From Amycolatopsis endophytica (GTDB taxonomy: Bacteria > Actinomycetota > Actinomycetes > Mycobacteriales > Pseudonocardiaceae), in contig NZ_JACCFK010000002.1 of the NCBI RefSeq assembly GCF_013410405.1, positions 372,001 through 436,000 of the forward strand: DNA of 64,000 nt, in the 5' to 3' direction. The position numbers and the translations under genes are program-made. The notes below the pieces were generated by a model, which saw nothing but the letters and a program-made list of their open reading frames with translations, was not told the origin of the DNA and did no database searches. This document shows, one piece after another, positions 1 to 64,000 of this stretch (the first letter of the stretch is position 1; each line of letters opens with the position of its first letter).

Positions 1-1566
1 CCGCTTGTACGGCGCGAGGTGGTCGCGGCAGAACGCCAGGATGCTCTCCGCGGTGGCCGCGTCCGGCTGGTGACCGGCGGCGAGCACGACGAACGCCTTG
101 GGCACCGCGAGCCGGATCGGGTCCGGGGCAGGCACCACCGCCGCCTCCGCGACCGCCTCGTGTTCGAGCAGCACGCTTTCCAGCTCGAACGGCGAGATGC
201 GGTAGTCGGACGCCTTGAAGACGTCATCGGTGCGGCCGACGTAGGTGATGTAGCCCTTCTCGTCGACCGACCCGACGTCGCCGGTGTGGTAGTAGCCGCC
301 CCGGAACGCCTCCGCGGTGCGTTCGTCGTCGTCGGCGTAGCCGACCATCAGGCCCACCGGCCGCCGCGTCAGGTCCAGGCAGATCTCGCCCTCCTCGGCC
401 CGCTGCCCGGTCACGGGGTCGACGAGCACGACGTCGAACCCGGGCACCGGCCGTCCCATCGAGCCGGACTTGACCTCCTGCCCGGGCGTGTTGGCGATCT
501 GCACGCTGGTCTCGGTCTGGCCGAAGCCGTCCCGGATCGTCACGCCCCACGCCTTGCGGACCTGGTCGATCACCTCCGGGTTGAGCGGCTCGCCCGCGCC
601 GACGACCTTCGAGGGCGGGGTTTCCAGCGCGCCGAGGTCGGCCTGGATCAGCATCCGCCACACCGTCGGCGGCGCGCAGAAGCTGGTGATGCCGCATCGC
701 TGCATCTGCCCCATCAGCGCGACGGCGTCGAAGCGGGTGTAGTTGAACAGGAACACCGTGGCCTCGGCGTTCCACGGCGCGAACACGTTGCTCCACGCGT
801 GTTTCGCCCAGCCGGGCGAGGAGATGTTGAGGTGCACGTCGCCCGGCTCCAGGCCGACCCAGTACATCGTGGACAGGTGCCCGACCGGGTAGGACACCTG
901 CGTGTGCTGCACCAGTTTCGGCTTGGCCGTGGTGCCGGAGGTGAAGTACAGCAGCAGCGGGTCGGACGCGGCGGTCGGACCGTCCGGGGTGAACGATTCC
1001 ACCGCGGCATAGGCGTCGGCGAAGTGCTGCCAGCCCTCCGCCGGATCCCCCACCGCGATGCGCGTGTAGTCCCCGGCGACGTCGGCGAACTTCTCCGCGT
1101 CCGCCGAGCGCACGACGACGTGCCTGGCGTTGCCGCGCTCGACCCGGTCACGCAGGTCGGCCGCGCCGAGCAGGGTCGACGCCGGGATGATGACCGCGCC
1201 GAGCTTGATCGCGGCGAGGATGGTCTCCCACAGCTCGACCTGGTTGCCCAGCATCAGGATGAGCCGGTCGCCGCGGCCGACGCCGAGGCCGCGCAGCCAG
1301 TTCGCGACCTGGTTGGAGCGGCGGGACATCTCGGGGTAGGTCCAGCGGCCCTCGCTACCGTCCTCCTCCACAATCCACAGCGCGTATTTCTCCGCGTTGG
1401 CCTCGTCGGCGGCGACCACGTCGAACCAGTCCAGCGCCCAGTTGAACTCGTCGAGCTCGGGCCAGCGGAAGTCGCGTCGGGCGGTGTCGTAGTCCTCGCG
1501 GTGCGCGACCAGGAAGTCGCGTGCCTCGCGGAAGCGCTCGTGAGCGGCTGGATGGACACTGCTCAT
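1..1566 (-). CDS. AMP-dependent acyl-CoA synthetase (MACS-like), C-terminus cut by window edge
   Basis: Adenylate-forming enzyme that activates a carboxylic acid to its acyl-CoA in the cytoplasm. The reading frame starts at the ATG at 1566-1564 and stays open for 522 codons to base 1. Residues 207-217 are the P-loop-like adenylation motif YFTSGTTAKPK, followed by the YHTGD region, and the last visible residues (LAPYKR) match the hinge just before the catalytic lysine of this superfamily, so roughly the last 30-60 residues lie outside the window. The overall pattern (W/N-rich acceptor region, KHAWSNVF) resembles medium-chain or aromatic acyl-CoA synthetases; substrate is unknown. It is 11 bases downstream of a crotonase gene on the same strand, which suggests a shared acyl-CoA degradation operon. 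Confidence 0.93.
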   Translation of the reverse strand, partial: MSSVHPAAHERFREARDFLVAHREDYDTARRDFRWPELDEFNWALDWFDVVAADEANAEKYALWIVEEDGSEGRWTYPEMSRRSNQVANWLRGLGVGRGDRLILMLGNQVELWETILAAIKLGAVIIPASTLLGAADLRDRVERGNARHVVVRSADAEKFADVAGDYTRIAVGDPAEGWQHFADAYAAVESFTPDGPTAASDPLLLYFTSGTTAKPKLVQHTQVSYPVGHLSTMYWVGLEPGDVHLNISSPGWAKHAWSNVFAPWNAEATVFLFNYTRFDAVALMGQMQRCGITSFCAPPTVWRMLIQADLGALETPPSKVVGAGEPLNPEVIDQVRKAWGVTIRDGFGQTETSVQIANTPGQEVKSGSMGRPVPGFDVVLVDPVTGQRAEEGEICLDLTRRPVGLMVGYADDDERTAEAFRGGYYHTGDVGSVDEKGYITYVGRTDDVFKASDYRISPFELESVLLEHEAVAEAAVVPAPDPIRLAVPKAFVVLAAGHQPDAATAESILAFCRDHLAPYKR

Positions 1567-1577
1567 GTTCGTTCTCC

Positions 1578-2429
1578 TCATTCGCCCGTGAACTCCGGTG
1601 CCCGGCGCTCGAGGAACGCCTGCACCGCTTCCTGGAGGTCCTTGCTGGGCAGGAACGCCGCGTTCCAGGTGGAGACGTAGCGCAGCCCGTCGGTGACCTG
1701 CCGCTCGGTGGTCAGCGACAGCACCTCCTTGACCCCCTGCACGACCAGCGGCGGGTTGCCCGCGATCTCGTTCGCCATCTCCTCGGCGGCGGCCAGCACC
1801 GCCTCCTGGTCGTCGTGGATGTCGTTGACCAGGCCGATCTTCTCCGCGCGGGCGGCGTCGATGTCCTTGCCGGTCAGCGCGAGCTCCCGCAGGTGGCCCT
1901 CGCCGATGATCCCGCTCAGGCGCTGCAGACTGCCCAGGTCGGCCACGATCGCGACCTTCGCCTCCCGCACGCTGAACTTCGCGTCCGCGCTCGCCAACCG
2001 CACGTCGGCGGCCGCGATCACGTCGACGCCGCCGCCGATGCACCATCCGGACACCGCGGCGATCACCGGCGTGCGGCACTCCGCGACGGCGGTGACGGAC
2101 TCCTGCAGCACCCGGATCTCGCGGAGGAACTCGGTGCGCGGACCTGCCAGCGCGTCCCCGGCCAGCAGCGGCGCCCACGCGCCCATCATCGCGGGCAGGT
2201 CCAGGCCGTAGGAGAAGTTCTTCCCGCTGCCGGTGAGCACGATCGCCCGGACGGCCGGGTCGGCGTCCAGCGCGCGGAACACGATCGGCAGCTCACGCCA
2301 GAAGTCGGGCCCCATGGCGTTGCCCTTGCCGGGGCCGAGCAGGGTCACCCTGGCGATCGGACCGGTGCGCTCGACGGCGAGCGACACCAGGTCCGGCAGC
2401 TTGTCGGCGGTGTCAGTCATGGCTGCCAT
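1578..2429 (-). CDS. Enoyl-CoA hydratase/isomerase (crotonase), dienoyl-CoA isomerase-like
   Basis: A 283-residue single-domain crotonase. The oxyanion-hole segments are visible as GKNFSYGLDL (near residue 69) and SGWCIGGGVD (near 125). The stretch REAKVAIVADLGSLQRL resembles eukaryotic ECH1 and related delta3,5-delta2,4-dienoyl-CoA isomerases, where acidic residues here move the double bonds, so isomerase activity is at least as likely as hydration. It precedes the acyl-CoA synthetase with an 11-base gap and probably acts on the same acyl-CoA. The first ATG (2429) and the second in frame (2420) are both possible starts; neither has a clear ribosome binding site. Confidence 0.92.
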   Translation of the reverse strand: MAAMTDTADKLPDLVSLAVERTGPIARVTLLGPGKGNAMGPDFWRELPIVFRALDADPAVRAIVLTGSGKNFSYGLDLPAMMGAWAPLLAGDALAGPRTEFLREIRVLQESVTAVAECRTPVIAAVSGWCIGGGVDVIAAADVRLASADAKFSVREAKVAIVADLGSLQRLSGIIGEGHLRELALTGKDIDAARAEKIGLVNDIHDDQEAVLAAAEEMANEIAGNPPLVVQGVKEVLSLTTERQVTDGLRYVSTWNAAFLPSKDLQEAVQAFLERRAPEFTGE

Positions 2430-2500
2430 CTTGGCTCATCCGGACGCTTTCGCGCGTCAGGCCCTGCGCGGGGGCGGACCGGGATGGTTTCCTGATCGTC

Positions 2501-3325
2501 ATGCTGACCCGTCCACTGGAGACCACCGGACTGGCCGCCGCGTTCCCGTTCGAGGGTCACCGGCTCTGCTACACCGAGTTCGGCACCGGTGACCGCGTCG
2601 TCGTGCTCGCGCACGGCCTCATGTTCACCCGGCGCATGCACGCCCCGCTGGCGCGGCGGCTGGCCGCCGACGGGTTCCGGGTGATCACCCTGGACCTGCT
2701 CGGGCACGGCGATTCGGACCGGCCGCACCAGTCATGGCACTACTCCATCCCGGCGTTCGGGGACCAGGTGGTGGCGCTGCTGGACCACCTCGACGTCGAT
2801 CGCGCGGTGGTCGGCGGGACGTCGCTGGGTGCGAACGTGGCGCTGGAGGTCGCGGTCAAGGCGCCGGAGCGGCTGCGCGGGATCGTGGTCGAGATGCCGG
2901 TGCTGGACAACGCGATCGTCGCCGGGCTGCTGGCGTTCACCCCGCTGTTGTTCGCCGCGCGGTTCGTGCCGTTCGGGGTGCAGACGGTGGCGAAGGTGGC
3001 CGGGCTGGTGCCGCAGGGCAGCCAGTGGGTCGACGTCGTGACCGACACGCTGGACCAGCGCCCGGCCGCGATGGCGGCGCTGCTGCACGGCGTGTTCTTC
3101 GGCCGGATCGCGCCGCCGCGGTCGGTGCGGCGCACCATCGAGGTGCCCGCGCTGGTCATCGGCCACCAGCGCGACCCGATCCACCCCTTCGGCGACGCCG
3201 ACACCCTGGCCGCCGACCTGCCCGCGGCGGAGTTCGTGCAGGCCCGCAGCCCGGTCGAGCTGCGCTTCGACCCGCAGCGCCTGACCGGCGCGATCCTGGC
3301 CTTCACCCACCGCTGCCACACCTGA
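2501..3325 (+). CDS. Alpha/beta hydrolase
   Basis: A 274-residue alpha/beta-hydrolase-fold protein of normal length. The oxyanion loop HGLMF is near residue 45, GHGDSDRP near 75, and the nucleophile elbow GTSLGAN near 108 places the catalytic serine. A late histidine candidate lies in the C-terminal third, but the catalytic His is not obvious, because the last residues FTHRCHT are unusual. The substrate cannot be predicted. It diverges from the crotonase gene (72 bases between starts) and converges with cobA/cysG, with a 21-bp repeat array filling the junction. Confidence 0.85.
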   Translation: MLTRPLETTGLAAAFPFEGHRLCYTEFGTGDRVVVLAHGLMFTRRMHAPLARRLAADGFRVITLDLLGHGDSDRPHQSWHYSIPAFGDQVVALLDHLDVDRAVVGGTSLGANVALEVAVKAPERLRGIVVEMPVLDNAIVAGLLAFTPLLFAARFVPFGVQTVAKVAGLVPQGSQWVDVVTDTLDQRPAAMAALLHGVFFGRIAPPRSVRRTIEVPALVIGHQRDPIHPFGDADTLAADLPAAEFVQARSPVELRFDPQRLTGAILAFTHRCHT

Positions 3326-3339
3326 GCCCAACCCGGCCG

Positions 3340-3444
3340 CCGTGTTGGCCGCTCCCGGCACCGTGTTGGCCGCTCCCGGCACCGTGTTGGCCGTTCCGGG
3401 CGCCGTGTTGGCCGCTCCGGGCGCCGTGTCTGGCGTTGCGGGCA
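3340..3444. repeat. Five tandem 21-bp repeats between convergent genes
   Basis: Five contiguous 21-bp units start at 3340, 3361, 3382, 3403 and 3424. Each begins CCGTGTTGGCC, then GCTCCCGGCA or a close variant; the fifth is degenerate. The array starts 14 bases after the hydrolase stop and ends at the base before the cobA/cysG stop codon, so it fills the junction. The same unit family recurs in inverted arrangement at 17518-17686. There are no spacers, so it is not a CRISPR. Confidence 0.93.
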
Positions 3445-4674
3445 TCAGCGGAGATCGTCGGGGAGCAGACCGGCCACCGGGCCGATCACGATCACCGCCG
3501 GGGGGCGCACTCCGGCGGCCTTGGCGGACTCCGCCGCGGTTGCCAGCGTGAAGCGGTGCACGCGCTGCGCGGCCATCGTGCCGTTCTCCACGATCGCGAC
3601 GGGCGTGTCGCCGGGGCGGCCGCCGTCGAGCAGGGCGGCGGCGAACAGGCCGAGCCGTTCGACGCCCATCATCAGCACGATCGTCCCGCGCAGCTTCGCC
3701 AGGGCCGGCCAGTCGGTCAGGGAACTCTCGTGGTCCGGCGCGACGTGCCCGGACACGACGACCACCTCGTGCGCCACCCCGCGGTGCGTCACCGGCACCC
3801 CGGCGACCGCGGGACCGGCGATCGAGCTGGTGATGCCCGGCACCACCGTCACCGGCACGCCCGCCTCCGCACACGCGAGCAGCTCCTCGAACCCGCGGCC
3901 GAACACGTACGGGTCACCGCCCTTGAGGCGCACCACGAACCGGCCCGCCTTGGCGTGTTCGACGAGTGTGGCGTTGATGAACTCCTGGCTCGCGGCCCGG
4001 CCGTAGGGGATCTTGGCCGCGTCGACGACCTCGACGTCGGGCGGCAGCTCGTCCAGCAGCTCGCGCGGCGCGAGCCGGTCGGCCACCACCACGTCGGCCC
4101 GCGCGAGGAGGCGACGGCCCTTGACCGTGATCAGCTCCGGGTCACCGGGGCCGCCGCCGACGAGCGCGACACCGGGCAGCTCGGTGGCGTCGGGCGGCGT
4201 CAGGTCGTCGGCGATCGCGCCGGTGTGCAGTGCTTCGACGATGTTGTCCCGTACCGCGGCCGAACGCAGCGGCTGACCGCCGGACAGCACGCCCAGGACA
4301 AGGCCCTCGTGGCGGCCGGCCGCGGCGGTGACGGCAGTGCCCTCGATACCGGCGTCGGCACGCACGCAGAAGATCCGTCGGCGCTCGGCCTCCGCGCAGA
4401 TCGCGGCGTTGACCTCGGCATCGTCGGTGCAGGCCAGCGCGTACCAGGCGCCGTCGAGGTCGCCTTCGGCGTAGCGGCGCTGGTGCCAGACCACCTCGCC
4501 CGCGTCGACCATGCCGCCCACGGCGGGGGTGGTCGACGGCGAGATCAGCTCGACCGCGGCACCGGCGCTGATCAGGCGCGGCAGCCGGCGCTGGGCGACG
4601 GTGCCGCCGCCGACGAGCACCACGCGCCGTCCGGCGAGGTCGAGGCCGACGAGGTAGTGCTGGTCTTCAGGCAT
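3445..4674 (-). CDS. cobA: Uroporphyrinogen-III C-methyltransferase fused to precorrin-2 dehydrogenase-like domain (CysG/CobA)
   Basis: A 409-residue protein for the branch from uroporphyrinogen III to precorrin-2/sirohydrochlorin, feeding siroheme or cobalamin. Residues about 1-150 form a Rossmann domain with VLVGGGTVAQRR (NAD-dependent precorrin-2 dehydrogenase/ferrochelatase type). From about residue 165 comes the SAM-dependent methyltransferase with GGGPGDPELIT, the GGDPYVFGRG loop and PVTHRG. The N-terminal part is shorter than in E. coli CysG, as is common in actinobacteria, so chelatase activity may be weak or absent. It is monocistronic here; an ankyrin-repeat gene follows upstream on the same strand, 36 bases away. 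Confidence 0.93.
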   Translation of the reverse strand: MPEDQHYLVGLDLAGRRVVLVGGGTVAQRRLPRLISAGAAVELISPSTTPAVGGMVDAGEVVWHQRRYAEGDLDGAWYALACTDDAEVNAAICAEAERRRIFCVRADAGIEGTAVTAAAGRHEGLVLGVLSGGQPLRSAAVRDNIVEALHTGAIADDLTPPDATELPGVALVGGGPGDPELITVKGRRLLARADVVVADRLAPRELLDELPPDVEVVDAAKIPYGRAASQEFINATLVEHAKAGRFVVRLKGGDPYVFGRGFEELLACAEAGVPVTVVPGITSSIAGPAVAGVPVTHRGVAHEVVVVSGHVAPDHESSLTDWPALAKLRGTIVLMMGVERLGLFAAALLDGGRPGDTPVAIVENGTMAAQRVHRFTLATAAESAKAAGVRPPAVIVIGPVAGLLPDDLR

Positions 4675-4710
4675 GGGCCAAGCATGCCTGCCGTTTCCCG
4701 CGCGGACACC

Positions 4711-5097
4711 TCAGGGTTGCAGGAGTGTGAGCAACTCCGTATTGCCGAACATGCGCGCGGCCTCCACGGCCGACGGGGTGCCCGCCGCCGGGTCCGCTCC
4801 CCCGTCGAGCAGTGCCTTGACCACGCCGGGCTCGTTCTTGAACACGGCTCCGGCGAGCGGGCTCTGGCCCTTGTCGTTGAGCCGGTTGGGGTCGGCGCCG
4901 CGCTCCAGCAGGGCCTTCACCGTGTCCGCGTGCCCGTGGTAGGCCGCGAGCATCACCAGCGTGTCGCCGCGGTCGTTGGTGAGGTTGGCCGCGATCCCGG
5001 CGTCCACGTAGGCCGCCAGTGTCTCCGTCCGTCCCTCGCGGGCCATCCCGAAGACCCGGCTCCACAGCTCGATCATTTCCTCGGACGGCTCGCTCAT
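4711..5097 (-). CDS. Ankyrin-repeat protein
   Basis: A 128-residue acidic protein made of about three ankyrin repeats; the repeat hallmark is visible as GDTLVMLAAYHGHADTVK, GADPNRLNDKGQSPL and GADPAAGTPSAV. Ankyrin repeats mediate protein-protein contacts; no partner can be named. I chose the ATG at 5097, because the longer reading back to 5154 would run through the perfect 16-bp hairpin that follows rpsR. No signal peptide is visible. Confidence 0.85.
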   Translation of the reverse strand: MSEPSEEMIELWSRVFGMAREGRTETLAAYVDAGIAANLTNDRGDTLVMLAAYHGHADTVKALLERGADPNRLNDKGQSPLAGAVFKNEPGVVKALLDGGADPAAGTPSAVEAARMFGNTELLTLLQP

Positions 5098-5109
5098 GAC
5101 GGCCAGCGT

Positions 5110-5151
5110 AACGCCGTGCGGGCCACCCGGCCGGATGGCCCGCACGGCGTT
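5110..5151 (-). terminator. Hairpin terminator after the zinc-free ribosomal operon
   Basis: A perfect 16-bp inverted repeat (AACGCCGTGCGGGCCA at 5110-5125 and its complement at 5136-5151) around a 10-base loop. Its outer base is the last base of the rpsR stop codon. There is no T-tract, as is usual for actinobacterial intrinsic terminators. Confidence 0.8.
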
Positions 5152-5399
5152 CAACGCGCCGACGAGGGATACGGCAGCAGTGCCATCTCCCGGGCGTTCT
5201 TGATGGCTGTGGCCACCTGTTTCTGCTGCGTGGGCGTCAGACCGGTGACCCGGCGGGCGCGGATCTTGCCCCGGTCGGAGATGAACTTGCGCAGCAGGTC
5301 CACGTCCTTGTAGTCCACGACGGACACCTTCTCGGCGGCGAGCAGGTTGCGGCGCCGCCGCCCCGGCCGGTCCTTGGCGTACTTGGGCACGGCGCTCAC
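5151..5399 (-). CDS. rpsR: 30S ribosomal protein S18, zinc-independent paralog
   Basis: An 82-residue S18; the core [20 protein letters not shown] and the C-terminal [14 protein letters not shown] are canonical. The N-terminus lacks the cysteines of the zinc-binding form, so this is a C-minus paralog. Known biology (mycobacteria, Streptomyces): such paralogs replace the zinc-containing proteins under zinc starvation and free zinc from ribosomes. The GTG start (5399-5397) overlaps the rpsN stop by four bases (GTGA), so translation is probably coupled. It is the last gene of the minus-strand operon and is followed directly by a strong hairpin. Confidence 0.96.
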
Positions 5400-5701
5400 C
5401 AGCTCGACTTCGACACGCCGGGCAGCTCCCCGCGGTGGGCCATCTCGCGCAGCCGCACCCGGGACAGCCCGAACTTGCGGAAGTAGCCGCGCGGGCGCCC
5501 GTCGGCGGTGTCGCGGTTGCGCAGCCGGGTCGGGCTCGCGTCGCGCGGCAGCTTCTGCAGTGCCGACACCGCCGCCGCCCGCTCCTCCGGTGTGGAGCGC
5601 ACGGACGAGACGACGGCTTTCAGCTCGGCCCGGCGCTCGGCGTAGCGGGCCACGATCACGCGCCGCTGCTCGTCGCGGGCGATCTTCGACTTCTTCGCCA
5701 T
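5396..5701 (-). CDS. rpsN: 30S ribosomal protein S14, zinc-independent long form
   Basis: A 101-residue S14 of the long, cysteine-free type. The C-terminal signature [20 protein letters not shown] is present, and the CxxC...CxxC zinc ribbon of short S14 is absent. Its ATG shares one base with the rpmG stop (TGATG). It belongs to the operon rpmB-rpmG-rpsN-rpsR, the same gene set as the mycobacterial Zur-regulated C-minus operon. Confidence 0.96.
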
Positions 5702-5865
5702 CAGCGCTCCTCCCGGAACTCGACGTGGCGGCGCACCACCGGATCGAACTTGCGCAGCACCATCCGGTCCGGGTCGTTGCGCCGGTTCTTCCTGGTCACG
5801 TACGTGTACCCGGTGCCAGCGGTCGAGCGGAGCTTGATGATCGGGCGGACGTCGTTGCGGGCCAC
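5701..5865 (-). CDS. rpmG: 50S ribosomal protein L33, zinc-independent paralog
   Basis: A 54-residue L33 ([19 protein letters not shown] at the N-terminus, then [14 protein letters not shown]). The positions that carry two CxxC pairs in zinc-binding L33 contain no cysteine here. It starts with GTG at 5865, which shares one base with the rpmB stop (TAGTG). A short gene easily missed because its frame stays open upstream. Confidence 0.95.
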
Positions 5866-6101
5866 TACAGCTTCACCCCCTTCGCGCGCAGCTCGGCCAC
5901 GACCGCCTCGATGCCGCGCTTGTCGATCGTCTTGATGCCCTTCGCCGACACCCGCAACGTGACCCAGCGCCCTTCGGACGGGATCCAGTAGCGCCGCCGC
6001 TGGACGTTCGGGTCCCAGCGCCGCGAGGTGCGCCGGTGCGAATGGGACACCTGCTTGCCGAAGCCCGGCTTGCGGCCGGTGACCTGGCAGACCGCCGACA
6101 T
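5865..6101 (-). CDS. rpmB: 50S ribosomal protein L28, zinc-independent paralog
   Basis: A 78-residue L28, first gene of the minus-strand operon. The N-terminus [20 protein letters not shown] has a single cysteine and lacks the CxxC sets of the zinc form, as in mycobacterial RpmB C-minus proteins. A good ribosome binding site (AGGGAGG) precedes the ATG at 6101. The start lies 11 bases from the left arm of the operator at 6112-6140, so repressor binding would block this promoter. Confidence 0.96.
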
Positions 6102-6111
6102 CCACCCTCCC

Positions 6112-6140
6112 TAGTTGGTAGCGATTTTCATTACCAACTA
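6112..6140. promoter_or_regulatory. Divergent palindromic operator, probable Zur box
   Basis: Perfect 9-bp arms TAGTTGGTA (6112-6120) and TACCAACTA (6132-6140) flank an 11-base core GCGATTTTCAT. The core with its flanks (GATTTTCATTA) resembles one half of the actinobacterial Zur operator. It lies in the 50-base gap between rpmB and mrf, the only intergenic space in this eight-gene island. Binding by Zur is inferred from the gene content and this partial match. Confidence 0.8.
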
Positions 6141-6151
6141 CTCTACAACGC

Positions 6152-7378
6152 GTGGATCCCGAAACGACCGGCACCACCCGGGTGCCCCTCACCCTGATCA
6201 GCGGCCTCGTCCCGGCGGCGACCGCGGAACTGGCCGACCAGGCCCGCGTGGCCCGGCCCGGCACCGCGGTCGTCCACCACGACCTGCGCGAGATCGACGG
6301 CGGGATCGTCCGGCGACGGCTCCAGATGGGTGCGCACGACGAGACGACCGTCCTCGAACTCGCCCACGGCTGCGTGTCCTGCACGCTGCGGGAGGACCTG
6401 CTCCCCCTGCTGCGGCGCCTGGCGGGCACGCCCGGCGTGCGGCACATCGTGGTGCGGCTGGACGAGGCGATGGAGCCCGAACCGGTCTGCTGGGCCATCG
6501 CCCACGTCCTGGTCGGCGACCGGCCGGTGAGCGACTTCGTGACGATCGAGGGCGTGCACACCGTGCTCGACCGCGGCAGCTGGCTGGCCGACGCGACCGG
6601 CGACGACACCCTCGACGAGCGGAACCTGCGGGCCAGCCAGGACGACGAGCGCACGGTCGCGCAGGTCGCGTTGTCGCAGGCCGAGTTCGCCGATGTGCTC
6701 GTGCTGACCGGTACGGCCGACGCCTGGACCGACGCGAAGACCGCCGCCGTGCTCGACCGGGTCGCGCCGTCCGCGCTGCGCACCTCGCACCTCGCCGAGG
6801 TGCCCACCGGTGCGCGCCGCGGCGCGGTGACCGACATGCACGGCGCGCTCGTGCACGGCGAGCCCCCGCTGCACGCCGACTGCGGTGTCGCGACCCTGTT
6901 GTTCACCGCGCAGCGCCCGTTCCACCCGGAGCGGCTGCACGACGCGCTCGACGTCCTGCTCGACGGTGTGGTGCGCACGCGGGGCCGGGTGTGGGTCGCG
7001 ACGCAGCCGGACATGGCGCTGTGGCTGGAGTCGGCGGGCGGCGGTCTGGGCATCGGGCACGCCGGGCCGTGGCTGGACGCCGCGGACGGTCCCGCGTGGA
7101 CGGACGTCACGCCCGAACGGCGGACCCTGGCCTCGTTGCGCTGGCACCCGGTGTTCGGCGACCGGGCACAGGAGGTCTTCGTCGTCACCGATCAGGCCAC
7201 ACCGGACGAGATCGAGGAAGCGCTGTCCGCGGCGCTGCTCACCGACGCCGAACTGGCCGCCGGGCAGCAGGAGTGGCGCACCTACGACGACCCGTTCGGC
7301 GACTGGCACGAAGAACCGTGCGAAGACACCGAAGAGACGCAGGACGTGAACGTCACGTCCGGAACGGAGAAGCAGTGA
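6152..7378 (+). CDS. mrf: Mrf-like COG0523/CobW-family protein with a lost P-loop
   Basis: A 408-residue member of the CobW/COG0523 family. The segment that should be GxxGxGKTT reads SGLVPAATA (residues 17-25), so GTP binding by the classical Walker A is unlikely. The metal motif CxCC is reduced to C74-V-S-C77-T-L within [16 protein letters not shown], and the later region EPEPVCWAI and the C-terminal [15 protein letters not shown] match the mycobacterial Rv0106/Mrf group. Known: Mrf recruits the hibernation factor Mpy to zinc-free ribosomes in M. smegmatis. It begins the plus-strand operon. The GTG start has no ribosome binding site and is 12 bases after the operator, so the mRNA may be leaderless. 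Its stop overlaps the rpmE start by four bases. Confidence 0.88.
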
Positions 7379-7623
7379 AACCGGGTATTCACCCCGACTA
7401 CCACCCGGTGGTGTTCCAGGACAGCGCCACCGGGGACGCGTTCCTGACGCGGTCGACCATCACCTCGGAGAAGACGATCGAGTGGAGCGACGGGAACACC
7501 TACCCGCTCGTGCTGGTCGACGTCAGCTCGTGGTCGCACCCGTTCTGGACCGGCAACCGGCGGATCATGGACACGGCGGGCCAGGTGGAGAAGTTCCACC
7601 GCCGCTACGGAAGGCGGAAGTGA
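7375..7623 (+). CDS. rpmE2: 50S ribosomal protein L31 type B, zinc-independent
   Basis: An 82-residue type-B L31 ([20 protein letters not shown] at the start; [21 protein letters not shown] near the end). The four cysteines of type-A L31 are missing. It starts with GTG at 7375 inside the mrf stop (GTGA), and its own TGA shares one base with the rpmF ATG, so all four genes of the plus operon are probably translated in a coupled way. Confidence 0.95.
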
Positions 7624-7781
7624 TGGCGGTTCCCAAGCGCAAGATGTCGCGCAGCAACACCCGCCACCGCCGCGCACAGTGGAAGGCCGTCAAGCCGGAC
7701 CTGGTGCCGGTGGTGATCGACGGCAAGGAGCAGCTCGTGCCGCGCAATCTGCTCGGCCACTTCCACCGGCTGGCGCGGTGA
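7623..7781 (+). CDS. rpmF: 50S ribosomal protein L32, zinc-independent paralog
   Basis: A 52-residue L32 ([20 protein letters not shown]). The C-terminal zinc ribbon (normally CxxCG...C) is replaced by a cysteine-free stretch, which makes this the sixth C-minus ribosomal paralog in the island. The ATG at 7623 overlaps the rpmE stop by one base, and its TGA overlaps the GTG of cobW by four-base GTGA. Confidence 0.94.
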
Positions 7782-8842
7782 GGGTCACCGTCCTGTCCGG
7801 GTTCCTCGGTGCGGGCAAGACGACGCTGCTCAACCACGTCCTGGGCAACACCGAGGGGATGCGGGTCGCGGTGATCGTCAACGACATGAGCGAGGTCAAC
7901 ATCGACGCCGCGCTCGTCCGCACCGAGGAACGCCTGGTGGAGATGACGAACGGCTGCATCTGCTGCACGCTGCGCGACGATCTCCTGGAGGAGGTCGGTC
8001 GGCTCGCCGACGAGGGCCGGTTCGACCACGTGCTGATCGAGTCCAGCGGCATCTCCGAGCCGATGCCGGTCGCCGCGACCTTCACGTTCCTGCCCCGTGC
8101 GCGCCTGGACACGATGGTCACGGTGGTGGACGCGGCGAACTTCACCCGCGAGCTGGACAGCGGCGACGACCTGGTCGCGCGGGCGCTCGACCAGTACGAG
8201 GGCGACGAGCGCACGGTCAGTGACCTGCTGATCGACCAGGTCGAGTTCGCCGACGTGCTGCTGCTGAACAAGACCGACCTCGTGGGCGAGGCCGGCCTGG
8301 CCCGGCTGGAGGCGGTGCTGCGGCGCCTGAACCCGGCGGCGGAGGTGGTCCGGACCAGCTTCGGGCGCGTGCCGGTGTCCGCGGTGGTCGGCACCGGCCG
8401 GTACGACCCGCAGCGCGCGAGCGAGGCGCCGGGATGGGTGGCCGAGCTCAACGGCGACCACGTGCCGGAAACCGATGAGTACGGCATCTCCAGCGTCGTG
8501 TTCCGCGCGGAACGGCCCTTCGACGCGGACCGGCTGTGGGAGTTCGTGGCGCACGACCTGGACTCCGGCCGGTTCGGGAAGGTGTTGCGCTCCAAGGGTT
8601 TCTTCGCGCTCGCCTCTCGTCCGGGTGTGGTGGGACTGTGGTCGCAGGCCGGCGCGGTGGCGCGGTTCGAGCCGCAGGGCGCCGGGCCCGCGCGGCAGGA
8701 ACTGGTGTTCATCGGCACCGAGCTGGACCACGGGGCGCTCACCGCGGCGCTGGAGGACTGTCTCAGCGTGGCGGAGGCGGCTCCGGCGGCGGATCCGTTC
8801 CCGGCGTGGGACCTTCACGCTCACGCGGGGCACGCGCACTGA
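7778..8842 (+). CDS. CobW/COG0523 GTPase, probable zinc chaperone
   Basis: A 354-residue GTPase with intact motifs: P-loop GFLGAGKTT (residues 8-16), CICC (60-63), NKTD (about residue 160), and a C-terminal CobW domain ending in a histidine-rich tail [11 protein letters not shown]0523 proteins of this kind deliver zinc to client proteins when zinc is scarce. The start is the GTG at 7778 that overlaps the rpmF stop, not upstream in-frame codons that would run into rpmF. Pairing of this intact GTPase with the P-loop-less Mrf homologue in one operon is notable. A 21-bp repeat pair separates it from the convergent permease gene. Confidence 0.94.
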
Positions 8843-8851
8843 GCCACCCGC

Positions 8852-8893
8852 GCGCGAGTCCCACGCTCCCGTGCGCGAGTCCCGCGCTCGGTC
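8852..8893. repeat. Two 21-bp repeats of a second intergenic family
   Basis: Units at 8852-8872 and 8873-8893 both begin GCGCGAGTCCC and continue with (A/G)CGCTC. They fill the 49-base gap between the convergent cobW and permease genes, and the last two bases reach into the permease stop codon. A related three-unit set lies at 40348-40410, also at a convergent junction. Confidence 0.8.
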
Positions 8894-9923
8894 AGCGAGG
8901 AGGTGGGTCGGGCTCCGGTGCCGCGGTTGTGCCGCGCGCGCTGAGCCGTCCCTGGAGCTGGTCGAACGCGACCGCCAGCAGGATCAGCACCCCGATCGCG
9001 ATGCGCAGGTAGAAGGAATTGATCCCGAGCAGGTTGCCGCCGTTGTTCAGGGTGGAGGTGATCAGCGCACCGGCCGCCGCGCCGAGTGCGCTGCCCTTCG
9101 CCCCGAACAGGCTCGCCCCGCCGATCACACACGCCGCGATCGCGTCCAGTTCGTAGGTCTCGCCCATCGTCGGCACGCCCGCGTCGAGCCGGGAGGCCAG
9201 CAGGATCCCGCCGATCCCGGCCAGCAGCCCGGACAGCGCGTACACGGTGACCAGCACGCGCGGCACCGGCACCCCCGCCAGCCGCGCCGACTCCGCGTTC
9301 GACCCGGCCGCGTACACGTAGCGGCCGAACACCGTGCGGCGCAACAGGAAACCGGCCAGCAGGATCATCACGACCGTGATCAGGAACAGGTTCGGGATGC
9401 CCCAGACGGTGTCGTTCGCGATCGAGGCGAACCCGTCGGGCAGCGGCTGGATCGTGTTGGCGTTCGTGATCACCAGCACCAGCCCGCGGGCCGCGCCCAT
9501 CATGCCGAGCGTGACGATGAACGGCGGCAGCTTCGCATACGCCACCAGCACCCCGTTGACCACGCCGACGACCGCACCGGCCGCGGCCGCGCACAGCACC
9601 GCGAGCGGGATCGGGAACCCGGCCACCAGCAGCTGCGCCGCCACCGCCCCGGACAACCCGACCACGGAGCCGACGGACAGGTCGATGCCCTTGGTGAGGA
9701 TCACCAGCAGCTCGCCGATCGCGATGATCCCGAACACCGCCCACTGCCGCGACAGGTTCGCCAGGTTGCCGCTGGTCAGAAAGCTGTCCGTGGCCAGCGC
9801 CAGCGCGCCGAACAGGATCACCAGGACGACCAGGCCGCCGCCCTCGCGCCCGACCGCCTCGCGCCAGCCGACGATCCGCGGCGGCGGCTCGCCGAGGTCG
9901 CGTTCACGAACGACCAGTGCCAT
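8892..9923 (-). CDS. ABC transporter permease, RbsC-like
   Basis: A 343-residue polytopic inner-membrane protein of the ribose/branched-chain permease family, with about nine hydrophobic segments and the family pattern GIDLSVGSVVGLSGAVAA (near residue 75) and GGASLFGAKGSALGA (near 265). It would form the channel for the ATPase and binding protein encoded upstream. Its start overlaps the ATPase gene by 20 bases. The substrate is not predictable from the permease. Confidence 0.92.
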   Translation of the reverse strand: MALVVRERDLGEPPPRIVGWREAVGREGGGLVVLVILFGALALATDSFLTSGNLANLSRQWAVFGIIAIGELLVILTKGIDLSVGSVVGLSGAVAAQLLVAGFPIPLAVLCAAAAGAVVGVVNGVLVAYAKLPPFIVTLGMMGAARGLVLVITNANTIQPLPDGFASIANDTVWGIPNLFLITVVMILLAGFLLRRTVFGRYVYAAGSNAESARLAGVPVPRVLVTVYALSGLLAGIGGILLASRLDAGVPTMGETYELDAIAACVIGGASLFGAKGSALGAAAGALITSTLNNGGNLLGINSFYLRIAIGVLILLAVAFDQLQGRLSARGTTAAPEPDPPPR

Positions 9924-11421
9924 CCGACCTCCCTGTGCTCGCGAGCGTCAGCAAGCTCTCCTCGGTCGCCTCGGCGGCAGGCACGTCCCCGACCACCGCT
10001 CCCCGCCGCAGGACGACGATCCGGTCGACCAGGCCGAGCAGTTCCGGCAGGTACGACGACACCACGACGATCGCGAACCCACGGGAGGCCAGGTCACCGA
10101 TCAGCGTGTACAGCTCGGCCTTCGCGCCCACGTCGACGCCCTTGGTCGGCTCGTCGAACAGCAGCACCCGCACGTCGGTGACCAGCCACCGCGCCAGCAG
10201 CACCTTCTGCTGGTTGCCACCGGACAATGTGGACACCGGCTGGTCGTAGGAACCGGCCCGCAACCGCAGCCCGTCGAGCACCTCGTCGACCCGTTCGGAC
10301 TCGCGGCGCCGCGACAGCAGTCCGCGGGAGGCGATCGCGGGCAGGCTCGCCACCGACACGTTCTCCCGGACCGACAGCTCGGGCAGGAGCCCCAGTTCCT
10401 TGCGGTCCTCCGACAGCAGGCCGATGCCGGACCGCACCGCCTCGCGCGGGCGGCCCGAGGGCACCCGTTTGCCGTCCACCTCGACCGTGCCCGACACCGG
10501 CGGATCGGCACCGAAGATGGCGCGCAGCAGCTCGCTGCGGCCCGCGCCGAGCAGCCCCGCGACACCGACGATCTCGCCCGCGCGCACGTCCAGGTCCACG
10601 GTGTGCGCGCTGCCCCGTGGCCGCAGCCCGCGCACCCGCAGCAACGGCGCGGTCCGCTCGGACCGTCCCGCGGCCGCGGGATACAGCTCCTCGACGTCCC
10701 GGCCGACCATGGCCGCGATCAGGCTGTCCTCGGTGAACTCGCGCAGCGCGCCCGCCCGCGTCACCGTGCCGTCGCGCAGCACCGTGACGCGGTCGCCGAT
10801 CTCGAACATCTCCTCCAGCCGGTGGCTGACGTAGAGCACGGCGACGCCCTCCTCGCGCAGCGCGGTGATGCGGCGCAGCAGGGCCTTCGCCTCCGCTCCC
10901 GACAGCGCGGTCGTCGGCTCGTCGAAGATCACCACGCGCGGATCGTCGCCGAGCACGCGCGCGATCTCGACCAGCTGACGGGTGGCGGCGGACAGTTCCG
11001 CCACCGGCGTCAGCGGGTTCAGGTCGAGGCCGACCCGCTCCAGCTTGCGGGCCGCCTCGGTCCGCATCCGGCGCCGGTCGACCACTCCCGCGCGGGCGGG
11101 CAGGCCACCGATGAGCAGGTTCTCCGCGACGGAGAGGTCCGGCAGCAGGCTCAGTTCCTGGTACACCGCGCCGATCCCGGCAGCACGCGCGGCGGCCGGG
11201 CCGACCGCCATGGGCATCGGCCGTCCGTCCACCCGGTACTCCCCCGCGTCCCGGCGGAGCGCGCCGGTGAGCACCCGGATCAGCGTCGACTTCCCGGCGC
11301 CGTTCTCCCCGGCCAGGCAGTGCACCTCACCGGCGTGCAGGTCGAGCGAGACGTCGTGCAGCGCCACCGTGCCACCGAAGGTCTTGCGCAGCCCGGACAG
11401 ACGGATCCGTGGCGTGGTCAC
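9904..11421 (-). CDS. Sugar-type ABC transporter ATPase with two nucleotide-binding domains, RbsA-like
   Basis: A 505-residue tandem ATPase. The first domain has GENGAGKST near residue 38 and a normal signature region; the second, near residue 290, has the degenerate GLLGAGRSE typical of RbsA-family second domains, then LSGGNQQKVLLARWL near 398. It energises the RbsC-like permease. A GTG start overlaps the stop of the binding-protein gene by four bases (GTGA). Confidence 0.94.
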   Translation of the reverse strand: MTTPRIRLSGLRKTFGGTVALHDVSLDLHAGEVHCLAGENGAGKSTLIRVLTGALRRDAGEYRVDGRPMPMAVGPAAARAAGIGAVYQELSLLPDLSVAENLLIGGLPARAGVVDRRRMRTEAARKLERVGLDLNPLTPVAELSAATRQLVEIARVLGDDPRVVIFDEPTTALSGAEAKALLRRITALREEGVAVLYVSHRLEEMFEIGDRVTVLRDGTVTRAGALREFTEDSLIAAMVGRDVEELYPAAAGRSERTAPLLRVRGLRPRGSAHTVDLDVRAGEIVGVAGLLGAGRSELLRAIFGADPPVSGTVEVDGKRVPSGRPREAVRSGIGLLSEDRKELGLLPELSVRENVSVASLPAIASRGLLSRRRESERVDEVLDGLRLRAGSYDQPVSTLSGGNQQKVLLARWLVTDVRVLLFDEPTKGVDVGAKAELYTLIGDLASRGFAIVVVSSYLPELLGLVDRIVVLRRGAVVGDVPAAEATEESLLTLASTGRSDGTGRS

Positions 11422-12455
11422 CGGCTCGCCTGGGCAGTCGGCGGGTTGAGCAGATCGCGGACCTCCGGCGAGTTCATGTTGCCCTGGTCGGCGATCACCG
11501 CGCCCGGGTCGAGCGAGCGCGGCAGCTTCGCGCCGGTCGACGCCGCGATCGCCTCGACCACGCCCTGGTAGCCGAAAAAGTACGGGTTCTGCACCACGAG
11601 CGCGTCGATCGACCCGTCGGCCAGTGCCGCGTTCTCCTGCGGGTCGGAGTCGAACGCCACCACCGGCAGCGTGGCCGCGCGGCCGGTGTCCTTGACCGCG
11701 CGGGCCGCGCCGTTGCCGGACATGTTGTTCGCCGCGAACACGCCCGCCAGGTCGGGCACCGCGCCGAGCGCGTCGTTGACCTGGTTGGCCGCGGTGCTGA
11801 TGTCGTTGTTGTTGAACCGTTCTTCCCAGACGGTGATCTCCGGGCAGTTCCCGGCCAGTCCCTGCCGGAAGCCGCGCGCCCTGTCACCCAGCGCCTGCAC
11901 ACCGGCGACGGCGTTCTCCAGCAGCACCTGCCCGCTGGTGCGGCCCTGGGCGCGGATCAGCTCGCACAGCCGCTGCCCGGCCTGCTCACCGGCACGCAGG
12001 TTGTCGGTGCCGATGAACGCCTCGGTCTCGGTGGTGACGGTGCCGTCGACGGTGATCACCTTGATACCGGCCTGCCGCGCCCGCTCGATCACCTTGTCCA
12101 GGGCGCTCTCCGAGTTCGCCGCCAGCACGATCGCGTCCACGCCACGCGAGATCGAGTTCTCCACCAGCTGGACCTGCTCGTTGACGTCAGTCTCCGAGGT
12201 CGGCCCGAACCGGCCTACGTCGACCCCGAGGTCGGCGCCCGCCTGCTGGGCCCCGGCGAACATGCTCTGCCAGAAGGCGGAGTCGGTGGCCTTCACGATG
12301 ACATCGACGCGCAGCCCGGACGCCGCGCCGGGACCCGCCTGGCCGGTCGAGCCGCCGCCCCCGCTCGCCCGCCCGGCCACGAGGCCGATCACCAGGGCGA
12401 GCACCGCGGCCGCCACGAGCAACGGTGTCGAGAACAGCACCCGGTTCCGCGCCAT
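11418..12455 (-). CDS. Periplasmic-binding-protein-like sugar ABC transporter receptor, RbsB-like
   Basis: A 345-residue extracytoplasmic solute receptor of the RbsB/LacI type. An N-terminal hydrophobic segment follows MARNRVLF and acts as signal or membrane anchor; there is no lipobox cysteine in the usual place. The two Rossmann-like lobes are recognisable by the VIVKATDSAFWQSM and NMSGNGAARAVKD stretches. The ATG at 12455 follows the ribosome binding site GGGAGGCG. It is 77 bases downstream of the sphingosine-1-phosphate-lyase-like gene on the same strand, so it could be the fourth gene of that operon or the first gene of its own. Confidence 0.92.
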   Translation of the reverse strand: MARNRVLFSTPLLVAAAVLALVIGLVAGRASGGGGSTGQAGPGAASGLRVDVIVKATDSAFWQSMFAGAQQAGADLGVDVGRFGPTSETDVNEQVQLVENSISRGVDAIVLAANSESALDKVIERARQAGIKVITVDGTVTTETEAFIGTDNLRAGEQAGQRLCELIRAQGRTSGQVLLENAVAGVQALGDRARGFRQGLAGNCPEITVWEERFNNNDISTAANQVNDALGAVPDLAGVFAANNMSGNGAARAVKDTGRAATLPVVAFDSDPQENAALADGSIDALVVQNPYFFGYQGVVEAIAASTGAKLPRSLDPGAVIADQGNMNSPEVRDLLNPPTAQASR

Positions 12456-12532
12456 CGCCCACGCCTCCCAGTGCCTCGTCGCGCAGTGGCCCGCGGCGGA
12501 AGGTAGCACAGCGGAGCTGGGCAAGTAAACGA

Positions 12533-13954
12533 TTACTCGGAGCGGTAGAGCATTCCGAGGAACTCACGTAGCAGCCGTTCCCGCAACGCCGGGCTCGCGG
12601 CGCCCAGGAGCGCGTTGATCTCGGCCATGCGGTCCGGCAGCCGGGCACCCCCACCCATCCCGGCGGCGGTGAGCAGGCCCGCGAACTGTTCAGCGGTCAG
12701 GGTCTCCGGGTCGAGCGCGGCGACGAACGCGGCCACGTCCTCGTCCACCGTGACCGGACCGGCCGCGCGCGCGGCAGCGACCGAGGCCGCCAGGTCCGAG
12801 GCGAGCTCCGCCTCACTCCCCCGGTTCGCGGCCGTCACCGTGAGGTGCAGGTTCACCGGCGAGGACGCGTGGGCGAACTGCGGCTGCACGTACCAGCCGC
12901 GCACGCGCATCTCGTCGGCGACGGTGAACAGGTCGAAGCCCTCGTCCGTGGCGGTGAGGGCGAGCAGGGTCGAGTCCGGCTCCGCGAGCAGCCGCAGACC
13001 GTCGATCGCCTCGATGCCGTGCGCGAGTCCGGTGACGGCGGCGAGTGTCCGCCGTGCCAGTTCGAGATAGCCGTCGTCGCCGAGGTGCCGTACCACCGCC
13101 CAGGCTGCGGCGAGCGGACCACCGGAGCGGGTGGACTGGATCGTGCTGTTCAGCATCGTGTAGCCGGGCCAGTCGGCGCTGGCGAAATAGTGACCGCGCC
13201 GCAGGTCCGCGTTCGCGTGCAGCAGCACCGACACGCCTTTCGCGCAATAGGCGTATTTGTGCAGGTCGACCGAGATGCTGGTCACGCCCTCGACGCCGAA
13301 CCCGAAGTCGGGCACGGGACGGCCCAGACGGCGGAAGTAGGGCAGGATCCAGCCGCCGATGCACGCGTCGACGTGCATCCGGACCCCGCGCGCGGCGGCC
13401 GCGGCGGCGATCTCCGCGATGGGGTCGAGCACGCCGTGTGCGTAGGAGGGAGCGCCGGCGACCACGAGGACGGTGGTGTCGTCGATCGCGGCGGCCATCG
13501 CGCCGGGGTCGGCGCGGAAGGTTCCCGGGTCGGCCGGCACGACGACCGGGCGGACCCGGAACAGGTGCGCGGCCTTGTGGAACGCGGCGTGCGCGGTCGA
13601 GGGCAGGACCATGCTCGGCGCGGTCACGTCCGGCCGTCCCTCGCGCGCGGCGAGCACGGCGAGCAGGCACGATTCGGTGCCACCGGAAGTCACCGCGCCG
13701 ACCGTCTCCTCGGTGCCACCGAGGAGCCCCGCGGCCGTCGCGACGAGGTCGTTTTCCAGGCGCCGCAGGCTCGGGAACGCGGTCGGGTCGAGGCCGTTGG
13801 CGGAGGAGGCGAGCGCATGGGCCTGCGCCGCCAGGTCGTCCACACCGGACAGCCCGCTGTCGTAGACGTAGGCCAGGGTGCGGCCACCGTGCGTCGGCAG
13901 GTCACCGGCGCGCAGCTCGCGCAGCTGCTCCAGGACCTCGCGCGCGGGCCTCAA
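12533..13954 (-). CDS. PLP-dependent decarboxylase family lyase, sphingosine-1-phosphate-lyase-like
   Basis: A 473-residue fold-type-I PLP enzyme. TSGGTES (residues 89-95) and HAAFHKAAH (122-130) bind phosphate and stack the cofactor, HVDA (194-197) carries the aspartate that pairs with the pyridine nitrogen, and SVDLHK (228-233) supplies the Schiff-base lysine K233. The N-terminal pattern YVYDSGLSGVDDL and NGLDPTAFPSLRRLENDL resembles sphingosine-1-phosphate lyases more than amino-acid decarboxylases. The start is probably TTG at 13954, overlapping the transporter stop as TTGA; no ATG is in a suitable place. Alternative: an amino-acid decarboxylase of unknown specificity. Context with a ceramidase favours the lyase reading. 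Confidence 0.85.
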   Translation of the reverse strand: MRPAREVLEQLRELRAGDLPTHGGRTLAYVYDSGLSGVDDLAAQAHALASSANGLDPTAFPSLRRLENDLVATAAGLLGGTEETVGAVTSGGTESCLLAVLAAREGRPDVTAPSMVLPSTAHAAFHKAAHLFRVRPVVVPADPGTFRADPGAMAAAIDDTTVLVVAGAPSYAHGVLDPIAEIAAAAAARGVRMHVDACIGGWILPYFRRLGRPVPDFGFGVEGVTSISVDLHKYAYCAKGVSVLLHANADLRRGHYFASADWPGYTMLNSTIQSTRSGGPLAAAWAVVRHLGDDGYLELARRTLAAVTGLAHGIEAIDGLRLLAEPDSTLLALTATDEGFDLFTVADEMRVRGWYVQPQFAHASSPVNLHLTVTAANRGSEAELASDLAASVAAARAAGPVTVDEDVAAFVAALDPETLTAEQFAGLLTAAGMGGGARLPDRMAEINALLGAASPALRERLLREFLGMLYRSE

Positions 13955-15252
13955 CGGACTTCCAGCACCGAACGGCGCAGCAGCGGCAGGCCCGCCAGCA
14001 CGAGAATGCCGGGCAGCAGCGAGAAGCCGAGCAGGATCGCGGTCACCGCGCTGTCCGGCTGCGCCGCGTTGGCATCCACACTGGACACATAGCCGCCCGC
14101 GGAGAGCACGAGCCCGAACAGGCCCGGCCCCAGAGCCAGTCCCAGTGTCTCCGACGCCGTCCACACCCCGGCCGTGATGCCGGCGCGGGTGGCGCCGGTG
14201 CGCTCCTCCTCGGCGCTGATCAGATCGGGCAGGATCGCCAGCGGGAACACCTGGATACCGGCGTAGCCGACCCCGGCCAGCGCCACGAACACGAACGACA
14301 CCGCGGTCGGCAGCACCAACGCCGCGCACAGGCCGGCGCTGCCCGCACCGAAGGCGAGACAGGCGAACCGGAAACCCCACAGCTTGCCCCAGCGGGCGCC
14401 GATGCGCGGCCACAGCGGCATCGTCAGCAGCGCGGGCAGCACGAACCCGACGAACAGGAACGTCTGCAGGTCCGCGTCGCCGAACACGTGTCGCGACGCG
14501 TAGTTCACGCCAGCCAGGAGGGTGGCCAGGCCGAGTGACTGGACGAAGTAGACGCCCAGCAGCCAGCGGAACGGGCGCCACTGCCGCATCGTCGCCCACA
14601 GCTCGCGCCATCCCGGCGTCGGCGGCCGCAGGTTCCCGACGGGCGCGCCGCGCGTGCCCAGGTACACCGCGATCGTGCCGAGGATCATGATCACGCCCAT
14701 GGCGATGCCCATGACGCGGTAGCCGGTGACGCCACCGACCTGGTTGGTGATCTCGGGCGCGCCGCCACCGGCGACGAGGATCGCGATCGCGAGCAGGCCG
14801 ATGCGCCAGCTGGTGAGGCGGGTGCGCTCGTCGTAGCTGTCGGTCAGCTCCGCGGGCAGCGCGTTGTAGGGCACCTGGAAGAACGCGAACGCGGTGGCGC
14901 AGAGGAAGAACGCGAGCACCACATACCCCGCGTCCAGGGGTGTGCTGCCGAACCCGGGATGGGCGAAGATCGCCGCGAACAGCACCGCCACCCCGAGCCC
15001 GCCGAACAGCAGGAACGGTCGGCGGCTGCCGCGCCTGGCCAGGCTCGCGTCCGACAGCCGCCCGGCGACCGGGTTGAACACGACGTCCCATGCCTTGGGC
15101 ACGAGCACGATCGCACCCGCGACCGCGCCCGGCACCGCCATCGTGTCGGTGAGGTAGGGCAGCAGCAACAGGCCGGGCACCGTGCCGAACGCGCCGGTGA
15201 CGAACGACCCGGCGGAGTAGCCGAGCCTGGTCTTGGCCGGTAGGGCGACCAT
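13951..15252 (-). CDS. MFS transporter, GPH/MFS_2 family
   Basis: A 433-residue transporter with about 12 hydrophobic segments. The first helix region AKTRLGYSAGSFVTGAFG and the KAWDVVFNPVAGRLSD loop mark the glycoside-pentoside-hexuronide:cation symporter group (MFS_2). Eukaryotic relatives in this family include MFSD2A and MFSD2B, the latter a sphingosine-1-phosphate exporter; this is suggestive but not proof of substrate. The ATG at 15252 has GGAGG just upstream. The stop overlaps the start of the lyase-like gene, so both are co-translated. Confidence 0.9.
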   Translation of the reverse strand: MVALPAKTRLGYSAGSFVTGAFGTVPGLLLLPYLTDTMAVPGAVAGAIVLVPKAWDVVFNPVAGRLSDASLARRGSRRPFLLFGGLGVAVLFAAIFAHPGFGSTPLDAGYVVLAFFLCATAFAFFQVPYNALPAELTDSYDERTRLTSWRIGLLAIAILVAGGGAPEITNQVGGVTGYRVMGIAMGVIMILGTIAVYLGTRGAPVGNLRPPTPGWRELWATMRQWRPFRWLLGVYFVQSLGLATLLAGVNYASRHVFGDADLQTFLFVGFVLPALLTMPLWPRIGARWGKLWGFRFACLAFGAGSAGLCAALVLPTAVSFVFVALAGVGYAGIQVFPLAILPDLISAEEERTGATRAGITAGVWTASETLGLALGPGLFGLVLSAGGYVSSVDANAAQPDSAVTAILLGFSLLPGILVLAGLPLLRRSVLEVR

Positions 15253-15330
15253 GGTCCTCCGATCGACACCCGATGATCGCCCGCATCGTTGCACCGCTGC
15301 CGCCCCCGCGAGCCGCCGGGGCGCGAATCG

Positions 15331-17337
15331 TTACGAGACGACGAACGCGCGGGAGGTGCCGGTGAACGCGGTGGTGCCGGTCAGCGACTTGGCGTCGCCG
15401 GTGTGCACGATGCGGTACTTGCCGATCGGGGTGCCTGCCGGGATGTCCCAGGTGATCGCCGCCTTCGATTCGGCCAGGAACGTGCGGGTCCAGCGGTACT
15501 TCGTGGCCCAGTCGCCGTCGTCGGCGTGGCGCACCCACCGTTCGCCGTCCAGGCGCTGGACCTCCAGGAACGTGCCGTTCCGGTGCAGGTCGTTCTTCGG
15601 GTGGCCGGTCACGAACTCGACCAGCACCTGCTCGCCGCGCCGGTAACTGCCACGGGCCTCGGTGAGCACGTCGCCGAACCGCTTGAGCAGTGGCGGGGAA
15701 TCCACCACCACACCGGGCTGGAAGGTGAGCTGGTCGTCGGACAGGTCGCGGGGCACCGGGCCGTGCGGAACGCTCGCGCCGGTGCGCATCGCGGCCGCCA
15801 GCCGGGCGAACTCCTGCTGGTAGGCCGGGAGCGTGTACCGGCCGAAGAGGGTGGAGGCGCCCTCGTACTGCTGCGAGTCGTATTCCTCCGGGGTCGTCAC
15901 GTACTGGCTGTAGGCGTTGGCGTAGCCCTGCATGATCACGTTCTCCAGCGGCGCACCCAGCTCGGCCGCGACCGCGCGGCGGATCCGCAGCCCGGCGACG
16001 ATCGTGTACTCCGCCGGCCCGCCCACCAGGTACAGCTGGCCCAGCCGCAGGATCTGCAGCGGCAGCACATCCGGCGCCCACGGGTACGGCTTCATCGCCC
16101 CGAACGGCACCGCCACCACCTTCGGCGCCTGCGCGTCGGCCAGTGCCCGCGGGATGGGCGCGTCCATCCCGCCGAGCGCGTCGAGGAACGGGTTGCGAAC
16201 CCCTTCGGGCAGGGGCAGACCGGGGCCGTCCTCGGTGCTGCCCGCGAGCATCGACACACCGATCGCCGCGGTGGCCGTGGTGTGCTGTTTCCCGTCCGGG
16301 GTGAAGCGGCCGTCGACGGTCACCTTCGACATGTCCACGTAGCAGAACCGGAAGTCCAGCGGCCCCTCCACCGGGGTGGCCGCGTTGTCGTAGGCGGTTC
16401 TGGCGGCGGTGAACTGGCGCTCGCCGATGATGCGGGTGTTCTCGAACTCGTCCTCGGTGGGTCCCGAGCCAGGTTTCAGGTTCAGGTTCGGGGACATGTC
16501 GCCGGAGTTGGTCTGCGGGAAGCACGCCACGAACGCCGGTTCGCCGTCCAGGTAACGGGTGCCCCGGCCGTGCTCCCAGGCGTAGGCCGCGTAGCCCTTG
16601 TTGTCGCCGCTGATCAGCTTGTTACCGTTGGTCATGGACGTGCCGTGGGTGGCGAACCAGGCGATCGCGCCGACGTCCCGCCCGCCCTGGGTGAACCGCA
16701 GCACGGTGACCGCGGGATCGATCGACAGCGGAAAATGGTCCTTGTCCGCCTGCGGATTCAGTTCGAACGCCGTGCAGGACCGGTTGACACTCGCGTCGGT
16801 CAGCTCACCACGGCCGAGCGTGATCGTGCCCGGCGCGAGGTTGTCGTGGGCCTGCTCGATCGCCTCCGCGATCCCCGCCACCTGCGCGTCGTAAGTCTGC
16901 TGCTGAAATCCGAGGATCGACAGGTTGTAGGCCGCGTACCAGGAGGATCCACCACAGCCGGCGTGCGTGTGGGTAGCGTTGAGCAGCACGTTCCGCTCGG
17001 TGTAGAGGTCGCCGTATTTCTCCGCGAGCCGGGCCAGCACCCCTTGGTGCACGGCTTGGAAGAGCGCCCCGAGGTCCGCGTTGACATACACGATCCGCGC
17101 GGTGCTCGTGGCGACGATGTAGGCCCTGGCCCGGGTCCGCTGGTGAATGCCCGCTGTCTGCTGTTGCGGCATCGAATAGCCCATCATCCCGCACTCGGCG
17201 GCAGGCCCTGTCACGTCAGAGAGTCCGACGCCGACCTGGAAGCCCTCCTGAGCAGCGGCTGTGGTCGAGCCGAGCAAGGTCGCCGCGAGCGGCGTCGCGG
17301 CCGCCCCGGCCAGAAGGCTCCTGCGGCTCACGAGCAT
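15331..17337 (-). CDS. Secreted neutral/alkaline ceramidase
   Basis: A 668-residue member of the neutral ceramidase family, which hydrolyses ceramide to sphingosine and a fatty acid outside the cell. A twin-arginine signal is visible at the N-terminus (SRRSLLAG, then an alanine-rich stretch ending near TTAAAQ, residue 30). Zinc-ligand and active-site motifs are in place: THTHAG (122-127), HGTSM (231-235) and NSGDMSPN (277-284), whose serine S282 matches the nucleophile of the Pseudomonas enzyme. I chose the ATG at 17337 with GGAGG seven bases upstream; longer readings enter 21-bp repeats. It is the first gene of a run of same-strand genes with the transporter and lyase-like enzyme downstream. 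Confidence 0.95.
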   Translation of the reverse strand: MLVSRRSLLAGAAATPLAATLLGSTTAAAQEGFQVGVGLSDVTGPAAECGMMGYSMPQQQTAGIHQRTRARAYIVATSTARIVYVNADLGALFQAVHQGVLARLAEKYGDLYTERNVLLNATHTHAGCGGSSWYAAYNLSILGFQQQTYDAQVAGIAEAIEQAHDNLAPGTITLGRGELTDASVNRSCTAFELNPQADKDHFPLSIDPAVTVLRFTQGGRDVGAIAWFATHGTSMTNGNKLISGDNKGYAAYAWEHGRGTRYLDGEPAFVACFPQTNSGDMSPNLNLKPGSGPTEDEFENTRIIGERQFTAARTAYDNAATPVEGPLDFRFCYVDMSKVTVDGRFTPDGKQHTTATAAIGVSMLAGSTEDGPGLPLPEGVRNPFLDALGGMDAPIPRALADAQAPKVVAVPFGAMKPYPWAPDVLPLQILRLGQLYLVGGPAEYTIVAGLRIRRAVAAELGAPLENVIMQGYANAYSQYVTTPEEYDSQQYEGASTLFGRYTLPAYQQEFARLAAAMRTGASVPHGPVPRDLSDDQLTFQPGVVVDSPPLLKRFGDVLTEARGSYRRGEQVLVEFVTGHPKNDLHRNGTFLEVQRLDGERWVRHADDGDWATKYRWTRTFLAESKAAITWDIPAGTPIGKYRIVHTGDAKSLTGTTAFTGTSRAFVVS

Positions 17338-17517
17338 CGTTGCCTCCGTCAGACGTGAAGTGTTTTCAGGTTTGACGGAGCTTAGGCGAGTGGACGCAGC
17401 GGCGCCAACCCTCGGACGGGTGGTTCGGAATTCCGTAACCGCTACGCGGCGCGCTACGCGAGTACCCAGGGCGCCGAGCTCGCAAGCTCGCAGCCGATCG
17501 CCCCTCCCGGCCCGGAG

Positions 17518-17686
17518 GGCCAACACAGTGCCCGAAACGGCAAACACGCCGCCCGGAGCGGCAAACACAGCGCCCGGAGCGGCAAACACGGTGCGGCGCG
17601 CGGCGTGTTTGCCGCTCCCGCTGGCGTGTTGGCCCTTCCGGGCAGCGTGTTTGCTCTTCCGGGCAGCGTGTTTGCTCTTCCGGGAC
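17518..17686. repeat. Head-to-head array of 21-bp repeats (4 + 4 units)
   Basis: Left units start at 17518, 17539, 17560 and 17581 and read GGCAAACAC(A/G/C)... in 21-bp steps. Right units start at 17603, 17624, 17645 and 17666 and read GCGTGTTTGC(C/T)..., the reverse complement of the left ones. The whole is a symmetric structure able to fold into a long imperfect cruciform. Unit sequence matches the array at 3340-3444. Confidence 0.92.
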
Positions 17687-17774
17687 ACCAGCCACCCACC
17701 AAACCGGAACCCGGCAGCGCGACCCGGTCACCAGGACGCCCAGTCCTCCCCCCGCACCCCGATCCGAAGCCCAG

Positions 17775-17841
17775 TTCTGCGGCCGATCAGGCGGGGGCAA
17801 GGCAGTCTTTCCCGCTTGGCCCCGCCTGCTCGGCCGCAGAA
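17775..17841. repeat. Long inverted repeat (27-bp arms, 13-base loop)
   Basis: Arms at 17775-17801 and 17815-17841 begin TTCTGCGGCCGA and differ at only two positions; the loop is 17802-17814. It is far longer than a normal terminator stem. It lies about 100 bases downstream of the LLM oxidoreductase stop (17940, minus strand), so it could end that transcript, or be a small non-coding mobile repeat. Confidence 0.85.
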
Positions 17842-17939
17842 ACAGGGAAAAATCGGGGCGGCCACAATCGGGGCGTAGCGAAGCGAAGCCGGCGCTTTCG
17901 GCCGCGCGCAGCGCGAAACCCGCGTAGCGGCCGCGAAAC

Positions 17940-18965
17940 TCACGCCAAAGCGTCCGCGATCCGCCGCAAACCTTCAGCATCCCCGCGCAACAACAACGTC
18001 GTCACCACCGTCTGATCCCACGCCGCCAGTTCCGCCCGGATCTTCTCCGGCGGCCCGATCAGCGACGTGTCCTCCACCAGCGACGTAGGAATAGCCGCAA
18101 CCGCCTCTTCCTTACGACCCGCGAGATAAAGCTCTTGAACCTTCTCCGCCACATCCGCATATCCCAAGCGGGCGAACACGTCCTTGTGGAAATTCACCTG
18201 CTTGGCTCCCATGCCCCCGATATACAGAGCCAGCGACGGCTTGATGAAACCCGCCGCCGTCTCGACATCGTCGTGCACGATGACCGGCACCGACGCCGCC
18301 ACTTCGAACGTCTCCTGCGTCTGCCGGGCGCCAGGGCGGGCGAAGCCTTCCGCGAGTGCCGCACGATAGAAATCATCGCTCTTCGGGGAGAAGAACAACG
18401 GCAGCCAGCCATCACAGATTTCCGCCGCCAGCGCGACGTTCTTCGGCCCCTCGGCGGCGAGGTGGATCGGGATCTCCGGGCGCAGCGGGTGGACCGTGGA
18501 CTTCAGCGGCTTCCCCAGACCGGTCCCGCCCCGCAACGGCAACTGGTACTGGTCACCGTCGAAGGTGACCGGCTCGCCCCGCGCCACCACGCGGCGCACG
18601 ATCTCCACGTACTCGCGCGTCCGCGCCAGCGGCCGAGGGTAGGGCTGCCCGTACCAGCCCTCCACGACCTGCGGCCCCGAAGCGCCCAGTCCCAGGATGA
18701 ACCGGCCACCCGACAGATGATCCAGCGTCATCGCGGCCATCGCCGTCGCGGTCGGGGTGCGAGCCGACATCTGGATGATGTTCGTCCCCAGTTTGACCCG
18801 CGAGGTCGCCGCGCCCCACCAGGCCAGCGGCGTCAGCGCGTCCGAGCCGTACCCTTCGGCCGTCCACACCGAGTCGAACCCGAGCTCCTCCGCCGTCCGG
18901 ATCGCCTCCAGCGCACCCTCCGGCGGGCCGGCGGACCAGTAACCGATGTGATAGCCGAGCTTCAC
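17940..18965 (-). CDS. LLM-class F420-dependent oxidoreductase
   Basis: A 341-residue luciferase-like (TIM-barrel) oxidoreductase. LGTNIIQMSARTPTATAMAA (near residue 58) and LSGGRFILGLGASGPQVVEG (near 83) are typical of F420-dependent members found in mycobacteria and relatives. It probably reduces or oxidises a small substrate using F420; the substrate is unknown. The GTG start overlaps the stop of the DUF2236 gene (GTGA), so the two form one operon, likely controlled by the divergent TetR gene. Confidence 0.92.
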   Translation of the reverse strand: MKLGYHIGYWSAGPPEGALEAIRTAEELGFDSVWTAEGYGSDALTPLAWWGAATSRVKLGTNIIQMSARTPTATAMAAMTLDHLSGGRFILGLGASGPQVVEGWYGQPYPRPLARTREYVEIVRRVVARGEPVTFDGDQYQLPLRGGTGLGKPLKSTVHPLRPEIPIHLAAEGPKNVALAAEICDGWLPLFFSPKSDDFYRAALAEGFARPGARQTQETFEVAASVPVIVHDDVETAAGFIKPSLALYIGGMGAKQVNFHKDVFARLGYADVAEKVQELYLAGRKEEAVAAIPTSLVEDTSLIGPPEKIRAELAAWDQTVVTTLLLRGDAEGLRRIADALA

Positions 18966-19885
18966 GACACCTCCCGGGGAACATAATGAGTCGAACTGTC
19001 CCGTTCGGACAGTGGCGGCAGGTTGCGCGCCGGGGTTTCCACGAGCGGCACGTCCGCGGGCACGTCACCGCGGACCCGCTGCCATCCGGCACGGGCACGC
19101 GGGTGGAACCGCCGGTCGTGCGGCACGAACCGGAACGCGAACCCGATCGCCCGCCCGGTCAGCCGGTGCAGCGCCTCGTCGCGCCGCGACCAGCGGTAGC
19201 CCAGCCGCTCCCGCACCGCCGGGTGGTACATGCCGACCGTGAACCACACGAACTGCTTCGCGATCAGGACCCGCAACGGCCGCCACAGCGGATCCGGCAG
19301 CCACGCCGCGAACGGCGGCTTGTCCAGGCCCCGCAGGTCGAGCACGTCCCGCGTGGCCTTGTTGTCCTCCAGGACCTCGGTGCACATGTGCTCCCAGTAT
19401 TCACCGAACTCCTCCCACGACCCGGGCACCGGCCGCATGCTCATGCCGTAGAGCGCGTACCACTGGACGTGTTCGTCGAACAGGCGCCGCTTCTGCTCCT
19501 CGCTCAGCCCGCCCATCATCCGCTCCGCGGCGATCACGGTGAGCATGAAGAACGTCGAGTGCGCCCAGTAGAACGTGCCCGGGTTCAGGGCGTGGTAGCG
19601 GCGGCCGCGGGAGTCCACGCCCTGGATGGTGTCGTGGTAGCCGCGCACCGTCCGCGCCGTCTCCGCCGCGCGCGGGCCGTCGTAGACGACGCCACCGATC
19701 GGGTAGAGGGACCGGAACAGGCGCTGCCACCGTTCGGCGAAGAACCGCGAGTGCTCCTCGACGCCCGCGCCGAGCTCGGGGTGCATGTTCTGCATCGAGC
19801 CCGCCCACAGCGCCATGAGCAGCGTCCGCCAGTCGCCGAAGTACTTCCACGTCAGCGAATCGGGGCCGAGAGGCTGCGGTGCCAT
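18962..19885 (-). CDS. DUF2236 / MpaB-like oxygenase family protein
   Basis: A 307-residue DUF2236 (ER-bound oxygenase MpaB/latex-clearing-protein-like) protein. The family hallmarks are present: GGVVYDGPRAAETARTVRGYH near residue 62, ALNPGTFYWAHSTFF near 100 with the candidate heme histidine, and a later arginine-rich helix. No signal peptide is seen. Family members are heme proteins, a few of which cleave isoprenoids; function here is unproven. It diverges from a TetR gene, with a 28-bp palindrome between the starts. Confidence 0.88.
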   Translation of the reverse strand: MAPQPLGPDSLTWKYFGDWRTLLMALWAGSMQNMHPELGAGVEEHSRFFAERWQRLFRSLYPIGGVVYDGPRAAETARTVRGYHDTIQGVDSRGRRYHALNPGTFYWAHSTFFMLTVIAAERMMGGLSEEQKRRLFDEHVQWYALYGMSMRPVPGSWEEFGEYWEHMCTEVLEDNKATRDVLDLRGLDKPPFAAWLPDPLWRPLRVLIAKQFVWFTVGMYHPAVRERLGYRWSRRDEALHRLTGRAIGFAFRFVPHDRRFHPRARAGWQRVRGDVPADVPLVETPARNLPPLSERDSSTHYVPREVS

Positions 19886-19897
19886 GATCCGAACGCT

Positions 19898-19925
19898 ACA
19901 ATTGACAACACTCGTAGTCAATTGT
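19898..19925. promoter_or_regulatory. TetR-type palindromic operator
   Basis: Arms ACAATTGAC (19898-19906) and GTCAATTGT (19917-19925) are exact complements around 10 bases. The site fills the 48-base gap between the divergent DUF2236 and TetR starts and includes a TTGACA that could serve as a -35 box, so the regulator probably represses both directions. Confidence 0.85.
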
Positions 19926-19933
19926 GAGGGCGG

Positions 19934-20524
19934 ATGACCGAGAAAACCTGGGCGGGCACCACGCTCAGCGACCGCCGCGCCGCCCGGCGGGCCCAGCTGC
20001 TCGACGCGGGACTGGACCTGCTGGGCACGACGGGCAGCGCGGCAGTGACGGTGCGCGCGGTGTGCCGGCACGCGAAGCTCACCGAGCGCTACTTCTACGA
20101 GAACTTCGCCGACCGTGAGGAACTCGTGGTCGCGGTCTACGAGCAGGTCGCCACGCAAGCCCACCAGGCGCTCGTCGACGCGGTGCCGGACACCGGCAGG
20201 GACCCGGCGCAGCGCGCCGAGGCGGCGGTGTCCGCGTTCGTCGAGCTGATACTGGACGATCCCCGCAAGGGCCGGGTCCTGCTGCTGGCGCCGGTCACCG
20301 AACCGGCCCTGTCCGCCCGCGGCGTGGCGCTGCTGCCCGCGTTCGCCGGGCTCGTCCGCGAACAGCTGCCCGAGCGCATGGACGCCCTGGAGAAGCAGCT
20401 GACCGCGATCGGCCTGGTCGGCGCGCTGACCCACCTGTTCACCGCCTCTCTGTCCGGGACACCGGAACTGCCGCGCGAGCGCCTGGTCGCGCACTGCGTG
20501 GGACTGCTCGTGCGATCGTCCTAA
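19934..20524 (+). CDS. TetR-family repressor
   Basis: A 196-residue TetR protein: N-terminal helix-turn-helix (residues about 15-62, with [19 protein letters not shown]) and a C-terminal ligand domain. It likely represses itself and the divergent DUF2236-LLM operon through the palindrome at 19898-19925. Its stop overlaps the stop of the convergent aldolase gene by three bases, leaving no room for a terminator. Confidence 0.93.
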
Positions 20525-21543
20525 GCGGACTCCCGCTCCGTGGCGAGCTGGAGCGCGATGTCGATGATCATGTCCTCCTGACCGCCGACGTAGCGGTTTT
20601 CCCCCACCCGGTACAGGATTTCGTGCGCCGGCACCTGGTAGCGTTCCGCGGCGCGCTCGGCGTGCAGCAGGAAGCTGGAGTACACCCCGGCGAAACCCTG
20701 CACGATCGACGACCGGTCCATCACCGGCAGCCGCGTGATGAACGGCTTCACGACGTTCTCCGCCGCGTCCATCAGCACATCCTTGTCCACCCCGGTGCGC
20801 ACACCGAGCCGCTCGAACACCGCGGCCAGCACCTCGGTCGGCGAGTTCCCCGCACCGGCGCCGAGCGCGACGAGGGAACCGTCGATCTGCCGGGCCCCGG
20901 CCCGGTGGGCGAGCACCGAGTTCGCGACGCCGAAGCTGAGGTTCTGGTGCCCGTGGTAGCCCACCTGCGCGTCCTCGCCGAACTCGGCGACCAGCGCGGC
21001 GACCCGGTCGGCGGCCTCCTCCAGGATCAGCGCCCCCGCGGAGTCCACCACGTACACGCACTGGCACCCGGCGTCGACCATGATCCGGCCCTGCTCGGCC
21101 AGCTTCTCCGGGGTGGCCATATGGGACAGCATCAGGAACCCGACGGTCTCCAGCCCGAGCCTGCGTGCCTCGGTGAAATGCTGGACCGACACGTCCGCCT
21201 CGGTGCAGTGCGTCGCGATCCGCACCGCGCCCGCACCCAGGTCCGCGGCCGCTTCGAGGTCGGTGACCGTGCCCAGGCCGGGCAGCAGCAGCACCGCGAT
21301 CTTGGCCTGCTTCGCCTCCTCGACCGCCACCGCGATCAGCTCGCGCTCGTCCACCAGCGAGAACCCGTAGTTGAACGTCGATCCGCCCAGCCCGTCGCCG
21401 TGGGTCACCTCGATCAGCGAGATGCCCGCCTGATCCAGCGCGCGCACCGTGTCGCGGACGTTGTCCACGGTGAACTGGTGCGCCATGGCGTGACTGCCGT
21501 CGCGCAGGCTCGTGTCGACGAGCCGCACCTCCCGCTCGCTCAC
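20521..21543 (-). CDS. 4-hydroxy-2-oxovalerate aldolase (DmpG/HsaF/MhpE family)
   Basis: A 340-residue class II aldolase that splits 4-hydroxy-2-oxovalerate (or a longer homologue) to pyruvate and an aldehyde. [17 protein letters not shown] (residues 8-24) provides the metal-binding Asp and catalytic Arg, VDSAG (near 170) and [14 protein letters not shown] (near 198) complete the metal site. It forms a channelling complex with the acylating acetaldehyde dehydrogenase whose stop codon overlaps its GTG start. The 2-hydroxypenta-2,4-dienoate hydratase that normally feeds it is not in this window. Confidence 0.95.
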
Positions 21544-22451
21544 GCCGGCACCTCCTGCGCGCGGTTCACGGCCAGCAGCTCGCCCACGCGGGCGGCCGCG
21601 GCGGTCATGATGTCCAGGTTCCCGGCATACGGCGGCAGGTAGTCGCCGTTGCCTGCCACCTCCAGGAACACCGCCACCCGCGCCCGGCCCTGCCAGCCCG
21701 GACGCGGATCGTCGAACTGCGGCGCGGCCTTGAGCGTGTAGCCGGGCACGTAGACCTGCACGTCGGCGACCATCCGCTCGATGGAGGCGGTGATCGCGTC
21801 CCGGTCGGCGTCCGGCGAGATCGCGCAGAACACCGTGTCGCGCATGATCAGCGGCGGTTCGACCGGGTTGATGATGATGATCGCCTTGCCCTTCGCCGCA
21901 CCGCCGACGATCTCCAGGCCGCGCGCGGTGGTCTCGGTGAACTCGTCGATGTTGGCCCGGGTGCCGGGACCGGCCGACCGCGACGACACCGACGCCACGA
22001 TCTCGGCGTAGGGCACCTCGGTGACCCGCGAGACGGCGTGCACGATCGGGATGGTCGCCTGCCCGCCGCAGGTGATCAGGTTGAAGTTCGCCGCGCCGAG
22101 CTTGTCCGGTGCCGTGACCGCGGGGCACGTGAACGGGCCGACCGCGGCCGGGGTGAGGTCGACGGCCTGAATGCCGGCTTCGGCGTAGCGCGGCGCGTTC
22201 GCCAGATGGGCCTTGGCCGAGGTCGCCTCGAACACGATCTCCGGCAGCTCGTCCCGGGACAGCAGCCAGTCCACGCCGCCCGCCGAGGTTTCCACGCCCA
22301 GCTCGGCGGCGCGCCTCAGGCCGTCGGAGGCCGGGTCGACGCCGACCATGGAGGTCACCTCGACGTGCTCGCTGCGGCGCAGCTTCGCGAGCAGGTCGGT
22401 GCCGATGTTGCCGGGCCCGACGATGGCGGCCCGTACCTTGCGGGTGCTCAT
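21540..22451 (-). CDS. Acetaldehyde dehydrogenase (acylating), DmpF/HsaG family
   Basis: A 303-residue NAD-dependent enzyme converting acetaldehyde (or propanal) and CoA to acyl-CoA. The Rossmann motif [10 protein letters not shown] is near residue 12 and the catalytic cysteine sits in [10 protein letters not shown] (near 128). It receives the aldehyde directly from the aldolase subunit. The ATG at 22451 has AGGAG upstream. A divergent IclR regulator begins 57 bases away and probably controls the pair. Together they are the last two steps of meta-cleavage catabolism. Confidence 0.95.
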
Positions 22452-22508
22452 GCGCTCTCCTCTCGGGGTCGACTCACCGTCCACCCCGTCGTGCGGCACA
22501 CTCAACGC

Positions 22509-23255
22509 ATGTGTGCCGCTGAGCGGGACGACGGGATGACCGCGGCCCGGATCGCCGCGCTGTTCGGCGCGTTCGGCCCTGGCGACCACGTGCTGGGCGC
22601 CTCCGAGCTGGCGCGCCGCACCGGGCTGCCCAAGTCGTCGGTGCACCGGCTCACCGGGCACCTCGTCACACACGGTCTGCTGGAACGTGACGGCACCGGC
22701 GTGCGGCTGGGGCTGCGCCTGTTCGAGATCGGGCAGCTGGCCGGCCGGGAACGCGGGCTCACCGAAGCGGCCCGCCCCTACCTCGCCGACCTGCGCGAAG
22801 CCACCCGCAACACGGTCCACCTGGCCGTTTTGGAGGGCATCGAAGTGGTCTACCTCGACATCGTGCGCGGCCCCGACGCGCCCGCCCTGCCGTCGCGGAT
22901 CGGCGGCCGGTTCCCCGCCCACGCGACGGCCGTGGGCAAGGCCATCCTGGCGCACTCACCCGCATCCGTGCTAGACACCGTGCTAGCGGCGGGACTGACC
23001 CGCATCGGACCGCGCACGATCACCGCGCCGGGGCTGCTGCGACGGCAGCTGGCGAGGATCCGCGACGAGGGCGTCGCCTACGAGCGAGAGGAATCGGGGG
23101 TGGGCGTAACCTGTGCAGCCAGTCCGCTGCTCGACGCGACCGGTCGGGCACGGGCCGCGATTTCGATCTCGGGCTGGAGCAACCGGGTCCGGGTCGAGCG
23201 CGTCTCTCCAGCGGTGCGCACGGCGGCTCTCGCCTTGTCGAGGGCCTTGCCGTAG
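22509..23255 (+). CDS. IclR-family transcriptional regulator
   Basis: A 248-residue IclR protein. The N-terminal winged helix (residues about 15-75: [21 protein letters not shown]) precedes the effector-binding domain with [17 protein letters not shown] (near 137). The ATG at 22509 lacks a clear ribosome binding site; ATG 22536 is an alternative. Location suggests it senses an intermediate of the aldolase/dehydrogenase pathway. Confidence 0.93.
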
Positions 23256-23340
23256 GGTCTGCGCACCACCGGGGAAGATCGACACGTACGGGCCTCGCGG
23301 CCGAAGTGCACCAGCCGCGGGATGTTAGGGAGGATTGGGC

Positions 23341-23844
23341 GTGACCACCGGGACCACCCAGGTTGACGACCTTCGGCTCGTGGCTGCACCGAGCGCCGTC
23401 AACTGCGCCGAGATGTTCGTCCGCTTCGGTCTGCTGGAGTGGAAGCTCCGGCCACTGGCCGACGACGGCGCGAAAATCGTCCGGCACCTGGTGACTTCCT
23501 CGGTGGAAGGCGCCGACAAACGATCGCCCCGCTTCCTGACCGTGCGGTTGCGGCTGCACCGCGACGTCGTGGTGGTCGAACTCGACGACGACCGCGCCGG
23601 TGAACCACCCGAGCTGCCCGGGTGGACGATCAACACCGTCGCCCTGCCCGGCGGGCACCGGACCGCCTGGTGTGAACTTCCCCTGCCCACCGGTCTCACC
23701 GGCGCCCTCCCGACCCGCGCACCGCACCGCATGCCCAGCCCCGCCACGGAGTACCCGCCCGAGGAGCCGTTGCCCGAGCCCGACTTCCTGGACTCGCAGA
23801 TCCTCCAGCGCGTGCTGCACGGCCTCAACGGCTCCTCCCGCTGA
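23341..23844 (+). CDS. Hypothetical protein resembling a degenerate RsbW-type HATPase
   Basis: A 167-residue protein. Residues about 20-85 follow the layout of actinobacterial serine/threonine (anti-sigma) HATPase proteins, a W-x-L segment then LADDGAKIVRHLVTSSVEGA, then alternating strand residues VRLRLHRDVVVVELDDD. The N-box that should read ELVTNAV is HLVTSSV, so the Mg-binding Asn is lost and ATP binding is doubtful. The C-terminal third is proline-rich. GTG at 23341 has AGGGAGG eight bases upstream. Family assignment is by pattern only. Confidence 0.6.
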   Translation: MTTGTTQVDDLRLVAAPSAVNCAEMFVRFGLLEWKLRPLADDGAKIVRHLVTSSVEGADKRSPRFLTVRLRLHRDVVVVELDDDRAGEPPELPGWTINTVALPGGHRTAWCELPLPTGLTGALPTRAPHRMPSPATEYPPEEPLPEPDFLDSQILQRVLHGLNGSSR

Positions 23845-23853
23845 GAGCGCTTT

Positions 23854-23884
23854 CCGGGCGACCAGGCCGCGCCTGGCCGCCCGG
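23854..23884. terminator. Bidirectional hairpin between convergent genes
   Basis: CCGGGCGACCAGGC (23854-23867) and GCCTGGCCGCCCGG (23871-23884) pair with one mismatch around a 3-base loop, 10 bases after the HATPase-like gene stop and before the folP-like stop. Confidence 0.75.
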
Positions 23885-23915
23885 CGTGACGTGAGGTCCG
23901 GGTCCTCCGGTGGCC

Positions 23916-24785
23916 TCAGGCCAGTCCGCGCACCGCCTGGGCCGGCGGCCGCTCCCCGGTGATCGCCGCGACCATCTCCAGCACCCGGCGCGTCTGCTGC
24001 ACCTCGTGCACACGGAACACCTGCGCCCCGTCGCGCGCCGCCAGCGCGGTCGCGGCGAGGGTGCCGTCGAGGCGTTCGGTGATGCCCGCCCCCAGCGTCT
24101 CGCCCACGAAGTCCTTGTTGGACAGTGCCATGAGGACCGGCCAGCCGGTCGCGGTCAGCTCGTCGGCGTGCCGCAGCAGAGCCAGGCTGTGCCAGGTGTT
24201 CTTGCCGAAGTCGTGCGTCGGGTCGATCAGGACGCCGCCACGCGGCACACCGAGCGCCACGACCTCCTCGGCCCGCCTCGTCAGCTCCCCGACCACCTCA
24301 CCGGCGATGTCTTCGTAGCGAACGCGGAACGGGCGCGTGCGCGGCGCCGCTCCCCCGGTGTGGGAGCAGACGTACCCGGCGCCGAACTCGGCCGCCACCT
24401 CCGCCAGCGCCGGGTCCGCGCCCGCCCACGTGTCATTGAGCAGATCCGCGCCCGCCTCGCAGGCGAGCCTGCCGACCTCGTGCCGCCAGGTGTCCACGCT
24501 GATCACCAGCTCCGGGTGCCGCCGCCGGATCTCCTCGACGAACGGCACCACCCGCCGGGTCTCCTCGGCCACCCCGACGTCACTGCCCGGCCCGGCCTTG
24601 ACACCGCCGATGTCCACGATGTCCGCGCCCTCGGCGACCGCCCGGTCGACGGCCGCCAGCGCGTCCGGGTCGGCGAAGGCCGCGCCCCGGTCGTAGAAGG
24701 AGTCGGGTGTGCGGTTCACGATCGCCATCACCAGCGCGCGGTCGGACACGAGGTGCCGTCCGCGGAAGACCAAATCCACTGCCAC
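23916..24785 (-). CDS. folP2: Dihydropteroate synthase homologue, FolP2 type
   Basis: A 289-residue TIM-barrel protein of the DHPS family. VMAIVNRTPDSFYDRGAAF (residues 19-37) and ADIVDIGGVKAGPG (near 54) are closer to mycobacterial FolP2 than to catalytic FolP1, which has MGVxNVTPDSFSDGG and DIGGESTRPG. FolP2 of mycobacteria shows no measurable DHPS activity, so folate synthesis should not be assumed. GTG start at 24785. It diverges from a TetR gene with a 14-bp palindrome between. Confidence 0.88.
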   Translation of the reverse strand: MAVDLVFRGRHLVSDRALVMAIVNRTPDSFYDRGAAFADPDALAAVDRAVAEGADIVDIGGVKAGPGSDVGVAEETRRVVPFVEEIRRRHPELVISVDTWRHEVGRLACEAGADLLNDTWAGADPALAEVAAEFGAGYVCSHTGGAAPRTRPFRVRYEDIAGEVVGELTRRAEEVVALGVPRGGVLIDPTHDFGKNTWHSLALLRHADELTATGWPVLMALSNKDFVGETLGAGITERLDGTLAATALAARDGAQVFRVHEVQQTRRVLEMVAAITGERPPAQAVRGLA

Positions 24786-24817
24786 GACTTCATCATGCCT
24801 GCCGCGCCGGGGGCGCG

Positions 24818-24831
24818 ATAACGCGCGTTAT
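24818..24831. promoter_or_regulatory. 14-bp perfect palindrome, probable TetR operator
   Basis: ATAACGCGCGTTAT is perfectly self-complementary and lies 43 bases before the TetR start and 32 bases before the divergent folP2 start. Assignment to this TetR is positional inference. Confidence 0.65.
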
Positions 24832-24874
24832 GGCCTAAGTTGCTTCCAGGGAGTGGAGAAGGGGGTGCGCGCCG

Positions 24875-25510
24875 ATGGCCACCCGACACGGCCCGGCGGG
24901 GCCTGCCGACAGCCACAGCAGGGAAAGATTCCTGCAGGCCGCGCTGGCAGTACTCCTCAAACAGGGCGTGTCCGGCCTGACCGTGCGCAGCGTCGCCGAG
25001 GCCGCCGGCACCTCCACCATCGGCGTCTACACGCGCTTCGGCGGCCGCACCGGCATCCTGGATGCCTTGTACGAGCGCACTTTCGAGATGCTGGGCGAGG
25101 AGTTCGTCGCCGTGCCACGGGTTCCCGGTGATCCGGTCGCCGGGATCCTCGGCCTGACCCGCGCCTACCGCCGGTTCGCGCTGGAGGGCCCCGCCCGCTA
25201 CGCGTTCATGTTCGAGCAGGCGGTGCCCGGGTTCGACCCGGACCCCGACCTGCGGGCCTACGCGCAGCGCGCCACCTTCGCGCTCATGGTCGACCGGATC
25301 GAGCCGATGACCCCGCCCGGCGGGGACGCCACCACCACCGGTTACCTGGTCTGGACGACCATGCACGGGCTGGTCAGTGTCGAGCTGACGCAACGCGCGC
25401 GCACCGCACCGCCCAAGTGGTTCATCGGGGCCTCCGACGACGTCTACGACGACCTCTTCGACTCGGGCATCCGCGCGATGCTCACCGGGCTCGGCCTCCG
25501 CGCGCGCTGA
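24875..25510 (+). CDS. TetR-family regulator
   Basis: A 211-residue TetR protein with helix-turn-helix at residues about 15-62 (VRSVAEAAGTSTIGVYTRF) and a C-terminal domain of the TetR_C_33/WHG-like type (YRRFALEGPARYAFMFEQ). Ribosome binding site GGAG-rich (AGGGAGTGGAGAAGGGGG) lies upstream. Target unknown; it could control itself and folP2 through the palindrome at 24818. Confidence 0.9.
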   Translation: MATRHGPAGPADSHSRERFLQAALAVLLKQGVSGLTVRSVAEAAGTSTIGVYTRFGGRTGILDALYERTFEMLGEEFVAVPRVPGDPVAGILGLTRAYRRFALEGPARYAFMFEQAVPGFDPDPDLRAYAQRATFALMVDRIEPMTPPGGDATTTGYLVWTTMHGLVSVELTQRARTAPPKWFIGASDDVYDDLFDSGIRAMLTGLGLRAR

Positions 25511-25586
25511 GCGCGCCATCGTCCAAGTCGGTGGCGTCGGGGAGAGGAATGTGGTTTTCTCTGGCGATGGTCTTGGACGGCAACCG

Positions 25587-26057
25587 GTGAGTGTACTGGG
25601 CGATATCGCCAGGGTGAGTCCCGTCGAGCTTGAGAGGTTGCGTACCGTCTCCGATGCCTACGGCTACCTGTCCGACCAGGTGCCCACGTGCGACCTCGAC
25701 CGGTACTGGGACGGCCTGCGCTTCGCGATGGACGCCGCGGGCTTCCCGATCAACCCGATCGGCGGCGAGCCGTATCCCGACGAGGGGTCCACCTGGGGCG
25801 AGGGCGGTCCGCACACCAACTCGTGTGCGCTCACCTCCGACCAGGTACGGCAGGTGGCGTCGCTGCTGGCCGCGACACCGTTCACGGCACTGACGAAGCA
25901 TCTGACCGCGGGCGGCACCGCGGGCCTGTACCCCGCCAACCGGAACTGGGCCTCTCCCGTCGTCCATTCGTGTGCCGCAGGCTATTACCGCGGGCTCGTG
26001 GAGTTCTTCCAGGAGGCGGCGGCAGCCGGGCAGTGCACCGTCTTCTGGGCTGCCTGA
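25587..26057 (+). CDS. DUF1877-like protein
   Basis: A 156-residue cytoplasmic protein. The start VSVLGDIARVSPVELERLR and the PYPDEGSTWGEGGPHTN / WASPVVHSCAAGYYRGLVEFFQ regions recall the DUF1877 (YfbM-like) family, of unknown function. The GTG at 25587 is my preferred start; GTG 25551 in frame would add 12 residues. A 13-codon frame from ATG 25549 ends in the GTGA that overlaps this start, which could be a coupled leader or chance. Confidence 0.7.
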   Translation: MSVLGDIARVSPVELERLRTVSDAYGYLSDQVPTCDLDRYWDGLRFAMDAAGFPINPIGGEPYPDEGSTWGEGGPHTNSCALTSDQVRQVASLLAATPFTALTKHLTAGGTAGLYPANRNWASPVVHSCAAGYYRGLVEFFQEAAAAGQCTVFWAA

Positions 26058-26091
26058 CCCTCATTCCCGTCGCCGCCGTCCGACAACGACA

Positions 26092-26123
26092 TGGCCCCCG
26101 GTCTCCGCGGAGACCGGGGGCCA
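26092..26123. terminator. 32-bp perfect palindrome, bidirectional terminator
   Basis: TGGCCCCCGGTCTCCG and its exact reverse complement meet without a loop at 26107/26108. It lies between the convergent DUF1877 (stop 26057) and rpsA (stop 26153) genes. The stem is one of the strongest in the window, fitting a highly expressed ribosomal gene. Confidence 0.9.
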
Positions 26124-26152
26124 CATCGAATCATTCAGTCAGCCTCGAGGGC

Positions 26153-27658
26153 TCACGCGCCGCCCGAAAGCTTCTCGCGCAGGGCCGCGAGCTGCTCGTC
26201 GCTGGCGAGCGTGCCGCCGCTGCGCTGCTCCGAGCTGCCGCCGCCGGTCGAGCTGTACTCCTGCGGAGCACCCCCGCCGACCGGACCGCCGGTGGCCTCC
26301 TCGGCCGCCGCCTGGGCGCTGGCCTCGGCCGCCTTGGCGATCTGCTTCATGTGGGCCTCGTAACGCTCGTGCGCCTCGGCGTACTGACGCTCCCACTCCT
26401 CACGCTGCTTGTCGTAGCCTTCCTGCCACTCCTGCGTGTCGGGGTCGAAGCCCTCGGGGTAGATGTAGTTGCCCTGCTCGTCGTACTCGGCGGCCATGCC
26501 GTACTGCGTCGGGTCGAACTCGCTGTCGGTGGTGAAGCCCTCGTTCGCCTGCTTCAGCGACAGCGAGATCCGGCGGCGCTCCAGGTCGATGTCGATGACC
26601 TTGACCATGACCTCGGTGCCGACCTGCACGACCTGCTCCGGGATCTCCACGTGGCGCTCGGCCAGCTCGGAGATGTGCACCAGGCCCTCGATGCCCTCCT
26701 CGACGCGGACGAACGCGCCGAAGGGAACGAGCTTGGTGACCTTGCCCGGCACGATCTGGCCGATCGCGTGGGTGCGGGCGAACTGACGCCACGGGTCTTC
26801 CTGGGTCGCCTTGAGCGACAGCGACACGCGCTCGCGGTCCATGTCGACGTCGAGGACCTCGACGGTGACCTCCTGGCCGACCTCGACGACCTCGCTCGGG
26901 TGGTCGATGTGCTTCCAGGACAGCTCCGAGACGTGCACCAGACCGTCGACGCCGCCGAGGTCGACGAACGCGCCGAAGTTGACGATCGAGGACACGACAC
27001 CCTTGCGGACCTGACCCTTGGCCAGCGCGTTGAGGAACTCGCTGCGGACCTCGGACTGGGTCTGCTCCAGGTAGGCGCGGCGGGACAGGACCACGTTGTT
27101 GCGGTTCTTGTCCAGCTCGATGATCTTGGCTTCGAGCTCGCGGCCGACGTAGGGCTGCAGGTCGCGGACCCGGCGCATCTCCACCAGCGAGGCGGGGAGG
27201 AAGCCGCGCAGGCCGATGTCGAGAATGAGGCCACCCTTGACGACCTCGATGACGGTGCCCTTGACGGGCTCGTCCTTCTCCTTGAGCTCCTCGATCGTGC
27301 CCCAGGCGCGCTCGTACTGCGCGCGCTTCTTGGACAGGATCAGCCGGCCTTCCTTGTCCTCCTTCTGGAGGACGAGGGCCTCGACCTCGTCACCGACGCT
27401 GACGACCTCGCCGGGATCGACATCGTGCTTGATGGACAGCTCACGCGAGGGGATCACGCCCTCGGTCTTGTAACCGATGTCGAGCAGCACCTCGTCGCGG
27501 TCGACCTTGACGATGGTGCCCTCAACGATGTCGCCGTCGTTGAAGTACTTGATCGTCTTGTCGATCGCGGCGAGGAAGTCTTCCTCCGACCCGATGTCGT
27601 TGATGGCGACCTGGTTGACGGCGCCAGACGTCGGGGCAGTGGTGGTGTCGGTGGTCAT
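26153..27658 (-). CDS. rpsA: 30S ribosomal protein S1
   Basis: A 501-residue S1 with four S1/OB domains in tandem, recognisable by repeats of GDIVEGTIVKV, GxIGLxxP-like segments (GLVHVSELSWKHIDHP near residue 230, GLVHISELAERHVEIP near 315), and an acidic, low-complexity C-terminal tail rich in Glu, Gly, Ser, Ala. Actinobacterial S1 has four rather than six domains. It brings mRNA to the 30S subunit. The ATG is at 27658. A promoter-like pair lies about 190 bases upstream, leaving a long leader. Confidence 0.97.
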   Translation of the reverse strand: MTTDTTTAPTSGAVNQVAINDIGSEEDFLAAIDKTIKYFNDGDIVEGTIVKVDRDEVLLDIGYKTEGVIPSRELSIKHDVDPGEVVSVGDEVEALVLQKEDKEGRLILSKKRAQYERAWGTIEELKEKDEPVKGTVIEVVKGGLILDIGLRGFLPASLVEMRRVRDLQPYVGRELEAKIIELDKNRNNVVLSRRAYLEQTQSEVRSEFLNALAKGQVRKGVVSSIVNFGAFVDLGGVDGLVHVSELSWKHIDHPSEVVEVGQEVTVEVLDVDMDRERVSLSLKATQEDPWRQFARTHAIGQIVPGKVTKLVPFGAFVRVEEGIEGLVHISELAERHVEIPEQVVQVGTEVMVKVIDIDLERRRISLSLKQANEGFTTDSEFDPTQYGMAAEYDEQGNYIYPEGFDPDTQEWQEGYDKQREEWERQYAEAHERYEAHMKQIAKAAEASAQAAAEEATGGPVGGGAPQEYSSTGGGSSEQRSGGTLASDEQLAALREKLSGGA

Positions 27659-27851
27659 TAGGTGGGTAGCTCCGGTTGGTTTACGGCTCGAGTGGTTTGC
27701 AGTGTGCGTGCGCGGCGAGCGTGCGACGGCAACAATCGAGCAAACGTTCACAACGGAACGGCCGCGGAGCATCACCGCCGACGGTGCGCGACCCGGAACC
27801 CGGCCCAGCTCTGCCGAGTGGAAGGTAGCGCGAACCCACTGCGCTAGAGAT

Positions 27852-27881
27852 ATCGTACGCGGCCGCCCTCGTACCGCACAA
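27852..27881 (-). promoter_or_regulatory. Putative rpsA promoter
   Basis: On the minus strand TTGTGC (27881-27876) and TACGAT (27857-27852) are 18 bases apart, a fair fit to -35/-10 boxes. It would give a 5' leader of about 185 bases ahead of rpsA. Confidence 0.5.
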
Positions 27882-27931
27882 ACAGGGTCGCCCGCCCGGA
27901 CGCGCGCCAATCCAGCGGTGAGAATACCGGG

Positions 27932-28789
27932 GTGACGACGGTGGACCGCGACGACGAACAGGACCGGCACACGAGGGCGGAGCAACGGCTGGGCACGGTC
28001 GGCGTCGCCCACCGCAGCGTCGGCGCGCGCGAGGCCACGCGGGCGAATCTGGCCTGGTGGGACGCCGACGCCGACGACTACCAGGCCGCCCACGGCGAGT
28101 TCCTCGGCGACGCGGACTTCGTGTGGTGCCCGGAGGGCGTGCGGGAGGCCGACGCGCGCCTGCTCGGGGACGTCCGCGGGCGGCGCGTGGCCGAGATCGG
28201 CTGCGGTCAGGCGGCCTGCTCGCGCTGGCTCGCGGCGGCGGGCGCGCGGCCGGTCGGCCTCGACCTGTCCGCCGGGATGCTCCGGCACGCGCGCGCGGGC
28301 GCGGCCCGCACCGGCATCGACGTTCCGCTGCTCCAGGCCACGGCCGACGCGCTCCCGCTCGCCGACGGGAGCATGGACGCCGCGTGTTCGGCGTTCGGCG
28401 CGCTGCCGTTCGTCGCCTCGGTCGAGGCGGTGTTCGCCGAGGTGCGCCGCGTGCTGCGGCCCGGCGCGCCCTGGGTGTTCGCCGTGACCCACCCGATGCG
28501 GTGGATCTTCCCCGACGATCCGGGACCCGCCGGACTGACGGCGAGCCAGCCCTACTTCGACCGGACGCCCTACGTCGAGGTCGACGCCGACGGCCGCGCC
28601 ACCTACGTGGAGTACCACCGCACCGTGGGCGACTACGTGCGGGCGCTGGCGGCGACCGGCTTCGCCCTGGAGGACCTGCTGGAGCCGGAGTGGCCGGCCG
28701 GGCACACCCGCGTGTGGGGGCAGTGGAGCCCGGTGCGCGGCAAGCTCTTCCCCGGCACCGCGATCTTCCGGGCACGAGCGTGTCCGTGA
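27932..28789 (+). CDS. Class I SAM-dependent methyltransferase
   Basis: A 285-residue methyltransferase. Motif I VAEIGCGQAACSRWLA is near residue 87, acidic motif VGLDLSAGML near 110, and motif ALPLADGSMDAACSAFGALPFV near 137. The C-terminal half (WIFPDDPGPAGLT, RTVGDYVRALAATGF) is typical of actinobacterial small-molecule methyltransferases. Substrate unknown. The GTG start at 27932 diverges from rpsA; the stop overlaps the GNAT start (GTGA). Confidence 0.9.
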   Translation: MTTVDRDDEQDRHTRAEQRLGTVGVAHRSVGAREATRANLAWWDADADDYQAAHGEFLGDADFVWCPEGVREADARLLGDVRGRRVAEIGCGQAACSRWLAAAGARPVGLDLSAGMLRHARAGAARTGIDVPLLQATADALPLADGSMDAACSAFGALPFVASVEAVFAEVRRVLRPGAPWVFAVTHPMRWIFPDDPGPAGLTASQPYFDRTPYVEVDADGRATYVEYHRTVGDYVRALAATGFALEDLLEPEWPAGHTRVWGQWSPVRGKLFPGTAIFRARACP

Positions 28790-29703
28790 GCGCCGCGCTG
28801 CTGTCCGCGCAGCGCGCCCGCTTCGCCGCGCTGGACCCGCTGCTGCCGCCGGCCGCGCCGCCACCGGAGGGCGAGGTGCTCGACGCGGCCACCGCGGATG
28901 GCACCAGGGTCACCGCGGTGCTCCAGGTCGAGCGGCACGTGCTGGGCGCGTTCGACCTGCTCTGGTCCGCCGTCCACACCTGGCAGTTGTTCCCCTGCAC
29001 GGGCGGCACCGGCACGGCGGGCATGGATGCGCTGCTGCGGGCGTGGCGTCACCGCATGGACCGCGAATCGCCGGGCCCGGATTCGGCGTGCACGGTGACC
29101 TGGCCGAGCCGCGACGCCGAGGCGGTCCGCGCGTTCCTCGACCACGGTCTGGTGCCGCTGTCCGTGCTCGCGGTGCGCACGAGCCCGCCGGAGGATCATC
29201 CGCCACCGCCCGGCGTCACCATCCGCCGGGCGGGGCCGGAGGACCTGGAGGAGGTGATGGCCCTGTCGCTGGCCACGTTCCGCTACTCGGCCCTGGTCGC
29301 CGGGCCGTGGCGGCCGGGCACGGAGGCGCTGATCGCCCCGCGCCTGGAGCGCGCTCTCGCGGCGGAGGCGCCGATCTGGCTCGCCGAACGGGACGGGGTC
29401 GCGGTCGCGCTGGCCGACTGCGGCTGGATCGAATCGGCACCCGGGTCCTGGGCGGCCGAGTTGCTGCCGGTGGGCCAGTGGGGCTACGTCAACAACGTCG
29501 CCACCGGTGAGCACGCACGGGGTGAGGGCATCGGGCGGGCGCTGATGTCGCGGGTGCACCGCGAGTTCCACGAACGCGGCGCTCGCGCGACCTACCTCTA
29601 CTTCAACCCGGCCAATCCGCTGTCCTCGGTGTTCTGGCCGCGCCAGGGCTACCGGCCGCTGTGGTCGTACTGGGAGGTGCGGCCCGCCTCGGCACTGCGG
29701 TGA
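28786..29703 (+). CDS. GNAT-family N-acetyltransferase
   Basis: A 305-residue protein with a C-terminal GNAT domain from about residue 145 (GVTIRRAGPEDLEEVMAL), acetyl-CoA loop EHARGEGIGRALMSRVH near 245 and the C-terminal YFNPANPLSSVFWPRQGYRP. The N-terminal 140 residues resemble a decayed second GNAT repeat without the acetyl-CoA loop. It is translationally coupled to the methyltransferase. Substrate unknown. Confidence 0.88.
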   Translation: MSAALLSAQRARFAALDPLLPPAAPPPEGEVLDAATADGTRVTAVLQVERHVLGAFDLLWSAVHTWQLFPCTGGTGTAGMDALLRAWRHRMDRESPGPDSACTVTWPSRDAEAVRAFLDHGLVPLSVLAVRTSPPEDHPPPPGVTIRRAGPEDLEEVMALSLATFRYSALVAGPWRPGTEALIAPRLERALAAEAPIWLAERDGVAVALADCGWIESAPGSWAAELLPVGQWGYVNNVATGEHARGEGIGRALMSRVHREFHERGARATYLYFNPANPLSSVFWPRQGYRPLWSYWEVRPASALR

Positions 29704-29737
29704 CCCCTCGAGTTGCCGCTCCCGACGGACAGTCGTA

Positions 29738-29767
29738 TCTTTTGAACTGACTAGTCAGTTCAAAAGA
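29738..29767. promoter_or_regulatory. 30-bp perfect palindrome, TetR operator of the YhgE operon
   Basis: TCTTTTGAACTGACT (29738-29752) and AGTCAGTTCAAAAGA (29753-29767) are exact complements. It ends ten bases before the GTG of the first gene and abuts its ribosome binding site AGGAGG (29766-29771). The TetR gene is third in the operon, so autoregulation is likely. Confidence 0.93.
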
Positions 29768-29777
29768 GGAGGGCCCC

Positions 29778-30422
29778 GTGCGCGTGCACGCCGACCGGGT
29801 CACCGTCGATGGGCCGCACGGCACCGTGCTGCCGCCGACGTCGCTCACCGTCGACGAGGGCGAGCTGGCCTTCGTGCACGGCGAACCCGGTGCCGGGATC
29901 ACCGCGTTCGGCCTCGCGCTCACCGGGCGGATGAAGCCCGCCACCGGCCTCGTGACCGTCGACGGCAAGACCGGTGCCGCGAAGCTGCGCGCCGTGAGCG
30001 CCGTGGTGGACGCGCCGGGGATCACCGCGCCCGAAGAGTCGCTGCCGGTGCGGATGGTGGTCGCCGAGGAGTGCTCGATCGGGAAACTGCCCGCGGGCAA
30101 GGACGCCGTCGCGCGGTGGCTGGATGACCACGACCTGGCCGGCCGCGCCGGGGTCCGGTTCGAGCACCTGTCCCCCGCCGAGCGCACCCGCCTGCTCACC
30201 GCGCTCGCCGCGGCCCGCCCGGGGGTAGGGCTGCTCGTGCTCGACACCCCCGACCGGCACACCAGCGACGTGGACAGCTGGGCCGGTCTCGCCAAGGAGT
30301 ACGCGGGCCGCGGGTTCGCCGTCGTCGTGCTGACCGCCACCGCGCCGCCCGAGGTGCTGCCCGCTCCCCCGGTGCGCATCGGGCAACCCGAAACCGTTGT
30401 CCCGGAAGGAGATCCGCAGTGA
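29778..30422 (+). CDS. ABC-ATPase-like protein with inactive Walker A
   Basis: A 214-residue protein with the outline of an ABC ATPase: GEPGAGITAFGLALTGRM near residue 35 replaces the GxxGxGKS/T motif (the lysine is missing), HLSPAERTRLLTALAAARP near 132 is a signature-like region and LLVLDTPDRH near 155 a Walker B with Asp but without the catalytic Glu (Thr instead). ATP hydrolysis is therefore improbable. It is coupled (GTGA) to the YhgE/Pip gene and probably binds or regulates that membrane protein. GTG start at 29778 with AGGAGG at 29766-29771. Confidence 0.75.
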   Translation: MRVHADRVTVDGPHGTVLPPTSLTVDEGELAFVHGEPGAGITAFGLALTGRMKPATGLVTVDGKTGAAKLRAVSAVVDAPGITAPEESLPVRMVVAEECSIGKLPAGKDAVARWLDDHDLAGRAGVRFEHLSPAERTRLLTALAAARPGVGLLVLDTPDRHTSDVDSWAGLAKEYAGRGFAVVVLTATAPPEVLPAPPVRIGQPETVVPEGDPQ

Positions 30423-32299
30423 CCGGCTTGCGCCTGGCCGCCGGCGAGCTGCGCCGCCTGACCTCCGGCAGGCTGCCCAGGCTCGCCGTGGCGGCACTCG
30501 TCCTCGTCCCGCTGCTCTACGCCTCGTTCTACCTCTACGCCAACTTCGACCCCTACGGACGGCTCGGCAAACTGCCCGCGGCGATCGTCAACGAGGACAC
30601 CGGCACCGCCGACCGCAACGTGGGCGACGAGGTCACCTCCTCGGTCGTCGGCTCGGGCACCTTCCAATGGCACGAGGTCTCCGCCGCCGAAGCCGGCGCC
30701 GGGGTGCGCGACGACCGCTACTCCTTCACCATCACCATCCCGCGCGACTTCTCCGCGGCGCTGCTGTCCAGCGGCAACCTCGATCCGCAACGGGCGACGA
30801 TCCGGCTGACCACCAACGACGCGAACAACTACCTCTCCCACACCATCGCCAACCAGGTGGCCGAGCAGATCCGCGGCACGATCGCGGAAAAGGTCGGCAG
30901 CGAGGCCGCGAACCGGTTCCTGATGGGCTTTTCCACGATCTACCAGCAGACCCAGCAGGCCGTGGACGGCGCCACCCGGCTCGCCGACGGATCCGGCCGC
31001 CTGCTCACCGGGCAGCGCCAACTCGCCGACGGCGCCCAGCAGCTGGCCGCCGGCAGCGCCCAGCTCTCCGGCGGTCTGTCCACGCTGAAGTCGAGCACCG
31101 CGACGCTGCCGCAGAGCACGCGGCAACTGGCCGACGGCGCACAGCAGGTGGCCGACGGCAACAGCCGGATCGCCGCGGCCGGGTCCGTCGTGGCCTCCGG
31201 TGCGGCGGATCTGGTCAGTAGCCTGGATGACGTGAACGGGCAGCTCACCGACCGGCTGCGCTCGGCCGGGCTGTCCGAGGCCGACATCCAGCGCGTCCAG
31301 GGTGTGCTCGGCGACCTTCGGGCGCCGGTCGACCAGGCCAACGCCGAGATCCAGCAGACGTCCGGGCAGCTGAACCAGCTCGCCGACGGCGCCAGCCAGG
31401 TCGCCGCGGGCGCGAACACGCTCGCGAACTCGGCACCGGCACTGGCAGGCGGGATCGCCCAGGCCGCCGACGGCGCGAACACACTGTCCACCGGCGCGTC
31501 CCAGCTCGACGACGGCGAGAAGACCGCGCTGTCGGGCACCCAGGAACTGGCGGACGGCGCCGCTCAGCTGCGCGACGGCCTGAACGACGGGCTGCGGCAG
31601 ATCCCCAACCCCGACGATCCGACCCGCACCGCGACGGCCGACACCATCGCCGACCCGGTCACCGTGAACTCGGTCGGCGTCGCCTCGGCCGGGACCTACG
31701 GCGCCGGACTCGCCCCGTTCTTCCTCGCACTGGCCACGTGGATCGGCGCGTTCGTGTTGTTCCTGCTGATCCGGCCGCTGTCGTCGCGGGCGATCGCGGC
31801 GGGCACCGCGCCGCTGCGGATCGCGCTCGGCGGGTGGCTGCCCTCGGCGCTGCTCGGGATCGCGCAGGTCGTGGTGCTGTTCGCCGCGGTCACCTGGTTC
31901 GTCGGCATCCACGTCGCGCATCCGCTGGGGGCGCTGGCGTTCACGGTGCTGGCGTCGCTGACGTTCACCGCGATCGTGCACGCGCTCAACGCGTTCTTCG
32001 GCGCGGTCGGCAAGTTCCTCGGGCTGGTCCTGCTGGTGCTGCAACTCGTCAGCGCGGGCGGCACGTTCCCGTGGCAGACGCTGCCCGACGCGCTGTACCC
32101 GCTGCACGTCGTGCTGCCGATGGGCTACGTCGTCGACGGGCTGCGCCACCTCCTCTACACCGGGGCTTCCCTGCAGAACCTGCTCGACGTCGGTGTCCTC
32201 GTCGCCTACCTGGTGGGGGCGCTCGCGTTGTCGGCGCTGGCCGCGCGCAGGCAACGCGTGTGGACGGTGTCGAAGCTGCAACCGGAGCTGAGCCTGTGA
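30419..32299 (+). CDS. YhgE/Pip-domain membrane protein
   Basis: A 626-residue ABC-2-related membrane protein. One transmembrane helix near residues 20-42 is followed by a large extracytoplasmic part (YhgE N-terminal domain) with heptad-like repeats ADGAxQLxxGxxxL between about residues 185 and 395, forming a long helical stalk, then five or six C-terminal transmembrane helices (from about 425). Relatives are phage-infection proteins and type VII secretion-associated proteins; the family's true function is open. Sandwiched between the dead-Walker-A protein and a TetR repressor, all overlapping by four bases. Confidence 0.92.
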   Translation: MTGLRLAAGELRRLTSGRLPRLAVAALVLVPLLYASFYLYANFDPYGRLGKLPAAIVNEDTGTADRNVGDEVTSSVVGSGTFQWHEVSAAEAGAGVRDDRYSFTITIPRDFSAALLSSGNLDPQRATIRLTTNDANNYLSHTIANQVAEQIRGTIAEKVGSEAANRFLMGFSTIYQQTQQAVDGATRLADGSGRLLTGQRQLADGAQQLAAGSAQLSGGLSTLKSSTATLPQSTRQLADGAQQVADGNSRIAAAGSVVASGAADLVSSLDDVNGQLTDRLRSAGLSEADIQRVQGVLGDLRAPVDQANAEIQQTSGQLNQLADGASQVAAGANTLANSAPALAGGIAQAADGANTLSTGASQLDDGEKTALSGTQELADGAAQLRDGLNDGLRQIPNPDDPTRTATADTIADPVTVNSVGVASAGTYGAGLAPFFLALATWIGAFVLFLLIRPLSSRAIAAGTAPLRIALGGWLPSALLGIAQVVVLFAAVTWFVGIHVAHPLGALAFTVLASLTFTAIVHALNAFFGAVGKFLGLVLLVLQLVSAGGTFPWQTLPDALYPLHVVLPMGYVVDGLRHLLYTGASLQNLLDVGVLVAYLVGALALSALAARRQRVWTVSKLQPELSL

Positions 32300-32880
32300 G
32301 CCCGCGCGGGGAGAACACCAAGCAGAAGCTCTTCGAAGCCACGCTCCGGCTCGCGACGGCGAAGGGCCTGGCCGGGCTCACGGTCGACGAGATCGCGGCC
32401 GAGGCCGGGGTCGCCAAGGGCACGGTCTACTACAACTTCGGCAGCAAGGACGGGCTGATCGACGCGCTGCTGCGCTACGGCGTCGGCCAGCTCGCCGGGC
32501 GGCTGCGCGAGCACACCGGCGAGCCCGACCCGGTGACAGCGCTGGAGTCGCTGGTGGACACCGGGCTGGCGTTCATCGCCGAGTACCGCGGCTTTTCGCA
32601 GATCCTGGTCAGCGAGCTGTGGCGGACGCCGGGCCAGTGGCAGGAAACCCTGTCGCTACTACGCGAGGACATCATCTCGATCGTCAAGGAGCAGCTGCAA
32701 CGGGTCGCCGACGCCGGGCGCCTGCCCGAGGGTGTGGAGGTGCCCACGGCCGCGGCCGGCCTGTTCGGCACCCTGCTGGTGGTCGCGCTGGACTGGCAGG
32801 TGTTCCAGCCGCAGCGCACGCGCGCCGAAGTGCGCGACGGCATCATGCTCCTCGTCCGCGGGGTCGCGCGCGGAAACTGA
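32296..32880 (+). CDS. TetR-family repressor of the YhgE operon
   Basis: A 194-residue TetR protein; helix-turn-helix near residues 20-65 (VDEIAAEAGVAKGTVYYNF GSKDGL). The GTG start overlaps the YhgE stop (GTGA). It is the best candidate to bind the 30-bp palindrome ahead of the operon. Confidence 0.93.
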   Translation: MSPRGENTKQKLFEATLRLATAKGLAGLTVDEIAAEAGVAKGTVYYNFGSKDGLIDALLRYGVGQLAGRLREHTGEPDPVTALESLVDTGLAFIAEYRGFSQILVSELWRTPGQWQETLSLLREDIISIVKEQLQRVADAGRLPEGVEVPTAAAGLFGTLLVVALDWQVFQPQRTRAEVRDGIMLLVRGVARGN

Positions 32881-32965
32881 GGCGCGCCGGTTGTCGATTC
32901 CGCTTCCGCCCGTTCGCCGTAGGGGCGTGGGTGCCGGCGCGGCACCCGGAACGGAGGGAAGCGAC

Positions 32966-33586
32966 ATGCGGAAACTGGTGGTCACGGCGTTCATCTCGGC
33001 CGATGGCGTCATGCAGGCGCCCGGCGGGCCCGACGAGGACCGCGACGGCGGTTTCGGCCACGGCGGCTGGGCGGTGCCGTTCGTCGGCGAGCGGGTCCTG
33101 GAGGTGATGTCCGAGTTCACCCGCGGGGCAGGCGCGCTGCTGCTCGGGCGCCGGACCTACGAGGAGTTCGCGGCGACCTGGCCGCTGGCCGACGACCCGC
33201 ACGGCGACCTGATGAACGGCCTGCCCAAGTACGTGGCCTCGCGGACGCTGGGGGCCGTCGGGTGGCGGAACACCACACTGCTGCGGGGCAAGGCCGCCGA
33301 AACCGTCGCGGAGCTCAAGCGTGGCGACGGCGGCGACATCCAGGTCCACGGCAGCAGCGGGCTGATCCAGACGCTGCTCGCCCACGATCTGGCCGACGAG
33401 TTCCAGCTGCTGGTGTTCCCGGTGCTGACCGGGCCCGGCAAGCGGCTGTTCGGCGACGGGACGGCCGCGGGCGGGCTGGAGCTGACCCACACCGAGCGGC
33501 TGCCGCGCGGCGGGCTGCTGCACCGGTACACCCGCGCGGGCAAGCTCGAATATGGTGCGATGGGCCCGGAAACGGGCAACTGGTGA
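32966..33586 (+). CDS. Dihydrofolate-reductase-like (RibD C-terminal domain) protein
   Basis: A 206-residue single-domain reductase-like protein: KLVVTAFISADGVMQAPGG at the start, GALLLGRRTYEEFAATWP (near residue 55) and DIQVHGSSGLIQTLL (near 125) give the NADP site. This group (YyaP/YwjB-like) is not a true folate enzyme; its substrate is unknown. It is 13 bases upstream of the DGPF-protein gene and probably belongs to that operon. ATG 32966 with GGAGGGAA upstream. Confidence 0.9.
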   Translation: MRKLVVTAFISADGVMQAPGGPDEDRDGGFGHGGWAVPFVGERVLEVMSEFTRGAGALLLGRRTYEEFAATWPLADDPHGDLMNGLPKYVASRTLGAVGWRNTTLLRGKAAETVAELKRGDGGDIQVHGSSGLIQTLLAHDLADEFQLLVFPVLTGPGKRLFGDGTAAGGLELTHTERLPRGGLLHRYTRAGKLEYGAMGPETGNW

Positions 33587-33599
33587 GCGGGAGACGCTG

Positions 33600-33935
33600 A
33601 TGCCGCAGTACGCGATCCTGATCTATGAGAAGGAAACCCCGAACGGGCCGGCCGACATCCCGCCGGAGGTCATGGAGGCCAACCTCGCCGTCGGCCCGAA
33701 GATCGAGGCCATGGGCGCGCGGGTGGTGCACGAGCAGGGGCTGCAGCCGGTGGCCCAGGCCCGCACGATCCATCAGGGCGGCGCGGTCACCGACGGTCCC
33801 TTCCTGGAGAGCAAGGAGGTGATCGCCGGGTTCTTCGTGGTCGAGACGACCGGGCTGGAGCAGGCGGTCGAGATCGGGAAGCTGCTGCCGATCATGGACG
33901 GCGCGGTCGAGGTGCGGCCGCTGCTCGAGATGTGA
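33600..33935 (+). CDS. YCII-related DGPF-domain protein
   Basis: A 111-residue protein starting MPQYAILIYEKE and containing the name-giving motif TDGPFLESKEVIAGF (near residue 64). DGPF proteins are the fixed genomic partners of ECF42 sigma factors, and the next gene is one, overlapping by four bases (GTGA). Biochemical role unknown. Confidence 0.94.
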   Translation: MPQYAILIYEKETPNGPADIPPEVMEANLAVGPKIEAMGARVVHEQGLQPVAQARTIHQGGAVTDGPFLESKEVIAGFFVVETTGLEQAVEIGKLLPIMDGAVEVRPLLEM

Positions 33936-35143
33936 CCACGGTCCGGCAGGCGATCGACGACGCGCACCGGCACGAGTGGGCCAGGGTGCTCGCCGCGACG
34001 GTGCGCGTCACGCGCGATCTCGATCTGGCGGAGGAATGCGTCCAGGACGCCTACGCCGCCGCGCTCGCCGCCTGGGGCCGCGACGGAATCCCGGACCGTC
34101 CGGCCGCGTGGCTCACCACGGCGGCGCGGCACAACGCGCTGGACGTCCTGCGGCGCGCGGCCACCCTGCGGGCGAAGCTGCCGCTGCTCATCGAGCCCGC
34201 GCCCGGCCCCGTGCCGCCCGAAGACCCGCTGCGGCTGGTGTTCCTGTGCTGCCACCCCGCGCTGTCGCCGGAAGCGCAGGTCGCGCTGACATTGCGGGTC
34301 GTGGGCGGGGTGCCGACACCGGATGTGGCGGCGGCGTTCCTGGTCACCGAACCGACGATGGCCGCGCGGATCACGCGGGCGAAAAAGAAGATCAGCGCCG
34401 CGGGGATCCCGTTCCGGATGCCCTCGCCCGCCGAACTGCCCGCCCGGCTCGACGCCGTCCTGACGACGATCCACCTGCTGTTCACGACGGGTCACACCGC
34501 GCCGTCCGGGACCGCGTTGACGCGGGTTTCGTGCGCGGAGCGGGCGATCGAGCTGGCGCGGTTGCTGGTCACGCTGCTGCCGGGCGAACGCGAGGCACGG
34601 GGGCTGCTGGCGCTGATGCTGGCCGGACATGCCCGCCGCGCGACCCGCACGGACGAGGCCGGGCGGCTGCTGCTCCTGTCCGAACAGGACCGTTCCCGGT
34701 GGGACGCGGAGTCGATCGCCGAGGCGGACTCACTGGTGGTGTCCGCACTGCGGGGCGGCCGTCCCGGACGGTTCACGCTGCAGGCGGCGATCGCGATGCT
34801 CCACGCGAGCGCACCCGCGTACGAGGAGACGGACTGGCCGCAGATCCTGCTGCTCTACGACGAGCTGGCGAAGGTGTGGCCGTCGCCGGTGGTCGCGCTG
34901 AACCGGGCGGTCGCGGTGGCGATGGTGGACGGCCCGGCCACCGCGCTGACCGCGGTGACGGCCCTGGAAGACGACCCGCGCCTGTCCGGGTACCGCTACC
35001 TGCCCGCCATCAAGGCCGATCTGCTGCGACGACTGGAACGCTTCGCCGAGGCCGCGACCGCCTACGAGGAAGCGCTGCGGTTGACGGACAACGAGGCCGA
35101 GCGCACGTTCCTCACCGGCCGTCTCACCGAGGTACGTCGGTAG
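33932..35143 (+). CDS. ECF42-type RNA polymerase sigma factor with C-terminal TPR-like extension
   Basis: A 403-residue sigma factor, about twice the length of a normal ECF. Sigma-2 (residues about 12-75) and sigma-4 (about 105-165: SPEAQVALTLRVVGGVPTPDVAAAF region) are followed by a long helical, TPR-like domain (from about residue 180) that contains LLFTTGHTAPSG and is known in ECF42 to regulate activity in the absence of an anti-sigma factor. No anti-sigma gene is nearby. It probably controls the operon that it shares with the DGPF and DHFR-like genes. Confidence 0.95.
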   Translation: MTTVRQAIDDAHRHEWARVLAATVRVTRDLDLAEECVQDAYAAALAAWGRDGIPDRPAAWLTTAARHNALDVLRRAATLRAKLPLLIEPAPGPVPPEDPLRLVFLCCHPALSPEAQVALTLRVVGGVPTPDVAAAFLVTEPTMAARITRAKKKISAAGIPFRMPSPAELPARLDAVLTTIHLLFTTGHTAPSGTALTRVSCAERAIELARLLVTLLPGEREARGLLALMLAGHARRATRTDEAGRLLLLSEQDRSRWDAESIAEADSLVVSALRGGRPGRFTLQAAIAMLHASAPAYEETDWPQILLLYDELAKVWPSPVVALNRAVAVAMVDGPATALTAVTALEDDPRLSGYRYLPAIKADLLRRLERFAEAATAYEEALRLTDNEAERTFLTGRLTEVRR

Positions 35144-35342
35144 CGCCGAGTGCAGCGGCGGCTACCGGCCCCCAGCATGGCGTCCTCCGTCGGGGCCGCG
35201 GCGAGCGCAGCGCCCCTATCGCACCCAGGGCCGCCGCTGTCCGCTCCGGCAGGGCGCGAGGCGGGGGTCCCTTCCGCCGCGGCGGACCGCCCCACGACTC
35301 GCCTGCCGGTTCAACGGTCGCGGCTGCCCGACCGTGGCGTGT

Positions 35343-35951
35343 CTACCGGACCAGCGGCCGCAGCTGTCCCACCTGATGCGTGGACGTCGGATGCCCCTCG
35401 ATCGCCCGGCGCACCGCGTCCGACACCCCCTCGCCGATCTCGGCCTGGGCCAGGCAACGGTGCGCATCGTGGGCCGACACCGTGCCCAGTTGCACCACCT
35501 GCGTCGGGTGCGACGGCAGCAGCGGGTCCGGCAGGTCGACGCCGCCGAAGGCGTTGCGCACCTCCACCACCGGCGCCCCGTGGGCGAGCAGCCCTTCGAC
35601 CGCACCCATCACCGAGCGCCGGTACTCCTCGTGGATCCACGCCACCAGCAGGTCCGCCTGCCCGCGCAGCGCCGCCTCCGCCTTCGCCGCCAGTTCCCGC
35701 GGCCGGTCCCAGTGCGCCTCGACCCAGGTCGCCTTCCCGTCCGGCCGCGCGCGGCCGGGGCCCCCGCGGTAGGGCCGGTGCCCGGGCCGCCGCAGCGAGC
35801 GCAATGCCGCCGCGCCCGGCCGCACCTCGGTGTCCAGCGGGTGGTACCGGCGGCACGGCAGCACCACGTGCCAGCCCTCCCGCGTCAGGTTCTCCGCGAT
35901 CCCGGCCAGCATTCCCGTACCCGCCAGGATCAGTGCCTTCCTGCCAGCCAT
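35343..35951 (-). CDS. Rossmann-fold short-chain dehydrogenase-like protein
   Basis: A 202-residue protein with an N-terminal nucleotide-binding start (ALILAGTGMLAGIAENLTREG, residues 6-26) like SDR or semialdehyde-type proteins, but without the Tyr-x-x-x-Lys catalytic pair in its place. A low-complexity Arg/Gly/Pro insert lies near residues 53-72. It may be a non-catalytic NAD(P)-binding protein. The 199 bases between it and the convergent sigma-factor gene hold G/C-rich imperfect inverted repeats but no clear gene. Confidence 0.65.
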   Translation of the reverse strand: MAGRKALILAGTGMLAGIAENLTREGWHVVLPCRRYHPLDTEVRPGAAALRSLRRPGHRPYRGGPGRARPDGKATWVEAHWDRPRELAAKAEAALRGQADLLVAWIHEEYRRSVMGAVEGLLAHGAPVVEVRNAFGGVDLPDPLLPSHPTQVVQLGTVSAHDAHRCLAQAEIGEGVSDAVRRAIEGHPTSTHQVGQLRPLVR

Positions 35952-36038
35952 GACCTCACGCTACCTGCCGGTTCCGGGCACGGCAGTGCTCTCAACGTGT
36001 CCTTTTCGCCCGGATCGGCCCACCGGAGCCGGGAACCG

Positions 36039-36470
36039 TCACGCCCAGTCCTTACCGGGGTCGAACTCGTGACGCTGCGTGAGGCTGAACCAGTTCCCCG
36101 AATCGTCGCGGAACACCGCCTCCACCCCGTACGGCCGCTCGGCAGGCTCCTGCAGGAAGGTGACGCCGCGCGCGGACAGTTCGGCGTGTGCCTCGCGACA
36201 GTCGCGGGTCTGCCACACGCCCCCGCCGAGCGCGCCCTTGGCCACCAGCTCCCGGATCTGCTTCTCGGTCTCCGCGTCGTGCTGCGGCGGCCCCGGCTTC
36301 ATGAGGATGAAGTCGAGGCCGGGCTGCCCGGGCGGGCCCACGGTGAGCCAGCGGAAGTCACCCAGCCGCAGATCCTGCCGCAGCTCGAAACCCAGCTTCT
36401 CGGTGTAGAACGCCTTCGCCGAATCCTGGTCCAGCACGTAGACGCTGGAGTGGGACAGTCCCGTGATCAT
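36039..36470 (-). CDS. VOC-family (glyoxalase/bleomycin-resistance fold) protein
   Basis: A 143-residue VOC protein with paired beta-alpha-beta-beta-beta modules: LSHSSVYVLDQDSAKAFYTEKLGF (residues 5-28) and a second module ending FRDDSGNWFSLTQ. Metal-ligand positions are partly conserved. It is 31 bases downstream of an AraC-type regulator on the same strand; such AraC/VOC pairs are common in actinomycetes. Confidence 0.88.
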   Translation of the reverse strand: MITGLSHSSVYVLDQDSAKAFYTEKLGFELRQDLRLGDFRWLTVGPPGQPGLDFILMKPGPPQHDAETEKQIRELVAKGALGGGVWQTRDCREAHAELSARGVTFLQEPAERPYGVEAVFRDDSGNWFSLTQRHEFDPGKDWA

Positions 36471-36501
36471 CGCGAACCTCCTGTGGTCGATGGCCGGGAC
36501 G

Positions 36502-36942
36502 CTACGGGCCGGCGGCGTCCCCCGGCTTCTCCGATCGTGCGGTTTCCGGCGAGGGCCGCGTCCACATCATCAGGTAGCAGCCCGGCACCGGCGGTGGGCC
36601 TTCGGAACGCATCCGCGCGCGGTAGCGGCTGGGTGACTCGCCGGTGATCTCGGCGAAGCGGCGGCTGAACGTGCCCAGGCTGGTAAACCCGACGGCCAGG
36701 CACACCTCGGTGACCGTCAGGTTCGCCGAGCGCAGCAGGTCCTGCGCCCGCTCGATGCGCCGCCGCGTCAGGTATGCCTTCGGGCTCTCCCCGTACGCGG
36801 CGGCGAACGAGCGGGTGAAGTGGTAGCGCGAACAGCAGGCGACGGCGGCGAGCGCGTCCACGTCGAGCGGCTCGGCGTAGTGCGCGTCCATCCAGTCCTT
36901 GGCGCGGCGGACCTGCGCCACCACCGCCGCCCTGTCGCTCAT
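36502..36942 (-). CDS. Short AraC-family transcriptional regulator
   Basis: A 146-residue protein that is essentially just the two helix-turn-helix motifs of AraC (residues about 10-110: DVDALAAVACCSRYHFTRSF and VTEVCLAVGFTSLGTFSRRF) with a short C-terminal tail. It probably regulates the VOC gene. No separate effector domain is present. Starts 4 bases from the polA stop. Confidence 0.92.
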   Translation of the reverse strand: MSDRAAVVAQVRRAKDWMDAHYAEPLDVDALAAVACCSRYHFTRSFAAAYGESPKAYLTRRRIERAQDLLRSANLTVTEVCLAVGFTSLGTFSRRFAEITGESPSRYRARMRSEGPPPVPGCYLMMWTRPSPETARSEKPGDAAGP

Positions 36943-36946
36943 GGTG

Positions 36947-39682
36947 TCAGTGCGCCGCCTCGTTCCAGGAGCGCCCGAACCCGACGGAGACCTCCAGCGG
37001 CACCGCCAGCTCGTAGGCCGCGCCCATTTCGCGCCGCACCAGCGCCTCGACCTGGTCCCGCTCCCCCTCGCTCACCTCGAGGACCAGTTCGTCGTGCACC
37101 TGCAGCAGCACCCGCGACGACAGCCCGGACTCCGCGAGCGCCCGGTACACGCCGATCATGGCGACCTTGATGATGTCAGCGGCACTGCCCTGGATGGGCG
37201 CGTTGAGCGCCATCCGCTCGGCCATCTCGCGGCGCTGCCGGTTGTCGCTGTTGAGGTCGGGCAGGTAGCGGCGCCTGCCGAAGATCGTCTCGGTGTAGCC
37301 GACCTTCCCGGCCTCGATCACGACGCTCTGCAGGTAGTCGCGCACGCCGCCGAACCGGGCGAAGTACTCGTCCATCAGCCCGCGCGCCTCCTCGGTGGAG
37401 ATCCGCAGCTGCTGCGACAGACCGTAGGCCGACAGCCCGTAGGCGAGGCCGTAGTTCATCGCCTTGATCTTCGCCCGCTGCGGCGGCGTGACGTCGGCCG
37501 GATCGACGGAGAACACCCGCGCCGCGGTGGCGGCGTGGAAGTCGAAACCGGACTGGAACGCCTCGATCAGCGCGGCGTCCTCCGACAGGTGCGCCATGAT
37601 CCGCATCTCGATCTGGCTGTAGTCCGCGGTGAGCAGCTCCGCGTACCCGTCGCCGACGACGAAGGCGTCGCGGATGCGGCGGCCCTCCTCGGTGCGGATC
37701 GGGATGTTCTGCAGGTTCGGGTCCACAGAGGACAGACGGCCGGTGGCCGCGATCGTCTGGTGCAGCGTGGTGTGGATCCGGCCGTCGTCGGCGACCGACT
37801 TGAGCAGGCCCTCGACCGTGCTCTTGAGCCGGGTGGCGTCCCGGTGCTCCAGCAGGTGCTGCAGAAACGGGTGCTCGGTCTTCTCGAACAGCGTCTGCAG
37901 CGCCTCGGCGTCGGTGGTGTAGCCGGTCTTCGTGCGCTTGGTTTTCGGCATGCCCAGCTCGTCGAACAGCACGACCTGCAGCTGTTTGGGCGAACCGAGG
38001 TTGACCTGCTTGCCGATGACGCCGTAGGCGGCTTCGGCGGCCTGCTTGACACGGGCGCCGTAGTGCGCCTCCAGCGCGGTGAGCTGCTCGATGTCGACCG
38101 CCACGCCCGCGGCCTCGACCTCGGCGATGACCTGCAGCAACGGCAGCTCGATCTCGCCGAGGAGCGTGGTGCCGCTGATCTTGTCCAGCTCCTCGCCCAG
38201 CGCCCCGGCGAGCTCGGCCACCGCGCTGGCGCGCACCAGCTCGCCCTGCACCAGCTTCTCGTCGCCGTTGTCGCCGTCGAGCAGGGACAGCTGCCCGTCG
38301 TCGGCGTCGTTGTCGTTGCGCAGCTCGCGCTGCAGGTACCGCAGCACCAGATCATCCAGCTCGAACGATCGCTGCCCCGGCCGCACCAGGTAGGCGGCCA
38401 GCTCGGTGTCCAGGCGCAGCCCCGCCAGCGTCCAGCCACGCGCCCGCAACGCGTGCAGCGGCACTTTCAGCGCGTGGCCCGCCTTGCCGATCTCCGGATC
38501 GGCCAGCCACGCCGTCAGCGCCTGCTCGTCCGCCTCGTCCAAGGTGGTCACGTCGACGTACCCGGCCTCGCCGCCCGGGGCGGCCATCGTGATCGACTGG
38601 ATGTCCGACCGCACCGAGGACCCGGTGGTGCGAAACGCCAGGCCGACCGTCTGTCCCGCCTTGGCGTGCCGCGACAGCCACGCCGCGAGGCCACCGGCAG
38701 GCACCGCGGCACCCCGGACCTCGAACCCGGACTCGGCCTCGGGCTCCGCGCTGGACAGCGTGGCGAACAGCCGGTCGCGCAGGACCCGGAACTCCAGATC
38801 GTCGAAGAGGCGGTGCACCGCGTCGCGGTCCCACGGCTTGAGCGCGAGGTCGTCCGGCACCGCCTCCAGCGGCACGTCCCGCACCAGCTCGGTGAGCTGC
38901 CGGTTGAGCATCACCGAATCCAGGTGGGCCCGCAGCGCGTCACCGACCTTGCCCTTGACCTCGTCGACGCGGTCGATCAGCTCGTTCAGCGATCCGAACT
39001 GCTGGATCCACTTGGTCGCGGTCTTCTCCCCCACGCCCGGGATGCCGGGCAGGTTGTCCGACGGGTCGCCGCGCAGCGCCGCGAAGTCCGGGTACTGCGA
39101 CGGGGTGAGCCCGTATTTGTCCGACACACCCGCCGGGTCGTACCGAACCAGGTCGGACACGCCCTTGCGCGGGTAGAGCACCGTCACCGCGTCGGACACC
39201 AGCTGCAGCGCGTCCCGGTCGCCGGTGCAGATCAGGACCTGGTATTCCCCCGCCGTCGCCTGCGTGGTGAGCGTGGCGATGATGTCGTCGGCCTCGTAGT
39301 TGTCCTTGGTCAGCACCGGGATGCCGAGCACCCCGAGCACGTCCTTGACCAGGTCGACCTGGCCCTTGAACTCGTCCGGCGTGGTGGTGCGCGTGGCCTT
39401 GTAGTCGGCGAAGGTCTCCGAGCGGAACGTCTTGCGTGACACGTCGAACGCCACCGCGAGGTGGGTGGGCTGCTCGTCGCGCAGCAGGTTGATCAGCATC
39501 GAGGTGAACCCGAACACCGCGTTGGTGACCTGGCCGGTCGAGGTCTTGAACCGGTCCGCCGGGACGGCGAAGAAGGCGCGGTAGGCCATCGAATGACCGT
39601 CGATCAGCAACAGCCGCGGCCGTCCTTCGGCGGGCGCGGTGGCTGTGGCGTTGGCTACTGGCTGGTTCTGACTGGGGCTCAC
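36947..39682 (-). CDS. polA: DNA polymerase I
   Basis: A 911-residue polymerase of normal size. N-terminal 5'-3' exonuclease/FEN domain (residues about 25-290: LLLIDGHSMAYRAFFAVP, then GEKTATKWIQQF), a degenerate 3'-5' exonuclease domain (about 330-500) in which the acidic metal ligands of E. coli Pol I are lost (GLAFRTTGSS, KVPLHAL), and the family A polymerase domain with TADYSQIEMRIMAH, the O-helix KAMNYGLAYGLSAYG and LQVHDELVLEV. It works in Okazaki maturation and repair without proofreading, as in mycobacteria. The start is the GTG at 39682. Confidence 0.97.
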   Translation of the reverse strand: MSPSQNQPVANATATAPAEGRPRLLLIDGHSMAYRAFFAVPADRFKTSTGQVTNAVFGFTSMLINLLRDEQPTHLAVAFDVSRKTFRSETFADYKATRTTTPDEFKGQVDLVKDVLGVLGIPVLTKDNYEADDIIATLTTQATAGEYQVLICTGDRDALQLVSDAVTVLYPRKGVSDLVRYDPAGVSDKYGLTPSQYPDFAALRGDPSDNLPGIPGVGEKTATKWIQQFGSLNELIDRVDEVKGKVGDALRAHLDSVMLNRQLTELVRDVPLEAVPDDLALKPWDRDAVHRLFDDLEFRVLRDRLFATLSSAEPEAESGFEVRGAAVPAGGLAAWLSRHAKAGQTVGLAFRTTGSSVRSDIQSITMAAPGGEAGYVDVTTLDEADEQALTAWLADPEIGKAGHALKVPLHALRARGWTLAGLRLDTELAAYLVRPGQRSFELDDLVLRYLQRELRNDNDADDGQLSLLDGDNGDEKLVQGELVRASAVAELAGALGEELDKISGTTLLGEIELPLLQVIAEVEAAGVAVDIEQLTALEAHYGARVKQAAEAAYGVIGKQVNLGSPKQLQVVLFDELGMPKTKRTKTGYTTDAEALQTLFEKTEHPFLQHLLEHRDATRLKSTVEGLLKSVADDGRIHTTLHQTIAATGRLSSVDPNLQNIPIRTEEGRRIRDAFVVGDGYAELLTADYSQIEMRIMAHLSEDAALIEAFQSGFDFHAATAARVFSVDPADVTPPQRAKIKAMNYGLAYGLSAYGLSQQLRISTEEARGLMDEYFARFGGVRDYLQSVVIEAGKVGYTETIFGRRRYLPDLNSDNRQRREMAERMALNAPIQGSAADIIKVAMIGVYRALAESGLSSRVLLQVHDELVLEVSEGERDQVEALVRREMGAAYELAVPLEVSVGFGRSWNEAAH

Positions 39683-39767
39683 GGGTGCGAGTCTAGGGTG
39701 GGCCACCGACAGAACCGCGCGAGCGGTCGACCCGCCCCGCCGCCGTCTCACCGAGGAGTCACCCGCG

Positions 39768-40211
39768 TTGTCCGAGAACCTCACCGAAGCCATCCGCGAG
39801 CAGCTCGCGGGCATCGACCCGCGCGTCGCGGAGCAGCAGCTCAACGCCAAGCTGGGCATCGAGTTCGTCGAACTCACGGCGGAGCGGGTGGTCGGGACGA
39901 TGCCGGTCGAGGGCAACCTGCAGCCCTACGGCCTGCTGCACGGCGGCGCCAACGCGGTGCTGGCCGAGGCGCTGGGCTCCACGGTGGCCGCGCTCAACGC
40001 CGGCGCGGACAAGGCCGCGCTCGGGTTCGAACTGTCCTGCACCCACCACCGCGCGGCGCGAGAGGGCCTGGTCACGGGCGTGGCGACGCCGCTGCACGTG
40101 GGACGCGGCACCATCACCGCCGAAATCGTGCTGACCGACGCCCAGGGCCGCCGGACCTGCACCGCGCGCCTGAGCTGCCTGGTCCGCGACGCCGCCCCCG
40201 GCGCCCGCTGA
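39768..40211 (+). CDS. PaaI-type hotdog-fold thioesterase
   Basis: A 147-residue acyl-CoA thioesterase. The motif LQPYGLLHGGANAVLAEALGS (near residue 50) with the catalytic Asn/Asp-equivalent region and HHRAAREG (near 91) mark the PaaI/phenylacetic-acid thioesterase group. It starts with TTG at 39768 ten bases after GAGGAG. It diverges from polA. Confidence 0.92.
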   Translation: MSENLTEAIREQLAGIDPRVAEQQLNAKLGIEFVELTAERVVGTMPVEGNLQPYGLLHGGANAVLAEALGSTVAALNAGADKAALGFELSCTHHRAAREGLVTGVATPLHVGRGTITAEIVLTDAQGRRTCTARLSCLVRDAAPGAR

Positions 40212-40223
40212 CCCCACGCGAAA

Positions 40224-40262
40224 AGGGCCTCGGCGCGACCGAAGTGATCGCGCCGGGGCCCT
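40224..40262. terminator. Hairpin terminator after the thioesterase gene
   Basis: Arms AGGGCCTCGGCGCGA (40224-40238) and TCGCGCCGGGGCCCT (40248-40262) pair with one mismatch around nine bases, 13 bases after the stop. Serves the plus strand, possibly also livF. Confidence 0.85.
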
Positions 40263-40347
40263 GTCCGTTCCAGGTCCTGCACCGAAGTCGCGGAACGGGG
40301 ATGCCGGCCGGGTTGCCGCTACGCGGGGCTGCTTGCGGCGAAACCTC

Positions 40348-40410
40348 CGGCGGGTCCCACGTTCTCGTGCGTGAGTTCTGCGCTCCGGTCGCCGAGTTCC
40401 ACGCCCGGCG
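40348..40410. repeat. Three degenerate 21-bp repeats, second family
   Basis: Units of 21 bp from 40348, 40369 and 40390 share GTCCCACG, GCGTGAGTTCTGCGCTC and GCCGAGTTCCACGC elements with the pair at 8852-8893. They lie between the convergent thioesterase and livF genes. Confidence 0.6.
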
Positions 40411-40472
40411 AGTGCGGCCGGGCCGACGCCGCGTCCCGAGCAACTTCGAACCCACGACCACAGTCCACCCGA

Positions 40473-41186
40473 TCAGGCGACGCCCAGGTATGCCTCCTTG
40501 ATCGCGTCGTCGGCGAGCAGTTCGCGGCCGGTCCCGGATTTGGTGATCCGGCCCGTCTCCAGCACATAGGCGCGGTGGGCGCGGGAGAGCGCCTGCTGCG
40601 CGTTCTGCTCCACCAGCAGCACCGTCGTGCCCTGGTTGTTGATCTCGGTGACGATCCGGAAGATCTGCTGGATGAACTGCGGCGCGAGCCCCATCGAAGG
40701 TTCGTCGAGCAGCAGCAGCCGCGGCTTGGCCATCAGCGCCCGCCCCATCGCCAGCATCTGCTGCTCGCCACCGGAGAGGGTGCCACCGGCCTGCGTGCGC
40801 CGCTCCGCCAGCCGCGGGAACAGGTCGAACACCCGGTCCAGGTCGGGCCCCAGGTTCTTGCGGTCCTTGCGGGCGTAGGCACCCATGTCCAGGTTCTCGG
40901 CCACCGTCATGCCCGGGAACACCCCGCGCCCCTCGGGCACCTGCGAAATCCCCCGGACCACCCGCAGGTCGGCCCGCAGCTTCGTGATGTCCTCACCGGC
41001 GAAGGCGATCCGGCCGGCCGACAGCGGGCGGATGCCGGAGATCGCCCGCATCGTGGTGCTCTTGCCCGCCCCGTTGGCGCCGATGAGGGCGACGATCTCG
41101 CCCTCCTCGACGGTCAGCGACAGCTCCGAGACCGCCTGGATCCGTCCGTAGTGGACGGAGACTGCGTCGAGCTCAAGCAGCGTCAT
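40473..41186 (-). CDS. livF: Branched-chain amino acid-type ABC transporter ATPase LivF
   Basis: A 237-residue ATPase with Walker A GANGAGKST (near residue 37), signature GTLSGGEQQMLAMGRALM (near 132) and Walker B LLLLDEPSMGL. Last gene of livH-livM-livG-livF. The start lies 14 bases inside the livG gene. With LivG it powers import of branched-chain amino acids or a related substrate such as an amide or aromatic acid. Confidence 0.95.
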   Translation of the reverse strand: MTLLELDAVSVHYGRIQAVSELSLTVEEGEIVALIGANGAGKSTTMRAISGIRPLSAGRIAFAGEDITKLRADLRVVRGISQVPEGRGVFPGMTVAENLDMGAYARKDRKNLGPDLDRVFDLFPRLAERRTQAGGTLSGGEQQMLAMGRALMAKPRLLLLDEPSMGLAPQFIQQIFRIVTEINNQGTTVLLVEQNAQQALSRAHRAYVLETGRITKSGTGRELLADDAIKEAYLGVA

Positions 41187-42086
41187 CGTCGGGCACCCCC
41201 AGGTAGGCGGCGATCACAGCGGGGTTCTCCCTGATCTCGGACGGCAGTCCGTCGGCGATCTTCTTGCCGAACTCCAGTACGACGATCCGGTCGGTCACGC
41301 CCATGACCAGCTTCATGTCGTGCTCGATCAGCAAGACCGTGTAGCCGTCGTCGCGGATCTTGCGGATCAGCCCCATGAGCTCGTCCTTCTCCGCCGGGTT
41401 GAACCCGGCGGCCGGCTCGTCCAGGCACAGCAGCTTCGGCTCGGTGGCCATCGCCCGCGCGATCTCCAGGCGCCGCTGGTAGCCGTACGGGAGGTTCTTG
41501 GCCTTGTCCGCCGCGCGGTCGGCGATACCGACGAACTCCAGCAGCGCCATCGCCCGCTCCACCGCCGTCTTCTCCTCGCGGTGGTGCCGCGGCAGCCGCA
41601 GCAGCGCACCGACGACGCTGGTCCGGTGACGGGCGTCGGTGCCCACGACCACGTTCTCCAGCGCGGTCATCTCCCCGAAGAGCCGGATGTTCTGGAAGGT
41701 ACGGGCGATGCCGCGCTGCGTGATCTGGTGCCGGGACGCCTTGCCCAGCGGGCGGTCCTCCAGCAGCACCTGTCCCGACGTCGGCCGGTAGACGCCCGTC
41801 ATCGCGTTGAAGCACGTCGTCTTGCCCGCGCCGTTCGGCCCGATCAGGCCGAGGATCTCGCCGCGGCGGATGCCGAAGGACACCGAGTCCAGCGCGGTCA
41901 GGCCGCCGAACTTCAACGTCACGTCCCTCAGTTCCAGCAGGGTCTGGCCGACCTCGACGTCGATGTCCCGGTCGACCGTGACGGCCTCGGCGACCTCGGC
42001 CTCGTGCTCGGCGCGCTCCGCCGCGCTCATCCGCGCGACCTCGGCGACCAGACCGCCCTCGACCGGCGCCTCCTCGTGGGGATGGC

Positions 42087-42090
<4 letters not shown>
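41173..42090 (-). CDS. livG: Branched-chain amino acid-type ABC transporter ATPase LivG
   Basis: A 305-residue ATPase, with an extra acidic N-terminal segment of about 48 residues before the core ([20 protein letters not shown]). Walker [17 protein letters not shown] (near residue 83), signature [20 protein letters not shown] (near 195), Walker [14 protein letters not shown]. The LivG-type loop after Walker B is present. ATG at 42090 overlaps the livM stop (ATGA). Confidence 0.95.
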
Positions 42091-43195
<1,105 letters not shown>

Positions 43196-43199
<4 letters not shown>

Positions 43200-44191
43200 A
43201 CCCGCGCCTTCCCGAGCGACTCGCCGAGGATGCCGGTCGGCCGGAACATCAGGACGACGATCAGCACGACGAACGCCACGATGTCCTTCCACTCGCCACC
43301 GAACAGCGACTGCCCGTAGTTCTCCACGAGCCCCAGCAGGAACCCGCCGACCAGCGCGCCGCGCAGGTTGCCGATCCCGCCGAGCACGGCGGCCGTGAAC
43401 GCCTTGATGCCGAGCAGGAATCCGCCGTTGTAGATGGCGCCCTGCGGGATGCGCATCATGTAGAACAACGCGGCGGCGCCGGCGAGCAGCCCGCCGACGA
43501 GGAACGTGATGACGATGACCCGTTCCTTGTTCACCCCCATCAGCGTCGCGGTGTCCGGGTCCTGGGCCACCGCGCGGATGCCGCGCCCCAGGCGCGTCCG
43601 GTTGATGAAGTAGTCGGCGATGAACCACAGCAGCACCGCCGCCACGAACAGGATGACGTGGATGTTGGTGACGGTGGCGTTGAAGATCCGGAACAGCGGT
43701 TCCGGCTGCAGCAGGCGGATCTGGGGCTGCTGGTTGAGCCCGAACACCAGGCGCAGGCCCTGCTGGATGGCGAACGAGGCGCCGATCGCGGTGATCAGGA
43801 AGACCAGGCGGGGGGCATTTCGCTTTCTCAACGGCCGGTAGGCCACGCGTTCCAGCAGCACAGCGGTGCCACCGGAGACCGCCATCGCCGCGACACACGC
43901 GATGGCGAGGAAAAGGATGATCTCGGCGACCGACAGGACGGGCGTGGCGCCCGCGCGGAAACCGAGACCGTAGAACGTCAGCCAGGTCGCGAACGCGCCG
44001 ACGACGAACACCTCGGAGTGGGCGAAGTTGATGAGCTTGAGCACGCCGTAGACGAGCGTGTAGCCCAGGGCCACGAGGGCGTAGATACCGCCGAGCGCGA
44101 GGCCGTCGACGGTGTTGTTCCAGAACTGCTCCGCCAGGCCGGCCACATCGAAGGAGATCCAGGGCTCGGACTGCGCGAGGAATGGGGTCAT
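43196..44191 (-). CDS. livH: Branched-chain amino acid-type ABC permease LivH
   Basis: A 331-residue permease from the ATG at 44191; a TTG at 44203 would add four residues. Eight or so hydrophobic segments with LALGGIYALVALGYTLVYGVL (near residue 29; first 20 residues are the family signature) and AAVLGGIGNLRGALVGG (near 266). It lies 90 bases downstream of livK, with a strong hairpin in the gap. Confidence 0.94.
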
Positions 44192-44228
44192 CGCGGGGTA
44201 CAAGGATTCACTCTATTCCCGGGTATGG

Positions 44229-44269
44229 ATCGGGCATGCACGCGACGGTCGGCCGCGTGCATGCCCGAT
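44229..44269 (-). terminator. Intercistronic hairpin between livK and livH
   Basis: ATCGGGCATGCACGCG (44229-44244) and its perfect complement (44254-44269) flank nine bases, 13 bases after the livK stop. Probably ends most livK transcripts and lets more receptor than permease be made. Confidence 0.85.
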
Positions 44270-44281
44270 TGCTCGCCTGCG

Positions 44282-45484
44282 TCAGCTGATCTGGCCGTTG
44301 TTGACGATCTTGCCGTTTTCGACGCGGTAGCTCCACACCGGAGTGTCCGAGAGCTCGCCCTTGTCGTTCCACTTGAACTTCTTGGTCAGGCCCTGACCGT
44401 CGTAGTTCTTGACGAAGTCCAGCAGGCCCGCGCGGTCCTTGACCCCGCTGTCGATGCCCTTGAGCAGGATGGTGGTGACGTCGTAGCCCTCGGGCGAGTA
44501 CGTGCCCGGGTCGGCACCCTCGACCTGCTTGAACGCGGCGGTGAAGTCCTTGAAGTTGTCCTCCGGGACGCACGGGCAGGTGAAGTAGGCGTTGTCCGCG
44601 CCCGCACCGGCACCCTTGAGGAACTCGTTGTCCTTCACACCGTCCGGTCCGACGAACTTGGCGGTGACGGCCTTGTCGTTGAGCTGCTGCGCGAACGGTC
44701 CCGCCTCGGGGTAGTAACCCGCGTAGAAGACGACGTCCGGCGCCTCGGTCGAAATCTTGTTGACCACTGCGGAGAAGTCGGTTTGACCGGTCTTCACCTT
44801 GTCCGCGCAGGAGGCCTTCGAGCCCAGCGCGTCCCTGACCTGCGTGGCGAGGCCGGTGCCGTACTCGGTGTCGTCCTCGATGACGCAGACCTTGTTGGCC
44901 TTGAGGGTGTCGGTCATGAACTTCGCCGCCGCCGGGCCCTGGGCGGAATCGTTGCCCATGCCGCGGAAGAAGGTCTTCCACCCGTTGTCGGCCAGCGCCG
45001 GGTTGGTCGCCGACGGGCTGATGGTCACCAGGCCGGCCTGGTTGAACAGGTTGCCCGCGGCCTTGGACTCACCGGAGAACGGCAGGCCCACGACACCGAG
45101 GATGTCGGCCTCGTTGATGACCTGGGTGACGACGCCGGGCGCCTTGTCCGGCTTGCCCTCGGTGTCGAACTGCTTCAGGGTGACCTGGCAGTTCGGGTTG
45201 GCCTCGTTGTGCTGCTTGACCGCCAGATCGGCACCACGCAGGATGTTCTGCCCGAGCGCCGCGCTGGTGCCGTTGATGGTGCCCGCGTACGCGAGGGAAA
45301 CACCCGAGCACACCGCCTGGCCGTCGCCACGCGGGTTCGCCGCGTCGGCGGCCTGTGAAGGCGCCGCCGCCGAGCCCGTGGTGTCGCCCGACGAACCACC
45401 CTCGTCACGCGCCGCGCACGCACCCAGCGCCAGCGTTGCAGCCGCCGCAAGGACGAGGACTCGCGTGAGTCGTGCTCCTGACAC
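44282..45484 (-). CDS. livK: Branched-chain amino acid-type substrate-binding lipoprotein LivK
   Basis: A 400-residue extracytoplasmic receptor. The N-terminus is a lipoprotein signal, LVLAAAATLALGAC, with the lipobox cysteine near residue 22, then a Gly/Ser/Ala linker. The periplasmic-binding fold follows (VSLAYAGTINGTSAALGQ, GVVGLPFSGESKAAGN). The GTG at 45484 follows GGAGGAAC. Four cysteines in the mature part suggest two disulfides. Substrate could be leucine/isoleucine/valine or another small acid. Confidence 0.95.
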   Translation of the reverse strand: MSGARLTRVLVLAAAATLALGACAARDEGGSSGDTTGSAAAPSQAADAANPRGDGQAVCSGVSLAYAGTINGTSAALGQNILRGADLAVKQHNEANPNCQVTLKQFDTEGKPDKAPGVVTQVINEADILGVVGLPFSGESKAAGNLFNQAGLVTISPSATNPALADNGWKTFFRGMGNDSAQGPAAAKFMTDTLKANKVCVIEDDTEYGTGLATQVRDALGSKASCADKVKTGQTDFSAVVNKISTEAPDVVFYAGYYPEAGPFAQQLNDKAVTAKFVGPDGVKDNEFLKGAGAGADNAYFTCPCVPEDNFKDFTAAFKQVEGADPGTYSPEGYDVTTILLKGIDSGVKDRAGLLDFVKNYDGQGLTKKFKWNDKGELSDTPVWSYRVENGKIVNNGQIS

Positions 45485-45641
45485 TCGTTCCTCCAATATC
45501 CAGCCGGCCGCCGACGACGGCCGTCCCTGGCAGGGACCTGATGGGCGCTGAACGTAACCGTCCAACGTGGCGGTGCACAGCGTTATGCGCTGTCTTGTTT
45601 CCACATCGTGACGGGGGTCACCATAGTTCATGCATGATTTA

Positions 45642-45672
45642 CACCCGGTTGCTGGATTGCAACAACCGGGTG
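45642..45672 (-). terminator. Hairpin downstream of the ANTAR regulator
   Basis: CACCCGGTTG (45642-45651) and CAACCGGGTG (45663-45672) around 11 bases, 95 bases after the regulator stop and 160 bases before the livK start. It probably insulates the two genes. Confidence 0.7.
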
Positions 45673-45767
45673 CTAACCATGGGTGACCTCACGCTCAGAT
45701 GAGCAGCGACTTAGCCGCCCAGTGGAGTGGTGTCAGGATTCTGTTTCGCCTGCGCGACCGCGCAGGG

Positions 45768-46388
45768 TTACTGCTTCTGGCCGATGCTGTCCACGACCGC
45801 CTCGGCGACGGCCTTCATGGTGGTGCGCCGGTCCATGGCGGTGCGCTGGATCCACCGGAACGCGTCCGGCTCGGTCAGCCCCTGGTTGGTCATGAGCAGG
45901 CCCTTGGCCCTGTCGATGACCTTGCGCGTCTCGAGCCGGTCGGACAGGCTGGCGACCTCGGCCTCCAGCGCCTGCATCTCCGAGTACCGGCTGACGGCCA
46001 GCTCGATCGCGGGTACCAGGTCCCGCTTGTTGAACGGCTTCACCAGGTACGCCATCGTGCCCGCGTCACGGGCGCGCTCGACCAGCTCACGCTGGCTGAA
46101 GGCGGTCAGGATGACCACCGGGGCGATCCGGTCGTTGGTGATCTGGGACGCCGCTTCGATGCCGTCCAGCTTGGGCATCTTGACGTCCAGGATCACGAGG
46201 TCGGGCTTGAGCTCGGCTGCCAGCTTGATGGCCTCTTCGCCGTCGCCTGCCTCGCCGACCACCTGGTATCCCTCTTCGCGCAACATCTCGACGAGGTCAA
46301 GCCTGATGAGTGCTTCGTCTTCGGCGACGAGCACCCGACGCTGCGGAGCGGTGGCCACACCGCTGGCCTCGGTAGCCTCTTCGGTCAC
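45768..46388 (-). CDS. pdtaR: ANTAR-domain response regulator, PdtaR-like
   Basis: A 206-residue response regulator: receiver domain (residues about 18-130; RVLVAEDEALIRLDLVEML with acidic pocket, phospho-acceptor Asp in LVILDVKMPKLDGIE near residue 69, and VKPFNKRDLVPAI) then an ANTAR RNA-binding domain (about 145-206; VIDRAKGLLMTNQGLTEPDAF). In mycobacteria PdtaR binds RNA and is controlled by the sensor kinase PdtaS. The GTG at 46388 follows AGGAGG. The cognate kinase is not adjacent. Confidence 0.95.
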   Translation of the reverse strand: MTEEATEASGVATAPQRRVLVAEDEALIRLDLVEMLREEGYQVVGEAGDGEEAIKLAAELKPDLVILDVKMPKLDGIEAASQITNDRIAPVVILTAFSQRELVERARDAGTMAYLVKPFNKRDLVPAIELAVSRYSEMQALEAEVASLSDRLETRKVIDRAKGLLMTNQGLTEPDAFRWIQRTAMDRRTTMKAVAEAVVDSIGQKQ

Positions 46389-46619
46389 CGGGGTCCTCCT
46401 GCGTGCTCGACGGAATGGGAATCGCGGCTTCGACCGCAGGACGAGCCTACCCGGAACGATCCAGTTAATGGATGGCGTGGACCACGTGCGCAGCATGGTG
46501 TTCACCACGTCGGGTCACGGCGTGTCGGCTGGCTTGTCTTCCCCTGCGGTGACCACTGATCACACAGGGCTACCCCGGTGCTCAGCCCCAGGCCGGGGCG
46601 CGTAAAGTCTGGCTGCACT

Positions 46620-46693
46620 GCCCCCGTAGCCCAACTGGCAGAGGCAACGGATTCAAAACCCGTCCAGTGTGAGTTCGAATCTCACCGGGGGCA
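46620..46693 (+). tRNA. tRNA-Leu(CAA)
   Basis: A 74-base cloverleaf: acceptor GCCCCCG (46620-46626) pairs with CGGGGGC (46686-46692), T-arm GTGAG/CTCAC with TTCGAAT loop, and anticodon loop TTCAAAA giving CAA. CCA is not encoded. The variable region is only about five bases, unlike the long arm of usual tRNA-Leu, and the last anticodon-stem pair is A-C; I nevertheless assign leucine because anticodon CAA reads UUG. Confidence 0.85.
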
Positions 46694-46712
46694 CTCCCCC
46701 AGACCAGTCAGA

Positions 46713-46751
46713 ATCGGCCCCTCACCTGCACGAACAGGACGAGGGGCCGAT
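46713..46751 (+). terminator. Hairpin terminator downstream of tRNA-Leu
   Basis: ATCGGCCCCTC (46713-46723) and GAGGGGCCGAT (46741-46751) are perfect complements around 17 bases, 20 bases after the tRNA; CTTGTACTGT follows. Confidence 0.85.
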
Positions 46752-46806
46752 CTTGTACTGTCCGGCTGACTCCGGGTCTGTCCAGCCCTCGCCGGGCGTT
46801 CACGGT

Positions 46807-46971
46807 TTATTCGCGGTCCACGTCTTCGACTCCGAGAGCGCGCTCGATGCGCTGCCGGGCGCTCGCCTCCTGCCCGGCCACGATCTTGGCGTAGATCCGG
46901 TGCAGGACGGCGACCGAATGCCCGGCCCACTCGGCTACCTGCGTCGGAGGCGCGCCCGCGGCCATCACGCG
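46807..46971 (-). pseudogene. C-terminal remnant of a tyrosine recombinase/integrase
   Basis: About 54 residues, AAGAPPTQVAEWAGHSVAVL then HRIYAKIVAGQE and a charged tail, match the end of the phage/ICE integrase catalytic domain: GHS with the family histidine and the tyrosine nucleophile in HRIYAK. The Arg-rich core and the SAM-like domain are absent, and the upstream sequence is in other frames. A stump 114 bases from a tRNA 3' end is the classical sign of a decayed integrated element. Confidence 0.82.
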
Positions 46972-47152
46972 GTCCTGGGGTGTCGACCGCTTCGGCGACG
47001 ACCAGCAGGCCGCACGCAAGCGAGTCCGGGTCGCTACCGCGGGCGTCTTCACCTAGCCGGAGCACCCAGCCAACGGGGAGCGCGGCACAGGCCACGAAAC
47101 CGTCCGGACGCACCAGCAAACCGCTCAGGCCACTGCCCTTCGCCTGCCCCAC
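46972..47152 (-). pseudogene. Possible C-terminal fragment of a FAD-dependent monooxygenase
   Basis: The frame reads LSGLLVRPDGFVACAALPVG and continues to LACGLLVVAEAV; the LVRPDGFVA segment is typical of the last strand region of aromatic-ring hydroxylases. It directly abuts the integrase stump in a different frame. Short, so assignment is weak. Confidence 0.4.
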
Positions 47153-47368
47153 ACCAACTCCCAGACGCGTTCATACGCCTTCGCCAGTTGGCCGAGCTTC
47201 TCGTTCCCAGCGAAGTCGGCCGGCAGAGCCTGTCCCCCGCGGGCGTGGTCGGCCAGCCGACGGCCGCTACTCCTCGCCCGAACACCGGGCTGTCTCGAAC
47301 CCGAAGCAACGGCTCCACGTAACCCCTTGGGCGGTACGCGTCGAGGTGATTCCGGCTGGCCCGGCGTG

Positions 47369-47986
47369 CTACGCCTGGCCGGAGTCGCCCGCGAGCCGCT
47401 GGACCATTTGCTCGTATATGGCACCGGCTCGGGTGTCCAACTCGTTCACGTCGATGCCCAGCTCGCGGGCGATCGTCTCGCGGAAGATGCTGTAGCCCAG
47501 GTAGGTGACCGCCGTCATGGCATGGACAACCTCTCCGTCGGCGTCGGCGGGCAGGGTTCCGGCGGCCTGGTCCTTCTCCAGCGCTTCCCGCGTTCTCGCC
47601 AGCTCCGGGAACAGCGTGAGCTCCTCGTCGCCTTCGAGGGCGAGCAGGGCCTCGAGCTTCGGAATGTCGCTGTGCTGGAGCGCCCACTTCCACATCGCGA
47701 TCCTGCGCCGCGCGAACGGCTGCGCCCAGTGAGCGGGGCGTTCGGCCATCGATTGGCGGAGCAGCCGGGCGATCGCCGCTCTCAGCAGGGCTTCCCGCGA
47801 ACCGAAGTACTGGTAGATCTGCCCGTGGTTCACCCCGGCTTCCGCGGCGACGTCGCGAAGGGTGATTCCCTCAAGGAGACCGTCTCGGCGAAGGATGCGC
47901 ATGGCGGCGTCAAGGAGATCGGACTCCGTCTCCTCCCGGGTACGGCGTCGGCGTCGTCGCGTGGCTGAACCCGCCTGCTCGGTCAT
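47369..47986 (-). CDS. TetR-family repressor
   Basis: A 205-residue TetR protein with a basic N-terminal tail (RRRRRRTREET), helix-turn-helix (residues 22-68; LRDVAAEAGVNHGQIYQYF) and a helical effector domain. It diverges from a CoA-transferase gene, with two GTTATTAAC operator half-sites between the starts, so it probably represses the CoA-transferase/transporter/dehydrogenase genes. Confidence 0.93.
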   Translation of the reverse strand: MTEQAGSATRRRRRRTREETESDLLDAAMRILRRDGLLEGITLRDVAAEAGVNHGQIYQYFGSREALLRAAIARLLRQSMAERPAHWAQPFARRRIAMWKWALQHSDIPKLEALLALEGDEELTLFPELARTREALEKDQAAGTLPADADGEVVHAMTAVTYLGYSIFRETIARELGIDVNELDTRAGAIYEQMVQRLAGDSGQA

Positions 47987-48041
47987 CCATTCCCCATTCG
48001 GCGCTTGACGTTCCCTCGAAAGTCAGCCTAGCATACGATCC

Positions 48042-48064
48042 GTTATTAACGCTTCGTTATTAAC
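48042..48064. promoter_or_regulatory. Paired 9-bp operator for the divergent TetR
   Basis: GTTATTAAC occurs at 48042-48050 and 48056-48064; each copy is an odd-length palindrome (GTTA-T-TAAC). Copies are 14 bp apart centre to centre. The site lies 22 bases before the CoA-transferase start and 55 from the TetR start. Confidence 0.82.
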
Positions 48065-48086
48065 AGTACGTACACGAGGAGTGTTC

Positions 48087-49295
48087 GTGGCTGATTCACG
48101 ACTACCGCTCGCCGGCATCAAGGTGCTCGATCTGGCCACCGTGCTGGCGGCACCGGTCACGGCGACGATGCTGGGCGACTTCGGCGCCGAGGTGGTGAAG
48201 GTCGAGCAACCGGAAGTGGGCGACTTCACCCGCAACGGTCCCGGATCCTCCGCACCCGGGCGACGGTCGCTCCAGTGGGTGCAGGAGGGCCGCAACAAGA
48301 AGTCGGTCACGATCGATCTGCGCAGCGAGCGAGGGCAGCGGCTCGTGCGCGAGCTCGTTCCGCATTTCGACGTGGTAGTCATGAACTTCCGCCCGCCGAC
48401 ACTGGAGAAGTGGGAGCTGACTCCTGGATCCATGGCGGTGCTCAATCCCCAGGCCGTGATCGTCCAGATCACCGGCTATGGAATGTCCGGACCGTACAGC
48501 GAAAGGGGCGCCTTCGACCGGATCGCGAGCGCTTTCGCCGGACTCACCTACGTCAGCGGCGAGCCGGAGTCCGAACCAACCCGCACCGGCTACGCCGTGA
48601 TCGATTATATGGCTGCGTATCTGGCGTCATTCGCCACGGTCACCGCGCTCTACGACCGCGACCACAACGGCGGCACCGGTCAGGTCATCGATCTCGGCCT
48701 CTATGAGGCGGGTTTTCGCGCGTCGGAGAACGCCTTGCAGACGCATGCGGTCTTCGGCGAGGTCCGCGAACGCCGAGGGAACCGCAATGACCAGATCGTT
48801 CCGGCGAGCGACTTCGCGACCGCCGACGGACGGCGAATCTCGATCCACGCCGGCACCGAAAGCCTGTTCCGCAAGCTGATGGGCGCCATGGATCGTCGCG
48901 AACTTGTCGCAGACGACCGGTTCAGCACACGCGAAGAACGCATCGAACATCAGGACGAGCTCTACGCCGCGATCGCGGACTGGGCCCGGACCCAGAACGC
49001 CGACGAGGCGGCCCACCGCCTCAACGACGCGGGGGTGCCCGCGTCACCGGTCATGAGCATCGCCGACATCGCCGAAGACCCGCACTACCGGGAGCGCGGC
49101 ACCATTACGACCGTCTCCGACGCGGACTGGGGTCCACTGCCGATGGTCGCACCGTTGCCCAAGCTCAGCGCCACCCCGGGACGCATCCGCTCGCTCGGGC
49201 CCAGGCTCGGTGAGCACACCGACAGCGTGCTCACCGAAGTGCTCGGACTCGAGCCTCATGACGTCGACCAGCTCCGCGCCGACGGCGTGATCTGA
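48087..49295 (+). CDS. CoA-transferase family III (CaiB/BaiF)
   Basis: A 402-residue formyl-CoA-transferase-like enzyme that moves CoA between acids. IKVLDLATVLAAPVTATMLGDFGAEVVKVEQPE (begins near residue 9; motif in part) and the RNKKSVTIDLRSERGQRL region are diagnostic; the catalytic aspartate is expected near residue 170 in AVIDYMAAYLAS. The GTG at 48087 is five bases after GAGGAG. It is followed by a transporter and an acyl-CoA dehydrogenase, so it likely activates an imported acid. Confidence 0.94.
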   Translation: MADSRLPLAGIKVLDLATVLAAPVTATMLGDFGAEVVKVEQPEVGDFTRNGPGSSAPGRRSLQWVQEGRNKKSVTIDLRSERGQRLVRELVPHFDVVVMNFRPPTLEKWELTPGSMAVLNPQAVIVQITGYGMSGPYSERGAFDRIASAFAGLTYVSGEPESEPTRTGYAVIDYMAAYLASFATVTALYDRDHNGGTGQVIDLGLYEAGFRASENALQTHAVFGEVRERRGNRNDQIVPASDFATADGRRISIHAGTESLFRKLMGAMDRRELVADDRFSTREERIEHQDELYAAIADWARTQNADEAAHRLNDAGVPASPVMSIADIAEDPHYRERGTITTVSDADWGPLPMVAPLPKLSATPGRIRSLGPRLGEHTDSVLTEVLGLEPHDVDQLRADGVI

Positions 49296-49340
49296 AACCG
49301 TTCCAGCAAGGGCCCCGCAACGACGCAGAAGGTCTGACCC

Positions 49341-50705
49341 ATGGACGCCGCAACCCTGTCAATACTGATACTCGCGCTGCTGTTTCTCGGCGCGTTCATT
49401 CCACGCTTCAGTCTCGCCGTGGCTGCTCTTCCCGCGGCCGCGCTCGTGGCGGTCGTCGCCGGCGTGAGCATCGATCAGCTTCTGGAATTCTTCCCCGCCG
49501 ACTTCTTCGTCCTGATCGTCGGCATCACCGCCTTCTTCGCCGTGGCGAAGACAAGCGGAGCGACCGACTGGCTGCTGGCGGCCGCACTCCGCCCGATCGG
49601 CGACAGGACCATCCTCGTTCCCTTGCTGTTGTTCGCGGTCGGCGCACTCATCACCGCGATCGGCACCTTTCCGGCGGCGGGAATCGCCATCATGGCGCCG
49701 ATCACCCTCGGTGTCGCAGCGCAACGCGGCCTGCCGCCGATCCTGCTGTGCCTGACCATGCTCAACGGAATCACCTGCGGTCTGTTCTCCCCGATCGCGG
49801 TATTCGGCTCGGCCGTCCCACGGATGCTGACGAAAGCCGGTATCGACATGCCGTCGGAAACCGGCCCGGCACTGTTCCTGGCCTCACTCGGCACCGGCCT
49901 CGTCCTGTGCCTGATCGTCATGGCGGCCGGGCGACGGTCCCTCCGCGCGGCCGCCACCAGCGCCGGGTCTGCCGGCCAGTCCGCGCCGAACCCGATACCC
50001 GCGTCCGGCGACGAGGTCCTGCCAGGCCACACCGTGACAAGCCCGGAAGGCGGCACACCCACCGCTGTACTGTCCCGCCCCCTCGCCGCGACCCAACCGG
50101 CGGCGCGGGCGCCGAAACCCAGCTCGCTCACCCTGGGCAGCGTCGCCATCGCCCTCATCGTCCTGGTGATCGGTGGCGCCGTCTTCCAGCTGAATCTGGG
50201 ACTGCTCGGGCTGGCCCTCGCGCTCGCGCTTCAACTGCTGCTGCGGATCCAACCCTCGGTGATCATCGGGCACCTCCCGTGGGAGATCGTTCTTCTCATC
50301 GCGGGTCTGCTCACCTACATCGGCCTGATGCAGCATCTGGGGGCTTTCCAGCGCATCACCCGCGTGCTCACCATCGCCGGCTCCCCCACACTGTCCCTGC
50401 TCGCCGTCTGCCTCATCGTCGGCGTCACCTCGTTCTTCGCATCCTCACTGGCGGTGATCGCTACCGGAGTGCCGCTGATCGCTCCACTCGTCGCCGCTGG
50501 TGTCTCCCCCGTCAACGCGATCATCGCGGTCGGCTTGTCGGCCGTGCTGGTCGACGTCAATCCGCTCGGCATCACCGGTGGGCTGCTGCTCGGCGCCGCC
50601 GCCCCTGAACAGCGACAACGGCTTTTCCGCCACCTGCTCATCTATGGCATGTGCTCGATCGTGCTCGGCCCGCTCCTCGCCTGGGCCGCGTTCGGAACCT
50701 GGTAG
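49341..50705 (+). CDS. MatC/SLC13-like carboxylate transporter (IT superfamily)
   Basis: A 454-residue permease with about twelve membrane segments in two halves, joined by a long hydrophilic loop (residues about 195-270). The N-terminal half begins LSILILALLFLGAFIPRFSL and has FADIMATC_N-like pattern GALITAIGTFPAAGIAIMAP; the second half carries VGVTSFFASSLAVIATGVPL. Dicarboxylate or related acid uptake is likely; it could import the substrate of the CoA-transferase. Confidence 0.82.
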   Translation: MDAATLSILILALLFLGAFIPRFSLAVAALPAAALVAVVAGVSIDQLLEFFPADFFVLIVGITAFFAVAKTSGATDWLLAAALRPIGDRTILVPLLLFAVGALITAIGTFPAAGIAIMAPITLGVAAQRGLPPILLCLTMLNGITCGLFSPIAVFGSAVPRMLTKAGIDMPSETGPALFLASLGTGLVLCLIVMAAGRRSLRAAATSAGSAGQSAPNPIPASGDEVLPGHTVTSPEGGTPTAVLSRPLAATQPAARAPKPSSLTLGSVAIALIVLVIGGAVFQLNLGLLGLALALALQLLLRIQPSVIIGHLPWEIVLLIAGLLTYIGLMQHLGAFQRITRVLTIAGSPTLSLLAVCLIVGVTSFFASSLAVIATGVPLIAPLVAAGVSPVNAIIAVGLSAVLVDVNPLGITGGLLLGAAAPEQRQRLFRHLLIYGMCSIVLGPLLAWAAFGTW

Positions 50706-50731
50706 CAACTCGTCCCGCTGGAGTCGCCGAC

Positions 50732-51883
50732 GTGAAACGAACCTTGTTCGACGAAGACCACGAGGCCTTCCGGGCGATGGTCAGGTCCTTCGTCGCGAAG
50801 GAGATCGAACCGGGCCTGCCCGCCTGGGAGCGGACCGGGGTGGTGGATCGGGAACTGTACGCGAAGGCGGGTAAGGCGGGCATCCTCGGTATCGATGTCG
50901 CCGAGGAGTTCGGCGGCGGCGGCATTCATGACTTCCGGTTCAACCTGGTCGTCATCGAGGAACTCTGCCGCGCGGGCGCGGTGTCGCTGACCATGAACTT
51001 CAGCGGGTTCAACGACCTCGTCGCACCGTATCTGAACGAACTCGCCACCCCCGGGCAGAAGCGGCGCTGGCTCCCGGGACTGTGCACCGGCAAGACCGTC
51101 GCGGCGATCGCGATGACGGAACCGGAAGCGGGCAGCGACCTCAAGGCGATGCGCACCACCGCCGTGCGCGACGGGGACATCTACATCGTCAACGGGGCCA
51201 AAACCTTCATCAGTAACGGACTACTCGCCGACACCGTCATCACCGTGGTCTCCACTGATCCCGCCGCCGGCCGCGACGGACTGAGCCTGCTCGTTCTCGA
51301 ACGAGGCATGCCGGGATTCGAGCGAGGGCGCAAGCTCGACAAGCTCGGCCTGCGAGCACAGGACACCGCCGAGCTGTCGTTCACCGATGTCCGTGTACCT
51401 GCCGGAAACCTTCTCGGGAAGGAGGGGCACGGGTTCGGCTACCTCATGCAGAACCTGCCACAAGAACGCCTCAGCGTCGCCGCCGCAGCGGTCGCGTGCA
51501 TGGAACGGACCTTCTCCGGCACACTCGCCCACGTCCGTGAACGGGAAGCGTTCGGGCGCAAAGTCGCGGACTTCCAAGCGGTCCGGTTCGACCTTGCGGA
51601 ACTGGCGACGGAAATCCAGGCTGCACGTGTCTTCCTGGATCGCTGCGTCGAGGAACTGGTCGCTGGCCGCCTCACCGGCGCCGACGCCGCCATGGTCAAA
51701 CTCTGGACGACAGAACTGCAGCAAACCGTCGTGCAGCGCTGCCTCCAACTCCACGGCGGCTACGGCTACATCCGCGAATACGACGTGGCACGGGATTTCC
51801 TCGACGCGCGGGCGAGCACGATCTACGCCGGGACATCCCAGATCATGAAAGAGGTCATCGGCCGCTCGCTGTGGGGCAGATGA
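50732..51883 (+). CDS. Acyl-CoA dehydrogenase
   Basis: A 383-residue flavin-dependent acyl-CoA dehydrogenase. AMTEPEAGSDLKAMRTTA (near residue 128), the middle beta domain, and the C-terminal QRCLQLHGGYGYIREYDVARDFLDAR (in part: LHGGYGYIREY near 342) match the family; a Glu catalytic base is expected near residue 362 in YAGTSQIMKEVIG (no Glu at the SCAD position, which reads Gly). The GTG at 50732 is the likely start. It would oxidise the acyl-CoA made by the CoA-transferase. Confidence 0.92.
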   Translation: MKRTLFDEDHEAFRAMVRSFVAKEIEPGLPAWERTGVVDRELYAKAGKAGILGIDVAEEFGGGGIHDFRFNLVVIEELCRAGAVSLTMNFSGFNDLVAPYLNELATPGQKRRWLPGLCTGKTVAAIAMTEPEAGSDLKAMRTTAVRDGDIYIVNGAKTFISNGLLADTVITVVSTDPAAGRDGLSLLVLERGMPGFERGRKLDKLGLRAQDTAELSFTDVRVPAGNLLGKEGHGFGYLMQNLPQERLSVAAAAVACMERTFSGTLAHVREREAFGRKVADFQAVRFDLAELATEIQAARVFLDRCVEELVAGRLTGADAAMVKLWTTELQQTVVQRCLQLHGGYGYIREYDVARDFLDARASTIYAGTSQIMKEVIGRSLWGR

Positions 51884-51967
51884 GTCACACCTGCGCCTCG
51901 GTCGAAGCGTTGGTCCAGATCGGGCAGTGCGGTCGTCGGCGGGTGCAGCGCGCGGAACACCGAGCCG

Positions 51968-52175
51968 CGCATGGCAAATGCCCGCTCGGGTGGCCTCGAC
52001 GTCGAGCCCGATCGCGAGTCCTGCCTTCCGGCGCCGGGCGTCCCGAGCAGGATCACGTTCTCCGCATCGGCGACGAACGTCCGGAAGGTGAAAACACCGC
52101 TCGTCGATCACGTCGCGATCCTGATCCGCGTACGCCCCGTGCACCCGATCGAGAAACTCAGCCTGCGACTACGCC
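51968..52175 (-). pseudogene. IstB-like ATPase remnant of an IS21-family element
   Basis: In one frame SQAEFLDRVHGAYADQD and later KAGLAIGLDVEATRAGICHA match IstB; the Walker A between them appears in another frame as ENVILLGTPGAG, so a frameshift lies at the P-loop itself. istA and the IS ends are not visible. Confidence 0.75.
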
Positions 52176-52219
52176 GCCCGTTCGGGCGGCGCACGCCGGT
52201 TTCGACTCGGGTGGACAGA

Positions 52220-52252
52220 GGCGGGTGCGGCTTCTGCCGAGCCGCACCCGCC
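52220..52252. terminator. Strong hairpin in the graveyard region
   Basis: GGCGGGTGCGGC (52220-52231) and GCCGCACCCGCC (52241-52252), perfect complements with a 9-base loop. Possibly the terminator of the acyl-CoA dehydrogenase operon, 340 bases downstream of it. Confidence 0.7.
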
Positions 52253-52552
52253 CTTGCTCGTCGACGGCCTCGCGGTCAGCGACCCACTGTGCGCGCCCTC
52301 GGCCACGCCGGACTCGTGCGTGTCGCGCGGCCCGGCGCGAATGATGATCAGGGGTGTGAACCTCGGATCCGCGGGCAGCGCACGTCGTTTCGCGGACGTT
52401 GCGGTGCGGAAAATGGCTCAGGTGGATCGATCGTCTCGGCTAACGTGCTTCCTGGACACGGGCTCTTGCCACCCATGGCAACATTCTCCGGGAGGTCCCC
52501 GAATGCCCACTGTGCAGCAGCCATCGGGTCGAGGGCGCACGGTCGCTGCGCC

Positions 52553-52690
52553 ATCCTGGTCGACAACGGCGGGATCTTCCCGTTCGTCGACATCTCAGAG
52601 CTCACCTACGACACCTGGCGCAGAGTGCTGTCGGTGAACCTCGACTCGCAGTTCCTCATGACGCAGGCTGTACTGCCTGTCCGCTTCTGA
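52553..52690 (+). pseudogene. Short-chain dehydrogenase fragment
   Basis: The 45 residues ILVDNGGIFPFVDISELTYD, TWRRVLSVNLDSQFLMTQAV and LPVRF match the NNAG region and following helix of SDR enzymes. The N-terminal Rossmann motif and the Tyr-Lys catalytic part are both gone. Confidence 0.8.
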
Positions 52691-52746
52691 AGCCCAGTCA
52701 ATACACAACGGAGTGTGTCGGATGGACAGCACGACGGGCGCGCAGC

Positions 52747-52965
52747 GCCCCCGAAACCGACTTCGATCACCACGACGCAAGCTTGAGCCGCGACGACGTG
52801 CTCGACGTGTGCACCTCGATGCGAGAGCAGTGCCCTGTCACACGCAGTTCCGCGCACGACGGTTACTTCAATGTCACGCGTTACGGGGGCGCCGAGCATG
52901 AGGCATGGCGGAAGGCCATGCAGGCTCCCCTTGTCCCGGTCACAAGCGGGCGGGGCTCGCGGTGA
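52747..52965 (+). pseudogene. Cytochrome P450 N-terminal fragment with internal deletion
   Basis: FDHHDASLSRDDVLDVCTSM, then REQCPVTRSSAHDGYFNVTR, match the N-terminus of actinobacterial P450s. The sequence then jumps directly to EHEAWRKAMQAPLVPVT, which normally lies about 35 residues further on, so an internal deletion has joined the two. The heme-binding region is missing. Confidence 0.78.
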
Positions 52966-53197
52966 ACGGCGGCGCCCTCGTCGACCGCTGCCCGCGCACG
53001 TCCGATCCGGACATCTTCGCGATGGTGACTGTGCGTCCTACCGGTACCGGAACCGGCGAGCCCGGCACGAATGCGTCGAAAACGCCGTCGGCCGGGCGCA
53101 CGCCGTGGCCGGCACGCTGACCTCCGGCGAATCGCCACCTCACCGGCGGATGCCGGTCGGTTGCGGTTCTCAGGCTCAAGTGGAAGGAAACTAAGGA

Positions 53198-54247
53198 ATG
53201 CGATTCGGGGTACTCTATGATCTCCGCAACCCCGCGAGGCCCGGCTGGCACCGCCCATGGTCCCAGTTCTACAGTGGCGCGTTCGAACACATGCAAGAGA
53301 TGGAGAACGTCGGATTCGACGCGGTCAGCCTGAGTGAGCATCACGGCGACCCGGACGGATACAACCCGGGACTTCCGGTGACGCTGACCGCGGCCGCGCA
53401 CCACACCAACAGGATACGCATCGGTACCAACATCATCCAGGTGCCGTTCTACCACCCGGTCCTCCTCGCCGAGCAACTCGCCGTGATCGACATCTTGTCC
53501 GGCGGCCGCCTCGATGTCGGCCTGGGTCAGGTCGGGCCGACCTTCAACATGGAATTCCCGATGCTGGGGGTGAATCCGAAGTTCCGGCCGAGTCTGCTTG
53601 ACGAGGGCATTGACATCATGCTGAGGTGCTGGAGCTCGGACGAGCCCTTCAGCTATCACGGCAAGCGCTGGCATCTCGACGATGTGTGGATCAACCCGAA
53701 ACCGATGCAAAATCCGTTGCCGGTATGGGTTGTCGCGGCGTTCTCCGCGGCGGCGATGGACCGGGTTGCGAAGCGGGGGCTGAATGTCGGTGGGCTCGGC
53801 GGGTTTTTCCAGGGGCTGACCGGTGGGCCGACGTGGCAGAAATGGCTGGCCGGCTGGCGGGAGGCGTGTGTCCGCAACGGAAGGCAGCCCAACTACGCGA
53901 AGATCCACACGTTCGGGACCTGCTACGTCACCGATGACCCGGAGCGGGCCTGGGCGAAGCACCGTGAAGGAATCTTCGAGCATTTCCATTACCGCCGGGG
54001 AGATGTGCACCCGTACAGCTCGTTACTGATGGACGCGCCGCCGACCAAACCCGAGGACATCCCGAACTGGGAGCGGATCTTCCAGACACCGGACCAGGCC
54101 ATCGCGGAACTCCGCGCCACATACGAAGAGGGCGGGCCTGACGAACTTCATCTGATGGCCACCCGGCACGGGATGACCTGGGAGGAATCGGCCGGTTACC
54201 TGCGAAACTTCGCCGAGAAGGTCATTCCCGCCGTACGGGACATGTGA
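53198..54247 (+). CDS. LLM-class flavin-dependent oxidoreductase
   Basis: A 349-residue luciferase-like monooxygenase: MRFGVLYDLRNPARPGW at the start, SLSEHHGDPDGYNPG (near residue 45), IGTNIIQVPFYHPVLLAEQ (near 74) and ILSGGRLDVGLGQVG (near 99). The EHH motif and length fit FMN-dependent two-component oxygenases. A reductase gene lies at 56654. ATG start, preceded by GGAAGG. Confidence 0.92.
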   Translation: MRFGVLYDLRNPARPGWHRPWSQFYSGAFEHMQEMENVGFDAVSLSEHHGDPDGYNPGLPVTLTAAAHHTNRIRIGTNIIQVPFYHPVLLAEQLAVIDILSGGRLDVGLGQVGPTFNMEFPMLGVNPKFRPSLLDEGIDIMLRCWSSDEPFSYHGKRWHLDDVWINPKPMQNPLPVWVVAAFSAAAMDRVAKRGLNVGGLGGFFQGLTGGPTWQKWLAGWREACVRNGRQPNYAKIHTFGTCYVTDDPERAWAKHREGIFEHFHYRRGDVHPYSSLLMDAPPTKPEDIPNWERIFQTPDQAIAELRATYEEGGPDELHLMATRHGMTWEESAGYLRNFAEKVIPAVRDM

Positions 54248-54262
54248 GGCTGCTCTCGGATC

Positions 54263-54296
54263 GCTCGTGGCTGCGCAGACATGCGCAGCCACGAGC
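54263..54296. terminator. Bidirectional terminator between LLM and AraC genes
   Basis: GCTCGTGGCTGCGCA (54263-54277) and its perfect complement (54282-54296) around a GACA loop, 15 bases after the LLM stop and 30 before the convergent AraC stop. Confidence 0.9.
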
Positions 54297-54326
54297 GCTC
54301 GCCACGACACGACACAGCTGTGGCCC

Positions 54327-55409
54327 TCACCCAGGTCGGTTCTCGAACCAGGGCGGTCGCGACACCACGAATTCGAGTCCGCGCTTTCCCCGCCGCAGTG
54401 TGTGCGACGGCGGCTCCCCGTACCGCTCCTGATACGCGGCCCCGAACCGGCCGAGGTGGCCGAAACCCCAGCGGAGCGCCACCGCGGACACGGTGAGGAC
54501 ATCGGGGTCTCCGTTGATCAGGTCGTCCCGTGCGCGGGCGAGCTTGACCTGCCGAAGGTACGCCATCGGCGGTATGCCGAACTCCCGGACGAACGCCTTC
54601 TCGAGCGCTCGCAGGCTGAGACAGGCGATCCTCGCGATGTCAGCCGCGCTGCCGACCTGCATGGGGTCGTCTTCGATCACGTCGACGACCCGCTGGATCG
54701 CGGAGGGAAGGCACGAGCCCCGGTCTTCGTCGAGCTTGTCCGAATAGTTGTGCGGTTGCGACATGAGCAGCGCCGACCGGACCAGTCGTCCCAGGTGCGA
54801 TGCCATGACCGGATGCTGCTGGGCGAGCTGGCTGGGCTGTCCGACGTCGTCTTGCAGGAGTCGCAGCACACGGGCGAAGTCGGCGCCTCGTCCCTTGGTG
54901 AGGTCCAGCTTGTCGCCGAACTCGATCGGCTCGACAACCCTTCTGCCGAGGATGGCGGACAGATCGTCCTCCAGATCGGCGCGGACGATCCGCATCGCCA
55001 TCAACGTACTGTCGTCGGTCCAGCGTTCGAACCGCCACGGCGCGCTGGGCGACAGGACAGCAGCAGTGGTACGGGACACGGATGCGGACCGGCGGCCCGA
55101 AACGACGTCGACGGATCCCGATGGCGCATAGCAGAACACGTAGAACGACGGTGGCGGAACTTCCAGCCGGACGTCGGACTTGAAGTTGCTGTACCCGATC
55201 CTGAGCCGCTCGGCGTTCAGCACCCGCATGCTGAATCCGAGTCGGCCTCGTTCGACCGCCGTCAGGTGGTGGGGTGCGTACACGCTGGTGAGGAAATCGC
55301 GGGCCTCATCGAGGTCGTCGGTGCGCACGAGACCTCCCGAAGTGGCTCGTTGCCCCTTCGCGACCTGTTGTGCGAGCGCGTGGGCCTCGGACGCGTGCCT
55401 CGACGCCAT
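54327..55409 (-). CDS. AraC-family regulator with AraC-binding-like N-terminal domain
   Basis: A 360-residue regulator. The N-terminal half (residues about 20-210) resembles the AraC_binding_2 domain seen in NahR/AlkS-type activators of aromatic catabolism (ARDFLTSVYAPHHLT, FERWTDDSTLMAMRI); the C-terminal AraC helix-turn-helix pair lies from about 250 (ADIARIACLSLRALEKAFVR and VTVSAVALRWGFGHLGRFGA; here in part). The ATG at 55409 has GGGAGGT nine bases upstream. It is a natural candidate for activating the neighbouring catabolic operon. Confidence 0.92.
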   Translation of the reverse strand: MASRHASEAHALAQQVAKGQRATSGGLVRTDDLDEARDFLTSVYAPHHLTAVERGRLGFSMRVLNAERLRIGYSNFKSDVRLEVPPPSFYVFCYAPSGSVDVVSGRRSASVSRTTAAVLSPSAPWRFERWTDDSTLMAMRIVRADLEDDLSAILGRRVVEPIEFGDKLDLTKGRGADFARVLRLLQDDVGQPSQLAQQHPVMASHLGRLVRSALLMSQPHNYSDKLDEDRGSCLPSAIQRVVDVIEDDPMQVGSAADIARIACLSLRALEKAFVREFGIPPMAYLRQVKLARARDDLINGDPDVLTVSAVALRWGFGHLGRFGAAYQERYGEPPSHTLRRGKRGLEFVVSRPPWFENRPG

Positions 55410-55559
55410 CGTCGAGTACCTCCCACTCGGCTTCGGGTGGCACAGCAAGGATGGTCGGTGATCACCCTTCGGCAACATGGTAATGCTTCGCACTCCGGTC
55501 GACAGTCCGGAAAACGAACCGCATCAGCCGGAGTTCGACCGGGACCCCAGGCCGGCCGT

Positions 55560-56654
55560 TCAGGTCAGCGAGCTGACAGGTCGGTTCTGCACCGCGAGGA
55601 CCGTGAGGTCGGGCCGGGCTAGCTGCAGCGCCGTCGCCGGCCCGGTGAGCAGCCGGACGGACCGGTACCCGAGGTCAGCGACGATCGCACCGGCAGCGCC
55701 GGCATCGGCGGTCGTCCAGGTGTGCCCGTCGAGCGCGTCGAGCACCCGCGCTCCCGGCCTGCGCAGGTAGACCAGCACACCACCCTCCTGGGCGATGACG
55801 GCCGCCGATTCAGCGATACGCCGAGCGCAGTCACAGTGCGTAGTCTTGACGATGTCGCCGGTGATGCACTCGGCGTGCACCGCCACGAGCGGCACACTCG
55901 TCCGCGGCCGTCCGACCAGCGCGATGTGCTCGGCGCCGGTGACCTCGTCGCGGTATCCGACCGCGTCGAGCTGCCCGTGCACGGTCGGCAACCGCGCGTT
56001 GGTGACCCGGGTGACACGTCCTCGTTCCCCGTCGCCGAAGCGCAGCCGGTGCTCGACCAGCTCCGGTATCTGAATGACGGGCAGGTCGTGCCGGGCCGCG
56101 AGCAGGGCCACGTCCTCGTCGCCGGCCGTCCCCACGCCCTCGCCGACCAGCCGGGCGGTCAGCGCCACTGGCGGAAACCCAGCGAGGCGGCACAGGTCCA
56201 CGCCTGCCTCGGCGTGCTCGGGCCGTCCGACGACACCATCGGCATGGACCGTCAGCGGCAGCAGATGACCGGGCCGTATGAGATCGGCGGGGCCGCTGGC
56301 CGGATCGGCGAGCACCCGCGCGGTGCGCGCGCGGTCAGTCGCGCTGATACCGGTGGTGACGCCGTGTGCCGCGTCAACCGAGACGGTATAACGAGGACTT
56401 CGTGGATCCTGGTTGTCATGGACCATCGGGGGCAGGCCGAGTGCGCCGGCGCGCTCGGCCCGAAGGGGTGCGCAGAGGACCCCCGACGTGTGGCGGACCG
56501 TCCATGCGGTCCACCGCGGCTCGGCGAGTGCCGCGGGGAGGACGACGTCGTACTCGGTGCCGCCACCCACGAGAACCGGGCGTCCGGCACGCAATGCGGC
56601 CACGGCGTCAGCTACGCGGTCGTCCGTGACAAGGGGGACGGGCTCGGCGGACAT
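55560..56654 (-). CDS. RibBA-like protein with altered active sites
   Basis: A 364-residue homologue of bifunctional RibBA. In the DHBP-synthase half the acidic DREnEGD loop is replaced by GGGTEYDVVLP (near residue 25), while PHAxE-type HAEAGVDLCRLAG remains (near 143). In the GTP cyclohydrolase II half the three zinc cysteines stay (AECITGDIVKTTHCDCARRI near 265) but the catalytic GRGIG region reads RRPGARVLDAL. Both halves therefore look catalytically impaired or changed. It is last in the flavin-dependent catabolic operon and may bind flavin precursors or have a new activity. Shares one base with the reductase stop (TGATG). Confidence 0.82.
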   Translation of the reverse strand: MSAEPVPLVTDDRVADAVAALRAGRPVLVGGGTEYDVVLPAALAEPRWTAWTVRHTSGVLCAPLRAERAGALGLPPMVHDNQDPRSPRYTVSVDAAHGVTTGISATDRARTARVLADPASGPADLIRPGHLLPLTVHADGVVGRPEHAEAGVDLCRLAGFPPVALTARLVGEGVGTAGDEDVALLAARHDLPVIQIPELVEHRLRFGDGERGRVTRVTNARLPTVHGQLDAVGYRDEVTGAEHIALVGRPRTSVPLVAVHAECITGDIVKTTHCDCARRIAESAAVIAQEGGVLVYLRRPGARVLDALDGHTWTTADAGAAGAIVADLGYRSVRLLTGPATALQLARPDLTVLAVQNRPVSSLT

Positions 56655-57151
56655 CAGGACGCCAACGCGGACAGCGCGTGCAGCCCACTGCCGTGGAAGA
56701 CCAACGGGGCGACCTTTTCGTGTGGCTGCATGGCCTCGACTCGGAGCAGCACCAGGTCGTGGTCCCCCGCGCTGGCGACCGTGTCGATCGAACAGTCCAG
56801 CCACGCGGCCGCGCCGTGCAGGAGCACCGCACCTTCGCCGGTCGCGGTGTAGCCGATGCCGGCGAACCGGTCCCCCGTCTTCGAGGCGATCTGCCGGCAG
56901 GCCCGGTCGTGCGTCGTCCCGAGCACCGACAGCCCGAGCCGGGGCCGGTCGGCGAGAAGCGGCCAGGTCGTGGAGGTGTGCTGCACGCATACCGACACCA
57001 GCGGCGGGTTCATCGAGACCGCGACGAACGAACTCGCGACGATGCCGACCGGAGCGGCGTCGCGCAGCGCGCACACGGCCACCACCCCGCTCGGATAGGC
57101 GCCGTAGACCTGCCGCAGCGGGCCAGTCTCGTCCGGATCGGGAACGATCAT
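56654..57151 (-). CDS. Flavin reductase (two-component monooxygenase reductase, HpaC-like)
   Basis: A 165-residue flavin:NAD(P)H reductase domain: FGAYPSGVV-type start RQVYGAYPSGVVAVCALRD, SFVAVSMNPPLVSVCVQ (near residue 42) and GDHDLVLLRVE (near 128). It supplies reduced FMN/FAD to the LLM monooxygenases of the cluster. The ATG at 57151 has AGGAGG seven bases upstream; an ATG at 57238 also has GAGGAG and would add 29 non-conserved residues. Confidence 0.9.
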   Translation of the reverse strand: MIVPDPDETGPLRQVYGAYPSGVVAVCALRDAAPVGIVASSFVAVSMNPPLVSVCVQHTSTTWPLLADRPRLGLSVLGTTHDRACRQIASKTGDRFAGIGYTATGEGAVLLHGAAAWLDCSIDTVASAGDHDLVLLRVEAMQPHEKVAPLVFHGSGLHALSALAS

Positions 57152-57283
57152 CGCGGGCCTCCTGTCACGGCCGCGGGGTTCAGTCTCAGGAGTGACCGTG
57201 GCACGGCACTGTGCACCGACGGTCTCGACCGATGGCATTGTTTTCTCCTCGTCAGCGGTTCAGCAGGTTCGGCGTTCCCCGGC

Positions 57284-58117
57284 CTACGCCGCTGCCAGAA
57301 ACTCACGGATCAGGCCACCGAGCCGGGCCGGCACCTCGAACTGGAGCAGGTGCCCGCAATCCGCGAACAGGTGCAGGTCCGCGTGTGGAAGGTGCTCGGC
57401 CAGGAAGAGCCCCGCGGCGGGCGAGATCGTCCCGTCGTCCTTCCCGTGCACCGCCAGGACCGCGTGCGGTATGCCGGCGAGCACCGACTCGTCGTAGACC
57501 GGTGCGGGCTCGCCGGTCGCCATGGCGGCCTCGAACGACCGCCGCACCTCCGGCCTGATCGCGACTGCGAAACGCTCCCTCACGTAGTCGTCGATGCCGC
57601 CGCCTCGGGACAGCTGGGCGGTCACGAGCGCGTGCATCGCCTCCTCGCTCGGGCTCTCGTAGAACGCGGTGAGCGTCCCCAGCTTGGCCTTGACCGGGGT
57701 TCCGCCCGCGCCCATCAGGACGATCCGCCCGAGCCGCTCGGGTGCGTGCACGGCCAGTTCGAGCGCCACGCGGGCGCCGTAGGAGTGTCCGGCCACGTGA
57801 ACCCGATCCAGTCCGAGCTCGTCCAGCAGCCGGAGCACCGCGTCGACGCGCCGCCGGAACCACGGCCCCGGGCCCGGAGGCAGCGTGTCCGGATGACTGC
57901 TGCCTCCGAATCCCACCAGATCGGGCATGATGCACCGGTACGTCGCGATGCCGGGCAGGATCGGCCGGAAGCTCAGCGCTCCCGTCGCGCCCGGTCCGGT
58001 CCCGTGCAGGAGCAGCAGCGGTTCGCCGCCGGGATCTCCCGCCATCGCGACGTGCGTCGTGTCCGGGCCGGTGGCCCGGTCCTCCGTCCGCACGGGAGCA
58101 AGCTCCGCAGAGGGCAT
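57284..58117 (-). CDS. Alpha/beta hydrolase, MhpC-like
   Basis: A 277-residue hydrolase. HGTGPGATG (near residue 36) and the nucleophile elbow VAGHSYGARVALELAVH (near 110) match meta-cleavage product (C-C bond) hydrolases; HGKDDGTISP and ADCGHLLQFEVP give the Asp and His. It sits next to an extradiol dioxygenase, so hydrolysis of its ring-fission product is the likely role. ATG at 58117; the dienelactone-hydrolase stop is eight bases upstream. Confidence 0.88.
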   Translation of the reverse strand: MPSAELAPVRTEDRATGPDTTHVAMAGDPGGEPLLLLHGTGPGATGALSFRPILPGIATYRCIMPDLVGFGGSSHPDTLPPGPGPWFRRRVDAVLRLLDELGLDRVHVAGHSYGARVALELAVHAPERLGRIVLMGAGGTPVKAKLGTLTAFYESPSEEAMHALVTAQLSRGGGIDDYVRERFAVAIRPEVRRSFEAAMATGEPAPVYDESVLAGIPHAVLAVHGKDDGTISPAAGLFLAEHLPHADLHLFADCGHLLQFEVPARLGGLIREFLAAA

Positions 58118-58125
58118 GATCGGTG

Positions 58126-58887
58126 CTACCTCTTCCCCAGGGTTCGGTGGAACAACTCGAGCGTGCGGTCCCACGAAACGGACGCCGCGTGCTGGTGATA
58201 GGCAGGCAGCTGCGGGAACATGAAGCCGTGATCGGCGCCGTCGAAGATCTCGACAGTCGCTTTCACCGGGGGCCTGCCCAGCTCGTCCCGGAGCGGCTTG
58301 TTCAGCTCGAGCGGGGAGAGCCTGTCGGCCGCGCCGAGTCCGACGAACAGCTCGGCGGGGATCTTCCCGACGCTCCGATGGGGCGAGTCCGGATCATCCG
58401 TGACGCAGTTCGACGGGTGCAGCGCCGAGCCTGCCGCGAATCCTGCGGGGTCGGAGGCGAGCAACCGCAGGGTGAAGCGCGCACCCATGCAGAACCCCAT
58501 GGCGGCTTTGGCGTTCATGTCGGCGGCGGGGTCCTTCGCGGTGACCTCCAGCATCGCGGCCGTGTCGGCAAGCACCATGTCGTCGCCGAGCGAGGTGACC
58601 GCCGCCATCAGCCGATCGAATTCCGGTGATCCCGGCCCTTGGCCGATCCCGGCCAGGTCGAAGGAAATCTGATGACCGAGCCGGTGGTAGAGATCCGGCA
58701 GAACGGCGTAATATCCGGCACCCGCCAGTTTGCGGCTGACGTCGTGGATGTCCTCGCGCAGCCCCGGCCCGTCGTGGTAAACGATGACCACCGGAAACGG
58801 GCCACTACCGTCGGGATGGCGAACCGTGACCGCCATCGGCCCGTCATCGGTCAGTACGACTTCTTCTTTCTCCACCAATTCTCTCAC
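58126..58887 (-). CDS. Dienelactone hydrolase family protein
   Basis: A 253-residue DLH-type hydrolase. The nucleophile motif GFCMGARF (near residue 130) has cysteine at the catalytic position as in dienelactone hydrolase, and DGADHGFMFP (near 215) supplies Asp/His. The start is a GTG at 58887 that overlaps the dioxygenase stop (GTGA). It may hydrolyse a lactone or thioester intermediate of the ring-cleavage route. Confidence 0.9.
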   Translation of the reverse strand: MRELVEKEEVVLTDDGPMAVTVRHPDGSGPFPVVIVYHDGPGLREDIHDVSRKLAGAGYYAVLPDLYHRLGHQISFDLAGIGQGPGSPEFDRLMAAVTSLGDDMVLADTAAMLEVTAKDPAADMNAKAAMGFCMGARFTLRLLASDPAGFAAGSALHPSNCVTDDPDSPHRSVGKIPAELFVGLGAADRLSPLELNKPLRDELGRPPVKATVEIFDGADHGFMFPQLPAYHQHAASVSWDRTLELFHRTLGKR

Positions 58888-59837
58888 CTGGTCGTTTCTC
58901 GTGGTCGCGCCGTGGTCACCGCGAAGCCGATGATCCACTCGGGGACCGGCTGGTAGAACGAAGACCCGGTCCGGTAAGGCCCTGCGGTCTGCAGCGCGGC
59001 GTGGGCCGCGATCCACGAACGGACTTCGTGGATCGAACTGCCGCCCTGTTTGCCGAGCCACTCGACGTTCATCGCGTCGAACCAGGGCAGGTCGCCCTTC
59101 GCGAACTGCTGAAGAATCTGCTCGTCGAGATCAGGGTTCACTGGCAGCAGCGAGGACTCACCGCGCGCGAAGGCCTGGCCGGCCTGAAACACCGCCTCCT
59201 CGCGTGCCTCCTGCTCAGCCGGCGTTCGGCGTTTGTCCACGATGTACGCGACATCTTCCGGTGGCGACTGGCGCAGCCGCGGGACCGGCACATCGTGTGA
59301 CAAGCCGCCCGAGCCGACCAGCAGGACCTTCTGATCCAGCTTCCGGACGAACTCGCCCACCGCCGTGCCGAGGCGCCTGATGCGGCGCAACGGACCCAGC
59401 GGCTCGGCGACCGAGTTGATGAAGACAGGGATCACGGGTTTGGCCGCGCTCGAGCCCAACAGATTTTCCAGCGGCTGGGAGATGCCGTGATCGACGACCA
59501 TCTTCTCCGACATGGCGACGTCGAGATCCGCCGCCAGCAGGTGGACGACCAGATCGTCGGCGAGTGCTTGTGGCACGTCGAGCTCACCGGGACTGGTGTT
59601 GTAGTCACCGATGGCCGTAGCCGACAACCCGACACAGAACGGTGGCATGAGTTCATATCGGAAGCCCTGGTAGTGGTCAGGGCCGAAGATGACGATGAGG
59701 TCCGGGTCGAAAGCTTCCACGAACTGCCTCGCGTCGCGGAGAGCGCCGTCGACCCGCTGCACGACCGACTCGCCCGGGTCGCCCGACCCCAGCAACGGCG
59801 TGTGCGACATGCAGCACAAGGCCAGCTCGGACGTCAC
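58884..59837 (-). CDS. Extradiol ring-cleavage dioxygenase, MhpB/LigB family
   Basis: A 317-residue type II extradiol dioxygenase, close in length to E. coli MhpB (314). CMSHTPLLGSGDP (near residue 10) carries the first histidine ligand, IFGPDHYQGFRYELMPPFC (near 48) the second region, and VDHGISQPL (near 113) the acid-base histidine; SGGLSHDVPVPRL (near 180) matches the metal/substrate loop. Expected to open a catechol-type ring (2,3-dihydroxyphenylpropionate-like). GTG at 59837 overlaps the LLM gene stop. Confidence 0.92.
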   Translation of the reverse strand: MTSELALCCMSHTPLLGSGDPGESVVQRVDGALRDARQFVEAFDPDLIVIFGPDHYQGFRYELMPPFCVGLSATAIGDYNTSPGELDVPQALADDLVVHLLAADLDVAMSEKMVVDHGISQPLENLLGSSAAKPVIPVFINSVAEPLGPLRRIRRLGTAVGEFVRKLDQKVLLVGSGGLSHDVPVPRLRQSPPEDVAYIVDKRRTPAEQEAREEAVFQAGQAFARGESSLLPVNPDLDEQILQQFAKGDLPWFDAMNVEWLGKQGGSSIHEVRSWIAAHAALQTAGPYRTGSSFYQPVPEWIIGFAVTTARPRETTR

Positions 59838-60925
59838 GACTTCACCTTCAGAGAGCGCAAAGCCGGCACCACGTGCTCGCCGAACAACTGGTAGGAGCGC
59901 ATCGTCTGCTCCTTGGTGAGGGTGCCGAACGACCCCCAGTTGAGGAAGTTCCCGCAGCCGATGTGCTCGATCTGGCTCACGATCTGGTCGCGGACGGTCT
60001 CCGGCCTCCCCACGCAGATCGCCCCGATGTCGATGAGAGCGTCGAACGACACGTCCTCCCCGGCGAAGGGGCGGAAGAAGGACTGGTAGTGCTCGTAGCC
60101 GGAGGGCACGTTGTCGAGATCGTGGAACACAGCCGCTTCCTTGAACGCCGCGAACAGCGCGTCGAAGGCGGGCTCGGCGAGATCGCGCGCCTCCTGTTCG
60201 GAGTCCGCGATGAACACGTTGCGGCACACGCCCATGTCAGTGGGTTCGGCTTCACGACCGGCTTCCGCGGCCGCCTTCTTGTACTGCTCGAAAACCGCCC
60301 GCATGTTGTCGGTCGGCGAGAAGACCGAAGTGAACCGGAAATTCTGCCGGGCCGCCCAGCTCACTGTCTGCGGGCTCAGCGCCGTGACCCAGATCGGCAG
60401 ATCGGGCCGCAAGGGCCGAGGCCAGAGACTCACGTTGTCGTAGTTGTAGAACTCGCCCTTGAAGGTGAAGGCTTGTTCCTTCCAAGCAGACTGGATGAGC
60501 GCGACGGACTCCTCGAACCGGGCGCGCGTCTCCTCCATCTTGACGCCTTCGCGAATGAACTCGGGCTCGTCCACTCCACGTCCCAAGCCGACCTCGAGTC
60601 GGCCGCCGGTGAGGTAGTCGAGCATCGCGCCCTCTTCGGCAAGCCGGCGCGGGTTGTGGAACGCGGTGATGTTCGCCATCACCCCGATGTTCATCCGGCT
60701 GGTCCGCTGGGCCAGCGTCGCCACGAGCAGATTGGGCGAGGGGCTGATGCTGTACGGCGTGAAGTGGTGCTCGGAGAAGAAGACCCCATCGAATCCCAGG
60801 TCCTCGGCGGCGACCCACGATTCCAGCTTCCAGTCGTAGAGATCCTTGCACAACTGCGGGTCGAACTTCGCAGGGTCGGGATCGTACGGGTAGCTGAAAA
60901 TCTCGAAGAGCCAAGACTTGACCAC
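59834..60925 (-). CDS. LLM-class flavin-dependent monooxygenase
   Basis: A 363-residue luciferase-like monooxygenase, first gene of the minus-strand catabolic operon. SEHHFTPYSISPSPNLLVAT (near residue 50) and IGVMANITAFHNPRRLAEEG (near 76) are typical; TGGRLEVGLGRGVDEPEF (near 104) is close to heteroaromatic-degrading members. It probably hydroxylates the aromatic substrate before extradiol cleavage, using FMNH2 from the reductase four genes downstream. Confidence 0.93.
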   Translation of the reverse strand: MVKSWLFEIFSYPYDPDPAKFDPQLCKDLYDWKLESWVAAEDLGFDGVFFSEHHFTPYSISPSPNLLVATLAQRTSRMNIGVMANITAFHNPRRLAEEGAMLDYLTGGRLEVGLGRGVDEPEFIREGVKMEETRARFEESVALIQSAWKEQAFTFKGEFYNYDNVSLWPRPLRPDLPIWVTALSPQTVSWAARQNFRFTSVFSPTDNMRAVFEQYKKAAAEAGREAEPTDMGVCRNVFIADSEQEARDLAEPAFDALFAAFKEAAVFHDLDNVPSGYEHYQSFFRPFAGEDVSFDALIDIGAICVGRPETVRDQIVSQIEHIGCGNFLNWGSFGTLTKEQTMRSYQLFGEHVVPALRSLKVKS

Positions 60926-61658
60926 TTAATTCTCCGTCCACTCTGACATTCGGCCGATTTCCGCGTCACGGTTCACGACCGGATCCGGTGCCGATCACGT
61001 TAGGGCGGACTGCCACGGTCCGACGAGCCGTTCTTCGTTCGAGGCTGTCCACTTTTCGCACCGGTCGCGGGCACATCAGAGGCGTGCGGATGAGCTGGAC
61101 GAACCTTGGCCACGGCCGGCGGTGCCGCGCTGTCCGTCGCCGGTTGCGGCGGTGGCGACATCGAATCAGCGGCGCCGGCACCCCACCGGTACCGTCGTCG
61201 GGAGAAACCCGCCTCACTGACAGCGCGGACCGCCGTCACCCGGTCAGGCGGGGTCGAAGTAGTCGCTCGCGCGGGTGCCCTCCGCGGCGCGAAACCAGGG
61301 CACGAGCAGCTCATGCACCGTCTCAAGTTCACCCGCCCACACCCTGACTTCAGAGGTCGCCCTCGTTGTCGACGGGGCTGCCCGGGCGCCGGGGCGGCAC
61401 TGCTGCCCGTTAGTGAGCTCGAAGACCTTGTCGTAATCCCCGCGCCGCTCGGCATGGCGCTGGACCTTGACCTGGTCGAGCCCAGCCGAGCGTCTCGCGC
61501 GTGCTGCGGCTGGAGATCGGCCGGTCGCGACATCGGTCCAGCCGGGCAGGCAACGATGAACCCCTCGTCAATCAGCTCGACAGCGGCTCGTCCGGCGGGA
61601 TCCAGATCACTTTCGCTATAGCTTTACGAAAAGCTATAACAAAAGCTACGGTGGTGTC
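60926..61658. other. 733-base region upstream of the catabolic operon
   Basis: No credible gene. It includes the promoter region of the minus-strand operon and a 32-codon minus-strand scrap (61342-61244; WAGELETVHELLVPWFRAAE then a stop) that resembles the N-terminal part of a transposase, and ends with the MarR operator. An apparent plus-strand frame of 171 codons lacks any family features. Confidence 0.55.
61617..61638. promoter_or_regulatory. MarR-type palindromic operator
   Basis: TATAGCTTT (61617-61625) and AAAGCTATA (61630-61638) flank four bases; a third half-site AAAAGCTAC follows at 61641-61649. It lies 20 bases before the MarR GTG start, so autoregulation is expected. Confidence 0.88.
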
Positions 61659-62147
61659 GTGACCAAGCGCGGAGAACACGGCTCTGCACGGAGCCGACCG
61701 AGCGTGTACGTAGGTTTCGCTCGCCACGTGGGCAGGTTCCACACGCTCCTCGATCGCGAAGTTGTGACAGCAGTGGGGAAACTGGGGCTGTCCCGATCCG
61801 AATTCGACGTGCTCACCGCGCTGCTGGCGACGGCGGAGGGAGAAGCACGCCCGGGAGACCTGTCCACGGGGCTTCTTCTCACCACAGGAGGCACGAGCAA
61901 CATCCTGCGCCGCCTGGAACGTGAACGGCTCGTCGAACGAGCGGGCGACAGCTCGGACCGGCGAAGCTATCGCATTCGCCTCACCCCCGCTGGTGCTGCC
62001 CGCGCAGGAGAGGCGCTGTCACTGGTCGACGCGCGGCTCACCCGGTTGCTCGCGTCGATGGACATCGACGCCATCCGGTCAGGTACCGAGATCCTGCACG
62101 AACTGCTGACACAGCTGGGCGAGGACGGTCCCGTCCACCAGTTCTGA
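61659..62147 (+). CDS. MarR-family transcriptional regulator
   Basis: A 162-residue winged-helix regulator (LSRSEFDVLTALLATAEGEA, LLLTTGGTSNILRRLERERL, DSSDRRSYRIRLTPAG). The ligand pocket cannot be read. It precedes the NIPSNAP-SDR gene on the same strand by 118 bases and may control it; the operator at 61617 is suited to repress both this gene and the divergent operon starting at 60925. Confidence 0.93.
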   Translation: MTKRGEHGSARSRPSVYVGFARHVGRFHTLLDREVVTAVGKLGLSRSEFDVLTALLATAEGEARPGDLSTGLLLTTGGTSNILRRLERERLVERAGDSSDRRSYRIRLTPAGAARAGEALSLVDARLTRLLASMDIDAIRSGTEILHELLTQLGEDGPVHQF

Positions 62148-62265
62148 CTCCGCAGGCACGCCCCGCTGCTCGATCGCGCCGTCCCTCGCAGTCGGTTCGG
62201 GTTGCGCGTTCGTCGTCGCGGCTGCTGCCATCCTTCCCGAAACAACTGTCCGAACAGGATGACAC

Positions 62266-63399
62266 ATGCCCAGAATCCAGCTCCGCACCTACCACCTGTC
62301 GTCGCCCGAGGCGGCCAGCGACTACCTGCCTCGATGGGAGGCACACGTCGCGAGCCTTCGGGAGTTCGGCGTCGAAACCCTCGGATTCGCCAGACTTCCC
62401 GGCGACCCCTCCGTCGTTGTCGCCGTTGTCAGTTACCCGGACGGGGCCGATCCGGAGGCGGTCATCCGGGAGTACATGGGCAGCGAAGGGTTCGCCGGAG
62501 ATATGGCCGGGTTCGACATGCGCCAGATCGAACAGGTGGAGACGGTGCTGCTGGGAACGACCGAGCCGAGCGACGCCCCGGTGCGGGGCTCCGTCCGTCC
62601 GCTCTCCGCGCCGCGTGGCGCTGGAAGGCTGCGGGGCAAAGTGGCTGTCATCACCGGTGGCGCGCGGGGTCAAGGAGAGGCAGAGGCCCGGCTCTTCGCA
62701 CGAGAGGGTGCACGCGTCTACCTGTGTGACATCCTCGACGAGCGAGGTGAAGCGGTCGCCGCGGAGATCCGGGAAGCAGGTGGGTGGGCCCGGTTCGCGC
62801 ACCTGGACATCACCCGGGCCGAGGAGTGGCGGCGCCTCGTCGGTCAGCTCGAAGCGGAGGCCGGACGCCTCGACATCCTGATCAACAACGCCGGCGTCAA
62901 TGTCCGTCATGACCTGACCGGCACGTCGGAAGACGACTGGGACAGGATCCTGAATGTCAACCTGACCGGGCAGTACCTCGGCATGAAGGAGTGCGCGGCG
63001 CTGATGAAGCGCAGCGGCGCAGGCAGCATCGTCAACCTCGGCTCCACCGCGGGGATCATGGGGCATCCGGTCGCCGCGTACTCGTCGTCCAAATGGGGTG
63101 TCCGCGGACTCACGAAGGCGGCGGCAACCGAGTTCTCACCGGCCGGTATCCGAGTGAATGCCCTCCACCCCGGGGTCGTCGCGACACCGATGATGGACGC
63201 GGGCAGCGCTCTCTTCGCGGAGTTGGTGCGGCTCACTCCTCTGGGACGTGCCGCCGATCCGGACGAACTGGCGGCCGCGGCATTGTTCCTCGCCAGCGAC
63301 GATGCCGCCTTCGTGACAGGAATCGACCTTCCCGTCGATGGCGGTTTCAGTGATCTCGCCGCCTACAACCACGTGTGGCACACCATCAACCCGACGTAG
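62266..63399 (+). CDS. NIPSNAP-like domain fused to a short-chain dehydrogenase
   Basis: A 377-residue two-domain protein. Residues 1-110 form a ferredoxin-like NIPSNAP-type domain (IQLRTYHLSSPEAASDYLPR, VETLGFARLPGDPSVVVAVV). From about 120 an SDR domain follows with AVITGGARGQGEAEARLFA (TGxxxGxG), NNAGV near 205 and the catalytic YSSSKWGVRGL (Tyr-x-x-x-Lys) near 265. The SDR would oxidise an alcohol or reduce a ketone. The fusion is unusual; a linker SAPRGAGRLRG sits between the domains. Confidence 0.88.
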   Translation: MPRIQLRTYHLSSPEAASDYLPRWEAHVASLREFGVETLGFARLPGDPSVVVAVVSYPDGADPEAVIREYMGSEGFAGDMAGFDMRQIEQVETVLLGTTEPSDAPVRGSVRPLSAPRGAGRLRGKVAVITGGARGQGEAEARLFAREGARVYLCDILDERGEAVAAEIREAGGWARFAHLDITRAEEWRRLVGQLEAEAGRLDILINNAGVNVRHDLTGTSEDDWDRILNVNLTGQYLGMKECAALMKRSGAGSIVNLGSTAGIMGHPVAAYSSSKWGVRGLTKAAATEFSPAGIRVNALHPGVVATPMMDAGSALFAELVRLTPLGRAADPDELAAAALFLASDDAAFVTGIDLPVDGGFSDLAAYNHVWHTINPT

Positions 63400-63543
63400 G
63401 AATCCGGCTTGCGAGCGGCATCCCGGTCCCGCAGCCATCGCCGGCAGGCCATTCCCGCCCCGGACTCAGGGCGCGGCTGCGGGACACGTCGGCGAGACCA
63501 ACGTGCTCCCCCAGCTCACGCCGAGACCGCCCTCTCCCGGGAA

Positions 63544-63560
63544 CCCCGCTACCAGCGGGG
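63544..63560. terminator. Small hairpin between SDR and IclR genes
   Basis: CCCCGCT and AGCGGGG (63544-63550, 63554-63560) around ACC, six bases from the IclR stop (minus) and 145 after the SDR stop. Confidence 0.5.
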
Positions 63561-63565
63561 CTGGG

Positions 63566-64000
63566 TCAGCCCAGTTCCGTCCAGGCCGCGCCGGACAACG
63601 CGGGCATGCGGGCCGCCTGCCTGCCGAGCGCGAGGGCGGCGGTCCGGACCGCGGGTCCGAGCGTCGCGGTGTCGACCTCGCCCCGCCGTGTGCTGATCGA
63701 CAGGCCCGCGATCGGCCTGCCCTCGCGGGCCGTGACGGGTGCCGCCACGCACACCACGTCGGGGCCGGATTCCTCGGTTTCATAGGCGATCCCGGCCTCC
63801 CGGATCGCCGCCAGCTCGTCCCGCAGCCGTGTGCCGTCGGTGATCGTACCCGGCCCCAGGCGCGGCAGCCCCGCCTCGATCACGCGGTCCACCACACCGG
63901 GGCCGGCGAAGGCGAGCAGCGCTTTGCCGACGCCGGTGGCGTGCGCCGGCATCCGGCCGCCGACGCGCGAACCGAGTGGTGGCGCGGTCCGGCTGCGCAG
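63566..64000 (-). CDS. IclR-family regulator, N-terminus cut by window edge
   Basis: The frame is open from base 64000 to the stop at 63566 (144 residues). The visible part is the effector-binding domain (RMPAHATGVGKALLAFAG, then EESGPDVVCVAAPV), so the DNA-binding domain lies outside. Related in sequence to the IclR at 22509, whose corresponding region reads [14 protein letters not shown]. Confidence 0.92.
   Translation of the reverse strand: MRSRTAPPLGSRVGGRMPAHATGVGKALLAFAGPGVVDRVIEAGLPRLGPGTITDGTRLRDELAAIREAGIAYETEESGPDVVCVAAPVTAREGRPIAGLSISTRRGEVDTATLGPAVRTAALALGRQAARMPALSGAAWTELG

Follow-up and report, generated by a model that had tools for sequence, protein, structure and literature searches.

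Three adjacent genes of Amycolatopsis endophytica, encoding a secreted ceramidase, a transporter and a PLP enzyme that resembles sphingosine-1-phosphate lyase (SPL), raise the question of whether they form a unit for sphingolipid degradation and on which compound the last enzyme would act. A sequence-only reading of this DNA had proposed that they could, the PLP enzyme degrading sphingosine 1-phosphate (S1P), the compound on which the terminal lyase of the sphingolipid pathway acts according to a review (PMC6148460). Here we analyse the locus in the window, that is, the whole stretch of 64,000 nucleotides, and in related loci from other genomes.

Organization of the locus

The three genes are intact and follow each other on the minus strand in the transcription order ceramidase, transporter and PLP enzyme (Table 1). 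The coordinates and motif calls of the sequence-only reading hold: the Tat-type ceramidase carries the twin arginine in MLVSRRSLLAG and Ser282 in NSGDMSPN, the HVDA and HK motifs of the PLP enzyme were recovered (HVDAC from residue 194, the PLP lysine being Lys233), and its TTG start shares the four bases TTGA with the transporter stop. A consensus scan of positions 12300-18000, the only method applied, found no sigma-70-like promoter. The nearest named homologues belong to Amycolatopsis (A. granulosa and A. thermoflava). The sugar-type binding protein gene downstream of the enzyme also occurs in L039, L082 and L107, and is a lineage-specific neighbour outside the conserved pair described below; the F420 oxidoreductase gene is the next one upstream of the transporter in several relatives that lack the ceramidase (L036, L039, L078 and others).

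Table 1. Features of the locus and its borders in the window of Amycolatopsis endophytica.
Feature	Position	Strand	Remarks
Sugar-type ABC substrate-binding protein	11418..12455	-	Peripla_BP_4; 77 nt downstream of PLP enzyme
D-class SPL-like PLP enzyme, 473 aa	12533..13954	-	TTG start overlaps transporter stop
GPH-family MFS_2 transporter, 433 aa	13951..15252	-	ATG after GGAGG; PF13347 280 bits
Gap between ceramidase and transporter, 78 nt	15253..15330	-	GGAGG precedes transporter ATG
Secreted neutral ceramidase, 668 aa	15331..17337	-	ATG; twin-Arg signal peptide; catalytic Ser282; PF04734 and PF17048
F420-type luciferase-like oxidoreductase	17940..18965	-	TIGR03559; borders ceramidase

The PLP enzyme is related to SPL and has an altered phosphate pocket

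Sequence comparison identifies SPL as the closest kin of the PLP enzyme, and structure comparison shows the SPL fold, upholding the resemblance first proposed. The enzyme scores 271 bits against SPL versus 83 against MfnA and 56 against glutamate decarboxylase, and it does not pass the curated decarboxylase models (TIGR03812 for MfnA, 180 against a cut-off of 299; TIGR01788 for glutamate decarboxylase, 103 against 380); the MfnA model gives 229 to an SPL with a Gln pocket. A grouping with amino-acid decarboxylases, which the sequence-only reading had considered, was not found. The PLP-site residues His122, Asp196, Cys198 and Lys233, equivalent to SPL His201, Asp274, Cys276 and Lys311, are present in all 127 loci of what we call the D-class.

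The residues that bind the substrate phosphate in SPL (Y105, H129, A103, N126 and K317) are conserved only in part. Three of the five are kept in the window enzyme, as Tyr31, Asn53 and Lys239, and two are replaced in the D-class, His129 by Asp56 and Ala103 by Tyr29 (Tyr in 126 of 127). The five enzymes in Table 3 of the review carry His or Gln at the H129 place, the Gln being that of a Burkholderia enzyme, and Ala or Thr at the A103 place (PMC6148460). Since two of the five published phosphate residues are replaced throughout the class, S1P, the substrate originally proposed, is doubtful. The tree does not place the window enzyme among the proven SPLs: StSPL and HsSPL fall in a 9-row group, and a 99/99 branch separates this group from the rows of the D-class, with the rooting unsure (a GAD-like outgroup was dropped on account of its long branch).

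Pocket class, transporter and kinase

The residue at the StSPL H129 place, which defines the pocket classes, was read in 160 loci (157 distinct) and is Asp in 127, Asn in 23, His in five, Gln in four and Ser in one. Asp in 127/127 D-class loci is thus a matter of definition, the class being set by Asp56, and the result lies in the residues and neighbours that vary with it. Thr58 and Tyr265 are found in every D-class locus and Tyr29 in 126/127, while all 33 non-D loci have Gly265; at position 29 the N-class has Leu or Met, the Q-class Thr or Ser (one unread), the H-class Ala or Cys, and the S locus Tyr. Two Embleya loci have Tyr at the H129 place, with no transporter found. The loci are stretches of up to about 21 kb, some ended by contig ends, and "absent" means not within the stretch.

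A GPH/MFS_2 gene precedes the enzyme gene in 120 of the 124 distinct D-class loci versus none of the 33 loci of other pocket classes. Counting all 127 D-class loci, the transporter is upstream on the same strand in 123, with a gap below 300 nt in 118; the addition of a Nonomuraea locus (L224), where TetR, transporter and enzyme genes overlap by four bases each according to our own gene calls, brings this to 124/128. The transporter is also present in 80 of 80 named loci and within 300 nt in 76, a sample that leans to close kin because it holds the 80 nearest loci among the 588 or more found by motif scan. These loci come from Amycolatopsis, Prauserella, Saccharothrix, Actinophytocola, Micromonospora, Salinispora, Actinoplanes, Nocardioides, Kribbella, Phycicoccus, Actinotalea, Streptomyces and others. 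Clustering of the neighbours in 120 loci, based on a simple custom gene finder, recovered the enzyme in 119 and the transporter in 113; a third conserved gene was rejected, the next cluster occurring in 25 of the 120. Enzyme and transporter very probably constitute one functional unit, and the pair is kept far more widely than the ceramidase. Neither the pair nor an FGGY kinase beside an SPL was found in the literature among the matches listed.

The assignment of the transporter to the GPH/MFS_2 family stands, with PF13347 covering residues 11-427, even though its 175 bits on TIGR00792 fall below the cut-off of 231; its best PDB matches are MFSD2A (56 bits) and MelB (44 bits).

Kinase genes show a different distribution. 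An FGGY-family kinase is near the SPL in all four Q loci and four of five H loci, against 0/128 D and 0/23 N loci; the three kinases scanned contain PF00370/PF02782 and are nearest to XylB, although below its cut-off. The association of the phosphate-type pocket (H/Q) with a kinase, and of the Asp pocket with a transporter and no kinase, is our main argument for an unphosphorylated substrate, a correlation drawn from a small H/Q sample, and the D-class substrate is probably of this kind. The lack of a sphingosine kinase, regarded as a gap by the sequence-only reading, may be expected given the FGGY count of 8/9 in H/Q loci versus 0/128 in D loci. A profile search of the window's genome returned three DAGK_cat matches over cut-off, none of them by the locus; when a 115-aa piece of one of these proteins was scanned with NCBIfam, nothing matched.

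The same evidence bears on the possibility that the enzyme is a true S1P lyase, with extracellular cleavage of ceramide, import of the sphingosine and its phosphorylation by an unlinked kinase before the lyase acts. The SPL kinship and the three retained phosphate residues speak for it, any of the three DAGK_cat proteins might act as the kinase, and the Burkholderia enzyme with Gln for His129 suggests, as tabulated in the review, that the site tolerates change (PMC6148460). However, the class-wide change of both His129 and Ala103, the occurrence of FGGY kinases beside His/Gln-class SPLs only, and the separation of the D-class from the StSPL and human SPL group speak against it, and we consider it very unlikely.

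EutB lies near two of the four Q loci. As a sign of ethanolamine release it was rejected, since it is not enriched in the D-class genomes (83, of which 80 were taken at 53% identity or more and G074, G081 and G136 were added, the pocket being read in G074 only among these three; one sub-cut-off match, in G172, was dropped).

Ceramidase and sphingomyelinase-like genes in Amycolatopsis

The ceramidase matches Ceramidase_alk with 598 bits and the C-terminal domain with 178 bits, and PDB 2zws at 1.6e-194; on NF041649 it reaches 703 bits, under the equivalog cut-off of 1200. Searches by tblastn located a ceramidase near the pair in five of the 80 named loci (L080, L081, L082, L092 and L097; the closest 80 of at least 588), all from Amycolatopsis, and in L037, L041 and L042 among 40 further loci; with L219-L221 added, twelve contigs including the window carry it. 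In 11 of the 12 it sits between the F420 gene and the transporter, while the contig of L081 stops short of the F420 gene. A ceramidase tree groups all twelve copies from these loci in one 16-row part, along with L204, L208, L215 and L216 from elsewhere, a pattern that would fit an old gain followed by losses, with a single event unproven.

At the level of whole genomes, PF04734 was matched in 73 of 249 genomes of the order, 68 over cut-off and 47 strongly. Strong matches, a count that leaves out the 26 weaker ones, occur in 11/80 clade genomes versus 36/169 others, and in 0/61 clade genomes outside the window's family; when those over cut-off are included the figures are 21/80, 47/169 and 10/61, respectively. 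No association between clade and ceramidase appeared across the 249 genomes at any cut-off tried, and none of 17 ceramidase loci from genomes other than the Amycolatopsis types had the pair beside the ceramidase within the stretch. The proposed three-gene sphingolipid locus is therefore upheld only in part, by its operon-like layout and by the Amycolatopsis loci with a ceramidase upstream of the pair. As a conserved trio it was rejected outside Amycolatopsis, given 5/80 named loci and the lack of association in 249 genomes, and the presence of the same three genes in other actinomycetes, which the sequence-only reading had suggested looking for, extends to some Amycolatopsis, the linkage being absent outside this genus.

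In seven of the twelve contigs (L041, L042, L081, L092 and L219-L221), a protein of 319 aa whose start resembles a signal peptide is encoded between ceramidase and transporter. Two of these proteins were scanned and score 118 and 129 bits on the sphingomyelin phosphodiesterase model TIGR03395 (cut-off 248), and all seven PDB matches of one of them are sphingomyelinases or beta-hemolysin. The order ceramidase, sphingomyelinase (SMase)-like protein, transporter and SPL-like enzyme is the arrangement expected of a pathway that degrades sphingomyelin, and because the SMase-like gene was outside the knowledge of the earlier reader, it is evidence independent of the choice of locus. The window's genome gave no match to TIGR03395 in a search where the control also matched nowhere, which leaves the absence unproven.

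Variant loci suggest possible amino-acid-like substrates

The four D-class loci without a GPH gene are L167, L168, L170 and L171. In L167 the enzyme gene is located between those of a Peripla_BP_6 binding protein and a LivH-type permease (HAAT-type), while L168 offers no partner clue in its neighbourhood. In L170 and L171, from one genus, a membrane protein without a Pfam match is encoded downstream, whose homologues bear the JGI name ESS-family glutamate:Na+ symporter in 23 of 89 cases, and a divergent kynureninase adjoins the enzyme (TIGR01814, 231 of 246 bits in L170). The pair also has HAAT-type genes in its vicinity in L054 (identical as a record to L116), L056 and L057. Of four SPL-like enzymes with a Gly pocket from alphaproteobacterial plasmids, three have an amino-acid ABC permease nearby (8 of 11 plasmid records covered), and the fourth, L227, shows matches to a binding protein and an ATPase. 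Together with the lack of EutB enrichment, these transporters, the kynureninase and the plasmid permeases argue for substrates resembling amino acids, in side branches at least.

It is accordingly a serious possibility, if short of probable, that the D-class comprises amino-acid enzymes, either beta-hydroxy amino acid aldolases or aromatic or acidic decarboxylases, served by an amino-acid or amine transporter, with the ceramidase and SMase-like genes of Amycolatopsis being unrelated. All the variant loci just described agree with it, apart from L168, as does the Asp at the pocket position, which is shared by the side-chain pocket of glutamate decarboxylase and MfnA. Against it, the sequence, the structure and Lys239 of the enzyme are those of SPL, and coincidence does not predict the SMase homologue that accompanies the ceramidase ahead of the pair in seven of the loci. 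The variant loci also bear on a transporter that exports instead of importing, in which case the module would serve to dispose of or secrete some product such as an amine, under TetR control in some lineages. A TetR-type gene is indeed found upstream in L057, L165, L166 and L224 (Pfam-checked in L057 only), but L167, without a GPH gene, has an uptake-type system with a binding protein beside the enzyme, and we consider export very unlikely.

A model for the D-class module

The best explanation, which we hold tentatively and at less than an even chance, couples the import of an unphosphorylated amino compound to its cleavage, with sphingosine as the compound supplied in some Amycolatopsis. We infer that the GPH-family transporter imports an unphosphorylated 2-amino compound, which the PLP enzyme, with its SPL fold, would bind as an aldimine on Lys233 and break most likely by an SPL-type retro-aldol cleavage between C2 and C3 rather than by decarboxylation. 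Asp56, contributed by the partner subunit if the analogy with StSPL H129 holds, and Tyr29 may read a head group where SPL reads the phosphate, in which case no kinase would be needed. Within the Amycolatopsis lineage, the pair would have been joined on its upstream side by a secreted ceramidase and, in part of the lineage, by an SMase-C homologue as well; there the module would most simply take up and cleave free sphingosine that is released extracellularly.

That sphingosine is the substrate in Amycolatopsis is a real possibility, at somewhat less than even odds, whereas it is improbable as the substrate throughout the D-class. A kinase-independent sphingoid-base lyase with a GPH importer as the role of the whole class, some Amycolatopsis possessing a complete SMase C-ceramidase-importer-lyase pathway from sphingomyelin to aldehyde without S1P, is rather unlikely. 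A partial parallel is the sphingosine-responsive operon of Pseudomonas aeruginosa, with the predicted PLP aldolase SphD, dispensable in growth tests (PMC11893366). If our model is true, an SPL-fold class with an altered phosphate pocket, a transporter and no adjoining kinase would show how this enzyme family changes its substrate. It would also account for many actinomycete proteins annotated as "PLP decarboxylase" or "sphinganine-1-phosphate aldolase"; the names given to the closest homologues vary between "pyridoxal phosphate-dependent decarboxylase family protein" at one end and "sphinganine-1-phosphate aldolase" at the other.

Comparison with known systems

The PLP enzyme shares with StSPL (3mad) and human SGPL1 (8ayf) the full-length fold, the PLP lysine, the PLP-site Asp and Cys and the equivalents of Tyr105, Asn126 and Lys317, and its class differs from them by Asp for His129, Tyr for Ala103 and Tyr265 for Gly, by linkage to a transporter instead of a kinase, and by its position outside their tree group. 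With MfnA and glutamate decarboxylase it has in common the PLP fold type and the Pyridoxal_deC domain, but the MfnA match ends at residue 393 and the GAD-like paralogue L002 has no Lys in the Lys239 column. The transporter resembles MelB and MFSD2A in its MFS_2 domain, and departs from MelB at the presumed places of the sodium site, where Asp56 is retained but Asn60 and Gln126 are present (37/37). The ceramidase is an ordinary member of its family, with both domains and the catalytic Ser region of the neutral ceramidases of Pseudomonas (2zws) and human (4wgk), and no difference of note from either.

Gene neighbours of the transporter and of SPL-like enzymes

Hydrolase genes were found on the 5' side of the GPH/MFS_2 transporter in several of the homologous loci. 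Of the 80 named loci (the closest 80 of at least 588), 19 contain a gene for a PhaC-like alpha/beta hydrolase, represented by that of locus L134 and its cluster, and in many of these 19 it lies immediately 5' of the transporter. In L100 and L105 the position directly upstream of the transporter is occupied by GDSL lipases.

Sphingosine-1-phosphate lyases (SPLs) with His or Gln at the pocket position, equivalent to H129 of StSPL, are adjoined by a FGGY-family (xylulokinase-like) kinase in eight of nine loci (L072-L075, L182, L185, L188 and L194), which is possibly a new kinase type acting on the SPL substrate. The ethanolamine ammonia-lyase EutB is also close by in L072 and L075.

Amino-acid ABC transporters lie close to SPL-like enzymes with a Gly pocket in L228, L229 and L230, plasmids of Sinorhizobium, Rhizobium and Sulfitobacter, and near the enzyme of L226, whose pocket residue appears His-like in an unsure alignment; L226 and L229 additionally carry a M20-type hydrolase nearby. 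In L170 and L171, from one actinobacterial genus, a kynureninase and a symporter, labelled ESS-type from the JGI names given to homologues, adjoin a D-class enzyme (Asp in the pocket).

Other features of the window

The consensus units of the two arrays upstream of the ceramidase are near reverse complements of one another. Many loci of Amycolatopsis and Prauserella keep the MpaB/rubber-oxygenase-type and F420-type oxidoreductase genes together, 5' of the transporter and the SPL-like gene. The ribosomal protein and CobW group resembles a zinc-starvation (Zur-type) set.

Coordinates of the features described
Feature	Position	Context
Ribosomal proteins S18, S14, L28 and L31, two CobW-family proteins	window 5151-8842	
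Two tandem arrays, 21-bp unit	window 17510-17684	upstream of ceramidase
MpaB/rubber-oxygenase-type gene	window 18962-20014	adjoins F420-type oxidoreductase gene
DmpG-type aldolase	window 20521-21543	
LigB-type ring-opening dioxygenase, luciferase-like monooxygenase	window 58884-60925	adjacent genes
PhaC-like alpha/beta hydrolase	L134 7357-8643
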